NCBI GenBank assembly: GCA_963682025.1
Contig: OY821518.1
Location: 142,638,529 to 142,702,528 of the forward strand
Length of the DNA stretch: 64,000 nt
Direction: 5' to 3'
Source: Cordilura impudica
Lineage: Eukaryota > Arthropoda > Insecta > Diptera > Scathophagidae
Below, piece after piece: positions 1 through 64,000 of the stretch. Each line of letters starts with the position of its first letter. Within the stretch, counting starts at the first letter, position 1. Below the pieces are notes generated by a model. It saw only the letters and a program-made list of their open reading frames with translations, was not told where the DNA came from and ran no database searches. Both the position numbers and the translations under genes were made by a program.

Positions 1-355
1 TCTTGCCCTCAAGTTAGTTAGTATAGACACCAACCAAACAGCGCCATCTAACGGTGGCGAAAATGAAAAATTCCTGGTTCTCCTATATCTTATCTACTAA
101 AATTTTTTTCGGGCAAGCCCCTAGCGGGTCTTGCCCTCAAGTTAGTTAGTATAGACACCAACCAAACAGCGCCATCTAACGGTGGCGAAAATGAAAAATT
201 CCTGGTTCTCCTATATCTTATCTACTAAAATTTTTTTCGGGCAAGCCCCTAGCGGGTCTTGCCCTCAAGTTAGTTAGTATAGACACCAACCAAACAGCGC
301 CATCTAACGGTGGCGAAAATGAAAAATTCCTGGTTCTCCTATATCTTATCTACTC
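1..355. repeat. 128-bp tandem repeat, 2.8 copies
   Basis: The same unit begins at positions 1, 129 and 257, an exact period of 128 bp, and the copies look identical by eye. Each unit carries two potential hairpins: GCGCCATCTAACGGTGGCG, and GGGCAAG...CTTGCCC around a 12-base loop that spans the unit junction. The array is cut by the window edge, so the true copy number is unknown. Class is unknown; tandem units with a hairpin are common in Helentron-like elements, but that is only inference. Confidence 0.9.
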
Positions 356-1289
356 CTGTTAATAACCAATAGATCTCAAAAACAAAAGTACATTACAGTA
401 GCATTCTTAATTTTTTGCTTCATTTCATTTGACAAACATTTTTTATATAGATAAAATAATTCTGTGCACCTCAATTGATTCCTCAAGCATTTTTCTCTCA
501 AAAACGTCAAACTCTGGATCCATATCTCAATTGGTATATATTAATATAAGCAGATATGCATTCGTTTCCAACGTTAATGTATTAAATTAATTTTCTGGGA
601 ATTTAAAAAGTATTACAAAAAAAATTAAAAATTTTAAAAATTTATGGCTTTTATAACAAATGTAAACAAAACAATTGACAAAGAAAACAATTTCTTAAAC
701 TTAATACAAAAACATTATTACAACAAACACACTGAATTTGTAGCATTTTTTAGAGGTGTCTCCATATTTTACGCCATATATTGACACAATTATGCCCGCT
801 TTTCCACGTTTTAAATACTGACCTGCTCGAAGTATTGACAATATTGTCCTAATTTTACCCAGGTAAATGGTTTAGTTTGTGAATCAGCATGATTTCAACA
901 GGCATAGAAACAGACGGACGGAATAGCCGGACATCGCTATATGGACTCGAGTTAATATATGTATATTAATCCATATACCTCTACAAAGTGGTGTGGAAGG
1001 TATTTATAATAACAATCAATAGAACATTTTTTTTGTTAGATTTGTAGTCATTTTTCAGACATATTGCAATTAATACTTTAATTAATATGCAAATTCTAAT
1101 TTTGTTTCAATGGTGCGTGGTAAAGAAGAAGAAAGCATATATTTCAAAAATTCATAACTGCACTTTATTCTTAATCTGACCGGTTTCTGGCATTTCAGCC
1201 TTCATCAGCGATTTATTGCACATTGTGATAATTGTTATGTTATAATTGAATAGATAGTTTCTATATGAAAAAAAAATATTGTTTCAAAG
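356..1289. other. AT-rich stretch without gene
   Basis: No convincing coding sequence. Positions about 880-1010 (ACAGACGGACGG...GGTGTGGAAGGTAT) resemble the dispersed repeat family seen in full at 26690-27010 and 40505-41022. The rest shows no structure I recognise. Confidence 0.6.
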
Positions 1290-1560
1290 TTGATTTAAAT
1301 TTTAGTTTGTTATATTGGAGTAGGTCTAATTGTATTACTCTTTGCTTGGATTCTCATTGCATTGGCTTCACATCAGAATTAAATTTTTTACCAAAAAAAC
1401 TATCTAGTGCTTTTGGTTACTGATGAGGGTTGGTGACTCGACCCGAAACAGCTGTATAACCTGTCATGCAGAATATAGATCAATTTTTGTAACAAATATG
1501 CCAATGCTTTTTGCTTTATTTAAAGTAAAAACATTTGATCTTGAGTTATATGAATTATTT
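1290..1560 (+). repeat. Dispersed repeat family E, copy 1
   Basis: This segment (TAGTTTGTTATATTGGA ... GATGAGGGTTGGTGACTC ... AACATTTGATCTTGAG) recurs at 11155-11510 and in part at 33940-34090, the last mirrored at about 54990-55140. The copies differ by substitutions and small gaps, so it is an old interspersed repeat. It has no terminal inverted repeat or coding sequence that I can see. Confidence 0.75.
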
Positions 1561-2053
1561 TGTATTTTTTTTTTTTTTGTAAGCATTTCGCTATTTAATA
1601 CATAAAATATTATTAATAATATAATTCTCGATCCTAGAACAAGACCACTTTTGATGGAACTAAGGTTGAATATTGTTAATCACTTTACTTAGTCCGTTTC
1701 CACTTAACTTTAAAACAGTTTTTGAATAGCTTGAATTTAGTACTGAAATAATATTATGTTTTTAAAAATATCCAAGCTAATATTATTAGTTTTTCCAGAA
1801 TTTGAGTCTCAAAAAACAGATGGAGCTCTGATGCTCAACGATGAGACACATGGATGTAGGACAATATGGTTCTTAGTACCTAATAGAAGTTTGTGTGACG
1901 GTAAGATACAATTTTTGGAAAATTCAAATTCTGCAAGTAAAAAAATTAACAACATAAGGATAAAGAATTAAGAGTGCCCATATTTTTATACCCTCCACAC
2001 AACTGTGGGTATATAGCATTTTGTCATTCCGTTTGTAACAGACTAAAATAAAT
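1561..2053. other. AT-rich stretch, no gene seen
   Basis: A 71-codon open frame at 1756-1971 has no recognisable homology and is judged to be chance. Positions 1981-2040 (TTATACCCTCCACACAACTGTGGGTATA) look like the end of a dispersed repeat that abuts the following heptamer satellite. Confidence 0.5.
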
Positions 2054-3867
2054 AATTAAAAATTAAAAATTAAGAATTAAAAATTAAAAATTAAAAATTA
2101 AAATTTTAAAATTTTAAAAATTAAAATTTTAAATTTAAAATTAAAAATTTAAAATTAAAAATCAAAAATTAAAAATTGAAAATTAAAAATTAAAAATTAA
2201 AAATTAAAAATTAAAAATTAAAAATTAAAAATTAAACATTAAAAATTAAAAATTAAAAATTAAAAATTAAAAATTAAAAATTAAAAGTTAAAAATTAAAA
2301 ATTAAAAATTAAAAATTAAAAATTAAAAATTAAAAATTAAAAATTAAAAATTAAAAATTAAAAATTAAAAATTAAAAATTAAAAATTAAAAATTAAAAAT
2401 TAAAAATTAAAAATTAAAAATAATTAAAAATAATTAAAAATTAAAAATTAAAAATTAAAAATTAAAAATTAAAAATTAAAAATTAAAAAAAAAAAATTAA
2501 AAATTAAAAATTATAAATTAGAAATTATAAATTAAAAATTAAAGATTAAAAATTAAAAATTAAAAATTAAAAATTAAAAATTAAAAATAAAAATTAAAAA
2601 TTTAAAAAAAAAAATTTAAAATTAAAAATTAAAAATTAAAAATTAAAAATTAAAAATTAAAAATTAAAAATTAAAAATTAAAAATTAAAAATTAAAAATT
2701 AAAAATTAAAAATTAAAAATTAAAAATTAAAAATTAAAAATTAAAAATTAAAAATTAAAAATTAAAAATTAAAAATTAAAAATTAAAAATTAAAAATTAA
2801 AAATTAAAAATTAAAAATTAAAAATTAAAAATTAAAAATTAAAAATTAAAAATTAAAAATTAAAAATTAAAAATTAAAAATTAAAAATTAAAAATTAAAA
2901 ATTAAAAATTAAAAATTAAAAATTAAAAATTAAAAATTAAAAATTAAAAATTAAAAATTAAAAATTAAAAATAAAAATTAAAAATTTAAATTTAAAAATT
3001 AAAAATTAAAAATTAAAAATTAAAAATTAAAAATTAAAAATTAAAAATTAAAAATTAAAAATTAAAAATTAAAAATTAAAAATTAAAAATTAAAAATTAA
3101 AAATTAAAAATTAAAAATTAAAAATTAAAAATTAAAAATTAAAAATTAAAAATTAAAAATTAAAAATTAAAAATTAAAAATTAAAAATTAAAAATTAAAA
3201 ATTAAAAATTAAAAATTAAAAATAAAATATTTAAAATTAAAAATTAAAAATTAAAAATTAAAAATTAAAAATTAAAAATTAAAAATTAAAAATTAAAAAT
3301 TAAAAATTAAAAATTAAAAATTAAAAATTAAAAATTAAAAATTAAAAATTAAAAATTAAAAATTAAAAATTAAAAATTAAAAAATAAAAATTAAAAATTA
3401 AAAATTAAAAATTCAAAATTAAAAATTAAAAATTAAAAATTAAAAATTAAAAATTAAAAATTAAAAATTAAAAATTAAAAATTAAAAATCAAAAATTAAA
3501 AATTAAAAAATAAAAATTAAAAATTAAAAATTAAAAATTAAAAATTAAAAATTAAAATTTAAAAATTAAAAATTAAAAATTAAAAATTAAAAATTAAAAA
3601 TTAAAAATTAAAAATTAAAAATTAAAAATTAAAAATTAAAAATTAAAAATTAAAAATTAAAAATTAAAAATTAAAAATTAAAAATTAAAAATTAAAAATT
3701 AAAAATTAAAAATTAAAAATTAAAAATTAAAAATTAAAAATTAAAAATTAAAAATTAAAAATTAAAAATTAAAGATTAAAAATTAAAAATTAAAAATTAA
3801 AAATTAAAAATTAAAAATTAAAAATTAAAAATTAAAAATTAAAAATTAAAATTAAAAATTAAAATTA
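2054..3867. repeat. (TTAAAAA)n heptamer satellite, ~1.8 kb
   Basis: About 1.8 kb of almost pure A5T2 heptamer, roughly 250 copies, interrupted by a few dozen variants (TTAAAAATAATT, AAAATCAAAAA, short A runs). The edges are more degenerate than the middle, as expected for an array homogenised by slippage or unequal exchange. There is no coding capacity. The length in the assembly should be treated as approximate, because such arrays collapse easily. Confidence 0.97.
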
Positions 3868-4388
3868 ATTGGTTCATCTTCTATCACATAGTTTTCATTA
3901 GTTTCCAAATTACTTACAAGTATTTTCTCAATGACTGCCGACTCCAAACTAATTCAATTTTCAATAGAGATGCCCGAATATAGCTTAATGATATCTCCTG
4001 AGGTCAAAAACATAAAATCACATTTTTGCAAAATATTTACCTGTGTTTTAATATTTAATAATTTAATTGAATCCTCCGCGAACACTTCTCACAACACAAT
4101 ATTTTAATAAAATATACACGATTAAAAAAAAATGTGTTTAAATTTTAAATTTTATTTAAAATTATAGAAACTGAAAACTAACACAAAACTAAATTAACCA
4201 AAAACAAAAATAGAATTAAAATTGAAGTACAACTATTTAACAATATAAAAGTTTATAAGTGATTAAAAATATTTTTTAAACTCAAAGTAGATTTTCTTAA
4301 AGTTAAAGTTGAGTAATTAAATACTTAAGTCTATGAAGAAATCTACAATATTGACCACTACTGAAAATACCACTATGGAAGGAAACCG
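3868..4388. other. AT-rich stretch, no gene seen
   Basis: Unique-looking AT-rich sequence between the heptamer satellite and the family A element. No open frame or motif is supported. It may be intronic to the upstream part of the cytochrome b5-related gene if that gene's first exon lies further 5'. Confidence 0.5.
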
Positions 4389-5070
4389 TTTTTAAACTCT
4401 TTCTTTTAACTCATACTCTCTTTCTGTCTGTCTGCCATGGGGCAACCCCATTCCCCATCATCCAAATTATCTGAAACTTGGCCCATAGTTTTTTTATGAC
4501 TATAGATTAATTTTGCGGTACTCACGCACAGTCACACATAGTCACGTACAGTGATGGAGTGCTTTAAAACCCATTTCCCCTTATCCGATCGATCTGAAAC
4601 TTGGTCGATAGACTTGCCGTGAAAAAAGATTAACTTTGACATAGTCGCGCACAGTCACGCAAACTCACGGAGAGATTAAAACCTCACTTCCCCTCATCCG
4701 ATCGATCTAAAACTTTGTCCATAGACTTGTTGTGGCCAAAGATTTATTTTACAATAATCACACACAGTCACAGAGTGATTTAAACCCCATTTCGCCTCAT
4801 ACAATCAATCTGAAACTTGATCCACAGACTTGTTGTCACCAAATATTAACTTAAAGATAGTCAAGCATAGTCACGCCCAGTCACGGAGTGATTTAAACCC
4901 CATTTCCCCTCACCCAATCAATCTGAAACTTGGTCCATAGATTTTTTGTGACCAAAGATTAACTTTAAAATAGTCACGCAAAATCACGCACAGTCACGGA
5001 GAGATTCAAAACTCATAGGCATAAGGAAAGAAAGAGTTTTAATAAAACCTTTGTTTTTATGGGTTAGATT
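4389..5070 (+). mobile_element. Family A TIR element with internal tandem units, copy 1
   Basis: The left end TTTAAACTCTTTCTTT and right end AAAGAAAGAGTTTTAA form terminal inverted repeats. Between them a unit of about 100 bp is repeated (CAGTCACGGAGTGATTTAAA ... CCTCATCCGATCGATCTGAAAC ... GATTAACTTTAA). Further copies are at 26031-26685 (same orientation) and 41027-41900 (reverse), with different numbers of internal units. All three share a right-end tail containing TTTTTATGGGTTAGAT. There is no coding capacity; this is a non-autonomous DNA element of unknown superfamily. Confidence 0.75.
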
Positions 5071-5684
5071 ATTTCTTTCGAAAAAGTTTTTAGACAACGC
5101 TGTGCACCCGTGACTTAAAACACATATTTCACGTTACAGTTGGTTCTATTTGCACAACCGAAAATTTTTAATCTAGGCAATTAAAGTTTCCATTAGCAAA
5201 ATAATATAGGCTTTCCCGGTTACATTGAATATCTCAGAGATAGACAGAAACTGAGATCGCCAATTGCAAGAGTGTAGTCGCTTTAGAGCGATGCGATATA
5301 TAACTCATTTTTATAAAAAAAAAAAAATTAAGTCCTTGTTGTCCTAAGGTCGCGAATTATTAATAAATATATTACAAGTTATACAAATTATATATTGAAA
5401 ATAACAAACTGTTAAAATGTATATTGAAAAAATAACGAAAAGAGCTACTGAAAAATTCCGGAATTTTATTTCAAAAATCCCGATCGTAAATCGTGAGATT
5501 CGCAAATACTAGTCGCGTTTAACATTCCTAATGTAAACACGCCATAAACCACAAACAATTCGTGAGTTAAAAAAATATTTATGATATTTTCTTACCCTAT
5601 TTCTTTCTACAACACTAAAAATATATGCATATATGTAATAGTTCAAAATACATTTTAATTTCTATAAATTTATCATCATCCTAG
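5071..5684. other. Non-coding stretch upstream of the visible Cyt-b5-r exons
   Basis: AT-rich sequence ending in the splice acceptor TCATCATCCTAG at 5675-5684. Because the first visible exon of the downstream gene has a 3' splice site and not a start codon, this stretch is most probably intron. I could not find the missing N-terminal exon here or further upstream. Confidence 0.55.
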
Positions 5685-7181
5685 CTGGTTGGATGGCAAA
5701 AACATTGACGATGAAGCTGAAGGCCTTTGGCGTATTTACAATAAATTATATGATTTCACTTCGTTCATTGCCAAACATCCCGGTGGTGCTCTTTGGTTAG
5801 AAAAAACCAAAGGTACCGATATAACAGAGGCTTTTGAAACACATCACATCAAAGGCATTTCTCCTTTACTATTGGAAAATTTCAAAATACGTGAGGCTTT
5901 ACAGCCCAGAAACTATACTTTGACGTTACATGAAAATGGTTTTTATAAAACTCTGAAGAGACGAGTTGGCAACAAGCTTAAAGATTTGGATTATAGTCCT
6001 CGAAAGAAGACTTTTGTAAGTACAATAACATAAAAAGACTACAATAAAATAAATAAAAAAAATTAAACATACTTACGGTTTTGAGATGTCCTGAAAAATA
6101 TATAAAGACTATTCAGTTAAATTTAATTTTAAATAGAATCAAACTTCTTTAAATAATGTCGTTTTTCGCTTAAACATTTTTAAAATATTTGTTATTACTT
6201 TTCTATCGTTACAGTTTATCCATATGGGTCTTTTAACAGCAACATTGGCATTTTCCGTATTATCAGTCCATGGTATAAGCATATTATTCGAACTATTAGC
6301 AGCTCTTTGCTTATGTTGGCTAAGTATTGCGACTCACAATTATTTCCATCAACGAGATAATTGGCAGATGTATTCATTTAATTTGACCCTAATGAATTTT
6401 GCTGAATGGCGTATATCGCATGCGATCTCACATCATGTTTATACCAATTCTCTGCATGATTTGGAAATGTCACTATTTGAACCGTTTCTCTGTTGGGTGC
6501 CTAATGAACATTTTGCCTCTAAAGTCAGAAGAATTATATCCGTTATAATACAACCGATATTTTATGCAGCCATATTTCCATTTCAGTTTGTGCAAAGGTA
6601 AACAAATATTAAGAACCCCATTATTGCCGAATATTAAGATTAATTTTAAGTTTACTTTCAGAGCTCTCCGATCAATACTTGCTAAAAATGAATTATATTG
6701 GCATGATATCATTGGTTTCTCTTTGCCGGCTGTAATGTTTCTGTTTTCAAATTTGTCAGTTTTAGATGTTCTTATCCAATGGCTACGCATTGTGGGAGTA
6801 GGTAGCTTCTTATTCGGCTTAATTGGTCTAAGTGCTGCTCATCATACACCCGATATCCATCATGATGGTGATGCTAATCGTCATGATCGCGATTGGGGTC
6901 TTTATCAGTTGGATACCGTTATTGATCGTGGTGATATTAAAGGTTCTCAATTTATGGTTCTTACACATTTCGGTGAACATGCCTTGCATCATTTATTTCC
7001 TACCCTGGATCATGGGATACTGCCGCAATTGTATCCAGTATTTTTGAAGACACTTGAGGAATTCAAAGGAGAATTGAGAGAATGTTCATTTTTGCATCAT
7101 ATTATTGGCCAAAACCAACAGTTGTTACGAACAACTCCAAATCTAGGACCACCATGCCAAAGAAATAAACAAAAATTGTAG
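5685..7181 (+). CDS. Cyt-b5-r: Cytochrome b5-related protein (cyt b5 + fatty acid desaturase-like), 5' exon missing
   Basis: Three exons are visible: 5685-6015, 6215-6597 and 6662-7181. GTAAGT/GTAAAC donors and CAG acceptors keep one frame across both introns (199 and 64 bp), and the stop TAG is at 7179-7181. They encode about 410 residues. The N-terminal part is a cytochrome b5 domain with the haem-ligand motif HPGG and a second histidine in ETHH. The rest is a membrane desaturase-like domain with three histidine boxes, HNYFH, HAISHH and HALHH. This order matches the insect Cyt-b5-r family (about 436 aa in Drosophila), so only some tens of N-terminal residues are missing. The first codon is split across the upstream acceptor at 5683-5684, so the start lies in an exon outside the window or in repeats upstream. 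In flies the gene is known as a muscle-enriched ER-type membrane protein; its exact substrate is not settled. No disabling mutation is seen. Confidence 0.93.
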
Positions 7182-7699
7182 TTCGACTTAACAAATTATA
7201 TATTCAACACTCGGGAGTATATAAAAAAAGTTGAAAATTAAATAATTTGGCTTTTGAAATTAAGTTTTTATTTTTGATTAAATACGCATATTTATAGGGA
7301 ACTACAACAAACGTTTCTGCCTCACAATCTCACAATTAATTGAAAATTGTTACGAATGTTGTTGTAACTATAAGCAAGTAAGAAAATTCCTGTCAGCCTA
7401 GACCGACCACAGAATACGATACCCTCTACCATTAGTTTAGAGATAGAGTCTTAGATTCAACTTTGCTGAGATCAACCACATATATGTATAAACAAAATTT
7501 GAGAAAAATTTTAATTTTAGGTGCAATAAAAACACATAAACCAAATTTCACTAATATAGCGATCTGAATCTAGGAGTAAATGATGTTTTAAGCCTAAAAT
7601 TTTCTTTTATTTTAATTAATCAAAAGCGCAAACTGTTTTGTGTTTTAGTGGTATTTTCTACATAATTACTGTGAGGAAAATCGAAGGATTTTTATATAT
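7182..7699. other. 3' flank of Cyt-b5-r
   Basis: AT-rich. AATAAA at 7525-7530 is a possible polyadenylation signal about 345 bp after the stop codon. Positions 7395-7430 (TAGACCGACC...GATACCCTCTACCATTAG) are a remnant of dispersed repeat family C. No further gene is seen. Confidence 0.45.
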
Positions 7700-8079
7700 A
7701 CTAGCCGATCCCAGCCCTCGAAATTCGAGTGCATTTTTTCATTTATTATTTTATAGGACCCTAAAGGTATGCAAATCAATTTTAGCCAATTAAGAATTCA
7801 ACACTTTTCAAATATCGATTGCGTTATAGGTTTATGTCCAAATTATTTTTCAATTCAACACAATTATTATTGTGAATTATTATTGAATAATTTTTTTTTT
7901 TTGCAAACACGTTAACAAATTTAATAAACACACACACCATTGTATAATTTTTTTTTTATGCATGTGTTAGTAGCAATTTTAAATGCATTTTACTCCAAAA
8001 AAAAATTAAAAATGTAAAAATCTGTAAATCTGGTGGAAAATCAGGAGAAAACTGTGGAACAAACTGTGTATATATATCT
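7700..8079 (-). mobile_element. Helitron-like 3' terminus (minus strand), fragment
   Basis: Read on the minus strand, the segment ends ...GGCTAGT with the CTAGT terminus at 7704-7700. Just inside lies a compact hairpin, CTCGAAATTCGAG at 7717-7729. A CTRRT end with a hairpin a few bases upstream is the hallmark of Helitron 3' ends. The other end is not identifiable, so only a fragment is called. Confidence 0.5.
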
Positions 8080-9092
8080 ACTAGCTGACCCAGCACACGT
8101 TGTTTCGCCATATAACTTATTTCCAGTGAATATTTTTGTTGTTAATTAAAAAATAAGCAATGTATTGTAGTGTGTGGGGGTGGGATTTATGCATGGGTGG
8201 GATCGCCGATGAAAACAAAAAAAAAAAACACATACCATTTATTTTCTCAATACAATGTATTTCTTTAACGTAACGAACATATTCATTGTTAATCTCTCAA
8301 AAGTTAAACATAAAGTAAAAAAAGTAATATATTTTTTATCCTAAAGTATGAAAGTTAAACAGAAAATCAATATTCATTTGGCAATTTTTGTGTTTTGCGA
8401 TTTTAGGTTTTGATGATTTTTGCATTTGGCGATTCTTGTTGTTGGACGATTCCGCCCATATTTTCCACGACTAATCACATTGATAATTAATGTACGTACT
8501 TGTCAAAAATCTCAAAACTAATCACATCCCGCCCATTTTTGTCCGAATACTCACATTAATGTATGAATGGACTCGTACAAAGTGTATATCCTTTTTCTAT
8601 TATAGTAGCCCAGATATATGATATTATACATTTACTTTGTATGGTCGGTTGCACGCCCACTGCTTTGATCACGCCCATTATTTGTTCGATTAATCACATG
8701 AATAACTGCTAAATCAAAGGCTAAAGGCTCTCACTATTACAGTACTCCAGATATATGACATTTAATATTTACTTTGTTTGGGGGCTGCCAAGTCCATTGG
8801 TCCGAACCCACCCATTTTTTGTTTGACTATTCACATTGATAATAGATAACCTCAGACAAATGTGCAAAGCTCTCTCCCGCCCATTTGCTACATGGCTACT
8901 AACATTAATAATAGATGACTTCACACATATTTGCAAAGCTGTCCGTTTCATAGTACTCAATATATATGATATTAAAATTCACTTTTTATGGGGACGCCAC
9001 GCCCCTTAGTACGATTTTTTGTCCGACTATCCACATTAATAATCGATAACCTCACACAAATGTGCAAAGCTGTGGATGTCATAGTACTTGAG
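8080..9092 (-). mobile_element. Non-autonomous Helitron, 3' end at 8080
   Basis: The minus-strand end is CTAGT at 8084-8080, preceded by the imperfect hairpin GGCGAAACAACGTGTGCTG. The interior (8520-9090) has three or four degenerate units of about 130-180 bp sharing CCCGCCCATTTTT, a variable 'ACTATTCACATTRATAATAGAT' block and GTGCAAAGCT. No protein is encoded. The 5' end is unclear and probably abuts the sequence into which the next Helitron inserted. Confidence 0.55.
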
Positions 9093-9142
9093 ATCATTAA
9101 AATGATAAAGATCGAAAATAAGATTTTTTATTTTTATAAAAA

Positions 9143-10376
9143 ACTAGCTGGACCCGGCAAAAGTTGTTCTGCCCTCAATGAATTTTTATTTTAGTTAGAA
9201 TCTGTATATACCTAAATAAAATGTGTGACGAAGATCTCCAGATAATAAAATGAGAGCTTCACCAAAAAATCTTTCATTGCCTTTCAAATCTTTTATCAAA
9301 TCAAATCACAATGTTTGTGAGCCATTGTACATTCATCCCAAATAAAAATACTGCATTTTTGCAGAACTTTTGCCATACCGGAATGTTTTTTGATATAACA
9401 GACGGCATTCTCATTTTTTTTGTACGTTTAACGGTGATTTGAGTGCTGAATGAGCTGTGCGGCCACCATGCAATAATGTAGCGGCTTTTTCCTTCTTTTT
9501 CGTTAGAATATTTATATATAAAAACGTTTGTGATTTTATTTATTAAAATTTATATAAATTTGACAACTCATTATTTTTCGAACGACAGCGCCATCTACCG
9601 GGTCCAATAAAAAAATGTTTCTAACATACATATATGTACATTCTTAGTTTCATTAAAATCACACCATAAATAAGAATATTCGAAATAACTTTAGCCAGCG
9701 CCACCTATCGGGTCCATTTATACGTACAAAAATTTCTTATGACGAAACATACGTTCATTCTGAATTGCAGTCAAATCGCGCTGAAAGTAAAAATTTTTGT
9801 TTTTAACTTGACCCCAACGCCAGCTAGAGGGTTAAAACTAAAAAAAAACACAGAAGAGCTCGAACCGAACCTATGCTGGAAATCCTACCTCGACAGCTCT
9901 TATGGTTCCGGAGATCATTCGTTACAATCAAATGCATCAACGTTTTTATATATACGCCACGCCCCTTTGCCCACTAACAACTTTATATAGCTAAGGTCTT
10001 ATTATTTCGCAAAAATATCCTTTTGTGAAAATTTCATGACGATCCTTCCAGTAGTTTAGAAGATATTACGATTTTTATGTTTCTAAAAAGGGCCGTGGTC
10101 CCGCCCACTTTTCTTCTTGTATGTATTTCTATTCATGCTAATACCATATGTACCAAATATGACTGCTGTAGGTAAAAAAATTCCCGTGATATGACTTTTT
10201 CAAATTTTGGGTTATATGGGCGTGTCACCGCCCCTTTGTCCAATCAAAAATTTATATAGCATATTATTCCTTCCAGGGTCACAGTAACACGCTCTGAAAA
10301 TTTCAGGAAGATCGGTTCTTTGGTTTGGCCTCCTATAAAGCACAAACAAACACACATTCATTTTTATATATATAGA
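9143..10376 (-). mobile_element. Full-length non-autonomous Helitron, 1,234 bp
   Basis: On the minus strand the element starts TCTATATATATAAAAATG (5' end at 10376) directly after a host A. It ends GGCAGAACAACTTTTGCC...CTAGT (9147-9143) directly before a host T. That gives the canonical 5'-TC, the 3' hairpin (9156-9173), the CTRRT terminus, A/T insertion and no target duplication. The interior repeats phrases such as CGCCACGCCCCTTTG and GCGCCACCTATCGGGTCC but has no long ORF. It inserted into dispersed repeat family E, whose interrupted sequence (CATTAAAATGATAAAGATCG) also occurs at 11450. Confidence 0.75.
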
Positions 10377-10384
10377 TAGATTGA

Positions 10385-11009
10385 AAGCAGATTAATTATG
10401 ATTTAAGGTAAAATGGGGCGAAAAAGGGGGACTTGGTAATAAAAAAATGTATGGCTACCTTACCTGTAGATAAAAAGTGTATAAAACTTTAGATAAATAC
10501 ATATTACAAAAAAATTATTTTGTATAGCAAACATTGTTAGTGGTATAAGTAAAAAAAAAGGGGGCGGTGAAATGGGCGTGGTTCATAGTTATATGGCGAC
10601 GTTAACAGTATTAAGAGCAATATACTACCAAATAAAAAAATCCGTTGGAAGGAACAAATTTGTACAGAGAAAAAAAAGTTTAAAACTTTCAAACAAAATT
10701 TGGCGTGAAAAGGGGCGTGAAAGGGGGCGTGGCGTAAGAAATGTTTATTTCTACCTCGCCTGGAGTATAATGTGTATACAATTTGAAGTAAATCTGCTAA
10801 AAACTATATGGGAGCAATTACATAATTTTAAAAAAGTGGGCGTAAAAGTGGGCGTGGTCAAAAAAAAAGTACCCTATTAATCATGCCAGAGTCCCAGTTA
10901 AATGCTGTGAAAATTTCAGGAAGATCGGTCCAGAGGTTTGGTCTCCTATAAGGTACACACAAACAAACAAATAAACAAACACACATTCAATTTTATATAC
11001 ATATATAGA
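10385..11009 (-). mobile_element. 5' portion of a second Helitron of the same family
   Basis: The end at 11009 (minus-strand TCTATATATGTATATAAAAT after host A) and the adjoining segment (GAAAATTTCAGGAAGATCGGTCC ... ACAAACAAACAAATAAACAAAC in pieces) match the 5' half of the 9143-10376 element. Its 3' end is not present next to it, so it is probably truncated. Open frames inside (for example 10572-10880) are low-complexity chance frames. Confidence 0.5.
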
Positions 11010-11154
11010 TAATAAAATTAAAAATACGGGGGCACGCCGTTAATGCTAAATATAAGTTTAGCAAAAACAAATTGTTTTTCTTGTTTTTTCAAAACAAAAA
11101 CAAACATGTATATTGTAGTATGCAATGTGTACTCGTATACAAAACATATATGTT

Positions 11155-11510
11155 TCAAAGTTGTTCTATATTTTAGTTTGTTATATTGGAAGAGGCTTAA
11201 ATAGTATAACTTTTGCTTGAATTCTCATTTGGTTGTTTTTAGTATATATTTATATATGAATTTAACTTTTTATCAAACAAACTATCTACTGCTTTTTGTT
11301 ACTGATGAGGGTTGGTGACTCTTCCCGAAACAGCTGTATAACCTCTCATGCAGAATATGGATCAATTTTTTGAAACAAATGTGCCAATGTTTTTTGCTTT
11401 ATTTAAAGTAAAAACATCTGATCTTGAGCCTGAATAATTTCAAACTCAATCATTAAAATGATAAAGATCGAAAATAAGTTTTTTTATTTTTATAAAAAAT
11501 ATAAAATTAT
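11155..11510 (+). repeat. Dispersed repeat family E, copy 2
   Basis: Aligns by eye to 1290-1560, continuing with CATTAAAATGATAAAGATCGAAAATAAG, a block also found at 9093-9142 immediately before the Helitron insertion. No coding sequence. Confidence 0.7.
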
Positions 11511-11582
11511 TATTATATAATTTAAAAATAAGTTACGATTTTACATTATATTCTGTTTAATAAGGCTTAACGCATAATAACT

Positions 11583-11927
11583 TTAAGCAATATTTTTGAT
11601 AAAAACTCTATTATCATGTGATAAATGTCCCTGATCAGAATTATCTCTTCTGGCAGCAACATATAATTGCCCGTGAGTAAATACAGGTTGTCTTAATAAT
11701 TTACCAACATTTTGAAATGCTTGACCTTGGGATTTGTTTATGGTCATAGCAGAAGCGAGGATGACGGGAAACTTAGTTCGTTGAAAAGTAAAATGTAAAA
11801 GTGTCTTAAAATAAATATTTTGTTCCTTCGATGCGAAAATATATATTGACTTCCCACTCCAAAAATAATTTTTGCGATCGATGTAAGAGACTGAACTCAT
11901 AACAAATAGCAAGATGGTAAGAAGCAT
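11583..11927 (-). pseudogene. Helitron Rep/Hel helicase, C-terminal fragment
   Basis: Residues from about 49 onward (11783 down to about 11590) contain [10 protein letters not shown] and [13 protein letters not shown]. These are the last motifs of the Pif1-like helicase domain of Helitron transposases (family consensus [11 protein letters not shown] and [12 protein letters not shown]). The start of this frame (residues 1-48) shows no homology and is probably junk. Only the tail of a ~1,400-residue protein survives, so it is a dead fragment. Its minus-strand orientation agrees with the neighbouring Helitron ends, which suggests a common autonomous source. The catalytic Walker motifs and the Rep HUH motif are absent. 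Confidence 0.85.
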
Positions 11928-11930
11928 TGT

Positions 11931-13155
11931 GACGGCCGTTTATTTTTGGTGACGACTGTACTTAACAAAAAGTGTACAAGTCACATTAAGCGAAACGTTA
12001 TTTATTTTACAATGTAAAATTTTTGCAAGAATCCCGTTTCGTCAGTATGAGATTTGTATGTATGTTTGTTTTGTTTTTTTGTGATGTACCATTTAATAAA
12101 CAACACCTTATATGGTAATGTCGTTTACCAATTTTTTTTTTTGTTGCAAGAGAAGAAATTCTATTTTTAAACAGTTTATTCATGTGTAAAGCTTTTACTC
12201 GTTCTCATTCCCACCCATGTTGTCAGCCATTAACATCGGCTTACTTTGTTCTACGCATAGTTAGATGTAGTATTTTTTTACATAGGGAATTTAGTGAATG
12301 TATGAGTATTGGTTACATGAATATGAATGTTCTCAATGAATGGTTGCGAGTTTTTTTGAAACAGGTTTTTATCTTGAGATAAATGAATGGATGAAGATAG
12401 GTTGAATTGCAAGAATAATTTTTGAAAAGAGAGTTGATTTTGAGTCGTTGATAGAAAAGGTTGAGGAAAAAACCTCCGACAATTAAATTAAATATGTAGT
12501 TTTAAGAAAAGTAAAGTTTAAGTGAAGTTAAAAGAAAGTTAAAATAAAATTAAAATTAAAGTTAAGTTTAATAAATTTAAAAAAAATAGACAAAAATGAG
12601 ACAAACAACGCGTGCAAAAACAATAAGAAAAATATATATACATTATCTAATTATAATCTAATACAAAAAAATGTTTAAAAATAAAGTTATTAGAAAATTA
12701 ATGAAATAAATTTGATTTGAAAATTAAATTGAAGTTTAAAATTAGTGTAAAAGTTAAGAAATAAAAACAAATAAAAATTAAAATAAACTTTAAGAAAAAA
12801 AAAAATAGATTTTATTGACATGTGAATAAATTAAATTTTGTGTTAAATAATAATATTTCTGTTTGTGCTAAAGAAAGCGTTCTGAGCAAAAATTTTAAGT
12901 TAATTTAAATAATAAAAAAAGACACTAATGTTAAGAAAAGAAAATAATGTTTAAAAATAAATAATTGAAAAAATACAATAAATGTATAAGACAACACAAG
13001 TTGATAAAACGAAATTAAGGAATTAAATTAAAGTTTACCGCATAAAGCGATCAAGCTTATACAACAAAGTCGCATAAATAGTTCTTTGGTGTTTACTCCT
13101 ATCTCCATATAAATATTTTATATTGAAATCAGTAACAATATCATTATTAATGCAG
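11931..13155. other. AT-rich, low-complexity stretch
   Basis: No gene is supported. Positions 12480-13020 are dominated by degenerate AAATTAAA/AAGTTAAG phrases. The stretch ends in TCATTATTAATGCAG, the possible splice acceptor of the exon-like island at 13156. Confidence 0.5.
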
Positions 13156-13252
13156 CTATGGCCAATTTTTCCAATGGCATATGGCGAGACACAACCACGG
13201 CATCTGGCGGCAGCAGCTTCATCTGTACCTCAACAACTACAACCATATGGCG
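13156..13252 (+). CDS. Candidate isolated coding exon (97 bp)
   Basis: A sharply GC-richer island in an AT desert, bounded by an AG acceptor (13154-13155) and a GTAAAT donor (13253). One frame is fully open and reads LWPIFPMAYGETQPRHLAA..., then a short AAAASSVPQQLQPYG run. This composition is typical of linker regions in fly regulatory or RNA-binding proteins with long introns. Another frame is also open, so the reading frame is not certain. I recognise no family. If real it belongs to a host gene whose other exons lie outside this window or among the repeats. Confidence 0.3.
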
Positions 13253-13860
13253 GTAAATCCACAATTTTATACATATAGATGTTAATATCGTTCCTTATAT
13301 ACTTATGTAATTAAAAGAAACTAATTAAAATGTTTTCTTAAATCTAAATTAAATAAAAAATTTCCTAAGATTTGTCTAACTATAAATTAAAAATATTTTA
13401 TTAAAGATTTTTCTAATTGTAAATCAAAATTTTTTAGATGTAACATTTTCTAAAAGTAAAAATTTTTTCTAATAATTATATATTGTTAAAATTAAAAATT
13501 TACATAAAATGAATTGGCCTAAATAAAAATTATGGTAAATATAAATTGTGCTAAAAATTAAATAGTGCTAAAATTCAAATTTTGTTAAAACTAAAAATTT
13601 CATAAATTAAAATAATTTTCTTAAATATGCATAAAATTAAGCAAAAATTAAAAATTGTCCTAAAATTAAAATTTGGCTAAAAATAAAATGCTGCTAAACT
13701 TAAACAATTTTTAAAGTAAAATTTTGCAAAAATATAAAAAAATAAAATAAATTTTGCTAAAAATAATTTAAAGTTTAAATTTTGAACACCTTAAAAATGA
13801 AGGTTAAATAAATGTATATAACCCGATGTAGAAAATCAAGCCAAACCAAATTCTTATCAG
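13253..13860. repeat. Degenerate short-unit AT repeat
   Basis: From about 13430 to 13790 a loose unit of about 20-25 bp (TTTTGCTAAAATTAAA and variants) recurs with many substitutions. It is non-coding and resembles an old minisatellite. Confidence 0.5.
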
Positions 13861-15059
13861 TTGTGTGGTTAAGGGGCATAAGGGCTTAAGGGGCATAACA
13901 TACAGTCCACAATCCCAAGATAAGTATGGCGATCCATCCATTTAGCGTCCGTTTTTATTGACAGTTTTTTTTTTAAATCGCACGTGAACATCTGTAGTGC
14001 GGTTTCCCTGGGCCTGAACACGCACGTGCGACCAGCAAAGGCTCAGGGAAACGGAAGCGGAAATTCCAAACCCAACCGTACCATTACAGCATGTTAAAGC
14101 ATAGTTAGTTAATTGCGAGGAGTTGCAGAAGAAGTTCAAGTTATACTGGGTATCATATTCAAGTGCCAACCAGTGTCACCCTTTGGAAACAGCAATGGAT
14201 AAGCCAAAGCATCTAGCAAAGAATCAACACAGAAACTGTACGAAGAATGTATGTTTGTTTAGAGAATGTGAGCATATTTCGCTCGAACAACGGTTCACCA
14301 TCAGTTGTTTTGAAAATGTCTGCGCATCAGTATGAACAATAAAATTCTCTATACATCCGCCATTCCTTATTATACCCAATCTATATTGATTTATAGTTTG
14401 AACATCATAGAAGTTGAGTTGAGCATCAGTTGGTAGGCATCCATAGTCCGTAGTCGATGATAAAATATCATGAATCTTAAAATGATAGACACCATTCAAA
14501 ACTGTATCTGATAATTTAGCTTCAGAGCTAAACGAACGAATATGTCGGAAATAATTTGTTTAACGATTTTTAGTTGATATATTAGTAGAAGAAAGTCCAT
14601 TTCAAATATTCTCGAAAAATCTATTTTATCAATGGTGTAATGTAATGAAATGTAATGTAATTGTACCACGGTGAGGCATTTTAGCCAAAAATTTTGAATT
14701 GTTCACAGTATGTCACTGTAAACAAAATATAAATATATTTACGAAGTACAAAATATTCGAGGGGCTGGGAATTGGGTGGACACTTGATTTCGACCACACA
14801 AGTCGGGTTACCACTATGCGATGGAAATCTCGCGTCTTCCTAATTAGCGCACCTCCACGCTCTATCCCACCCTTGACACCTATCGTTCATCATTTCCTTA
14901 AACATTGTGTATAACATTGAGATCTTAATCATAAAATATAAATAAAATTGAGTTTTCGTATTATAACGTGTAAATACGAGTGTTTATTTTTTGTTAACGA
15001 CCCGGAATCCCGCTGACGCTAACTCGGCTAAAGGTGGAAAACACGTCGTTACAGAGGAT
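13861..15059. other. Mixed-composition stretch with unidentified short ORFs
   Basis: GC content is higher than the surroundings. A 91-codon minus-strand frame (14224-14499) and a 75-codon one (13942-14169) are open but have no motif I recognise. Positions 14935-15058 (AATAAAATTG ... GACCCGGAATCCCGCTGACG ... GTCGTTACA) look like a decayed retroelement end, but I cannot prove it. I leave the stretch unassigned. Confidence 0.35.
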
Positions 15060-16085
15060 TAAACCGTTTGTAGTAGTTTTCGTATTCTGACCATTTTTGA
15101 ATTTTGCAGTTTTTATAGTAGGCGTAAATCTGGTTAAGCATCATGATGTTCCCATGTTTTAATTTATACCAGAGGTTTTTGCTTTGCTTCTTCAACTGCC
15201 GAGTCTGCTTATTCGTTACCAGAGATACCGACGTGCGAGGGAACCCACATAATTTTGATTTTAGTTGAGTGTTTTATGCAGGTGTTTTTTATATTGGCCA
15301 CCATCGGAGAATCATGTTGTGTGTTTTGTATTACTAGAACAGACGAAAGGCTGTCCGTGCATATTATATGCTTTGATGGGTTTTATGCTGCGAATTCAAC
15401 AGCAAGGGATATTGCTAATGCCTCGGCCGTGAAGTTCGCACAATAGTTATCAACAAAGCCGGTGTTGATAATTTTTCCATCATTCTGAATAGTTGCAAAA
15501 GTGGATAAATTATGAGATATGGATCCATCTGTAAATACAAATTTCCAATCTTGTCCAATATACTGATCTGGAACGTGGTTGAAGATTTGTCCGTATACTT
15601 CTGGAGGTGATGTAGATTTTGGCATATTAGTCATTGTGGAAATAAATGATAATTTCTCAAGTAGCCGCGTTGATTCCGATGGGTACTTTGGTAGAATTGG
15701 TGGAAAATCAAGGCCTACTTTGGAAAAAATCAATGCATCTGCCCATAGTAGATTTAGTTTTAGGTGTTCTTTTACGATTCTGTGCTTTTGTGATATCCTG
15801 AAATAAGATTCTATTACGACATACAAAAAGTTTAGGAATTAATTTGTACATTTGGAAACATATTCGATCTTCGACAGAAGGCATTCTAGCCTCGGCCAAT
15901 ATATTTTTAATTGGGCTAGTATGGAAGGCTCCGATACTGCGTCTAATAGCTGCATGATATGGTGCTTGAATGACTTTAATGTTAGAGGGGGCACACCATC
16001 CGTATATCGGAAGTGCATAGTCAATTTTTGACAGAATGATTGAACGAGTCATATTCATCATTTTAGATATGTGGTGATTAACCGT
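15060..16085 (-). pseudogene. I/LOA-type non-LTR retrotransposon: RT tail and RNase H remnant
   Basis: On the minus strand the frame at 16061-15708 reads through the C-terminal part of a LINE reverse transcriptase (SKIDYALPIYGWCAPSN, APYHAAIRRSIGAFHTSPI, LAEARMPS). A second frame at 15826-15383 gives the RNase H domain (FTDGS, TAEALAISLAVEFA). Further down, 15240-15175 gives WVPSHVGISGNE followed by a stop codon where the family continues with a residue before AD. The pieces are in different frames with in-frame stops, so the copy is dead and 5' truncated. Presence of RNase H argues for the I/LOA groups over jockey proper. RNase H degrades the RNA template during target-primed reverse transcription. 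Confidence 0.85.
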
Positions 16086-16232
16086 GATGTCAACTATTTA
16101 TATCATTTCACATTTTACAATATCTAGTAGGCGCTTTTTAGAAATAATCATACAGAAATATTATTGCCTTAAATCAGAATAGTTTAATTTGGTAAAAAGT
16201 GTGCTTATATAAATATGATTTCTATTTATTTT

Positions 16233-17022
16233 TATACCCTATATGTGGTTTGGGTATAATGACTTTGTGCTGCTGTTTGTAACTACCAAAAATATTTGAC
16301 CTTGGCCCATCTTTTATTATAACGATCGAATCAGAATCACTATTTGATTCGATTTAACGATGTCCGTCCGTCCGTCCGTCCGTCTGTGTGTCCATGCAAA
16401 CCTTGTAATCAAACTGCAGGTCGCATATATGAATATATTTTGGTGAAATTTGGTATATAAGCTTCTATGGGCCATACGATGGACGCTATTGAAATTGGTG
16501 AGAATCGGTCCATGTTCAGACCTAGCCCCCATACAAATGACCCCTATGAAGTCGACATAAATTGCCATAAGATCCAAATTGTCGTATAGATCTTACTCAA
16601 ATTTTGTTTGTATACGTTTATCACATCCATTAATGAGTAGTCCAAAAATGATCTCTTTGGGACAACTCTTAGTCATAGGCCCCACATAGAGCTGGTTCCA
16701 GATCTTCACTTAAATCTATCAAAAAAACAAAAATATTGCACTGATTCTTTTCAAATTTTGTTTGTATATATTTTTCCAAAATTCAAGAGACTTTACCAAA
16801 AATAGTCAGGATCGGTCCATTTTTGGACCTAGTCCCCATGTAGATATAGCATCCGATATGAACTTTTTCATATCTGCAGCAAAAAAAATTAATAAAAATC
16901 CCACTCAAACATGGTTTATGCTTAGTTTATATGTTCAGTTAGTTAGGCCTATGAGATAGGGTCTCTAAACGCATGGTATAGGGTATCATATAGTCGGTCT
17001 AGACCGACTATTATTTTCTTGT
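16233..17022 (+). repeat. Dispersed repeat family C, long copy
   Basis: Starts TATACCCTATATGTGGTTTGGGTATAATG, in part, passes through a (GTCC)n run and ends with the perfect palindrome AGTCGGTCTAGACCGACT followed by ATTTTCTTG. Related copies are at 33003-33640 (reverse), 44560-45045 (reverse), 45372-46125, 55430-56065, 61812-62815 (reverse) and 63195-63375. No ORF is conserved among copies. The class is uncertain; the terminal palindrome and lack of TIRs are the main clues. Confidence 0.85.
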
Positions 17023-18416
17023 TTTTAATATTCCTGTTATTTTTAAATAACATATCTTGTACGTAATCAATTAGCAATAAGTATTAAATCGGTTTAAAGG
17101 ATAAATAATTCGATTTTAATTACGTCATTAATAAAAAGATATATTATTCAAATAGCATCTAAAAAAACGGAGCCGAAAGCAGGGAATGTTAAAAAATAGT
17201 GTGGTTTTACTTTAATAACAGCTTGTTGCTACTTTGATAGAGTTGACACTACATTTTAACTAGAAAGACTCTTTTTCTATTATGTAAATGTTAGTTACAC
17301 TTGTGAATCGTAATAAAAGAGTTTATACTTATTTTACGTGTTCAAAAATCCAACACCATTTTATGCAGATAACTTGTGAATCTGAAAATTTTCAATTGAT
17401 TTTTAATTTTTATGTTATAAAATGATTTTAAGCATGATGCAAATTGTCATATAAAATGTTTATTAACATTATAAAGCCTAGAAATAACAATAAATTGGAA
17501 ATAAAATTTTTTTGGAGAGCTTTTATAATTTTTATTTTTGAAAATAATCGAACACCCGGCTTGTTCTTATTTTTATTTTTATTTCCGTTAAAAATTTATG
17601 TTTTTTTTTTTTATACATACTTGTACTTGTCTTGCATCAAACTTTTTTCAAAAAATTTAAAAAATTTAGTTAACGATCAGCTGGAAAAAAAATAACTTAT
17701 ATGGTCGTGTATCTAATTATATTGATGACAAAATACGTGACAAAAGCAGGTTTTGTCCTGTATTGTCTTCAGTCGAACTCCGTTAGCGACATGATGAGCG
17801 ACGATGTCTTCTAGGTGGTCGTTTATTGAACACCGTTAAAGACAGCATGAGCGACAATGTCTTCAAATTATTCATGTACTTCCTTTATCTCTTTGTAAAT
17901 AAGCTTTGCGTGAAAAAAGAAAAATAACGGGACCTAATAACGGCTAGAAGACAAAACAACAATATTAGAAAAATCATTATTATTCAGTTGGTTACCAAAA
18001 ACCTAATAGAAAAGGAGTTTTACCAAAATTGTCAAAAGTTTAAAAGTTAAAGTTTTTTTAAATTGTTGGAATATAAGATTATTCGAAGTATCGGAAACAT
18101 TACTCCTGCTAGAGTTGGATGATAATTTGAAAATTTTTGAAGAAGAATTTTTACTCCTTGGAGCAAGAATCCAGATTGTAAGTAAATTTATGAGGTTACT
18201 GCATTTAATAGTATTAGATTGTATTTTTTTATTTCATGTCGGAGCTATAAAACGCATCGTAGCCGGCAGCATAAATTATATAACTAGATTTTAAGATAAA
18301 TTATAATAACGAACATCGATTACGATGGAACGAAGGAACAATATCCCTATAAATATAAGAAAACATACTAAACGATATTTTGGTAAGGTTATACAAAAAA
18401 AAAATAGAAGTTAATT
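17023..18416. other. AT-rich stretch with minisatellite-like scraps
   Basis: No gene. Positions 17760-17880 contain CGTTAGCGACATGATGAGCG and GTTAAAGACAGCATGAGCG, which resemble the 39-bp unit of the array at 18889-19150. Positions 17444-17695 form a chance Phe/Leu/Lys-rich frame. Confidence 0.5.
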
Positions 18417-18663
18417 CTGTGGTCACAAGCAAAAACCGCCTAACTCGAAAATCATGCTTTTGAGAAAAATAGCTTTTTATATAAATATAATGCGGCTTCA
18501 TTTCGACTTAGGTCAGAATATTTGTATTAATATCTTTTTGAAAAGCAGTGTTAGAGAAATGGGGATTTCACGAAAATATAAAGCGTTTTTAGTAGAATAT
18601 GACAGCATACATAACTTAAATCGTTCTCAAGTCGACTTAGGCGGTTATCGCTTGTGACCATGG
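18417..18663. mobile_element. 247-bp MITE (hAT-like), copy 1
   Basis: Inverted termini of about 30 bp: GTGGTCACAAGC...ACCGCCTAA at the left and TTAGGCGGT...GCTTGTGACCA at the right. A second copy at 40685-40924 has the same ends and similar interior (GGGGATTTCACGAAAATATA). No coding capacity. Flanks AATT/AATT are too AT-rich to define the duplication here. Confidence 0.8.
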
Positions 18664-18888
18664 AATTAAAGGACTCTATGAACTCTCTTTAAATTAAATC
18701 TATATTTTCCTTTAATAGAAGCCACAAAAAAATAAGTCCAAATGTACGAAGAATGCACGAAAGGGCTATGTTTATTTATTTTTGTCGTTTATTTTGTTTA
18801 TTATTATTTTGTAATTGTTTATTTAAATGTAAAATTGAAATTAAAATAAAACATAAAAAATTTTAAAATGTGTACTTTTTACTTTATT

Positions 18889-19150
18889 TAGAGAGCATCC
18901 CTCATACTATCATTGATGATAGTATGGGCAAAAGTGTCCCTCACACTGTCGTTGACGATAGTATGAGGGAATGTGTCTCTTATATTGTTGTCAACGACAG
19001 TATGAAGGATACTGTCGCCGGAATGGTCGTCAATGACCACATGGTAGATTATATCGTCTACGTCTTCGTCGACGACAAGATGGAGTATAATATCGATTAT
19101 ATGGTCCTCAAAGACAATGAGAAAATTTTTTCGCTTATACAATCGTCAAC
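18889..19150. repeat. 39-bp minisatellite, open and repetitive on both strands
   Basis: About six degenerate 39-bp units centred on GTCGTTGACGATAGTATGA. The plus strand is open from 18870 to 19157 and reads as 13-residue repeats (PHTIIDDSMGKSV, PHTVVDDSMRECV, SYIVVNDSMKDTV...). The minus strand is open from 19142 to 18888 and reads as similar 13-residue repeats (PHTIVNDSVRDTF, AHTIINDSMRDAL). This happens because each unit is nearly its own reverse complement. Scraps of the unit continue to about 19260. I do not think it is a real gene, but the unit length being a multiple of three is notable. Confidence 0.7.
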
Positions 19151-19583
19151 GACATGATAGGCGACGGTGTCTCTCTTTTGGTCTTGTATGATTTCGGGGA
19201 TATTTGTATGAAAATTTCGTCAACGACTTGTTCGAACTGTCCTCAGCTTGTCTTCAACGATTTAATATTGTCTTGTACTCGTCGTTTAAGATGTCTTAAA
19301 GACGTGGCCAACTAGGTACCTAATACCTTAGACAGGCACACCTCTTATACCTATCGCCTCTAAATCACCTTATTAGTCGATATTCGCCCGTCCATGTGTC
19401 AGTAGACGTAAACCTGGTACGCAAACTAAATATCGCCATTATACAAATAAATATTTAGATTAAATTTGGTATATAATCTTTTATCTGGTATATTTTTTGT
19501 CTGTGTAGAGCGACATCAATTTAGTTTATTTATTTTAGTTTATTTTTTTTTTTTGTAACATCTACAACAAAACATGAGTCTTA
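19151..19583. other. Flank between minisatellite and MITE, no gene
   Basis: Contains minisatellite scraps to about 19260. The motif GTAAACCTGGTACGCAAA at 19412 is shared with the end of the left inverted arm at 34695-34712. TTA at 19581-19583 is the target duplication of the next element. Confidence 0.5.
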
Positions 19584-19779
19584 CGCCGGTTTTCTCAATG
19601 TACCATGACATATATTTATTGGACCGATAAACTGCCGGTTAACAATTTTGGATTTCTCAATGTACCGACAAAAACATTATTTTCAGTTGGCAATGCGTCT
19701 CAAAATACGTATGAAAGTTGGGAGAATTATTTTCAGTTGGAAATGCCTCTCAAAATTGATATGAAAGTTGGGTGAATAA

Positions 19780-20407
19780 CACAAGGCAACAAAATTGAAC
19801 TTTTTTTGTGTTGATTTGAAATTTATAGCAAATTTTTACTAATTTGAGGTCGCTGATTTCAAATCTGCACTTGGTTTTTTTCTATCAGCTCGACTTTTCG
19901 AGATATACCGTTATGTTCAAAATTAAGGCACTTCCGCTACATATATTGGAATAACTTGAAAACGGTTCACCATATTAAATTAAAAAAAAAATCTGAAACT
20001 CGCAAACAATATTCTCTTAAAGCCGTGCTTACTTTGTTTTTAAATTTTCAAAGTAGTTTTAGAGATATCGTTCAAGTTTTGAAAAAAAAATTAAAATTTT
20101 TTAAAAAAAACATTTATTTTGTTCTTTAAAAATTCCTAAAAAATAAAAATGGGACAATAATCACAGTTTTGGTCTACAAACAGTTAGTTAAATATATTTC
20201 GAATAAAATGAGCTTTATTTCATTGCAATCGGTGCACAACTTTTGATTTTGTTCACGATTTACTGAATTGATATAAATCGTGATTTCCATACAAAAATAA
20301 CATTTTCTAATGTGTAAGTGTTTGTATGTAATAAGTTAGTTTTTTATGATTCTAAGAATTAAAAAAATTAAGTAATAAAAAAAGATTATTTCATTTTTAT
20401 GGTCAGC
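19780..20407. repeat. Left long terminal inverted repeat
   Basis: Pairs with 22607-23223. Shared landmarks include TCGACTTTTCGAGATATACC, CGGTTCACCATATTAA, AGCCGTGCTTACTTTGTTTT and GTGCACAACTTTTGATTTTG. Differences are scattered substitutions and homopolymer lengths, so the arms are similar but not identical. Confidence 0.92.
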
Positions 20408-20484
20408 TATACTTTTTAATTTAACACAAAAAGAGAATTTTAAAGAAAAATAAAAAATTTTAATACACAAATATTACAATGTAA

Positions 20485-22176
20485 TTACAACTCATCGAAA
20501 AATTTTCTTTTATAAGATTTTCTTAAATAACCTTGTTTAGAGGGATTTGTTTTAATGCTACAGCAATAGTCCGCCATCATATGCTTATCCCAGTGACCCT
20601 GGTACCGCTCCTCTATAGTGCGGATATCTTGATGGAAACGTTCACCTTGTTCTTCACTGAAGTCTCCAAGATTTTCAGGGAAACAATCCAAATGACTGTG
20701 TAGGTAGTGCACCTTAATGCTCATATTACAACCAAGCTGCTTGAAATGTGACAACATGTTATCCACGGGGTCCGAATAGTGCTCACCCTTTTTGTTTCCC
20801 AGGAAATTGCGCACTATCCAAACAAATTCATTCCAAGCATTTCTTTCAATATCTGTCGTGGAATTACTAAAATTTTCATCATTGATTAATTTTTTGATTT
20901 GAGGGCCATCAAAAATGCCAGCTTTCAGTTTCTCCGAACTCAAATTGTTGAACTTTTTACTGATATATCTAAAACAATCACCGTCCTTGTTAAGAGCTTT
21001 GACAAATTGTTTCATAAGTCCTAGCTTGATATGGAGAGGTGGCAGTATTATGCGATCCCTGGGCACAAGTGGTTGATTAACTATATTGTGGTTTCTTGGA
21101 ATCATAGCTTCCCTCGAAGGCCAGTCTTTCTTACTCCAGTGTTCAGATCTGGCTCTGCTATCCCATAAACAAATGAAACACGGATATTTTGTGTAGCCAC
21201 CTTGTTGGCCTAGAAGAAAATTCACCATTTTTAGATCCACACAAATTAGCCAGCGGTGTTCGTTGTACTTTATTTTATTTATAACTGAGGCAATTGTAGA
21301 ATATTCTTCTTTAGCTTTAGTTGAATGTGCAATGGGCAACGAACCCAATTTATTACCGTTATGCAGAAGTACACATTTTAGGCTGCGTTTAGAAGAATCT
21401 ATAAATAGTCGCCAGTCATTTGGATCATACTCCTCTAATCCCATCGCTGTTACTAAACCAGGAACATCTGAACAATAAACAAATTCATCGTCTTCGGAAA
21501 AGAATGGAAGTAAGTTTTTTTCTCTGTTACGGTAGTATGAAATTGTTGTTCCTTGGGTTAACAGATTTTTTTGCTTTAATCGAGAAGCAAGAATTTCAGA
21601 TGCTTTTTTAGAAAGTCCAAGGTCTCTCACTAAATCACTAAGCTCCTCCTGATTAAATTGCTCGCGTTCAGAAGAAATATCTAAATGCAAGTCATCTGAT
21701 CCAAATTCAGAAATTGGTGAAGGAACATTTTGTCGTAAGTCGTGGAAATTGTGTGTAGATGTAGATGGTTGTGGTTCTGAATCCTCACTAGAGTACAGGA
21801 CTGGTTGGGTAATAGACAACACGTTAGGATAAATCCATTTAGACCGGTTTGTTTTATTAATGCCTGTTATGTTGACAGCGCAAAAATAACAATCATCATA
21901 ATGATTCGAAGGTTCCCGCCAGATCATTGGTGTTTTATACTTGAAGTGGGTCCGTTGCTTGTTTGCCCATAACCTTAAATACTCTACACAGTTTTTACAT
22001 ACAGTATTAGGAATCCAGTACTTGTCACGGGTTTCCATGGTAAATCCGAAGTAGTCAAAATAAATTTTTTTAATAAAATCTGACACACTTTTTCTATTTT
22101 TTATAAACGTGTATTCGCCACATATGTTACAAAAATAGTTGGGATTGATTTTACAGGTGTTTCTTGACGTAGCCAT
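20485..22176 (-). CDS. Putative transposase of an unplaced arthropod family, 563 aa, intact
   Basis: A single uninterrupted ORF with ATG at 22176 (MATSRNTCKINPNYFC) and TAA-side end at 20485. It has paired CxxC motifs at C16/C19 and C60/C63, another CxxC at C96/C99, and a Ser/Glu-rich linker at about 125-180. The core contains FIDSSKRSLKCVLLHNG (D260), ICVDLKMVNFLLGQQGG (D314), PCFICLWDSR with C333/C336 and H346, and LPPLHIKLGLMKQFV. The C-terminal signature is SEEQGERFHQD (E508/E509/E512, H515). I remember similar cores in many uncharacterised arthropod proteins but no name. Its position as the only gene between matching long TIRs makes a transposase the best reading. D260, D314 and one of E508-E512 are a possible RNase H-fold DDE triad, which is inference. 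The arms flank it by 78 bp on the 3' side and 430 bp on the 5' side. Confidence 0.85.
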   Translation of the reverse strand: MATSRNTCKINPNYFCNICGEYTFIKNRKSVSDFIKKIYFDYFGFTMETRDKYWIPNTVCKNCVEYLRLWANKQRTHFKYKTPMIWREPSNHYDDCYFCAVNITGINKTNRSKWIYPNVLSITQPVLYSSEDSEPQPSTSTHNFHDLRQNVPSPISEFGSDDLHLDISSEREQFNQEELSDLVRDLGLSKKASEILASRLKQKNLLTQGTTISYYRNREKNLLPFFSEDDEFVYCSDVPGLVTAMGLEEYDPNDWRLFIDSSKRSLKCVLLHNGNKLGSLPIAHSTKAKEEYSTIASVINKIKYNEHRWLICVDLKMVNFLLGQQGGYTKYPCFICLWDSRARSEHWSKKDWPSREAMIPRNHNIVNQPLVPRDRIILPPLHIKLGLMKQFVKALNKDGDCFRYISKKFNNLSSEKLKAGIFDGPQIKKLINDENFSNSTTDIERNAWNEFVWIVRNFLGNKKGEHYSDPVDNMLSHFKQLGCNMSIKVHYLHSHLDCFPENLGDFSEEQGERFHQDIRTIEERYQGHWDKHMMADYCCSIKTNPSKQGYLRKSYKRKFFDEL

Positions 22177-22225
22177 TGCACAATTTTGAAGTATATATCA
22201 AAGTAACACAATTTTCAATAAATAA

Positions 22226-22262
22226 CACACGGGAACAAAATTGAACTTTTTTGTGTTGACTG
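22226..22262. promoter_or_regulatory. Internal copy of the transposon terminus upstream of its ORF
   Basis: TAA followed by CACACGGGAACAAAATTGAA...TTTTGTGTTGA repeats the left terminus (19780-19816) almost exactly and in the same orientation. It lies 50 bp upstream of the ORF start (22176), where the promoter should be. It could be a transposase-binding site used for autoregulation, or a scar of a nested insertion. Confidence 0.6.
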
Positions 22263-22606
22263 ATTAAATGTTCAATGTAAAATGATTTATATTTTTTGTC
22301 GTTATACTTTTCGCTTTCGTAAACACTTGTTGAATGAGAAAAATTGGTTGAATGAACCCATAAAAATACTTAGTAGTTTTTTACTGAAGTACCAAAAAAA
22401 ATTATATCCACAATTTTATTGACAGTCACTTATGAATGAACACATGTGTTCAGGGGAATTCCTTTAAAAAATCATCCGTTACCAACGGTAAACCACACAT
22501 CAATAAAAACAAGTGGAGTTTTCTTTTTTCTCTTTAATTGACTGTGAACTGACTAGGTGTCATAAAGGGACAATAAAATTTATAGACGTTATGAGTTTGC
22601 TACCGC

Positions 22607-23223
22607 AACCATAAAAATGAAATAATCTTTTTTTATTACTTAATTTTTTTAATTCTTAGAATCATAAAAAACTAACTTATTACATACAAACACTTACACA
22701 TTAGAAAATGTTATTTTTGTATGGAAATCGCGATTTATATCAATTCAGAAAATCGTGAACAAAATCAAAAGTTGTGCACCGATTGCAATGAAATAAAGCT
22801 CATTTTATTCGAAATATATTTAACTAACTGTTTGTAGACCAAGACTGTGATTTTTGTCCCATTTTTATTTTTTAGGAATTTTTAAAGAACAAAAAAAATG
22901 TTTTTTTTTAAAAAATTTTAATTTTTTTTTCAAAACTTGAACGATATCTCTAAAACTACTTGGAAAATTTAAAAACAAAGTAAGCACGGCTTTAAGAGAA
23001 TATTGTTTGCGAGTTTCGGATTTTTTTTTTTAATTTAATATGGTGAACCGTTTTCAAGTTATTCCAATATATGTAGCGGAAGTGCCTTAATTTTGAACAT
23101 AACGGTATATCTCGAAAAGTCGAGCTGATAGAAAAAAACCAAGGGCAGATTTGGATTCAGCGTCCCAAATAACCTTAAAAACAATATTCAGTTCTTAATC
23201 AACAGAACCATTGTTCCCTTGTG
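22607..23223. repeat. Right long terminal inverted repeat
   Basis: Inverted partner of 19780-20407. Its outer end is CCTTGTG at 23217-23223, directly followed by the duplicated TAA. Between the outermost ~15 bp and the well-conserved part (from about 23140 inward) the two arms are more diverged. Confidence 0.92.
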
Positions 23224-23408
23224 TAATTTATCTGCACGATAAATAAATAATTGGCATGTGAGTGCCGGTTAGCTTTGCGACAAAATAGAAGCAAACCAGA
23301 CATTGAGAAAACCAAATTTCTTTAATCGGCAGATAATCGCCTATTGAGAAAACGGGCATTAAAGTAGTAAAAGTACAAACATTCTTAAATGTACGTTATT
23401 TTTAAGTA

Positions 23409-24612
23409 AAGGGTCCGCCAAATAACTTTTTTTTTTGAAAATGCTACAAAAAAAAACTATTGAATATTATCTCAAATTTCTTTTTTTATTTGAAAGTACA
23501 ATCCTTCCGGTTAATAATGGAAAATAATTTCATTCAAATGGCTGCCTCGGCTGGGCATGCAGTAGCCTACACCATCGGTCCAATTTTTAAGCACATTATC
23601 GATTGTGTGCAGCTGTATTTCACCAATGGCTTCACGAATATTGTCCTTTAAAGCGTCAATTGTCTCTGGCTTGTTGGCGTAACACTTATCTTTGAGGGCA
23701 CCCCACAAATAATAGTCCAACGGTGTCAAATCGCAGCTCCGAGGTGGCCAAACGACATCAGCTCTGCGGCTGATAATGCGATCTTCAAAAACAGGGCACA
23801 AACCATCGAGTGTAGCTTCGGCTGTGTGGCACGTAGCGCCGTCCTGTTGAAACCAAATGGTGCCAATATCCTCCTCTTCAATTTTTGTGAACAAAAATTC
23901 GTTCAACATGGCCCGATAACGATCGCCATTGACAGTAACGGCCACTCCTTGCTCATTTTCGAAGAAAAATGGCCCAATTATGCCTCTGGACCAAAATCCG
24001 CACCAAGCAGTGACTCGTTTTGGGTGTATCGGCTTTTCAATGTATGCGTGCGGGTTTTCTGTGCCCCAAATGCGACAATTTTGCTTGTTTACATACCCGC
24101 CAAGATCAAAATGAGCTTCATCTGAAAAGATGATTTTTTTTGGCAAAATCGGCATCTTCTGTAAGTCGATCGCAGGCCCACTTAACGAAGCGAAAACGCA
24201 TTGGATGGTCAGTTGGCTTCAACTCCTGAACCAATTGGACTTTGTATGGCATCACACCAAGGTCTTTATGCATAATTCGTCCCAATAATACCTCCGAAAT
24301 GTTCAATTCTTGAGAACGACGGTGAATTGATGGAGTTTCTTTCACTTTTTTCACAAGATAATGAACATACGGAGCTGACGGTGCTTCTCTTCTTCCAAAA
24401 TCCGTACGCAATTTTCGCACACATTCTGCAACATTACCATGATTTTCAAAGTAATGTCGCAATATTTCCCAGCGTTGTTCAGGCGTATACACAACCATAT
24501 TCGTTCAGCGGAAGGATAAAACTAATTATCTGTCAAATCAGACATGAGCTAAGTGCTACCGTTCACGAAATAAGCACTAGTTGAAAAAAAAAACGTTAGA
24601 TGGCGGACCCTT
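23409..24612 (-). mobile_element. Complete mariner (rosa-type, DD41D), 1,204 bp
   Basis: Terminal inverted repeats AAGGGTCCGCCA and TGGCGGACCCTT, flanked by TA on both sides (23407-23408 and 24613-24614). It carries one transposase gene on the minus strand. TA duplication, size and ORF content are typical of IS630/Tc1/mariner. Confidence 0.95.
23511..24498 (-). pseudogene. Mariner DD41D transposase, one frameshift
   Basis: Two overlapping frames. Frame 24498-24118 begins MVVYTPEQRWEILRHYFENH and holds the N-terminal DNA-binding region. Frame 24155-23511 holds the catalytic domain: IFSDEAHFDLGG (first D), WFQQDGATCHT (second D) and RSCDLTPLDYYLWG (third D), ending HLNEIIFHY. There are 41 residues between the second and third catalytic D, the rosa spacing, against 34 in Mos1. 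The frames meet at an A run (T8 on the plus strand, 24134-24141), where one base too many shifts the frame. The rest is clean, so this is either a very recent lesion or a base-calling error. The enzyme cuts and pastes the element into TA sites. Confidence 0.95.
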
Positions 24613-24614
24613 TA

Positions 24615-25380
24615 TAAAAAAAACAAAAAGAAAAGAAAAAAAAATTATAATAATGCTATAAGATAATTTTAAAAATATGTTATAAATATTGTCATAAGCA
24701 ATGGAAAGTTATTACATAACAATTAATAAAAGCGGAAAAAATAATAATAAATTAATGAGTGATTAGTTAAATTTTGAATTAAAAATATTAAGAATAAAAC
24801 TCAAAAATTATTTTCTTATAATCTAACGGATTGCTGGTTGCTCTAATAATTGGTGCAATAATAATCCAAAGACGAATTGCGGTAATGTAAATATGCCAAT
24901 TTGATATTAGATTATAATATCTTATTTGAATTATGGTATTATTTCTCCTGTGTCGGCTGAAAGTGATTCGATTATACAGATGATTAGGCTCACGAGTTCT
25001 TATAATTTTGTGTAAAAATATTACAGTTCTAATCTTTATCAGGTCATCATTCTGGACGCCAAAAATTTTCTTTGCATAGGGAGTAATGTTCATAGTTTTT
25101 ATTATTTTTGTTTTATTTTTTTTTTTTTTTTCGTTTTAAATGTATACTGAAATTAACATATTACTAGCTAATTCAGATAAAAATATTTTAAAATTGCTTT
25201 CTTTAATATTGATATCTGGAAATTTTTAAGCAAGAATCATTTTAATTATCATATGACTTCTAAGGTCTCAAAACTTTCATATAGGAATCAAACTTTGGGT
25301 ATTATAACGCCGGCTGGGCTAAATAAAGAATTTTATTAGTGTTCAATGAAGTACTTAGGGAACTTATTATGTTTCTACTC
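24615..25380. other. AT-rich stretch, no gene seen
   Basis: A 101-codon minus frame (24788-25093) is open but Ile/Asn-rich with no recognisable motif, and I judge it to be chance. No repeat family identified. Confidence 0.45.
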
Positions 25381-25383
25381 TAA

Positions 25384-25752
25384 TGCCGGTTTTCTCAATG
25401 TATCGTCAAACTTCCTGTTAGTTAACCAGGACATAAATTTATTGGACCGATAAACTGCCGGTTAACAATTTTGGTTTTCTCAATGTACCGACAAAAACAT
25501 TATTTTCAGTTGGCAATGCCTCTCAAAATACGTATGAAAGTTGGGAGAATTATTTTCATTGGCAATGCATCTCAAAATTGATATGAAAGTTGGGAGAATA
25601 ATTTATTTGTACGATAAATAAATAATTGGCAGATGAGCGCCGGTTAGCTTTGCGACAAAATAGAAGCAAACCAGACATTGAGAAAACCAAATTTCTTTAA
25701 TCGGCACTTTCTCGTTGGGATAAAAGATAATCGCCTATTGAGAAAACGGGCA
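25384..25752. mobile_element. PIF/Harbinger-like MITE copy 2, uninterrupted (369 bp)
   Basis: Termini TGCCGGTTTTCTCAATGTA-like and ATTGAGAAAACGGGCA, with TAA at 25381-25383 and 25753-25755. It aligns along its length with the split copy around 19584-23358 and serves as the empty site for the 3.4-kb transposon. No coding capacity. Confidence 0.92.
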
Positions 25753-26030
25753 TAAGTATATTAAGTAGCTGACTCCACCACTACAATTGCAGCCAGCAGC
25801 ATTTGTAGTCGTGTGTTCGTGTAGCTGCTGTCGTCTATGTGTTGCATGCATAAATGTTAATACATACAATTACATTTTTGTTGGTTTGTTTATCAGCGCT
25901 GCATAGACTTTTCTTACATATGTACAAAAACAACAACATCAACAAACAAACAAAAATGTGTTTTTATCGCTGATACATACATACATACATACATCTATGC
26001 ACATGTTCTGTTGCGTATAAATATATTTCA
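25753..26030. other. Unique stretch with (ACAT)n microsatellite
   Basis: Contains a short ACAT run at about 25974-25994 and GTTTGTTTATCAGCG, a phrase also found at 29866. No gene. Confidence 0.5.
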
Positions 26031-26685
26031 CTATTTTTAAACTCTTTCTTTTAACTCATACTCACTGTCTGTCTGTCTGTCTGTCTGTCTGCCATGGGTG
26101 GACTCCATTCCACCTTATCCCATTGATCTGAAACTTGGCCCATAGTCTTGTCGTGACTACAGATTAATTTTGTGGTAGTCAAGCGTGGGCACGCACAGTC
26201 ACGGAGTGATCTAAATGTCATTTGGTCCATACACTTGCTGTGAAAAAAAGATTAACTTTGATTTAGTCACGCGCAGTCACGCATGGTCACGCACAGTCAC
26301 GGAGTGATCTAAATGTCATTTCCCCTCATCCGATCAATCTGAAACTTGGTCCATACACTTGCTGTGAAAAAAATATTAACTTTTACATATTCACGCACAG
26401 CCATGCATGCTCACGCACAGTCACGGAGTGATCTAAATGTCATTTACCCTCATCCGACCGATCTGAAACTTGGTCGACATACTTGCTGTAAAGAAAGATT
26501 AACTTCGACATAGTCACGCGCAGTCACGGAGTGATTTATCCGATCGATCTAAAACTTGGTCGATAGACTTGTTGTGGCCAAAGATTAATTTTAAGATAGT
26601 CACACACAGTCACGGAGATATCAAAACTCATATGCATAAGGAAAGAAAGAGTTTTAATAAAAAAACTGTTTTTATGGGTTAGATT
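26031..26685 (+). mobile_element. Family A TIR element, copy 2
   Basis: Same ends as 4389-5070 (TTTAAACTCTTTCTTT and AAAGAAAGAGTTTTAA...TTTTTATGGGTTAGAT). The internal units share CACGGAGTGATCTAAATGTC and CTGAAACTTGGTC. A (CTGT)n run follows the left end. Non-coding. Confidence 0.75.
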
Positions 26686-26689
26686 TAGA

Positions 26690-27010
26690 TTTATATATGA
26701 AGTTTTATCGGAGTATCCTTACATTTTCGTACGTCATTCTTGACCTATTTGGTCGAGAGGCTCCAAATTCAATACAAAACTGCTGCAGATTATGATGAGC
26801 ATTTTAAGCCTAATTATTTTAAGCCTCGACCTATTGAACAAGAGAATATTTTTAACAGACAGACAGATAGACGGACATCGCTAGATCGATTTCTCATTTT
26901 ATAAGGATCAAGAATATAAATTTATAGTTTATTGGGGTCTGTGGAATTTATTTTGATGGGTTACAAATGGATTGACAAACTGATACAGCGGTGTGGAGGG
27001 TATAAAGATG
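26690..27010 (+). repeat. Dispersed repeat family B, copy
   Basis: Matches 40505-40684 plus 40925-41022: GGAGTATCCTTACATTTTCG, GGCTCCAAATTCAATAC, a GACAGACAGATAGACGGACA run, GGATCAAGAATATA, and the end GGTGTGGAGGGTATAAAG. The copy at 40505 carries a MITE, so this one is its empty site. Confidence 0.75.
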
Positions 27011-28744
27011 TGAGTTTTACAGTTTCAGATAAGGATTTCGCTAAAAACCTGAATCTGATTTTGTATACTCATTTAGTGCTCCAACTATCTTTTAGGAAAG
27101 TAATCTCTGGTTCCATGATTTGCTCTCTGTTATGAGTGCACAAATTAAAACGATATATGTATATGTACTATGTATTAACTCTTTAAGCTTAGAATTCCTG
27201 TAAATAACGTATTCGTATTCTTATTCTGGAGGCAAAGCGTCGCATTCGATATCGAGTAAAATCAATCGAAATTCCATATTTTGGTTTATTATTTAAAGAA
27301 GACGGACAATCGTCAGACCTCGTTTCACTTTTCTATAAACTATGAACCATAACTCGTTCGCAGCGACAGAGTAAAATTACTCTTAGTATTTTATTTTGGA
27401 AAATAAAAAAATGCCGATACCGAAAGCGACGATTCGACCACTGATCTTAGTTTGTTTTTTTTTTATGGTACCATTAGAAGTGTAGATTATTTCTAAGTAA
27501 AAAATATTGTATTTCTATACAAATATTTATTTATTTAATAATAAATTTTTCGATTTCAAATTCGAATATTAAATGATTAAATAATATTTCATTTTTGTTC
27601 CAATAAATATTTTCAATAAAACAAAATTCCCAAAAATTTTTGAAATTAGCAAAAAAAAAACCACCCATTTCCAATTGGAAATGTTTTAATTCAAAAATAA
27701 AAAAAGTTTCGCCGATTGGTGTAATTAAACAGCATTTATAAAAATAAAACCAGTCATAATTCGTAAAAGATTATGAATAAAATTAAAAACCAGTCAAAGT
27801 TCATTAATTTTGAAACAATCATTAATGATTTTATACATAATCATAGTGTATGTTATTAATCAGCTACATACAAATAACGAAACTTAATTAGCAAAGAAAA
27901 AACAAATAGTTCATTCGCATCTAACGATATTTCTTGTTATTGCATTTCTCACTCAAACTAATTTCTTGGTGGAGCACCGCGTTTAGTGCTTCGTATTTAT
28001 TGATCAACAACTTTATATGGAAATTGTTGAAAATCTTGAGGATCCTGATACATTAATTGTCACAAATTTCTTTTATACAAAAAACTTTTATTTAATATAA
28101 ATGTTTGAAAGTGAATGAAAAAATATTTGCAATATAAAAGTTTACATGAAATATTTTTCAATGAATGCTACAATATTTATGTTGAGTGGAAAAAATGGGT
28201 TTTCAAACGAGTATATTTTTAACAGAAATAACCCGCTTGTAACTTATCAAAGGTATATGTCGATCCGATTTTATGTAATATACGGCTTTACCAGAACCTT
28301 AAATACCCTGCACAATATTATTGTGAATGGTATGAGTGTATGTTTTGAATTCGCCTCTGCAGTATTATTGTAACGTAATAAAATGATTTCTTAATAATAA
28401 AAGTTTCTTAATACAAATACAAACTCGTAAAAGTCAAAGTAGTAGGTTCAAAGATCCGAAAGAACTTTAAGTTCTGCCAAAGGTCTCACAATAGTAAAAG
28501 AAAGTTACAAAAACTAGATCAGGAAAGTTGTATGAACCTTTGAGAAAGAAAAATTGTTGTGTTTTTATGGTCCTCAATATTATAATATATTTGAAGGAGA
28601 TATACTTTCAGATTAGGAAACTTCTGTTGGCATTGAAAAGTTTATTTTGTAATACGGCAAAAAGTCATATTCATTTATAATAACAGGAGTTATGCACAAG
28701 TGTCCGCAGAAGAGTTAAAAAAGAGAGTTTGGCCCGATCAAGCT
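27011..28744. other. 1.7 kb AT-rich, no gene seen
   Basis: Short chance frames only. Positions 28140-28370 resemble an old dispersed repeat (compare GTGAATGCTACGATCGATG near 32884 and the GGCTTTACCAGAACC phrase). Nothing further is supported. Confidence 0.45.
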
Positions 28745-29008
28745 TCAGATTTTTATACTGCAACAACTTTAAATTTTCTTTAAATTTGAATTTGTTAAAA
28801 TATTGAATATATTTAAAAAAAAAAACATCAATCCACCAAATGTTCCACAATGTCGGCCAACTCAAAGATATTGGATTCAGATTTTTATACTGCAACAACT
28901 TTAAATTTGCTTTAAATTTGAATTTGTTGAAATATTGAATATACATATTAAAAAAACATCAATCCACCAAATGTTCCACAATGTCGGACAACTGAAAGAT
29001 ATTGGACT
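28745..29008. repeat. 132-bp tandem duplication
   Basis: Unit begins TCAGATTTTTATACTGCAAC at 28745 and again at 28877, and ends with CCACAATGTCGG...AAAGATATTGGA. The two copies differ by a few substitutions and one small gap. An open minus frame across it is a by-product. Confidence 0.9.
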
Positions 29009-29260
29009 CTAATAAAAACAATTTGAAAAAGTAAGTGTTAAATTCGGCTTTACCGAATCTTTGCTATCCTCTACCAGTGTTCTAAACACAAGATTATAAC
29101 CAATGTTGTTAACACTAAGAGACAAAAAAGGCTAGATTTCAAAATTATAAAGACTAGATTTTTTAGAACGATGTTTGAAATTTATAAGATAATTAACAAA
29201 AATTTTAGCTATTTTCGTGCTTTTTTAATTGATGGCAATTATTAAATGTAATGAGATTAA

Positions 29261-29831
29261 GGGCCATTATTACAACTTGCCAATAGCTAAAGTTAGGATG
29301 TTATCAGGCAGATTATTAGTTTTTCGTTATTACATCTATACTTTAAGCTAAAAGTGACCGATAAGCTAAAGGGAAGATATGGTTGCCTTTAACTTTTAAC
29401 GTGAGGTTTATGTATTTAATATTGCCACATTTTCTGACCTATGAAGACGAAATTCACATCAATTTAGTTTTGGAAATAAATTTATTTATAGATACTTAAA
29501 TATATGCTTGTATATTTTTAAAAAGTTTTATTACATATTTACAACAATTATGCAACTTATAATAAAGGTTTTTGGTTTTTATTCTATTGTTTTTATTTTT
29601 TATTTGCGAACAACTAGAGGAACGTTGCCACTATGTATTTTGATAAATCAATTCATTTGGTCTAAAGTAATCGGTGTTTCCTTTAGTGCTGTCACAATAT
29701 CAAAAATATTAATTTTATTTTAATGGGAAGTTGTAATAACGAAAAGAAGTTAAAGGTAACTTTATTGCTCACTTTAGCTAAAGTTACCTTTAACTAACAT
29801 TTACTTTAAAGGCAAGTTGTAATAATGGCCC
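29261..29831. mobile_element. 571-bp MITE with TAA target duplication
   Basis: Termini GGGCCATTATTACAACTTG and CAAGTTGTAATAATGGCCC are perfect inverted repeats of at least 20 bp, flanked by TAA (29258-29260 and 29832-29834). Internal AGCTAAAGTTACCTTTAAC motifs are also partly palindromic. Non-coding; the TWA duplication suggests PIF/Harbinger. Confidence 0.9.
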
Positions 29832-29924
29832 TAAATGTTAACACATTCAATAAAATATTGTTTGTTTGTTTATCAGCGATGCATACACTTGTTTTATTTT
29901 CACAACATTTTTCATAATTAGTCA

Positions 29925-30250
29925 TTTATTGTTCGGTTTAAGATCATGTATATATATTTCTAATGAAAGAAAGATAATAATTTTTGTAATGTAAGAGAAA
30001 TATTGGAAAAAAAATTGAAGACAGCGCTAGATGGAGTAGCTACTTTCATGTTCTTTTCCTTCAAATGTTGAGTTAAATAGTTGATTAAGCATGAGTTGAA
30101 GTAATAGGTAGAAGGCTGCTGAAGATGAACAAGTCCCTTTGTTCGATAGTAGCTACTCCATCTAGCGCTGTCTCCAATTTTTTCCATTTTATTCTTTCAT
30201 TAGAAAATGTATATATGATCTCAAACCGAACAATAAATAACAAATGTTTA
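29925..30250. mobile_element. Palindromic repeat element at outer end of left arm
   Basis: TIR ends built on TTATTTATTGTTCGGTTT and ATTTCTAATGAAAGAAAG with their inverse at 30200-30245. Inside are two inverted copies of GACAGCGCTAGATGGAGTAG. A sister copy is at 59237-59583 at the outer end of the right arm, and fragments are at 40010-40490 and 42040-42130. No gene; a non-autonomous foldback-like element. Confidence 0.7.
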
Positions 30251-31530
30251 TGTAAAAAAAAAAAATATGTGAATTTCAATGAAAGATTATATATTTATCC
30301 CAACGGAACGTAGGAGAAAAAATTAAATAATAATCTTTTATTTACATTTTAAAATGACCTTGGAGGCCGGATATATAAGTCGGATATATAAGTTCTGAAT
30401 ATTCATTAAATAATAAAAAAGGTCGATATATAAAAAATTTAAAAAAAAAAAACAAAAATATTGCATAGATTTTTTTGAATTTTAGAAATATGGTCATGAA
30501 CGGTCCAGTTTTGACTTAGTGCCACACTAAGACACAGACTAATTTTCACTACTTTTAATAGAGACACCAACAAATTTTTATCAAAGTATATTCACATTTG
30601 CGACCTGTAGTTTGATTACAAATTTTACGTGGACACACAGACAGACAGACAGAAAGATGATACCGGAATTATTGAGGCTTCAACTGGATGGTATGGATTT
30701 GAACGATATGTGGTTTCAACAAGACGGAGTAACGATTTCCAGACCGAATCATCTTCCGAAATGCCGATGTTAATTAGGCGCCAAGATTGTGGAATTGAAC
30801 GCTGTGCGATGTAACGTCCAGATATTTCTTTTTTTTTGGTTTTTTTGAAATCTTAGGTCTATGTGAATAAATCACATGCAATTCCTCAGTTCAAGGCCAA
30901 GCTCCAATGGGTCATCAGTGAGATAGAGCTACATCCTTGTCAAAATGTCGCCGGGGACATATTTCGGATATTGTATTCCATACATAATCGGAACATGTCT
31001 ACTTTACAAAGCAATAAAAATGTCATCACTCGCTATTGGGTCAACATTTATAAATTGATTATATAATATGTTGTCAATGCTGAAAGTTTCGGAGCTCTAG
31101 CTAGCCGGAAAGTTGGTTAAAAATTTAGGTACAAAAATCCGCTTCAAACAAACAAACACACAAAGATAATTCAACAGAAGGATGTAAAAAACCTTAATTA
31201 TCTGTAACTTAATTGTAAAACTTATAAATTTAGCCTACTGTACTTATTAATTTTTTTCTTTCTTGAAAAATATTACTTCAGTGAAAACTTATTGTCTTGT
31301 CATAATTTTGTCACTATTATGTCTTGTTAGAGTGCGACGGTAGAGGCACTCGTATAAAATCTATTTTTTTCAACACAATCTATTTGGCTATTGTCTTATA
31401 GATTAAAAACAATAATGCTATAAAATTTTCCACTTAAAGTAACTTGTTCGACTATAGCAACTTGAGTCTTGTAACGATATATTCGTACGATCAAAGTTCA
31501 TTCTGAGTATTAAATTTTCAAAGCACTTAC

Positions 31531-32476
31531 GTTTGGCAATGAATCTGGTGTTTGCTTAACTTGTATGCCACCAATTTCTATGACAGCTGGAACATTCGGT
31601 CTAATAGGACCTTCGCTAAAATGACTATTACAGAATATTAGAGAAACATTCTTTTCCATATCATGCAGAGAAGGAAAGTTGTCATCGATGGCGAAGAGAT
31701 CTCTGTAAATCATAAGCAAGTTATTAGAAAATCCATACATACTCGTATCTATGCGATCGATTTTTAACATAATCTTACTTGTAGATACTTCGCATTCGAA
31801 TATCTAAGATTTGTTTAAAAATATTGAAAAATATACTGGAAAGGAAATTTTGAAGACGTTCCAAAGTGTTCATTTTTTCACCAATTTTAACAGCCATATT
31901 AATATCAGGAACATATGATATTTCACCGGGATTACCCACCAAAATATCAGTAAACAACATTGGAGAGCCCATCCAACTAACCACCAGAGGTGCTTTAAAT
32001 TTAGCTGCTATTCCAAATTGAAAGGAATTCATGAAATATCCCTGTATAACAAGGTCGAACTTTGTATCTGGATCATCGTAGAGAACCGTAAATCGCGGAT
32101 TTCTTAAAATGTCTGCTTGCATATCGATCAATAACTTTAAGGAACCAAAAGAGTTTTGCACTGTGGTTAGCAAGTTATTTTTCTTTTCAGTCATGCCAGA
32201 CACTTCTTTGCTAAGGGTTCTCTCTTGTTCTTCGGTGGGTGGTATTATAATCATATTGATATTGTCATGCTTAACCTTGGGTTTTTGAGATGCTACGACT
32301 GTAACATTATGTCCCTGTTCAGCTAAAACTTTAGCTACAGACATATGTACTATTAAATGTGAAGGGCTATGACTGGTAAAGATACCCAGAATATTGGCTC
32401 CATTGACATGTGATATTTGCCATGTTACACACACAATCACTAGAACACTTATAAACGTTACTTTGTCACTGCTCAT
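31531..32476 (-). CDS. UDP-glycosyltransferase, exons 1-2 (left-arm copy), 3' part absent
   Basis: Exon 1 runs from ATG at 32476 to 31779, exon 2 from 31702 to 31531; the 76-bp intron has GTAAGA/CAG borders and joins in frame (codon AA|A). The product starts with a signal peptide ending near VNGA, then ILGIFTSHSPSH with the family's catalytic His. It runs to NSHF, RPNVPAVIEIGGI and LPN, about 290 residues, all of the acceptor-binding N-terminal half. A full insect UGT is about 520 residues with a UDP-sugar signature and a C-terminal membrane anchor; neither is seen downstream. The donor GTAAGT after exon 2 is intact, so the rest may lie beyond the window or be lost. UGTs conjugate lipophilic toxins and hormones in the ER lumen. 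Nucleotide-identical to 56590-57535. Confidence 0.9.
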
Positions 32477-33002
32477 TTTCGTGTTGTTCCGTATACGATT
32501 TCTTACAATATACTACGCATTTTACCGATTTGCTTATTGCATTTATGGCAAGTGTTCAAATAATAGTTCTGCATTACGTGCATTTAATATTTATCAATCT
32601 AAAATTAAATGTTTTACATTCCATGATCTTATCAGTTTAGCGATATGTATGTTACAGCAATAAATTCCAGTATTAATTTCCAATTAACTTATGTGTATTA
32701 TTAATGACCAACAAAATTTCGTTCAGTTTGGAGTTGCGAGCAAAAGTTACGAGTGCGTTTGAAAACCAAATCATTTAAATCATATTTTAAGTTTAGTTTA
32801 AATTTTTTGATACATTATTGACATCGCGTCGGAAGAACCTGAACGTTGCTCGGACTACATATACATACAACAGATATTTTGCAGTGAATGCTACGATCGA
32901 TGTTGATCAACTTAATAGTGTATCTGTGTTACGTTACATAATGTATTAGTAGTTGTTAGTTTCTATAATTTAAGTACACTCATATCTCTGTTTATGAGAT
33001 AA
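32477..33002 (-). promoter_or_regulatory. 5' flank of left-arm UGT
   Basis: The minus strand carries GATAAATATT...AATGCACGTA at about 32575-32600, also present upstream of the diverged UGT at 43243-43265 and of the right-arm copy. Conservation between otherwise diverged flanks suggests a functional element. It contains ACGTG on one strand, the core bound by bHLH-PAS factors. No TATA box is obvious. Confidence 0.5.
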
Positions 33003-33640
33003 AAACAAGTGAGAATATTATAGTCGGTCTAGACCCACTATGCGATACCCTATGCCATGCATTTAGATAATTGGTATTAGGTCCAACTAATTGGAAATTA
33101 AGCATAAATCAAATCTGCGTGGAATTTTTATAAATTTTTTGCAGATCCACAGATCTGAAAAAAATTCATATCTGATGCTATATTTATATGGGGACTAGTA
33201 GTCACTTGTTTTTTTTTTCAAAAACATATACAATTCAAATTTAAGAAAATTCTGTGGAATATTTTTTTTTTTATAGTTTTAAGTGAAGACCGGGGAGCAG
33301 TTTTATCAGGGAGCTATGACTAAAAATTCTCCAATAGGGTATGAGGACTAGGACTGAACATGCACCGATATTCACCATTTCAATGGCGTTCGGCTTATGG
33401 CCGGCAGATGCTTATATACAAAAATTCATAAAAATCTATTCATGTTTTCGAACTGTAGTTTGATTACAATGCTCACATGGACACACAAACGGACGGACAG
33501 ACATCACCAAATTGACTCAGATAGTGATTCAGAATCGATCGGTATAATAAAAGATGGGTCCAAGTCAAATATTTTTGGTAATTATAAACATCAGCACAAA
33601 CTCAGTATACCCTGGCCACTTAGTGGTATAGGGTATAACA
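33003..33640 (-). repeat. Dispersed repeat family C, reverse copy in left arm
   Basis: Starts after AACAAGTGAGAATATT with the palindrome in the form AGTCGGTCTAGACCCACT and ends ACTTAGTGGTATAGGGTAT. It inserted before the duplication, since the right arm has it at 55430-56065 in mirror position. Confidence 0.85.
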
Positions 33641-34712
33641 ATGTGAGCAAATTCAAATGTGAGGTAATCAAAAAGTGCAAGTACGATTACATGCGAGAGA
33701 AACGAAGGTTTAAAGCTCACGGCCAACCTTTGTACAAAATTTAACATAGACACAATCTGACTAATTTGAAAAACAATTATTGCAATGATTATTTTCTGTT
33801 TTTACAAATATAAAAATAAAAAATCTCAATTTCGATCTCCATCATTTTAATAACTGAATTTGAAATTAATCAATATAAAGATAAAAATGTTTTTACTTTA
33901 AACTAGTTCGGTTTCAGCACAGGTATATTAATCTAACTTTTTACCAAATAAACTATCTTGCTTTTGTTACTGATGAGGGAATCTGTTTTGCAGAATATAG
34001 ATCAATTTTAAACTAGTGTGCCAAGGTTTTTGGCTTTATTTAAAGTAAAAACATTTGATCTTGAGCCCTCTTAATTTCTAACTTAATCAATTATTACAAT
34101 GTTTCATATAAGCAGTTATTATTTTTTAAAATTATATTTTTGGTGGTTTTGGTAAGATGCCATTAGTTTAAGTTTTCCAAGGTTCAATTATTTAAGAATA
34201 ATTTCGTTATTTATTATATTAGGATCGGCTATAAATTGTATATTATTGTAGTAGAAATTTATACGCCTTTTATATGATATTATTGATATTATTTTATATG
34301 ATAATATTCACAATATCAAATAGAAATTAGAAAGATAACTTAAATCAATAAAATACAACTTCCGTCCTATGACAAGCCCAATTTTAAAATAATTGGTAAT
34401 GATGCAGCTTTACGCCACATTCGTATCCCAAGAAAATATAATGTTGCACTTCTTAAGATAATATTTAGTCGATATGTGCCGAATTTCTAAAAAACTTTTG
34501 AAAATTTTGTAAAATGTTATAATTAAAGTTTTCGAAATTGCCTAAAATGTATTTTTTTTGCGTTTTTTCTTGAATAGGAGTATCCTATATTTGTATTTGC
34601 AAAGCACATAGTGACGTAAATCGTGACTCCAAAAAACTTAATATCGCCTATGATTAATGTAGGCGATTCAACGACGTTTGCCCGGCCGTCTGTTAGTAAA
34701 CCTGGTACGCAA

Positions 34713-36425
34713 AAGACACGCTCGTGGTAAATTAAATGACGCCTATGCAAATTACAGAACATACCTTGCAACAGCTGGACTGATTAAAAGACATGAAAAG
34801 TCAAAATCGAAAGTTACTACTGAACTGAACCTTGACCATGGTAAATATATATTTTTTTTAAACAACGTAGAAAAGCACATGTTAAACAAAATTTTTATTA
34901 TTCGTTAGATATTTGCGAAACTGAAAATGACGTAGAGGAAGCATTTCAATTATTGAGGACCGAAATATGTATCGATAAATGCGCAGATGAGTGGAAAAAA
35001 ACATTTACTATTCGTAAAGAAAAACTAAAAAGTCAAATATCCACAGCCGATTTTATTAAGGAGTTTCCAATACTAGAACAACCAGACGGATACCAGTTGG
35101 TAAATATGTCTTAGGGTGTACTGAAACACTTTTCTCTACCGACGCGTATTGAAGAGCTGAGTATGGAAAACAATACCCCGTTAAGGAATCCGAATTAGAG
35201 TGGAATGTGATCCGAGTAAAACGAAATTGTTGAATACTCAACTAAAACACATTTGCAAATATATATCTCAATAGTATTTTTTGTACTCAGCTCTTCAATA
35301 CGCGTAGATTCAGACCCCTACATTTAAATGTTTATTACCAAATGAAAACACAAATCAATAAAATGCTTTCACATTTCTTTATAAACTGAATTTTTAATAA
35401 AGAAACCCCTTACTTTGGAGATACCAGTAGCATTCGTCACAAAATTAAAGAACAAGTTAGAAAATGCTAGATCAGGTTCAATTAGAAACATATTTAACTT
35501 AATTCAAGTGGAACCAAATGGTAATTTATACAATCAATAATTATATAGTTTTTGACAATGTAGTGTTTTTAAAATGTAGATCTGATTTGATCTGGTTAAT
35601 ACTGGAAAATACTGAGAATATGTGTCTACTTACAGATCGCAATAAACCATTACTGGCATTAATGCTGCTGCCGTTTGTATTTCCATCTTCGACTAAAAAA
35701 GGTGTAAAACTGACCAGAGCAGAATGTGCTGATTCTTTCATTTGTCATTTCATTGTAAGTTACATTTTCAAGTAAAAATCATTTATATCTGTACACATAA
35801 GTATGATGTTTGTAAATATTTTTATATATTTTTCTCAATTTTTATGAAAAAAATATATCACTTTAAAGTCTCCACAAGCTTTATTACTGCTTCGGATTTG
35901 TTAGAGATCAAACATTTTTTTTAAATATTTTCCATAAAAATCGATTCTTTAAAACACAACCGAAATTTACTTTAAAAATAAAGTTGACATTAAAAATTGA
36001 GAAAAATATTAATACATACTCATCTGTAAACACATATAAACGATTTTTACTTGGTTGAATAATCTTAAGGTAGTTATATCTTCTGTATAAATTTAAAACA
36101 TTTTTGTTACTAGGATTTAAAAACAGCTGACACCGGGGTCCGGGATATGTTGAAAAAATCTACAGAACATCAGCCGATCATAATTTTTATTGCGGAGCCG
36201 GTTGCAGTTGTATGGGTCATCGTAGCCCACGTTAAGTATACATTTGAAGACATACGTTCTAGTTTTAAATGCGCAATTGCCGCTTATATCGCTCTCAATA
36301 TAAAATATCCCACTAATTCTGAAAGACCTTGGTTGTTCTTACAAAAGTATTTATTTAACATATCCACGCCCTATGATAAACACGTGGAAGACAGCCTTAA
36401 AACACTTGCTAATGACCTAATTTGA
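34713..36425 (+). CDS. First gene of a two-gene transposon-like unit, multi-exon, 5' truncated
   Basis: Exons deduced from phase-consistent GT-AG borders: about 34713-34850, 34909-35099, 35421-35520, 35549-35754 and 36114-36425. They read ...LNDAYANYRTYLATAGLI | DICETENDVEEAFQLLRTEI...PDGYQL | IPVAFVTKLKNKLE... | FDNVVFLKCRSDLIWLILEN... | DLKTADTGVRDMLKKS...KYTFEDIRSSFKCAIAAY...LKTLANDLI. The pattern (PxGYQL, then KYTF...ALNIKYP before the stop) matches an accessory protein I remember from arthropod elements that also carry a TNP2-like gene; the function is unknown. The 28-bp gap between the third and fourth exons is too short for a normal intron, so the gene may be damaged there. Its 5' end coincides with the inner breakpoint of the inverted arm, so exon 1 is probably cut. 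Confidence 0.6.
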
Positions 36426-36457
36426 TTACATATTTTAAAGCCTTTTAGTTTAAAACA

Positions 36458-38888
36458 ATGGATTTTGTTTGTTTCCATTGTGACAAAAAATATGAGTTGG
36501 ACAAATTTATTACACATTTACAAAGCGTAAAAACAATAAGATACACATGCTCTAAATGTGATCGCGTTTTCGATTATATATATTATTTTAAAAAACATCT
36601 TCAAAGCCATATCACTCCGAATTCCAAAAATTTTGTTTCTGAAGTTCAGAGCTGCTCCGAAACTAATCCTGATATTGAGGATTTGCCTCAGTGCGAAACA
36701 AATCCTCAATATCATGATATGCCTCAAAGAAGCTCTGAAATAAGTTGTTCTAACCCTGAATTGTCAGTAGTTAATACTCCAGCTCACATTAATTCTTACG
36801 TTGTAGATGTTACAAAATTAATGCTTAAATATTATTGTAAGGGAACCATTCCCCGAAAATACTCAATGGAATGTATAAAAAAATTTTCTAATTTTATTAA
36901 AAAATTTATTTACGATCATTTAAGCGAATCAAATAGTTCAGAGTACCAAATAATTCGACAAATTTTAAAATTTGATATTCCCAACACCGAGTATAAATTT
37001 ATTAAAAATCTCAAACAATTCGATTGCTTTTTTCAATGTAAAACTGTTATAGTACATAAATCTATAGAGCCAACAATGACGGCATTAAATAAAATCCGTC
37101 TCCAAAAAGTGACACATATTTTGCAAATTTTTCCATTATTAGATTTCTTCTCAAAGCTATTTTCTTGTACCGAATTCGTTAATGATATAATCAATTACAT
37201 AATCGAAACTGGGACCAAAAGGCCAGATTATATTGATATGTTGACTCAATCGCCTTTTTTTATAAATATAGTAAAAAATTTAAATAGAGATGATAATACT
37301 TTATATTTACCTCTTCTAGTATTTTTTGACGATTTTGAGGTTAATAATCCTCTCGGTTCAAGAGCAAGTATTCACAAACTTGGTGGCGTTTATGCTAAAA
37401 TACTTCCCCTGCCACCAAAATATCAAGCAAAGCTAAATTTCATATTTTTGGGAATGCTTTTTTATACAGAAGACCGAAAAATTTTTAAGAATGAAAGAAT
37501 TTTTTCTCCATTTATTTCGCACTTAAATTCTTTAAGTAAACATTCATTTCATATTTCTAATGCAAAATACAAGAAAATAGTTTTGATACCTTGTCTAGTT
37601 GTTGGTGACAACTTAGGAATAAATTCAGCTCTTGGGTTTGTAGAATGTTTTCTTGCGAATTACTGCTGTCGTTTCTGTAATATGCATAGGAAAGATTTGA
37701 TAAAAGCATGCAAATTGGAAGATGATGTACCTCTATTAGATTATAATTTCTACACAGACTGTATAAAAAATAAGAAATTTTTAATTGATTCAAGTGTCAA
37801 AGAGAATTCTGTGTGGAACAATTTAAATAATTTTCATGTAACATCAAATTTATCTGTAGATATAATGCACGACCTTCTAGAAGGTGTCTGTCATTACATG
37901 TTTTTATTATTAGATATATTTATCAACCGATGCCAATATTTTACTCTTGAAGAGCTTAATTCTAGGATGCTGTATTTTTCATATGAATTGTCGGACAGCA
38001 ATAAGCCACCTCTACTGAACTCCGATCAGTTAACTAAAAAAAAAATTTAAAATGAGTGCTATTGAGATGCTTACTTTTGTAAAATCTTTTGCGTTACTAA
38101 TTGGGGATAAAGTTCCACCAAATTGTAAAGAATGGGAACTATATTTACACCTTAGAGAAATAGTTGACTGTTGTTTTCTGCAAAGTGTACATAAAGAGCT
38201 TCACACGTATTTGAAATATTTAATAGAGAACCACAATCAACTATATTTAGATATCTCCAAAAAACATTTGAAACCTAAATTCCACATTATTCTTCATTAT
38301 CCATATATAATGTCCCAAATTGGATCATTAAAAAATATTTCGTCTCTTAGATTCGAAGCTTTTCATCAAAATTTCAAAAATATTTCAAGTTCCACAAATT
38401 GTAAAAAAAATATAATTCAAACTTTAACAGTTAAATATTCGATTCAAATGTCCAATCTCATTTTAAATTTCGATTCAATTACAGACAGTACCATTACTCA
38501 TGGAAAGCTATCTAAAGTTAGCAATGAAATATTGACACTATATAATGTAAAAGCATTGAAACCCGTAGAAAGGGTAAGCTTTGTCAAATTTCCTGAACTT
38601 TTATTAAAAACAGGCTCTTTTGTATACTTTTCCGAAAATGAAGTTGCGTTTGTTGATTTTATTATAAAATATGAAAACAAATTGTTTGCATTAATTTCAA
38701 TATATAGTATAATCTCTTTCGATTCTCATTTTTATATGTATATTCTTGAAAAACAATATAACTATTCAGCAGTTCCTTTAGACTCGCTAAATGTGTCTTT
38801 TGTGTGTAAAGGGCATATTATAAGAAATAACATTGCAGCTATTAATATTAATAAAATTCAATATGAATCAATGATTCATGAGATGTAG
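36458..38888 (+). pseudogene. Zinc-finger/TNP2-like (CACTA-related) transposase, 809 aa with one frameshift
   Basis: Frame 1 (36458-38050) starts MDFVCFHCDKKYELDKFITH with two C2H2 fingers (C5/C8/H20; C31/C34/H47/H51). The core has VVGDNLGINSALGF (D384), NYCCRFC, and VDIMHDLLEGVCHYM (D468, D472, E475). The DxMHDLLEG box recalls the TNP2/Transposase_21 proteins of CACTA elements. Frame 2 (38052-38888) continues with KFHIILHYP and LRFEAFHQNFK, typical of the same family's C-terminus, and stops at TAG 38886. The frames meet in a run of ten A (38036-38045); a one-base change there would rejoin them. It starts 32 bp after the preceding gene's stop, same strand. Alternative: a host gene domesticated from such an element. 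Confidence 0.7.
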
Positions 38889-39375
38889 GGCAATGTTTTG
38901 TATGTATTCTAAATAAAATTAAAAATATGTATAACAAATTTATATTCTTTAAACAAAATCTTTGTATTAATTTTAATATAATATTTTATTATTTCTTATA
39001 TAGAAATCTTGAAAAACAGTATTTATACCGCAGTTTTGTAAAATATGTATGTAAAAAACATATATACAATTAAAAAAAATTAATATGAAACAATGATTCA
39101 TAATATATAAGACAATGTTCCTTATATTCTCAATATAATTACAAATATGTATAACAAATTTATATTCTTTAAAAAAAAATTATTCATTTCAATATCATTC
39201 GATTGTAATTTTTACATGTATCAAAAAATGAATTCACAGTTCCTTTAGATTTCTTAAGTTTCATTTCATATGTACGAATTAAAATATATACTTAAAATAA
39301 AACGAATTGCATGTTTGAAATCATAAAACATTATTTATCCGTTTCAATCCCTGATAGACGCTTTTTGTAAAAGTA
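38889..39375. other. AT-rich 3' flank with a direct repeat
   Basis: AAATATGTATAACAAATTTATATTC occurs twice in pieces (about 38925 and 39143), so part of the 3' end of the transposase gene flank is duplicated and degenerate. No gene. Confidence 0.5.
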
Positions 39376-39985
39376 AAAATCTTTTATAATAAACGTTTAT
39401 TTCGTTTACAATAAAGGATTATTTCGTTTACAATAAACGTTTATTTCATTTAGTTCAATTGATTATTTCGTTTACGATAAACGAATATTTCGTTTTAAAT
39501 AAACGAATACTTCGTTTATATTAAACGAAATCTTCTTTTATTGTAAAAGAAATAATCGTTTATCGTAAACGAAATAATCAATTGAACTAAATGAAATAAA
39601 CGTTTATTGTAAACGAAATAATCCTTTATTGTAAACGAAATAATCTTTTATTGTAAACGAAATAATCTTTTATTGTAAACGAAATAATCGTTTATTGTAA
39701 ACGAAATAATTGTTTATTGTAAACGAAATAATCAATTGAACTAATTGAATCAACGTTTATTGTAAACGAAATAATCGTTTCTTGTAAACGAAATAATCTT
39801 TTATTGTAAACGAAATAATCCTTTATTGTAAACGAAATAATCGTTTATTGTAAACGAAATAATCGTTTGATGTAAGCGGGTTTTTTCATTTGCGACAAAT
39901 TAAAAGTTCGTTTGTCGTAAACGACGGTAGCAAACGATTTCCCGTTTGGCAACAAAATCGTTTACGACAAAAGAATTTTTTTTTT
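39376..39985. repeat. Foldback-like palindromic minisatellite
   Basis: A 22-bp unit, CGTTTATTGTAAACGAAATAAT, is repeated about 15 times from 39540 to 39870, and in the opposite orientation (ATTATTTCGTTTACAATAAACG type) from about 39390 to 39530. About 100 bp on each side of a centre near 39518 are perfect inverted repeats, including the distinctive TCAATTGAACTAAATGAAAT. Inverted arms built of tandem short units are the structure of foldback elements. No ORF. Confidence 0.88.
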
Positions 39986-40504
39986 GCGTGTACTTTCGAA
40001 CAAAGCGACTTGTTCATCTTCAGCATCCTTCTGCCTATTACTTCAACTCATGCTTAATCAACTATTTAACTCAACAAACAACAATAAATGAACAATAAAT
40101 GACTAATTATTACAATACAGATCAACAATACATAACAATAACATACAACACATGAGGTACACTGCATTTGTGTAATCTGTTAAGATTTCACATGCCATTA
40201 CAGTTCCATCTAGAGGACAATGGCAAAAACAAAGAGCTGTTTACATTACAAGACTTGTAATTGATCTGGCTATGTTAATGTAGAGAAAGCTAAAAAATTG
40301 GAAAAGCTCAGCTTGTTCGTACAAACTCTCGTATATAAAAAAGAAAAAACATTTCTCATGTTCTTTTCTTTCAAATGTTGAGTTAAATAGTTGATTAAGC
40401 ATGAGTTGAAGTAATAGGCAGAAGGATGCTGAAGATGAACAAGTCGCTTTGTTCGAAGGTAGCTACTCCATCTAGCGCTGTCTCCATTTTTCATAATTTA
40501 AATT
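39986..40504. repeat. Fragments of the palindromic element of the arms
   Basis: 40013-40080 and 40345-40490 contain two inverted copies of CTTGTTCATCTTCAGCATCC...TTGATTAAGCATGAGTTG, as at 29925-30250, separated by unique sequence (40085-40340). It appears to be a diverged member split by an insertion or rearrangement. Confidence 0.6.
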
Positions 40505-41022
40505 TTTTTATATGAAATTTTATAGGAGTATCTTTACATTTTCGTATGTCATTTCTCACTTATTGGGTCTAGTGGCTCCAAATTCAATGCTAAAATACTT
40601 CATATTACAGTATAATTTTTTCAACAGACAGACAGACGGATATTCCCTCATCGATTTCTCCTTTCATAAGGATCAAGAATATATCTGTGGTCACAAACGA
40701 TAACTGCCTAAGTCGACTTAAGAACGATTTGAGTATGCTATCATGTTCTACTAAAAGCGCTTTATATTTCCGTGAAATCCCCATTTCTCTAACACTGTTT
40801 ACTAAAAAGTTATTAATGAAAACATACTGACCTAAGTCGTAATGAAGCCCCATTGCATTTACAAAAAAGTTATTTTTCTCGAAGCATGATTTTCGACTTA
40901 GGCGGTTAATGCTTGTAACCACAGATATATACATAGTATATGGGGTGTACGGAATTTATTGTAATGAGCTACAATTGGATTGACAAACTGACTGATAACC
41001 TGCACAGTGATGTGGAGGGTAT
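40505..41022 (+). repeat. Dispersed repeat family B with MITE insertion
   Basis: Family B sequence at 40505-40684 and 40925-41022 is interrupted by the MITE at 40685-40924. The uninterrupted sister is 26690-27010. Its 3' end (GATGTGGAGGGTATAATA) abuts the reverse copy of family A. Confidence 0.75.
40685..40924. mobile_element. 240-bp MITE (hAT-like), copy 2
   Basis: Ends CTGTGGTCACAAACGATAAC and, inverted, CTGTGGTTACAAGCATTAAC. ATATAT is present on both sides. The empty site in family B (GGATCAAGAATATA at 26908) confirms insertion. Same element as 18417-18663 in opposite orientation. Confidence 0.88.
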
Positions 41023-41026
41023 AATA

Positions 41027-41900
41027 ATCTAACCCATAAAAATAAAGTTTTTATTAAAACTCTTTCTTTCCTTATGCATATGAGTTTTGAATCTCTCCGT
41101 GACTGTGCGTGATTTTGCGTGACTATTTTAAAGTTAATCTTTGGTCACAACAAGTTTATGGATCAAGTTTCAGATTGATTGGGTGAGGGGAAATCGGGTT
41201 TAAATCACTCCGTGACTGGGTGTTACAATGCGTGACTATCTTTAAGTTAATATTTGGTGACAACAAGTCTGTGAACCAAGTTTCAGATTGATTGGATGCC
41301 GGGAAATTGGATTTAAATCACTCCGTGACTGTGCGTGACTATACGTGACTATCTTTAAGTTAATATTTGGTGACAAAAAATCTGTGGACCAAGTTTCAGA
41401 TTGATTGGAAGAGGGGAAATGGGGCTTAAATCACTCCGTGGCTGTGCTTGACTATGCGTGAATTAATCTTTGGCCGCAACAAGTCTATGGACAAAGTTTC
41501 AGATCGATCGGATGAGAGGAAATGGGGTTTAAGTCACTATGTGACTGTGGTTACTCTGCGTGACTGTGTGTGACTATCTTAGAATTAATCTTTGGCCACA
41601 ACAAGTCTATGGACAAAATTTCAGATCGATCGGATTAGGGGAAGTGATGTTTTTTAATCTCTCCGTGTCTGTTCGTGACTGTGCATGACTGTGCATGACT
41701 ATTTCAAAGTTAATTCTTTTTCACAACAAGTCTATCGACCAAGTTTCAGATCGATCGGATAAGGGGAAAGGGGTTTTAAATCACTCCGTAACTGTGCGTA
41801 ACTATGTGTGACTACCCCAAAATTAATCTATAGTCACAACAAGGCTATCGGCCAAGTTTCAGACAGAGAGTATGAGTTAAAAGAAAGAATTTAAAAATAG
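41027..41900 (-). mobile_element. Family A TIR element, copy 3 (reverse)
   Basis: Begins AATCTAACCCATAAAAA...TTAAAACTCTTTCTTTCC and ends GAGTTAAAAGAAAGAATTTAAA. It holds about seven internal units of ~100-110 bp with CCAAGTTTCAGATCGATCGG and TCACTCCGTGACTG, more than the other two copies. Non-coding. Confidence 0.78.
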
Positions 41901-43242
41901 TGATGTATATAAAGTTTAACCAAACCGCCTGTTCAATTATTTTCAAAATCAAAAATTACAAAAGCTATTCCAAAAGTTTTTATTTCCATTATATTGTTAT
42001 TTCTAAGCTTTATAAGGTTAATAAACATTTTTATGAAAATTTGGCGAAGAATAAGACCATCTAGCGGTGTCGTTACTAGTTCTCTTACATTAGAAAATAT
42101 ATACATGATATCAAACCGAACAATAAATCTAATTATTTATAATAAAGATCATAAAGAGCATAAGCCCAACAATTTGCATTACATAAAACCATTTTCAAAA
42201 ATAAAAAATTAAAAATTCACAAGTTATCTATAAAATAATTCTGTAAACCGATTATAATATTCTTACTTGTTCGATTTGTTTTTAATCGCAATTTTTGATC
42301 GACAGAGTTGGATTTGATTTTGAATTTTTTTTTTGTTAGTTGGAGCGGTTTGCGCTATTGTTAATAATATGCTTGTATGTTATTTCTGATTAAATGTAAA
42401 AAAAATATATATTTTTTTAAAAAACTAAATTTAAAAAAAACTAAGCAATGTTTTTGTTTTTTTCATAGATTTAAGTCAATATCGAAAATCAGAGAGTTTA
42501 CAGAGTTTATTTTCAGACTACTGATTAGTGGGTATAACGTTCACATATACACCGAATTTTATCAATATATATCTATTTGATAATCTGGATCGTACGACAA
42601 TTTTCGTCAGTCTGATAGTGGTTATTTGTATGAGGGCTAGGAACATGCACCGAATTTCACCAATTTCAAAACAGCTGTATAAGCTTATATTCCAAATTTC
42701 TTTAAAATATATTCATATTTGCTGTTTTACTATCCACAGATAGTTAAAAACAAAACGAATTTTACGATAAGATAAAAAAAAAGTACTGGTCATTGCACAT
42801 CCTACAGTGTGTCTGTATCGATTGTCAGACATTTTCTAGAAATACTTAACTTTATTTCGGCAAATGTAAGTTGGATTCTTAGACATTCAATGATTGAATA
42901 AGTAATAAAAAAGTATTCCCGTCTTACAGAAATCTTTTTAAAAAAAATTTTTTTTCACCGCTTACATTAAAGGCAAACTTTAGCTTTCGAAAAGCCACAG
43001 GCATCGAAATCAATGTTGGCTTGTGTAATATGTTGCTGTTTTTTTTTTTCCTATCTCATGACAAAACTATTTTGTATTAAATTATTCTAATATATAGTGT
43101 ATTTGTTGATGAATCTGAGAGCTTTTATTTTACATTGTAATTATAAAATAATTACAACCACTCTCTGTTAACGAATTCAGTTGATACAATCGATTTGTTC
43201 TCTTTTTATAAACAAACTTTTAAAGTAGCGTACTCTTACTGA
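41901..43242. other. 1.3 kb without gene upstream of central UGT
   Basis: Contains scraps of the palindromic element (42040-42130) and of family C (about 42480-42740, GCACCGAATTTCACCAATTTC). The rest is AT-rich with no supported feature. Confidence 0.5.
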
Positions 43243-43356
43243 TAAATATTTAATGCACGTATTACTTACGGCGCGCCGCGGCGTCAATTTAACAGCCACA
43301 GTCGTTAAAATAATCAGTATAATATGAGAATTTATAAAGGCAACAACGACGCAATA
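43243..43356 (+). promoter_or_regulatory. Proximal promoter region of central UGT
   Basis: Starts with GATAAATATTTAATGCACGT, shared with the UGT copies in the arms. A 15-bp GC block, CGGCGCGCCGCGGCG (43269-43283), stands out in this AT-rich region. TCAGTATAA at about 43315 resembles an insect initiator. The longer frame starting at the ATG at 43324 is probably not used, because the paralogue's start aligns with 43357. Confidence 0.45.
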
Positions 43357-44302
43357 ATGAATCGTGAAAAAATATCGTATTTAAGTGCTTTTGTGATCAT
43401 GTGCTTGTCATGGCAAATATCACAAGTAAATGGAGCCAATATTTTGGGTCTCTTTACCAGTCACAGCCCCTCACACTTAATTGTTCACATGTCAATAGTT
43501 AAAGTTTTAGCTGAACAGGGACACAATGTAACCATAGTGGCATCTCAAGTTCCCAAAGTAACACATAAAAATATCAATATGATTATAATACCACCCAGCG
43601 AAGAACAAGATAACATTTTTAAAAAGGAAGTTGCTGGTATGGCCTTGAAGAAAAATAATATCTTTACCACAATACAAAACTTTTTTGGCTCCTTGAAAAT
43701 ATTAATCGATTTACAAGCGGACATGTTGCATGATAAACGGTTTACGGTTCTATACGATAACCCAGATACTAAATTTGATTTAGTCATACAAGGGTTTTTC
43801 ATGAATACTTTCCAACTGGGGGTAGCTGCCAAATTTCGAGCACCTCTTGTAGTTAGTTGGACTTCGGCTCCAATGTTATTTAGTGATGTTATGGTAGGTA
43901 ATCCAAGTGAAACTTCATATGTACCCGATATGAACATGTCCATTCGAGTGGGCGAAAAAATGAACTTTATCGAACGCCTTCAGAATTATTTTTCGAGTGT
44001 ATTCTTTAGAATTATAAAATCTTTAATTGATATCCGTATGAGAAGTTATTACAAGTAAGTTTGTTATTCTATATATATGAATATAATTTAGTCTATTTCT
44101 GTTGCTTCTTAATACCACTAAAATTTATAGAGAGCTCTTTCCTGATGACGGCTCATTCCCCTCTCTGAGAGATATGGAAAGGAATGTTTCAATAGTATTT
44201 TGCAACAGTCACTTCACCGAAGGACCTGTTAGACCCAATGTTCCTGCTGTTATAGAAATTGGTGGTATCCAAGTAAAGGATACACCTGATCCTTTGCCAG
44301 AG
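43357..44302 (+). CDS. UDP-glycosyltransferase, exons 1-2 (central, diverged copy), 3' part absent
   Basis: Exon 1 is 43357-44054 and exon 2 is 44131-44302; the 76-bp intron is GTAAGT...TATAG. The start at MNREKISYLS aligns with MSSDKVTFIS of the arm copies; an in-frame ATG 33 bp upstream is less likely. It has a signal peptide ending VNGA, ILGLFTSHSPSH with the catalytic His, then NSHF, RPNVPAVIEIGGI and LPE before the donor GTTAGT. It is roughly 70% identical to the arm copies by eye, with the same exon lengths and phases, so it is an older tandem paralogue. As in the arms, the exons for the UDP-sugar-binding half and membrane anchor are not found downstream; repeat families C fill 44560-46125. 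Expression and function are therefore uncertain. Confidence 0.9.
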
Positions 44303-44439
44303 GTTAGTATTATCTATATAGTTATCATTGATTCCCACATGTGTAATTTTATGTTATTCATTTTTACACTGAACGTGTTTACTATGTATATATTATTAAA
44401 TTCAATAAAAAAAAACTAGTAAGATTGTAATTCGGTTGT

Positions 44440-45050
44440 GCCGAATCTTTGATACTCTCCACCTGGGTTTTATGCTTACATTAGTATATGGACTTTTTGC
44501 ACTATATGTCGGATGGACAGTTGAACAGACGCACATCGCTATATCGTTAAAAACGGAATAAAAATGTACCGATCCTGACCATATTTGGGGTGAACACTTA
44601 TTTTTTGCAAAAACATATAGAAACCAAATTTGACAAAAATCTGTGCAGCTTTATTTAGGACTATGACTAAGAATTGTTATTATTATTTTTGGACAACTAA
44701 TTAATGGATGCAATAAACACACACAAACAAAATTTAACCGGGATCTATATGATAATTTAGATCTTATGATGGCAATTTAAGACGATCTCATAGGGGACAT
44801 TTGTATGTGGAATACGTCTCAACATACACCGATTTTCACCAAGTTCAATGGCGTCATAAAGCCGATGAAAGCTTATATACCAAATTTCATGAAAATATAT
44901 TCATGTTTGCAACTTGTAGTTCGATTAAAACAAAGGTTTACGAACAGACATAATAAAAAATGTATCTAGGTCAAATATTTTTGGTAGTTACAAACATTAG
45001 CATAAACTCATTATACCCTGACCACATAGTGGTATGGGGTATAAAAATTG
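44440..45050 (-). repeat. Dispersed repeats: TTCGGC palindrome family and reverse family C
   Basis: 44425-44470 has AATTCGGTTGTGCCGAAT followed by CTTTGATACTCTCCACC, a family also at 29038 and 47280 (ATTCGGCTGTGCCGAAT). From 44560 it is a reverse copy of family C, ending TAGTGGTATGGGGTAT at about 45045. Confidence 0.75.
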
Positions 45051-45371
45051 TGTAAAAGCTATTCGCTATTTACTGACTGAGATATTTATTTGATAGGATC
45101 AAGGATTAGTTATTATTAAAGCTATTTAGTTGATATGACTCATATATTTAAAGAATATCGAATTCGCAATAATTGAATATATATGTATATGTATATAAAT
45201 TAATGTTTTACACTTTTCAGAAATTAAAAAAAAAAAACAAGCTCTTAATCATTTGTTTAACAACTGGTAAAGGGATTTTTTGAACCATTTAATTTCGATA
45301 CATAACTACTATTATTTCAAGAAAAACATTTATTTTTATATATACAGGAGATTTTTTTGTTTGAAGAACAT

Positions 45372-46125
45372 TTTTATACCCTATACCACTATGTGGTTTG
45401 GGTATAATGACTTTGTGCTGATGTTTGTAACAACCAAAAATATTTGACCTAGACCCATCTTTAATTATACCGATCGAATCAGAATCACTTTCTGAGTTGA
45501 TTTAACAATGTCCGTCCGTCCGTCCGTCTGTGTGTCCATGTAAAGCTTGTAATCAAACTGCAGGTCGCAAATATGAATATATTTTGATGAAATTTGGTAT
45601 ATAACCTTTTATCGGCCATGGGATGAATGCTATTGACATTGATGAGAATCGGTCCATGTTCAGACCTTGCCCGCATACAAATGACCCCTATGAAATCAAC
45701 ATATATTGTCATAAGATCCAAATTATCATACAAATCTTAGTCAAATTGGGTTTGTATGTATATATTACATCCATTAACCAGTAGTCCAAAAATGATCCTT
45801 ATTCGACAACTCTTAGTCATTAGCCCCATATAGAGCTGCTTACCGATCTTCACTTAAATCTATCAAAAACCAAAAATATTGCACTGATTCTTCTCAAATT
45901 TTGGTTGTATATATTTTTGCAAAATACAAGAGACTTTACCAAATATGGTCAGGATCGGTCCATTTTAGGGCCTAGTCCCCATATAGATATAGAATCCGAT
46001 ATGAAGTTTTTCATATCTGCTTATTTACTATATCCAGTTATTAGTTGGGCCTGAGAGATAGGGTCTCTAAACGCATGGTATAGGGTATCGTATAGTCGGT
46101 CTAGACCGACTATAATTTTCTTACT
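45372..46125 (+). repeat. Dispersed repeat family C, long copy
   Basis: Runs from TATACCCTATACCACTATGTGG, in part, through GTCCGTCCGTCCGTC to the perfect palindrome AGTCGGTCTAGACCGACT at 46093-46110, then ATAATTTTCTTAC. It aligns well with 16233-17022. Non-coding. Confidence 0.88.
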
Positions 46126-47602
46126 TGATATTATTTCAGTTCATGCATAAATATATGCATATTAATGAGATATTTGTTTTTCTTTGCGATCGCTCAATGT
46201 TTTTAAATCTACATCAATTTTAGTAGTTGCATATCGTAATTGGCTTTCAAGATTTGCTTTTAAAGAAAGAATATGCGTTTTTTTTCTAGAACCTTTAAGC
46301 GTGGGTATAGTGAAGTTAACGAAGTTAAAGAAACGTGACGTAGATACCAGCTTTTACATATAATCGAAGAGGGTGGCCATACCTCAGAATAACCAAAAGT
46401 TATTTAAAGGCCATGGGAGAAAAGACACTAATTTACCAAAATTTGCAGTAGTTGCCACTTGTAACCATACAGATAAAGTTGGCAATACCTCACACACAAA
46501 AATTCTTTGATTGCGTGAAGATACCCTCCAAAACGATTATTACAGTTTTAGCATCACAAAATTTACGTACATTGGGATGGAATGGGTTAAAACTTTTAAA
46601 TATCGATTTGTATTCGAATATTTTAATAGATTTTGCAATACTATTATTTTTCTGATTTTTTTTTAACAGCGAATAATAATTATGCAAAGAGCCGTATAAA
46701 AAACATAACGGGCCAGCACTAAACAATGTTGTTGTCATTTTCGGCAAATAGAGAATTTTTTAAATAATACGAACAATAACAAGCAAATAAATTATAGACG
46801 GTTTAGACCGATTTTACGTTACTTAATACCATAAGATCCAACTTTGCTGTCATAATTGGATATAGAAAATAATAATAAGCCAAGTTTGAGTGATATTGTT
46901 ATTAATTTGTGCCCCGCAGATATGAAAACTTTCATATCGGATCTTATTTTTCTATGGAGACCAGATCAAAAATTTAGAAAAGTTTGTGGAATGTTTTTTT
47001 CTGATAGATTTGAATGAATACACGGAAGCAGCTTTGTATGGGAAAATCAAAATAGTCCTACATGGTATATTTGGACTATTGATTTGAGCGATTTTGTGCT
47101 CTCCACCAAAAGTTTATCTTTTTCCATCTGGCAAGTCTAAATGAATTAGTGTTACAAAGAGGGGACAGCTGATGATACTTATGTGAATAATAATTATGAT
47201 ACAGTATTACAGAGTCAGAAAATCAGCGAGTCAGTGATGAGCATAACTATTACAACGATAATAATAACAAGTAAAAGTTTTAAATTCGGCTGTGCCGAAT
47301 CTCCAACAGCTAGCTAGCTTTAAAACTGCTAAATACTTTTCGTGTTGGCCAGTTTCTATTATAATTTCTTGTTATGAAAAACAATGATCATGTCTTCTAC
47401 AGAAAGAATTAATTACTATCTGAAAAATTTTAATATTTTTTTTTCTAGAGTAGAAACCCTATAAGTTCCCTAAGTACTTTATAGAACATTAGTGATATTC
47501 AGCCGTAGTAGTGTGTTTATGAGGTTTCTAGACCACTTTTTCAGTACAAAAGTGAGCAACGAGGTCTACTCCGACTATACGATACCCTATTCACCATACA
47601 AA
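46126..47602. other. 1.5 kb without gene
   Basis: Scraps of family C (46795-47090, with AGACGGTTTAGACCG at its edge) and of the TTCGGC family (47270-47310). I looked here for the missing UGT exon with a THGG-type signature and found none. Short frames at 46452-46747 overlap on both strands and are not convincing. Confidence 0.5.
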
Positions 47603-50600
47603 ACTAAAAGTTCAACCATACTGTGGTAGGTAGCAAATTCACGAACCCCCAAAAAACTTTACTTATTGCTGTTTACTAACACAAACATTTTTTTACTGTT
47701 CACATGTATACAAAAAACCAAACTTACTGTATACAAATCTAGAGATTTTGTTTTGCAAGTTTTTTTTAATTTACTGCTATAAAGTTTATTGTGATTTTTT
47801 TAAGTATGGGTGTAAGCTCAAATACTTTTGACGGATTTTAAGTATCGGTGTAAGCTCATATACTTTTGATGGTTTTTAGGTATGGGTGTAAGCTTATGTG
47901 CTTTTTTGAAAGTTAGGTTCACGCAGTTTTGAATCGCCCACTGACTATTATTATTATTCATGTTTAGAAACCTTTTAGTAATTTTTTTCATAACATATAG
48001 ATCACACTGTTTTTCATACAGTTTTGAATGTAGAGGTGGCAACTTTTTTATTCCGTTAACTTTGAATATTTAAGAGTTAGTAGAAAATGTTGATATTTTT
48101 TAGAGGTGGCAACATTTATTTCATTTTATTTCGTAACACATAGATGACACTTTGAATATTTAAGAGTTAGTAGAAAATGTTGATATTTTTTTAGAGGTGG
48201 CAACATTTATTTAATTTTATTTCGTAACATATAGATGACACTGTTTTTCATACAGTTTTCATGTAGTTACATTGCATTTTTTCTTAGAACATTTCAATGT
48301 AGGGTATATAGGTATCTTTCAGTTAATTATTTTTTGTTTTATAAAGAATACTTTATTTAGAAAAGATTTTTTTTTAATAGTTTAAGATTTTCCGTTTATA
48401 GAATTATATGATTTTATTAAAAAAACTATTATGAAAAAAATTATCTTATTCAAATTTTTATTTCAAAATATTTTTGGAACCATATATCACATAATCAAAT
48501 TTTTTAGCTATTTTTTTATTTTCAAGTGTTTTTCAGTTAGTTACTATAGTTCTTTTTCATTTCCAATATATTTTAGATTCTTTATTAAGTAAAAATATAT
48601 CCGTTTACTTTGAATTTAAATACATTTTATGTACAACAACATATTTTTCATTCACAAAACCCATTTTTTCGATGTATTTGAGAAAATATTCGTTTCAATT
48701 TCAAAATATTTCTGTTTTGTTTCAACAAATTTTGGAAATGTAAATGATTTCCTATAAAAATTCATTTTGTTAACAAAATATTTTATTAATTCTTATAAAA
48801 AATTTCATAAATAACCAAAGGTAAGATAGATTTTTTTTTGTATTAAAAATTCGGTTTTTAATTTTTCATAAAAATTATCGAAATAATCGCAACTAAATGG
48901 ATTTAGTTTCAAGAAAAACTATACAAAAGAACTCATATGAATTTTGTTAATATGAAAAAAATTCTATAAGAATACAGTAAGTTTTCAATAAATTATTATA
49001 GAAAATATGTTTAAATTTTAGTAAGTTTAATTAAATTTGTAGATATTTTGTAGGAAACTTTTATAATTTGGATAGAAAAATGACAATAAAAACTTAAATT
49101 AGACTAAATATAAATTTTTTGTTGTTCCTAATAAATGAGTATTCAGTACGAAACAACATGATATTGAAAGAAATATACAACTTCCTTAAATTAATCTCTA
49201 ATAATGTTTGGAATAATTGTAAGAATTTTTGTTTCACGTTCATAATGTATATTTAATCAAAATTAATTCAAAGTATAAATGTATTTAAAAAAGTTTCATA
49301 AATTATACAAAAAATTAAAAAACTTAAAGTTAAAAACTTAAATTAGAAATTAAAAAACTAAAAACATAAATTAAAAATTAAAAGCAAATATTAAAACTAA
49401 AAACTAAAAATTTAGAAATTGAAAAATCAAAAAATAAAATTATAAAAAACTAAAAATGTAAAAACTAAAACTAAAATTAAAAAACTAAAAACTAAAAACT
49501 TAAATTAAAAACTAAAATCTAAAAACTTGAATTAAAAATTGAAAACCTGAAAACTAAAAACCTAAATTAAAAAATTTAAAAGCAAATATAAAAACTAAAA
49601 CCTATAAATTGAAAAATCTAAAATTGAAAAACTAAATAACAAAAAATTTAAAAAACCAAAACTAAAGTAATAATTGAAAAGTGAAAATCGAAAATTAAAA
49701 ATATTAAAAAGCATAGAAACGTGACTTCATGTTAGTGCGCTGTTTGATTTAGTTTGAATTAGTTCTACCTTTAATAAAATTATATAATTTTATATACGAA
49801 TCTAGTTATTACGGAATGAAATATCTAAAATATTAATGAAAAACAACTATAGGAACTAAGAGAAAGACACGTGAATATTCAAAGTTAATAAAAAAAGAAT
49901 GAAATATCTAAAATATTAAATTAAAACATTCTAAAAAAATATTGATGCCAGCCAAAAAACTAGTGCTGTCATCCTAAAATATTTAAAGTGCGCCATAAGT
50001 GAAAATTGAAAAGCAAATTTAAAAAAATTATTTGAAAATCGTTAATATTTGAAGAAAACAAATTAAGACTTGGACTGATGTAATAACAAATTTATTAAAT
50101 AAATATTAATGTCTGAAAAGTGATATTAAAATTATGATACTAAACATTCAAATTGGCTATAATTTAACTTAATAAGACACAAAAAATATATTGGAATAAT
50201 ACAATAGAAAGAAACATATAGACTTGAATAAACGAATATTTTCTCAAATAAATCTTTAAAAAATGGCTTTTGTAAATGAAACCAATGCTATCAGCTCTAA
50301 AAAAAACCTCAATAGAGTATATAAAATGTATTTAAATTCAAAGTTAACGGATATATTTTTACTTAATAAAGAATCTAAAATATATTGGAAATGAAAAAGA
50401 AAGTTACTAACTGAAAGACAATTGAAAATAAAAAAATAGCTAAAAAATTTCATTATGTGATATAGGATTTCAAAAATATTTTGAAATAAAAATTTAAATA
50501 TGATAATTTTTTTCATTGAATTACTTATAGGTTTAATAAAACCATATAATTCTATAAACTGAAAAACTTAAACTATTAAAAAAATCTTTTCTAAATAAAG

Positions 50601-51181
50601 TATTCTTTATAAAACAAAAAATAACTAACTGAAAGATACCTATCGACCCTACATTGAAATGTTCTAAGAAAAAATGCAATGTAACTACATGAAAACTGTA
50701 TGAAAAACAGTGTCATCTATATGTTACGAACTAAAATTAAATAAATGTTGCCACCTCTAAAAAAAATATCAACATTTTCTACTAACTCTTAAATATTCAA
50801 AGTTAATGGAATTAAGAAGTGGCCACCTCTAAATTCAAAACTGTATGAAAAACAGTGTGATCTATATGTTATGAAAAAAAATTTGTAAAAGGTTTCTAAA
50901 CATGAATAATAATAATAATAGTCAGTGGGCGATTCAAAACTGCGTGGGCGATTCAAAACATCAAAAGTATATGAGCTTACACCCATACTTAAAACCCGTC
51001 AAAAGTATATGAGCTTACACCCAAACTTAAAAAAATCACACCAAACTTTATAGCAGTAAAAATAAAAAAAAAATCTTATAAATAAGCATACTAAAGAGGC
51101 TTAAACAAAAAAATATATATGTAGACGGGTGCGGGACATATTTGATTATGTGATTTCACAATATTGTGAAATAAAAATTTA

Positions 51182-51438
51182 ATATCGTCACCTTAAAGAC
51201 CAAACAACCTATCAGCAAAAATTTCAAAATTGAGTTTTTTATTTAATATTATTCCCTATATCATAACGCATATGTATGCAAAATTTTGAACGCCTAGTAC
51301 TACAAATAACCAAGCTATTACCAAATATATAATTTTCGTTTCAATATTGCAAATAGTTCCGATTTTATAACTTTTTTCTCTCTCCTGTGAACTTTTGAAA
51401 ACTGCTGATAAGTTGTTTGGTCTTTAAGGTGACGATAT
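51182..51438. mobile_element. 257-bp MITE
   Basis: Termini ATATCGTCACCTTAAAGACC and GGTCTTTAAGGTGACGATAT are perfect inverted repeats, continuing with AAACAAC...TATCAGCA (about 36 bp in all). Interior AT-rich, non-coding. The target duplication cannot be defined because the flanks are A/T. Confidence 0.88.
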
Positions 51439-51640
51439 ACATTAAAATTGATTTGAATTATCTAGAATTATTTTTTTTTTTAAATTCAAATGTTTCAAAA
51501 CGAAAACTTTAAATATAAAAAAAAAATAAAAAGCCAAAATAAAAAGAAAATGTATAACATAATATGAAGATAAAAATTTGAAAATTTAATTAAAATTAAT
51601 TTAATGTATTCTTTTATAAGTGTGTTTTATTAATTTATAG

Positions 51641-53732
51641 CAGCTATGCCCAACGCTTGAGCTCGCGAGCGAAAACAGCTTTTTGTGCTTTCACACATAC
51701 GCGTAAGGTCGTAAGCAATCGGGTCAGCTAGAAAACATTCGTGCAATGCTTGCGCTTTAATTTTTTTTACGACTGTTGATCAGTAGTCACGTAGACTGCA
51801 TGCGAGAAGGTAGTACACGCAAATCAGAAAGCGAATTACAGTATTGCTCAAAATGTTTAATGATGTTTGGCCAAAACAGCGTTGGCGAGCCAGTATGTTT
51901 GGTATGCCAACTCAATGTTAAGCGTAGCCACAAATTTAATGTCGTTCTTACCATAAAGAATATTTCGATATTGTAGATGAGGAAAGAGAAATTTTAATTG
52001 CTAATATGAAAAAAAGAGTTTTTGAAGGAGAAGCAGGAAACATTTTAAATAATGATGTTGACCCAGCGTCTTTTATTGTTTCCCTTGCGTTATCAAAACG
52101 CTGTCGTCGTTTTGATGATGGCATTTTTTTAAGGTGCTCGCTAAAGAAGTGCTAGGTTGTTTTGGAAGTAAGGGTAGAGATGTGGCCAAAATTTTAGAAA
52201 AATTACCATTATCAAGGAACACAACTACCCGTAGGACAGAACAAATTAGTTCGTATATTTTTTCCCACACCAAAAATAGACTTAAAAATTGTAAATATTT
52301 CGCTCTATATTTGGATGAGAGTTCTGATATCAATAATATATGCCAACTAATAATTTGCATCAAATCTGTGAACGATAAATTAATAACATTTGAGGAAATA
52401 TTTGATGTAGTTGCTATGCATGGACATGTTACTGAGGTAAATATATTGGAGGCATTAGAATCGCGCGTATTTGGTCACATTGATATCAAATTAAGTTCAA
52501 TATGTACAGATGGTGCAAAGGTTGTGGTTGGAACTAAAAATGGCTTGTAGGTTGTTTATCATAATGTATGCATAATTCACCAACAAGCTCTTTTTGCAAA
52601 AGAATTGTGCTTGAATAATGCCATGGACATCGCAGTAAAAATTATTAATAACACAAAGGGTGGCCTTAATGCCCTCAACCACAGGAAGTTTAAATCCCTT
52701 TTTGATGAACTGGACTCTGACTACGGGGATTTACTTTTATATACTGAAGTACGGTGGCTGAGCAGAGACAAATGCCTGGAAAGTTTATTTAATTTAAAAA
52801 AAGAAGTAATAATTTTTTTTAAAGAGAATATGAGTTCAGATGCCGAAAAATTTATTTCAGCTTTTAAAGACAAAGATTTTAATTTTGATTTGGCTTTCTT
52901 GTGCGATATCACTAAATTAATTAATGAGTTAAACTTACTGCTTCAGGGTAAAAAAAAAAAATTTTTTTTTATTTAGTACGAATCAAAAACCATTTTGAAA
53001 AAAAATTTCAAATATTATTGAACGAAATTAAAAATAATGATATATCCAACTTACCAAACTTAAAACAAATCTTTCATGAACATGAAGAATTTAACAGATG
53101 GAAGAATATTCAGAATTAATAGAAACAGTTTTTCAAAATTTTAGGTTCAGGTTTAAAGACTTTGATGTTATCAAAACAAGCATAGATTTTCACGACTACC
53201 CTCCAGTATGTAATATTCAAGAACAAAAAATTGAGCTTCAGGAAGAATTAACACGAATGAGAGAAGATTTTCTTATTCCTTCAGAAAATGGTGAAAATTT
53301 TTGGAAGCAAATAAAAGATGATAAGTATCCTGAGCTCAAAATGAAATATATAAATTATGTTCTATATTTGGGTCCACGTACAATTGTGAGTCAGCCTTTT
53401 CTACCATGAAAATATTATTAAATAAATACCGACATAGATTGACCGATAACCATATTTCAGATCTCATTCGAATTAAAAATTATGAGAGTGACTTAGATAT
53501 AGATGAACTAGTGCGTTCCTCTTAAAATGTGTACAATTACCGAAATTTTCGGAAGTCTCAATCTTTATTTTTAACAAAAATAATATGAAATTTGTAATGC
53601 AAAGATATTTAATATCAGTTGTGGTGAAGTGCATCACTTTTGCACCACACTGTTTGCAGAAATAATAAAAGAGCTTTTACACATATCCAACACACTCGAA
53701 CAAATCGCATACATTGACGTTGGGCATAGCTG
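51641..53732 (+). mobile_element. hAT transposon, 2,092 bp
   Basis: Inverted termini CAGCTATGCCCAACG and CGTTGGGCATAGCTG. 8-bp flanks ATTTATAG and ATATATAG match at 7 of 8, as expected for an aged hAT target duplication. It carries one transposase gene, now broken. Confidence 0.93.
51776..53525 (+). pseudogene. hAT transposase (ZBED5/SCAND3-like), frameshifted and nonsense-mutated
   Basis: Fragments in order: 51776-51950 with CSKCLMMFG and PVCLVCQLNV (degenerate N-terminal zinc-binding part); 52134-52549 with YFALYLDESSDINN and SSICTDGAKVVVGTKNG (RNase H-fold core); a stop at 52548-52550; then HNVCIIHQQALFAKEL and VRWLSRDKCLESLFNLKKEV (52550-52950); 53098-53409; and 53400-53525 with STMKILLNKYRHRLTDNHISDLIRIKNYE, the end of the hATC dimerisation domain. 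At least one stop and several frameshifts separate the pieces, so it is dead. Domain content recalls the GTF2IRD2/ZBED5-type hAT group. The enzyme would have moved the element by cut-and-paste. Confidence 0.9.
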
Positions 53733-53872
53733 ATATATAGCGTAGAACTATAATCATACCAAACTTTATAGCAGTAAAAATAAAAAAACTTGCAAAACAA
53801 AAGCTTTAGATTTGTATACAGTAAGTTTGGTTTTTTGTATATATGTGAACAGTAAAAAATATGTTTGTGTAA

Positions 53873-54147
53873 TGCCTGGTTTTCATTATGTCATTTTCAA
53901 TGGCATTTGTTGTCAATTATTGTCAGTTGTATGAAAACGGGGTTTAATGTCGTGCCATTTACAACCCCTGCCTACATTTGACATCTGAAATAAAATTGCC
54001 AGCATTTTGGCAATTTGTTTGTCTTTGACAGCCGGATGTTTTGTTCGTTTATAAGATGTAATGTAAACGTAATGAATAGAAAATTACAAGATGTCAGTTG
54101 AGGCAATTGTTTGTTGTCAGTTTATATGACATAGTGAAAACCAGGCA
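53873..54147. mobile_element. 275-bp PIF/Harbinger-like MITE
   Basis: Termini TGCCTGGTTTTCATTATGTC and GACATAGTGAAAACCAGGCA, flanked by TAA (53870-53872 and 54148-54150). The other arm of the host element (GTTTGTGTTAGTAAACAG, inverse of 47684) is the empty site. Ends begin TGCC like the MITE at 25384. Non-coding. Confidence 0.92.
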
Positions 54148-54240
54148 TAAGTAAACAGCAATAAGTAAAGCTTTGTGGGGGTTCGGGAATTTGCTACCTA
54201 CCACAGTATGGTTGAACGTTTAGTGGTAAAAGCACAAAAA

Positions 54241-54279
54241 GCTGTTTTCGCTCGCTAGCTCAAGCGGTGGGCATAGCTG
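54241..54279 (-). repeat. Orphan hAT terminus
   Basis: The inverse of this segment, CAGCTATGCCCACCGCTTGA...GAGCGAAAACAGC, matches the first ~40 bp of the hAT at 51641. It is a solo end next to the large-TIR element, left by an excision or deletion. Confidence 0.75.
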
Positions 54280-56589
54280 CTCCATACAGACAAAAAATAT
54301 ACCCGATAAAAGCTTATATCCCAAATTGCATCTAATTATTTATTTGTATTTAATTTGCGTACCAGGTTTACTAACAGACGGCCGGGCAAACGTCGTTGAA
54401 TCGCCTACATTAATCATAGGCGATATTAAGTTTTTTGGAGTCACGATTTACGTCACTATGTGCTTTGCAAATACAAATATAGGATACTCCTATTCAAGAA
54501 AAAACGCAAAAAAATACATTTTAGGCAATTTCGAAAACTTTAATTATAACATTTTACAAAATTTTCAAAAGTTTTTTAGAAATTCGGCACATATCGACTA
54601 AATATTATCTTAAGAAGTGCAACATTATATTTTCTTGGGATACGAATGTGGCGTAAAGCTGCATCATTACCAATTATTTTAAAATTGGGCTTGTCATAGG
54701 ACGGAAGTTGTATTTTATTGATTTAAGTTATCTTTCTAATTTCTATTTGATATTGTGAATATTATCATATAAAATAATATCAATAATATCATATAAAAGG
54801 CGTATAAATTTCTACTACAATAATATACAATTTATAGCCGATCCTAATATAATAAATAACGAAATTATTCTTAAATAATTGAACCTTGGAAAACTTAAAC
54901 TAATGGCATCTTACCAAAACCACCAAAAATATAATTTTAAAAAATAATAACTGCTTATATGAAACATTGTAATAATTGATTAAGTTAGAAATTAAGAGGG
55001 CTCAAGATCAAATGTTTTTACTTTAAATAAAGCCAAAAACCTTGGCACACTAGTTTAAAATTGATCTATATTCTGCAAAACAGATTCCCTCATCAGTAAC
55101 AAAAGCAAGATAGTTTATTTGGTAAAAAGTTAGATTAATATACCTGTGCTGAAACCGAACTAGTTTAAAGTAAAAACATTTTTATCTTTATATTGATTAA
55201 TTTCAAATTCAGTTATTAAAATGATGGAGATCGAAATTGAGATTTTTTATTTTTATATTTGTAAAAACAGAAAATAATCATTGCAATAATTGTTTTTCAA
55301 ATTAGTCAGATTGTGTCTATGTTAAATTTTGTACAAAGGTTGGCCGTGAGCTTTAAACCTTCGTTTCTCTCGCATGTAATCGTACTTGCACTTTTTGATT
55401 ACCTCACATTTGAATTTGCTCACATTGTTATACCCTATACCACTAAGTGGCCAGGGTATACTGAGTTTGTGCTGATGTTTATAATTACCAAAAATATTTG
55501 ACTTGGACCCATCTTTTATTATACCGATCGATTCTGAATCACTATCTGAGTCAATTTGGTGATGTCTGTCCGTCCGTTTGTGTGTCCATGTGAGCATTGT
55601 AATCAAACTACAGTTCGAAAACATGAATAGATTTTTATGAATTTTTGTATATAAGCATCTGCCGGCCATAAGCCGAACGCCATTGAAATGGTGAATATCG
55701 GTGCATGTTCAGTCCTAGTCCTCATACCCTATTGGAGAATTTTTAGTCATAGCTCCCTGATAAAACTGCTCCCCGGTCTTCACTTAAAACTATAAAAAAA
55801 AAAATATTCCACAGAATTTTCTTAAATTTGAATTGTATATGTTTTTGAAAAAAAAAACAAGTGACTACTAGTCCCCATATAAATATAGCATCAGATATGA
55901 ATTTTTTTCAGATCTGTGGATCTGCAAAAAATTTATAAAAATTCCACGCAGATTTGATTTATGCTTAATTTCCAATTAGTTGGACCTAATACCAATTATC
56001 TAAATGCATGGCATAGGGTATCGCATAGTGGGTCTAGACCGACTATAATATTCTCACTTGTTTTTATCTCATAAACAGAGATATGAGTGTACTTAAATTA
56101 TAGAAACTAACAACTACTAATACATTATGTAACGTAACACAGATACACTATTAAGTTGATCAACATCGATCGTAGCATTCACTGCAAAATATCTGTTGTA
56201 TGTATATGTAGTCCGAGCAACGTTCAGGTTCTTCCGACGCGATGTCAATAATGTATCAAAAAATTTAAACTAAACTTAAAATATGATTTAAATGATTTGG
56301 TTTTCAAACGCACTCGTAACTTTTGCTCGCAACTCCAAACTGAACGAAATTTTGTTGGTCATTAATAATACACATAAGTTAATTGGAAATTAATACTGGA
56401 ATTTATTGCTGTAACATACATATCGCTAAACTGATAAGATCATGGAATGTAAAACATTTAATTTTAGATTGATAAATATTAAATGCACGTAATGCAGAAC
56501 TATTATTTGAACACTTGCCATAAATGCAATAAGCAAATCGGTAAAATGCGTAGTATATTGTAAGAAATCGTATACGGAACAACACGAAA

Positions 56590-57535
56590 ATGAGCAGTGA
56601 CAAAGTAACGTTTATAAGTGTTCTAGTGATTGTGTGTGTAACATGGCAAATATCACATGTCAATGGAGCCAATATTCTGGGTATCTTTACCAGTCATAGC
56701 CCTTCACATTTAATAGTACATATGTCTGTAGCTAAAGTTTTAGCTGAACAGGGACATAATGTTACAGTCGTAGCATCTCAAAAACCCAAGGTTAAGCATG
56801 ACAATATCAATATGATTATAATACCACCCACCGAAGAACAAGAGAGAACCCTTAGCAAAGAAGTGTCTGGCATGACTGAAAAGAAAAATAACTTGCTAAC
56901 CACAGTGCAAAACTCTTTTGGTTCCTTAAAGTTATTGATCGATATGCAAGCAGACATTTTAAGAAATCCGCGATTTACGGTTCTCTACGATGATCCAGAT
57001 ACAAAGTTCGACCTTGTTATACAGGGATATTTCATGAATTCCTTTCAATTTGGAATAGCAGCTAAATTTAAAGCACCTCTGGTGGTTAGTTGGATGGGCT
57101 CTCCAATGTTGTTTACTGATATTTTGGTGGGTAATCCCGGTGAAATATCATATGTTCCTGATATTAATATGGCTGTTAAAATTGGTGAAAAAATGAACAC
57201 TTTGGAACGTCTTCAAAATTTCCTTTCCAGTATATTTTTCAATATTTTTAAACAAATCTTAGATATTCGAATGCGAAGTATCTACAAGTAAGATTATGTT
57301 AAAAATCGATCGCATAGATACGAGTATGTATGGATTTTCTAATAACTTGCTTATGATTTACAGAGATCTCTTCGCCATCGATGACAACTTTCCTTCTCTG
57401 CATGATATGGAAAAGAATGTTTCTCTAATATTCTGTAATAGTCATTTTAGCGAAGGTCCTATTAGACCGAATGTTCCAGCTGTCATAGAAATTGGTGGCA
57501 TACAAGTTAAGCAAACACCAGATTCATTGCCAAAC
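56590..57535 (+). CDS. UDP-glycosyltransferase, exons 1-2 (right-arm copy), 3' part absent
   Basis: Exon 1 is 56590-57287 and exon 2 is 57364-57535. The intron is 76 bp, the same length as in the central copy. Sequence, start and splice sites are identical to the left-arm copy at 31531-32476, in the opposite orientation, so the two are transcribed away from each other and away from the spacer. The protein has a signal peptide, the SHSPSH motif with the catalytic His, and the RPNVPAVIEIGGI block, then stops at an intact GTAAGT donor. The UDP-sugar-binding half is not found from here to the end of the window. Perfect identity means either very recent duplication, gene conversion, or an assembly duplicate. 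Confidence 0.9.
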
Positions 57536-58505
57536 GTAAGTGCTTTGAAAATTTAATACTCAGAATGAACTTTGATCGTACGAATATATCGTTACAAGAC
57601 TCAAGTTGCTATAGTCGAACAAGTTACTTTAAGTGGAAAATTTTATAGCATTATTGTTTTTAATCTATAAGACAATAGCCAAATAGATTGTGTTGAAAAA
57701 AATAGATTTTATACGAGTGCCTCTACCGTCGCACTCTAACAAGACATAATAGTGACAAAATTATGACAAGACAATAAGTTTTCACTGAAGTAATATTTTT
57801 CAAGAAAGAAAAAAATTAATAAGTACAGTAGGCTAAATTTATAAGTTTTACAATTAAGTTACAGATAATTAAGGTTTTTACATCCTTCTGTTGAATTATC
57901 TTTGTGTGTTTGTTTGTTTGAAGCGGATTTTTATACCTAAATTTTTAACCAACTTTCCGGCTAGCTAGAGCTCCGAAACTTTCAGCATTGACAACATATT
58001 ATATAATCAATTTATAAATGTTGACCCAATAGCGAGTGATGACATTTTTATTGCTTTGTAAAGTAGACATGTTCCGATTATGTATGGAATACAATATCCG
58101 AAATATGTCCCCGGCGACATTTTGACAAGGATGTAGCTCTATCTCACTGATGACCCATTGGAGCTTGGCCTTGAACTGAGGAATTGCATGTGATTTATTC
58201 ACATAGACCTAAGATTTCAAAAAAACCAAAAAAAAGAAATATCTCGACGTTACATCGCACAGCGTTCAATTCCACAATCTTGGCGCCCAATTAACATCGG
58301 CATTTCGGAAGATGATTCGGTCTGGAAATCGTTGCTCCGTCTTGTTGAAACCACATATCGTTCAAATCCATACCATCCAGTTGAAGCCTCAATAATTCCG
58401 GTATCATCTTTCTGTCTGTCTGTCTGTGTGTCCACGTAAAATATGTAATCAAACTACAGGTCGCAAATGTGAATATACTTTGATAAAAATTTGTTGGTGT
58501 CTCTA

Positions 58506-58925
58506 TTTTTTTTTTATTTATTTATTTATTAAGTCTATGGTAAAACCTTACAGACTGTTAAGTATAATACAGAGAAAAAAAAAATATAATATATACAAAT
58601 CCTTAAATCAAAAATTTGAGATTATGTATTTAAAAATAATATAATATTGCGTTTAATAATATCATCATTTAAAGAAAAATCAATTAAATTGTATAGATCA
58701 TTGAAATCATGGCAAATTCTTCTAAATGGATCAGGATCGGCAAACTTTTGACGACAGATTGGGATAAACAGTGGAGTGTAAAAACGTGTTGACCATGCCG
58801 TAACGTTCATGGAGATGTTGTCCATAAGAAAATTTGAGCATATGTCGCCTCGAATTAAGTTAAATAAAAACATAACATTAAGCATTGTTCTTCGGCTTTT
58901 TAAAGACGGAGAAAGTCTAATTGTA
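58506..58925 (-). mobile_element. LINE 3'-end insertion private to the right arm
   Basis: On the minus strand the segment ends in AATAAATAAATAAA plus poly(A) at about 58530-58507. A frame at 58885-58622 (RGDICSNFLMDN, FYTPLFIPICRQK, DLYNLIDFSLNDDIIKRNI) looks like the C-terminus of a jockey/CR1-type LINE ORF2. The left arm (30530-30580) lacks it and has about 10 other bases instead. It is therefore a 5'-truncated LINE inserted after the arms separated, with a small target deletion. Confidence 0.75.
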
Positions 58926-59583
58926 TATGATGCCAGAAAATTAGTCTGTGTCTTAGTGTGGAACTAAGTCAAAATTGGACCATTCATGACCATATTTCTA
59001 AAATTCAGAAAAATCTATGCAATATTTTTGTTTTTTTTTTTTTTTTTTTTTTTTATAAATCGACCTTTTTTATTATTTAATGAATATTCAGAACTTATAT
59101 TTCCGACGGGCTTCCAAGGTCATTTCAAAATGTAAATAAAAGATTATTATTTTATTTTTTCTCCTACGTTCCGTTGGGATAAATATATAATCTTTCATTG
59201 AAATTCACATATTTTTTTTTTACATAAACATTTGTTATTTTTTGTTCGGTTTGAGATCATGTATACATTTTCTAATGAAAGAAAAGATAATAAATTTTGT
59301 AATGTAAGAGAAATATTGGAAAAATTGGAGACAGCGCTAGATGGAGTAGCTACTATCGAACAAAAGGACTTGTTCATCTTCAACAGCCTTCTGCCTATTA
59401 CTTCAACTCATGCTTAATCAACTATTTAACTCAACATTTGAAGGAAAAGAACATGGAAGTAGCTACTCCATCTAGCGCTGTCTTCAAATTTTTTTTCCAA
59501 TATTTCTCTTACATTACAAAAATTATTATTTTTCTTTCATTAGAAAATGTATACACGATCTCAAACCGAACAATAAATAACTA

Positions 59584-61210
59584 TTTATTCCAATACAGAT
59601 CAACGATACATAACACTAAAATAAACATTAGTTTTCACAACATAAATTATTAAAAATATAAATGTAAAATTAATAAGAAGAATTAAGTATCACAGGCTAC
59701 ATAATTAATGCTAGGTATCGCAGTTGAACTATTAGATAGATTTAAGCGAATATTGGGAACCACCTCTATGCTGGTTAGTGGATATAATCTTATCGTTATA
59801 TGTGTGAGAATCTGGCTGAATCGACTCAGATATTGATTCTGAATCGATTGGTATACTAAAAGGTGGATCTAGGTCAAATATTTTTATAATTACAAACATC
59901 TGCACAAACTTTTTATACATTGGTATGGGGTTTAAAAAGTAGTAATTTACAAAGAGAAATACAAAAAATAATATTAGAAAGCAAAACTACCTATAAGATT
60001 ATCCGAGAAGACACAAAAACAAATATATAAATGATAAACAACAACACAATAACGGATCTATTAAACATTAACCACATCAAATGGTTTCAGAAAATAAAAA
60101 TGACATCTTCCTAAGATTCACAAGAAGAATGTTCCTCTTAGACCCATTTCATCATTATTTAAGGTTTCTTACTATAAATTTGATAAGGAAATTGAAATGA
60201 CGCAATAAATGAAAATTTACGTTAGAAAACGGGAACAAAACACGCAAATTTCGTTTGAAATAATAAAAGACAATTTATACATTTTAACTAATTGGTACAC
60301 AAAGGCGACAGCATCAGGAAGGATACTAAATTAACAATCTACATAATCCAGTGAAGGCCGTGCCAAACACGCTGGTGCCCGGCTTCTTATATGTATACAG
60401 CCGAACGAAAACAAAAATACTCACCAAAGAGTAAAAGTAAACAACAATTTCATTCAGTCTTATGAAAGCTTTTGAACAAAGCAGGTCTTTGTCGCATTGC
60501 CTTTTGAAATTCATATATATTTTTTTTAATAGGTACACAGAGAATATTTGTTTAAAAGAAACCAAAAATGTTGACAAAATTTCGAAGACTTGATACACTA
60601 TAAATTAAATATTTTCTATAAATTACATACGTCACCTCCATTTGACAACATTATAGCTGTCTTATATGCATTTTTTTTTTTTAATTTTAAAAGATATCCA
60701 GTTACTGCAGGCTGCTAAGTTTGGCTACTTTGTGTTTTTTTTTTTTAATTTTTAAAGAAATGAATTACTTATTATTACTTATTTGATTTAATAAACTTGA
60801 AACTTATGGATAAAAGAGATTAAATGTTCTTCACATTTTGTTTTACATTTTCAGAATGTAAGATTTAAAATTTTAAAACAACAAAATATATTTAAAATTT
60901 TATCATATTCCCTTTTATGCATTCATATAAACATTCATACAAAATCTACACAAACCCATTTAATATCGGCATTGTGTTACGTCCATGGATTTCGATCAGT
61001 GTAGTACAACTAACACATGCTCATAAACACTATGACTAACTCAATTCTCTCGATGGCCACCACTGATATAATCTATGAAAATTAGTGATCAACGGTACAA
61101 AATAATAAAAACCATGGATTGAGAGCGCGAGACAGCTCACGATGTTTGGTCAATTAAACATATACTCTATAATTTCTTGGCTACCCAAGTCTTAAGAAAA
61201 TAATAATGAA
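59584..61210. other. 1.6 kb, mostly AT-rich, no gene
   Basis: A scrap of family C at about 59805-59935. A 90-codon minus frame at 60326-60598 has no motif I recognise. Nothing else is supported. Confidence 0.5.
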
Positions 61211-61213
61211 TAA

Positions 61214-61705
61214 AGGTGCTATTACACGAAGTGTTTTTTACATATGTACTGTCACTTTTTTTTATCCATATGAAATTCCTCATGTCTGTCAAAATTGTCT
61301 TTTACATACGATTCATAATTTTTGCTATCACACGTACATATGTATCTCCGTATGACATAACCTCTAAATGTAAACAACAGCTGATTTAATTTGTGAATTT
61401 ACAAAAATTTATTGTTAAAAAAAGGTTATATATTTTTTAATTATTAATTAATACTAAACAATTTATTTTTCTTTCAATATTAATCTTTAAAATTTACTCT
61501 GTTTTTCTTTCGCCACAAGCAGTGTTGTATTTTCATATGTTTGTCATGCAGAAATAGAACCTGTTCTAATTGAAAAATGTACATGTGACTTTCCTCATGT
61601 ATTGTACATAAACAATGTTTCATATGTATCACACGATGTATACAACTTTTGTTGTGGGAAAATTTGACAGTACATATGTAGAAAACACATCATGTAATAG
61701 CACCT
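61214..61705. mobile_element. 492-bp MITE with TAA target duplication
   Basis: Termini AGGTGCTATTACACGAAGTG and, inverted, AGGTGCTATTACATGATGTG. The inverted similarity extends about 45 bp (TACATATGTACTGTCA). TAA flanks at 61211-61213 and 61706-61708. Internal ACATATGTA-type palindromes recur. Non-coding; PIF/Harbinger-like by its duplication. Confidence 0.9.
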
Positions 61706-61811
61706 TAAGGATGTTGCGATAGCACACAAATCAAACGATGTACTAATAACGCTCATAACACAGAAGATAAAAAAGAGAGATGAGCAACAAAGAAGACATA
61801 GCAACAACAAA

Positions 61812-62815
61812 AACAAGTGAGAAAATTATAGTCAGTCTGGACAGTATACCACGAGTTTAGAGAAACAGCCGATAGTCTAGAATAAAGAAACTAAGCATAA
61901 ACCAAATTTAAATGGCATTGTCGCAAAATGGACCGATCAGGATCCCGCATATTTGGAAAGTCATTAATTTTTTGCATCAGCATAATATGCAAACCAAATT
62001 TGAGAAAAATCTGTACAATATTTATGTTTCTTGATAGATTTATGTTAAGTTCGGAATGCATGTTGTATATGGGGCTATGACGAAGAATTGTCCTACAGGG
62101 TTTATTTTTGTACTACTGATTAATAGGTGTAATAAACATATATAAACTAAATTTGAACAAGATCTGTATGCTATTTTGGATCTTAGGATAATTTAGGTCG
62201 TTCTCATAGAGGTAATTTTTGTGGAAAACTTGGTCTGAATATGCAGCAATTTGCATCAATTTCAATAGCGATCGTCCTATGGCCAAAAAAAGCTTATATA
62301 TTTAATTTCGAAAAAATTATTTATATTTCCGACCTTCATTGCTAGACAGCACTAATGAAACTAGACGATTAAAACGCAAGCATGTACTGGATCTACCATT
62401 CATAAACTAACCAACGATTAAAAAAAACTTAAAACATAAAATCAAATTATATTCTTGTGGTATGTAACTCATTGGAGCACATATCACCTGTGATTTAAAA
62501 TTAAGTTTAACACATTTGCTTATTATTTTCGGATCGAATATCTTTAAACAATATATATATTTGCGACCTATAGTTTGAATACAAGGTTAAGATGGACAAA
62601 CACACAGACAGACAGAGGCGGAAGAACGGACAGACGGAAGAAGGACATCTCTAAATCAACTAGAAAGTGATACTGAGTCGATCAGTTTAAAAAATGTTGG
62701 ATCTAGGTCAAAAATTTTTGGCAGTTTGAAATATAAACAAAGTTAGATCTAAGACCTTTTATCGATATTCAAGGTATAGGTGCAGGGTCCAGACCGACTA
62801 TAATTTTCTTAATTG
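61812..62815 (-). repeat. Dispersed repeat family C, old reverse copy and second end
   Basis: Starts AACAAGTGAGAAAATTATAG with a decayed palindrome (AGTCAGTCTGGACAG). It passes the (CAGA)n/(GACG)n block at 62600 and finishes at 62790 with GGGTCCAGACCGACTATAAT followed by TTTCTTAATTG. Diverged from other copies. Confidence 0.7.
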
Positions 62816-62879
62816 TAAGTTTTTGTTTGTCTGCAAAAAAAAAAAAAGTTAATTTCCAATACTGATAAAACATTTCCAG

Positions 62880-63055
62880 TGACTAGTGCGCGTAGTGAAT
62901 ATTTTATATTTAAAAATGTAAGAAATTTATCAAACAAAAGTGCCTATTTTGAGGATCTAGAGAAATCTTATTATTTGGAAGGTATACAAATTTTGGAGAA
63001 ACGTATTGAGCTTAAAGTAGATGTAGACTATGTTTTTTGCTTGCTAAAAAATTAA
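62880..63055 (+). CDS. Candidate terminal exon of an unidentified gene (58 codons)
   Basis: Follows the acceptor CATTTCCAG (62871-62879) and stays open to TAA at 63053-63055. It reads TSARSEYFIFKNVRNLSNKS, then AYFEDLEKSYYLEGIQILEK and RIELKVDVDYVFCLLKN. The composition is protein-like, with mixed charged and aromatic residues, unlike the Lys/Asn/Ile-rich chance frames nearby. I recognise no family; it could be a host exon or part of a transposon ORF. Confidence 0.25.
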
Positions 63056-63469
63056 TTTCATTTAAAGCTGACGTATTTATTGATCTGCCCCCATACACAT
63101 TATAAAATTTAAGAATAAAGTAAAAGCATGATTATCCCAATTAATCAGAACACTCAGTATACCGGAATTGTAATTTTTAGGATATTTTGCTTTTTATACC
63201 CTATTCCAATAATCAGTAAATTCTTACTCATAGCCCCCATTGAAAGCTCCTTCCCGAAATTCAATTAAACATATCAAAAACAAAATCATCGCGTATTTCT
63301 AAGACCATTTCTCTAAACTCATGGCATAGGATATCGCATAGCCGGTCTAGACCGACTAAAATTTTCTTACTATTTCTCTTTCAAAAAAGAAACTAAATAC
63401 GATTCAAGTGATTTATCCATTTATGCAATATATTTCCCACGTAGTAAAATGTCAGGATTTTTAAAATAT
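63056..63469. repeat. Flank with short family C copy
   Basis: 63195-63375 runs from TTATACCCTATTCC to the near-perfect palindrome AGCCGGTCTAGACCGACT and AAAATTTTCTTAC. It is an internally deleted family C member. No gene. Confidence 0.75.
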
Positions 63470-64000
63470 TTTTAATCAATTGAGTGGAAGAATTATTGTT
63501 GAAGGGGATTTTAATGCAAAACACCAGATTACAGAATCCAAAAGGTATTGAAGAACTATTCATTGCTGTCAACCGGTAGCCAGACAAACTGGCCCACAGA
63601 TCCAAAAAAGAAACCAGATTTAATGAATTTTGTCATTTACTCGGGTATTTCCAGTTAATGTCTTCATATTTCGGATGAATTAGTAATAACCTAAACTCCG
63701 ACCAATTTTCAATTATAGTTAACTTCAAACTCTAAGAAATACAAAGTCGTTATAAGAAAGACAGATTTATAATCTTTTGGAATCAATTTAAACATCCCCA
63801 TTGAAACATCAATAGAATTAGATGAAGTCGTTTAGACGTTCAATAACTTAATCCACGAAATCGGATTTTTATCAACACCAATGTAGCAATCTAATTTTAA
63901 TCACGATAAGGTTATTATAACTGCTAAAATTAGAGCAATGATATTTAATAAAAGAATATTGATGAAAATATGGCAAAACATAATAACGAACGATCAAGTA
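63470..64000 (+). pseudogene. Jockey-like LINE ORF2, endonuclease region, decayed, runs off the window
   Basis: Plus-strand fragments in order: LSGRIIVEGDFNAKH (apurinic endonuclease motif GDFNAKH), SQTNWPTDPKKKPDLMNFV with IYSGISS (C-terminal endonuclease motif), then pieces with SIELDEVV*TFNNLIHEIGF and IITAKIRAMIF as in the linker to the RT domain. Several stops and frameshifts intervene. It is not obviously the same copy as the LINE at 15060, which has RNase H and lies on the other strand. Confidence 0.75.

Follow-up and report, generated by a model that had tools for sequence, protein, structure and literature searches.

A young, high-copy Chapaev3-type transposon with a putatively chimeric layout and flipped copies in the fly Cordilura impudica

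As the available parts of the literature describe them, Chapaev3 transposons carry a TWA duplication set between A and T and encode a transposase with C(2)C, LH and H(4)H motifs; most of these transposases are encoded by one exon, those of Garfield and Merrow by two, and Chapaev elements at large have CAC...GTG ends (PMC4079192, in part). A Chapa-type N-terminal zinc domain is a further mark of the group (PMC4411706, in part), and C(2)C and H(3-4)H are given for the CMC/Transib/RAG1 clade as a whole (PMC12730594, in part). In a fly, Chapaev3 has been described from Calliphora vicina as Chapaev3-1_CV and Chapaev3-2_CV, for which the relevant part of the source gives only three insertions, the longest of 1075 bp and the -2 copy of 302 bp (PMC3630058; our comparison is by description). 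The element reported here, from the scathophagid fly Cordilura impudica, lies in a 64,000-nucleotide stretch of contig OY821518.1 (hereafter the window) and shares with the Chapaev3 elements Garfield, Merrow and Conan, as far as these are described, the TWA target between A and T, the CAC..GTG ends and the C(2)C, LH and H(4)H motifs. Its transposase of 563 aa is close in length to those of Garfield_BM (556 aa) and Merrow (562 aa, 78+484), whereas the full-length Chapaev3 members in the same partial account measure 2289, 2451 and 2455 bp with two exons, and the present element measures 3444 bp with one. In addition, its arms are 563 bp long, it contains a further unit of 998 bp, and some of its copies are flipped, the published members having been compared in size and exons.

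The transposon occupies positions 19780-23223 with exact borders, at which the flanks read GAATAA, then CACAAGG...CCTTGTG, then TAATTT (table 1). An earlier reading made from the letters of the window (the sequence-only reading) had proposed these borders together with the TAA duplication and the CACAAGG ends, and flank reading and empty-site alignment confirmed all three. When the two flanks were fused over a single TAA, they aligned to the empty site across the insertion point, with small indels elsewhere. The empty sister site of the earlier reading is paralogous, a further occurrence of the target repeat and no allele. This target repeat is short, has inverted ends (judged by eye) and seems to be flanked by TAA; the window holds it twice, at 25384-25752 and at about 19580-23360. 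The inverted arms, previously put at about 620 bp, hold over 564 alignment columns (about 563 bp each), but their outermost 53-62 bp show only partial likeness.

Table 1. Features of the element and its target in the window
Feature	Position	Strand	Basis or remark
Left target site duplication, TAA	19777-19779		Flank reading and empty-site alignment
B end, CACAAGGCAACAAAATTGAAC...	19780-19841	+	Gene 3' side; outer part specific to B arm
Inverted arm, gene 3' side	19842-20403	+	97.5% complementary to 22608-23170
Transposase ORF, 563 aa: N-terminal CxxC pairs, D260, D314, C333xxC336, L381-H382, H490x4H495, E509/E512	20485-22176	-	ORF list, motif reading, relatives, model
Gene leader, begins TTATTT right after B'	22177-22225	-	Sequence reading
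Internal fossil terminus B', CACACGGGAACAAAATTGAAC...	22226-22263	+	Same direction as 19780 end; in 55/57 copies
998-bp unit, gene 5' side, terminus at each end	22226-23223		Read as a putative captured non-autonomous copy
Inverted arm, gene 5' side	22608-23170	-	97.5% complementary to 19842-20403
A end, CACAAGGGAACAATGGTTCTG...	23171-23223	-	Outer part specific to A arm
Right target site duplication, TAA	23224-23226		Flank reading and empty-site alignment
Paralogous empty site, second target-repeat copy without insert	25384-25752		Alignment of joined flanks

Other features were noted in the window. A mariner-like element (by eye) lies at 23399-24622, with inverted ends of about 38 bp at 84% and a transposase in two frames, the one tested having no Pfam match. 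Two overlapping frames at 36449-38888 (+) resemble an animal EnSpm/CACTA transposase by eye, and two adjacent frames at 52119-52976 (+) a broken hAT-type transposase, both without a Pfam match. An inverted duplication of 4157 bp (30557-34713 and 54354-58507, 99.8% identity) carries in both copies a UDP-glucosyltransferase-like exon with identical protein, and a third, diverged copy lies at 43309-44058. A long tandem array with a period of about 7 bp, judged from BLAST offsets, was observed at 2044-3868, and two overlapping frames at 6137-7181 (+), the second with PF00487 (fatty acid desaturase).

The gene is a single stop-free exon, as the sequence-only reading had it, and no second ATG-started ORF of at least 80 aa was found within the element. 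Harbinger elements at large carry a second ORF of Myb/SANT type. Nuwa has a second Myb/SANT ORF according to part of PMC12730594. All three CxxC pairs noted earlier are present in the protein (C16/C19, C60/C63 and C96/C99), with a fourth, C333/C336, in addition; N-terminal cysteines to compare with the Chapa-type zinc domain are confined to the first three. The remaining motifs follow in the order given in table 1. No confident superfamily match was obtained by profile search: Pfam gave only zf-AD below threshold (E 0.0024), neither Pfam on four relatives of the protein nor NCBIfam on the protein itself offered a fitting model, and sequence searches of the PDB found nothing relevant, one returning globins at E ≥ 0.087. 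One protein scan and three pattern scans of viral contigs revealed no relative of the transposase, three stretches from one of them (L031-L033) reaching no better than E 0.33 in tblastn, and a literature search on peptide words of the protein found no match.

In a predicted model of the transposase, strands and helices follow the RNase H order, and VIA-align placed this model on the RAG1/Transib-like catalytic fold at an rmsd of about 7 A, with 9-12% identity in the RAG1, Transib and BbRAGL rows. At E ≤ 0.001 neither Foldseek against the PDB nor comparison with BFVD gave a match for the model. An AF2 model built from the lone sequence was poor (mean pLDDT 39.2) and was left out of the fold searches. 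The RNase H fold that had been suggested as a check is supported, as a core with RAG1/Transib-like fold, by the predicted model. Transib/RAG1-type transposition produces a 5-bp duplication, in contrast to the 3-bp TWA duplication here.

We searched the source genome (1.486 Gb, 855 contigs) with the protein and scored 77 copies among 23525 first-look candidates, with 98-100% identity from residue 1 or 2 to residue 563; 70 of the 77 had no stop. We read 57 of them, locating ends with substitutions only, up to 5 per 21, and found both ends in 49, with element lengths of 3132-3698 bp. The TWA flanks were identical in 45 of these 49 copies (30 TAA, 15 TTA) and unequal in four; A before and T after the duplication were present in all 49, and the CAC...GTG termini of the window element recurred in other copies read. 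PIF/Harbinger elements also have a 3-bp TWA duplication. Across the genome, a 30-mer of the ORF had 775 exact matches and a 29-mer spanning internal terminus and gene leader had 698, and the backward control of each had 0. Divergence from the consensus between the arms had a median of 0.23% (54 of 57 copies; L035, L052 and L060 were dropped as short), a value biased low, as the copies read were the top scorers of the protein search and hence biased to intact frames. Against the ORF consensus, 55 of the 57 copies (L002 and L021 were dropped, their alignments falling short of the full ORF) showed 73 synonymous changes, 87 nonsynonymous changes and 6 stops in total, with 50 of 55 intact; the resulting dN/dS of 0.29 was set aside as evidence, because the copies had been chosen by protein score. 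The element is young, intact, recently multiplied and present in high copy number.

Related transposase genes are abundant in the same genome. A GERFHQDI-motif pattern built to exclude the codon of the family itself matched 555 places (control 0), and at least 118 stretches matched one relative. We compared twelve relatives, seven from this pattern (L061-L067) and five chosen from a further protein search (L068-L072); taken piece by piece, they are 29-70% identical to the window protein. In all seven pattern-derived relatives the homology is split over two or more frames or covers the protein in part; L069 has an open frame of 524 aa, which spans most of the protein. The acidic core proposed by the sequence-only reading held in the covered rows at D260 (10/10) and D314 (9/10), as well as at E509 and E512 (9/9 each, E512 being forced by the search pattern in 7 of its 9), but E508 was found in only 6/9. 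C333 and C336 were present in 10/10 rows, L381 and H382 in 10/11 each, H490 in 11/11 and H495 in 9/11, one H490-H495 row coming from a broken piece whose tail is misaligned. Among the seven pattern-derived relatives, two had both ends readable, by eye and in one copy each: L063 (CACAGGT..ACCTGTG, A TAA/TAA T, 2414 bp) and L065 (CACAGCCC..GGGCTGTG, A TTA/TTA T, 2586 bp); in the other five, both ends were not found.

Taken together, the 3-bp TWA duplication with A before and T after it, the CAC...GTG termini, the C(2)C, LH and H(4)H motifs of the transposase and the DDE core residues in a model of RNase H order, with catalysis predicted, agree with the description of Chapaev3. The sequence-only reading was right to see a complete cut-and-paste element with TWA duplications, CACA ends, long TIRs and a DDE-type transposase; its view that this combination fits no known superfamily is not supported, as the combination matches the published account, in the parts available, of Chapaev3 within the CMC/Transib/RAG1 clade (PMC4079192, PMC12730594). 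The marks that it left unplaced are the ones used to describe Chapaev3, a known group. We are confident that the element is a cut-and-paste transposon of the Chapaev3 type, placed by published description, with the 563-aa protein as its transposase, and it is presumably autonomous. In transposition, the CACAAGG ends are the probable binding site of the N-terminal cysteine-rich domain; the RNase H-like core (D260, D314 and E512 or E509) would cut them, with a putative zinc-binding module (C333xxC336 and H490x4H495) inserted in the core; and joining of the ends to TWA between A and T would duplicate the 3 bp. The element is a new Chapaev3 member, of interest for its youth, its copy number and its putatively chimeric, invertible layout rather than as a new superfamily.

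Four other readings were weighed. A distinct, undescribed CMCT lineage beside Chapaev3, sharing the TWA target and CAC ends by common descent, is unlikely: the lack of a Pfam model for the window protein and four relatives, and of an NCBIfam model for the window protein, would suit it, and Chapaev3 was compared by description, but every Chapaev3 mark that could be tested was found, including A and T beside the duplication, LH and a similar protein length. That the gene is a passenger in an element moved in trans by another transposase is very improbable; the gene sits within a chimeric unit (see below) and candidate sources are plentiful, yet two relatives of the protein reside in elements with the same end type and target, and the protein has the full catalytic set. 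An animal EnSpm/CACTA element could have CAC..GTG ends and 3-bp duplications, and C(2)C and H(3-4)H are clade-wide (PMC12730594, in part), but the TWA target between A and T with LH and H(4)H is the Chapaev3 set as given in part of PMC4079192, which makes this assignment hardly credible. A PIF/Harbinger element, for which the duplication would speak, is extremely unlikely in view of the CACA ends, the C(2)C..H(4)H set and RAG1/Transib-like model of the protein, and the single ATG-started ORF of at least 80 aa in place of the second, Myb/SANT one.

An internal terminus, not noted in the sequence-only reading, bears on the origin of the long arms. B' matches the 19780 end at 92% over 37 bp in direct orientation, with TAA just outside it, and was counted with an end search tolerating indels. 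The exact B' sequence with WA has 717 matches genome-wide, of which 698 lie at the gene-leader junction; thus, no sizeable separate mobile 998-bp family with the exact B' end was found, a search that diverged members would escape. Gene copies without the B' junction exist (775 for the ORF 30-mer vs 698 for the junction 29-mer). Without the 998-bp stretch the element would measure 2446 bp, near the 2451 bp of Merrow (PMC4079192, in part). Among the relatives, L063 has arm-like sequence beside its 3' end only, as two pieces of 313 bp in total at 82-84%, and a long inverted repeat was not found in it. The 5' side of L062 is similar (72%) to another part of the unit, 155 bp in length. Since the inverted arms of L065 measure about 167 bp, and an inverted repeat in L064 (borders not set) about 160 bp, arm length is variable in the group, and loss in L063 is possible. 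In the simplest reading, the founder of the burst would be a chimera formed by capture: a non-autonomous relative (22226-23223), part of which repeats the 3' flank of the family in inverted orientation, may have come to adjoin the gene upstream, and its outer end would then have served as the 5' end of the element, giving the long arms. Galileo, as part of PMC3573991 describes it, likewise has long TIRs that grow by recruitment of internal sequence and forms chimeras by recombination. It belongs to another superfamily (P), with 7-bp duplications vs 3 bp here, and the part cited does not mention a gene that flips between unlike ends.

The two ends are not always found on the same sides of the gene. 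In the 101 arms that could be read, the A and B types are told apart by 37 markers, all within roughly the outer 91 columns, whereas about 600 inner columns show no fixed difference (75% level). The gene 5' side carries A in 39 of the 49 two-ended copies and B in 10, and inverted copies number 12 of 57 when two single-ended ones are included. In 17 of the 21 arms of inverted copies all 37 outer markers are swapped; in two more, the sole exception is a marker that could not be read; and the last two, on the 5' side of L018 and L042, switch back at the innermost marker. Recombination between the arms would flip the gene relative to the two ends. L016 and L017 are both inverted and lie on different chromosomes with different flanks, with at most two differences over the element; this near-identity at different sites indicates that the inverted form has probably transposed. 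On a quick tree the fewest changes in orientation were eight, and a single clade of the 12 inverted copies was not rejected (p-AU 0.26). We tentatively propose, with slightly less than even credence, a two-state element in which capture gave the 563-bp arms, arm recombination flips the gene relative to its two unlike ends, each isomer transposes, and the chimeric founder seeded about 700 copies.

These results replace a claimed new superfamily with the known group Chapaev3. As a young, intact, high-copy element of the Chapaev3 type, and a cousin of the antibody-gene recombinase RAG1, the element is a candidate for biochemical work on the group. Its putatively chimeric 5' unit, together with the flipped copies, illustrates one way in which long inverted repeats may form and what effects they have.
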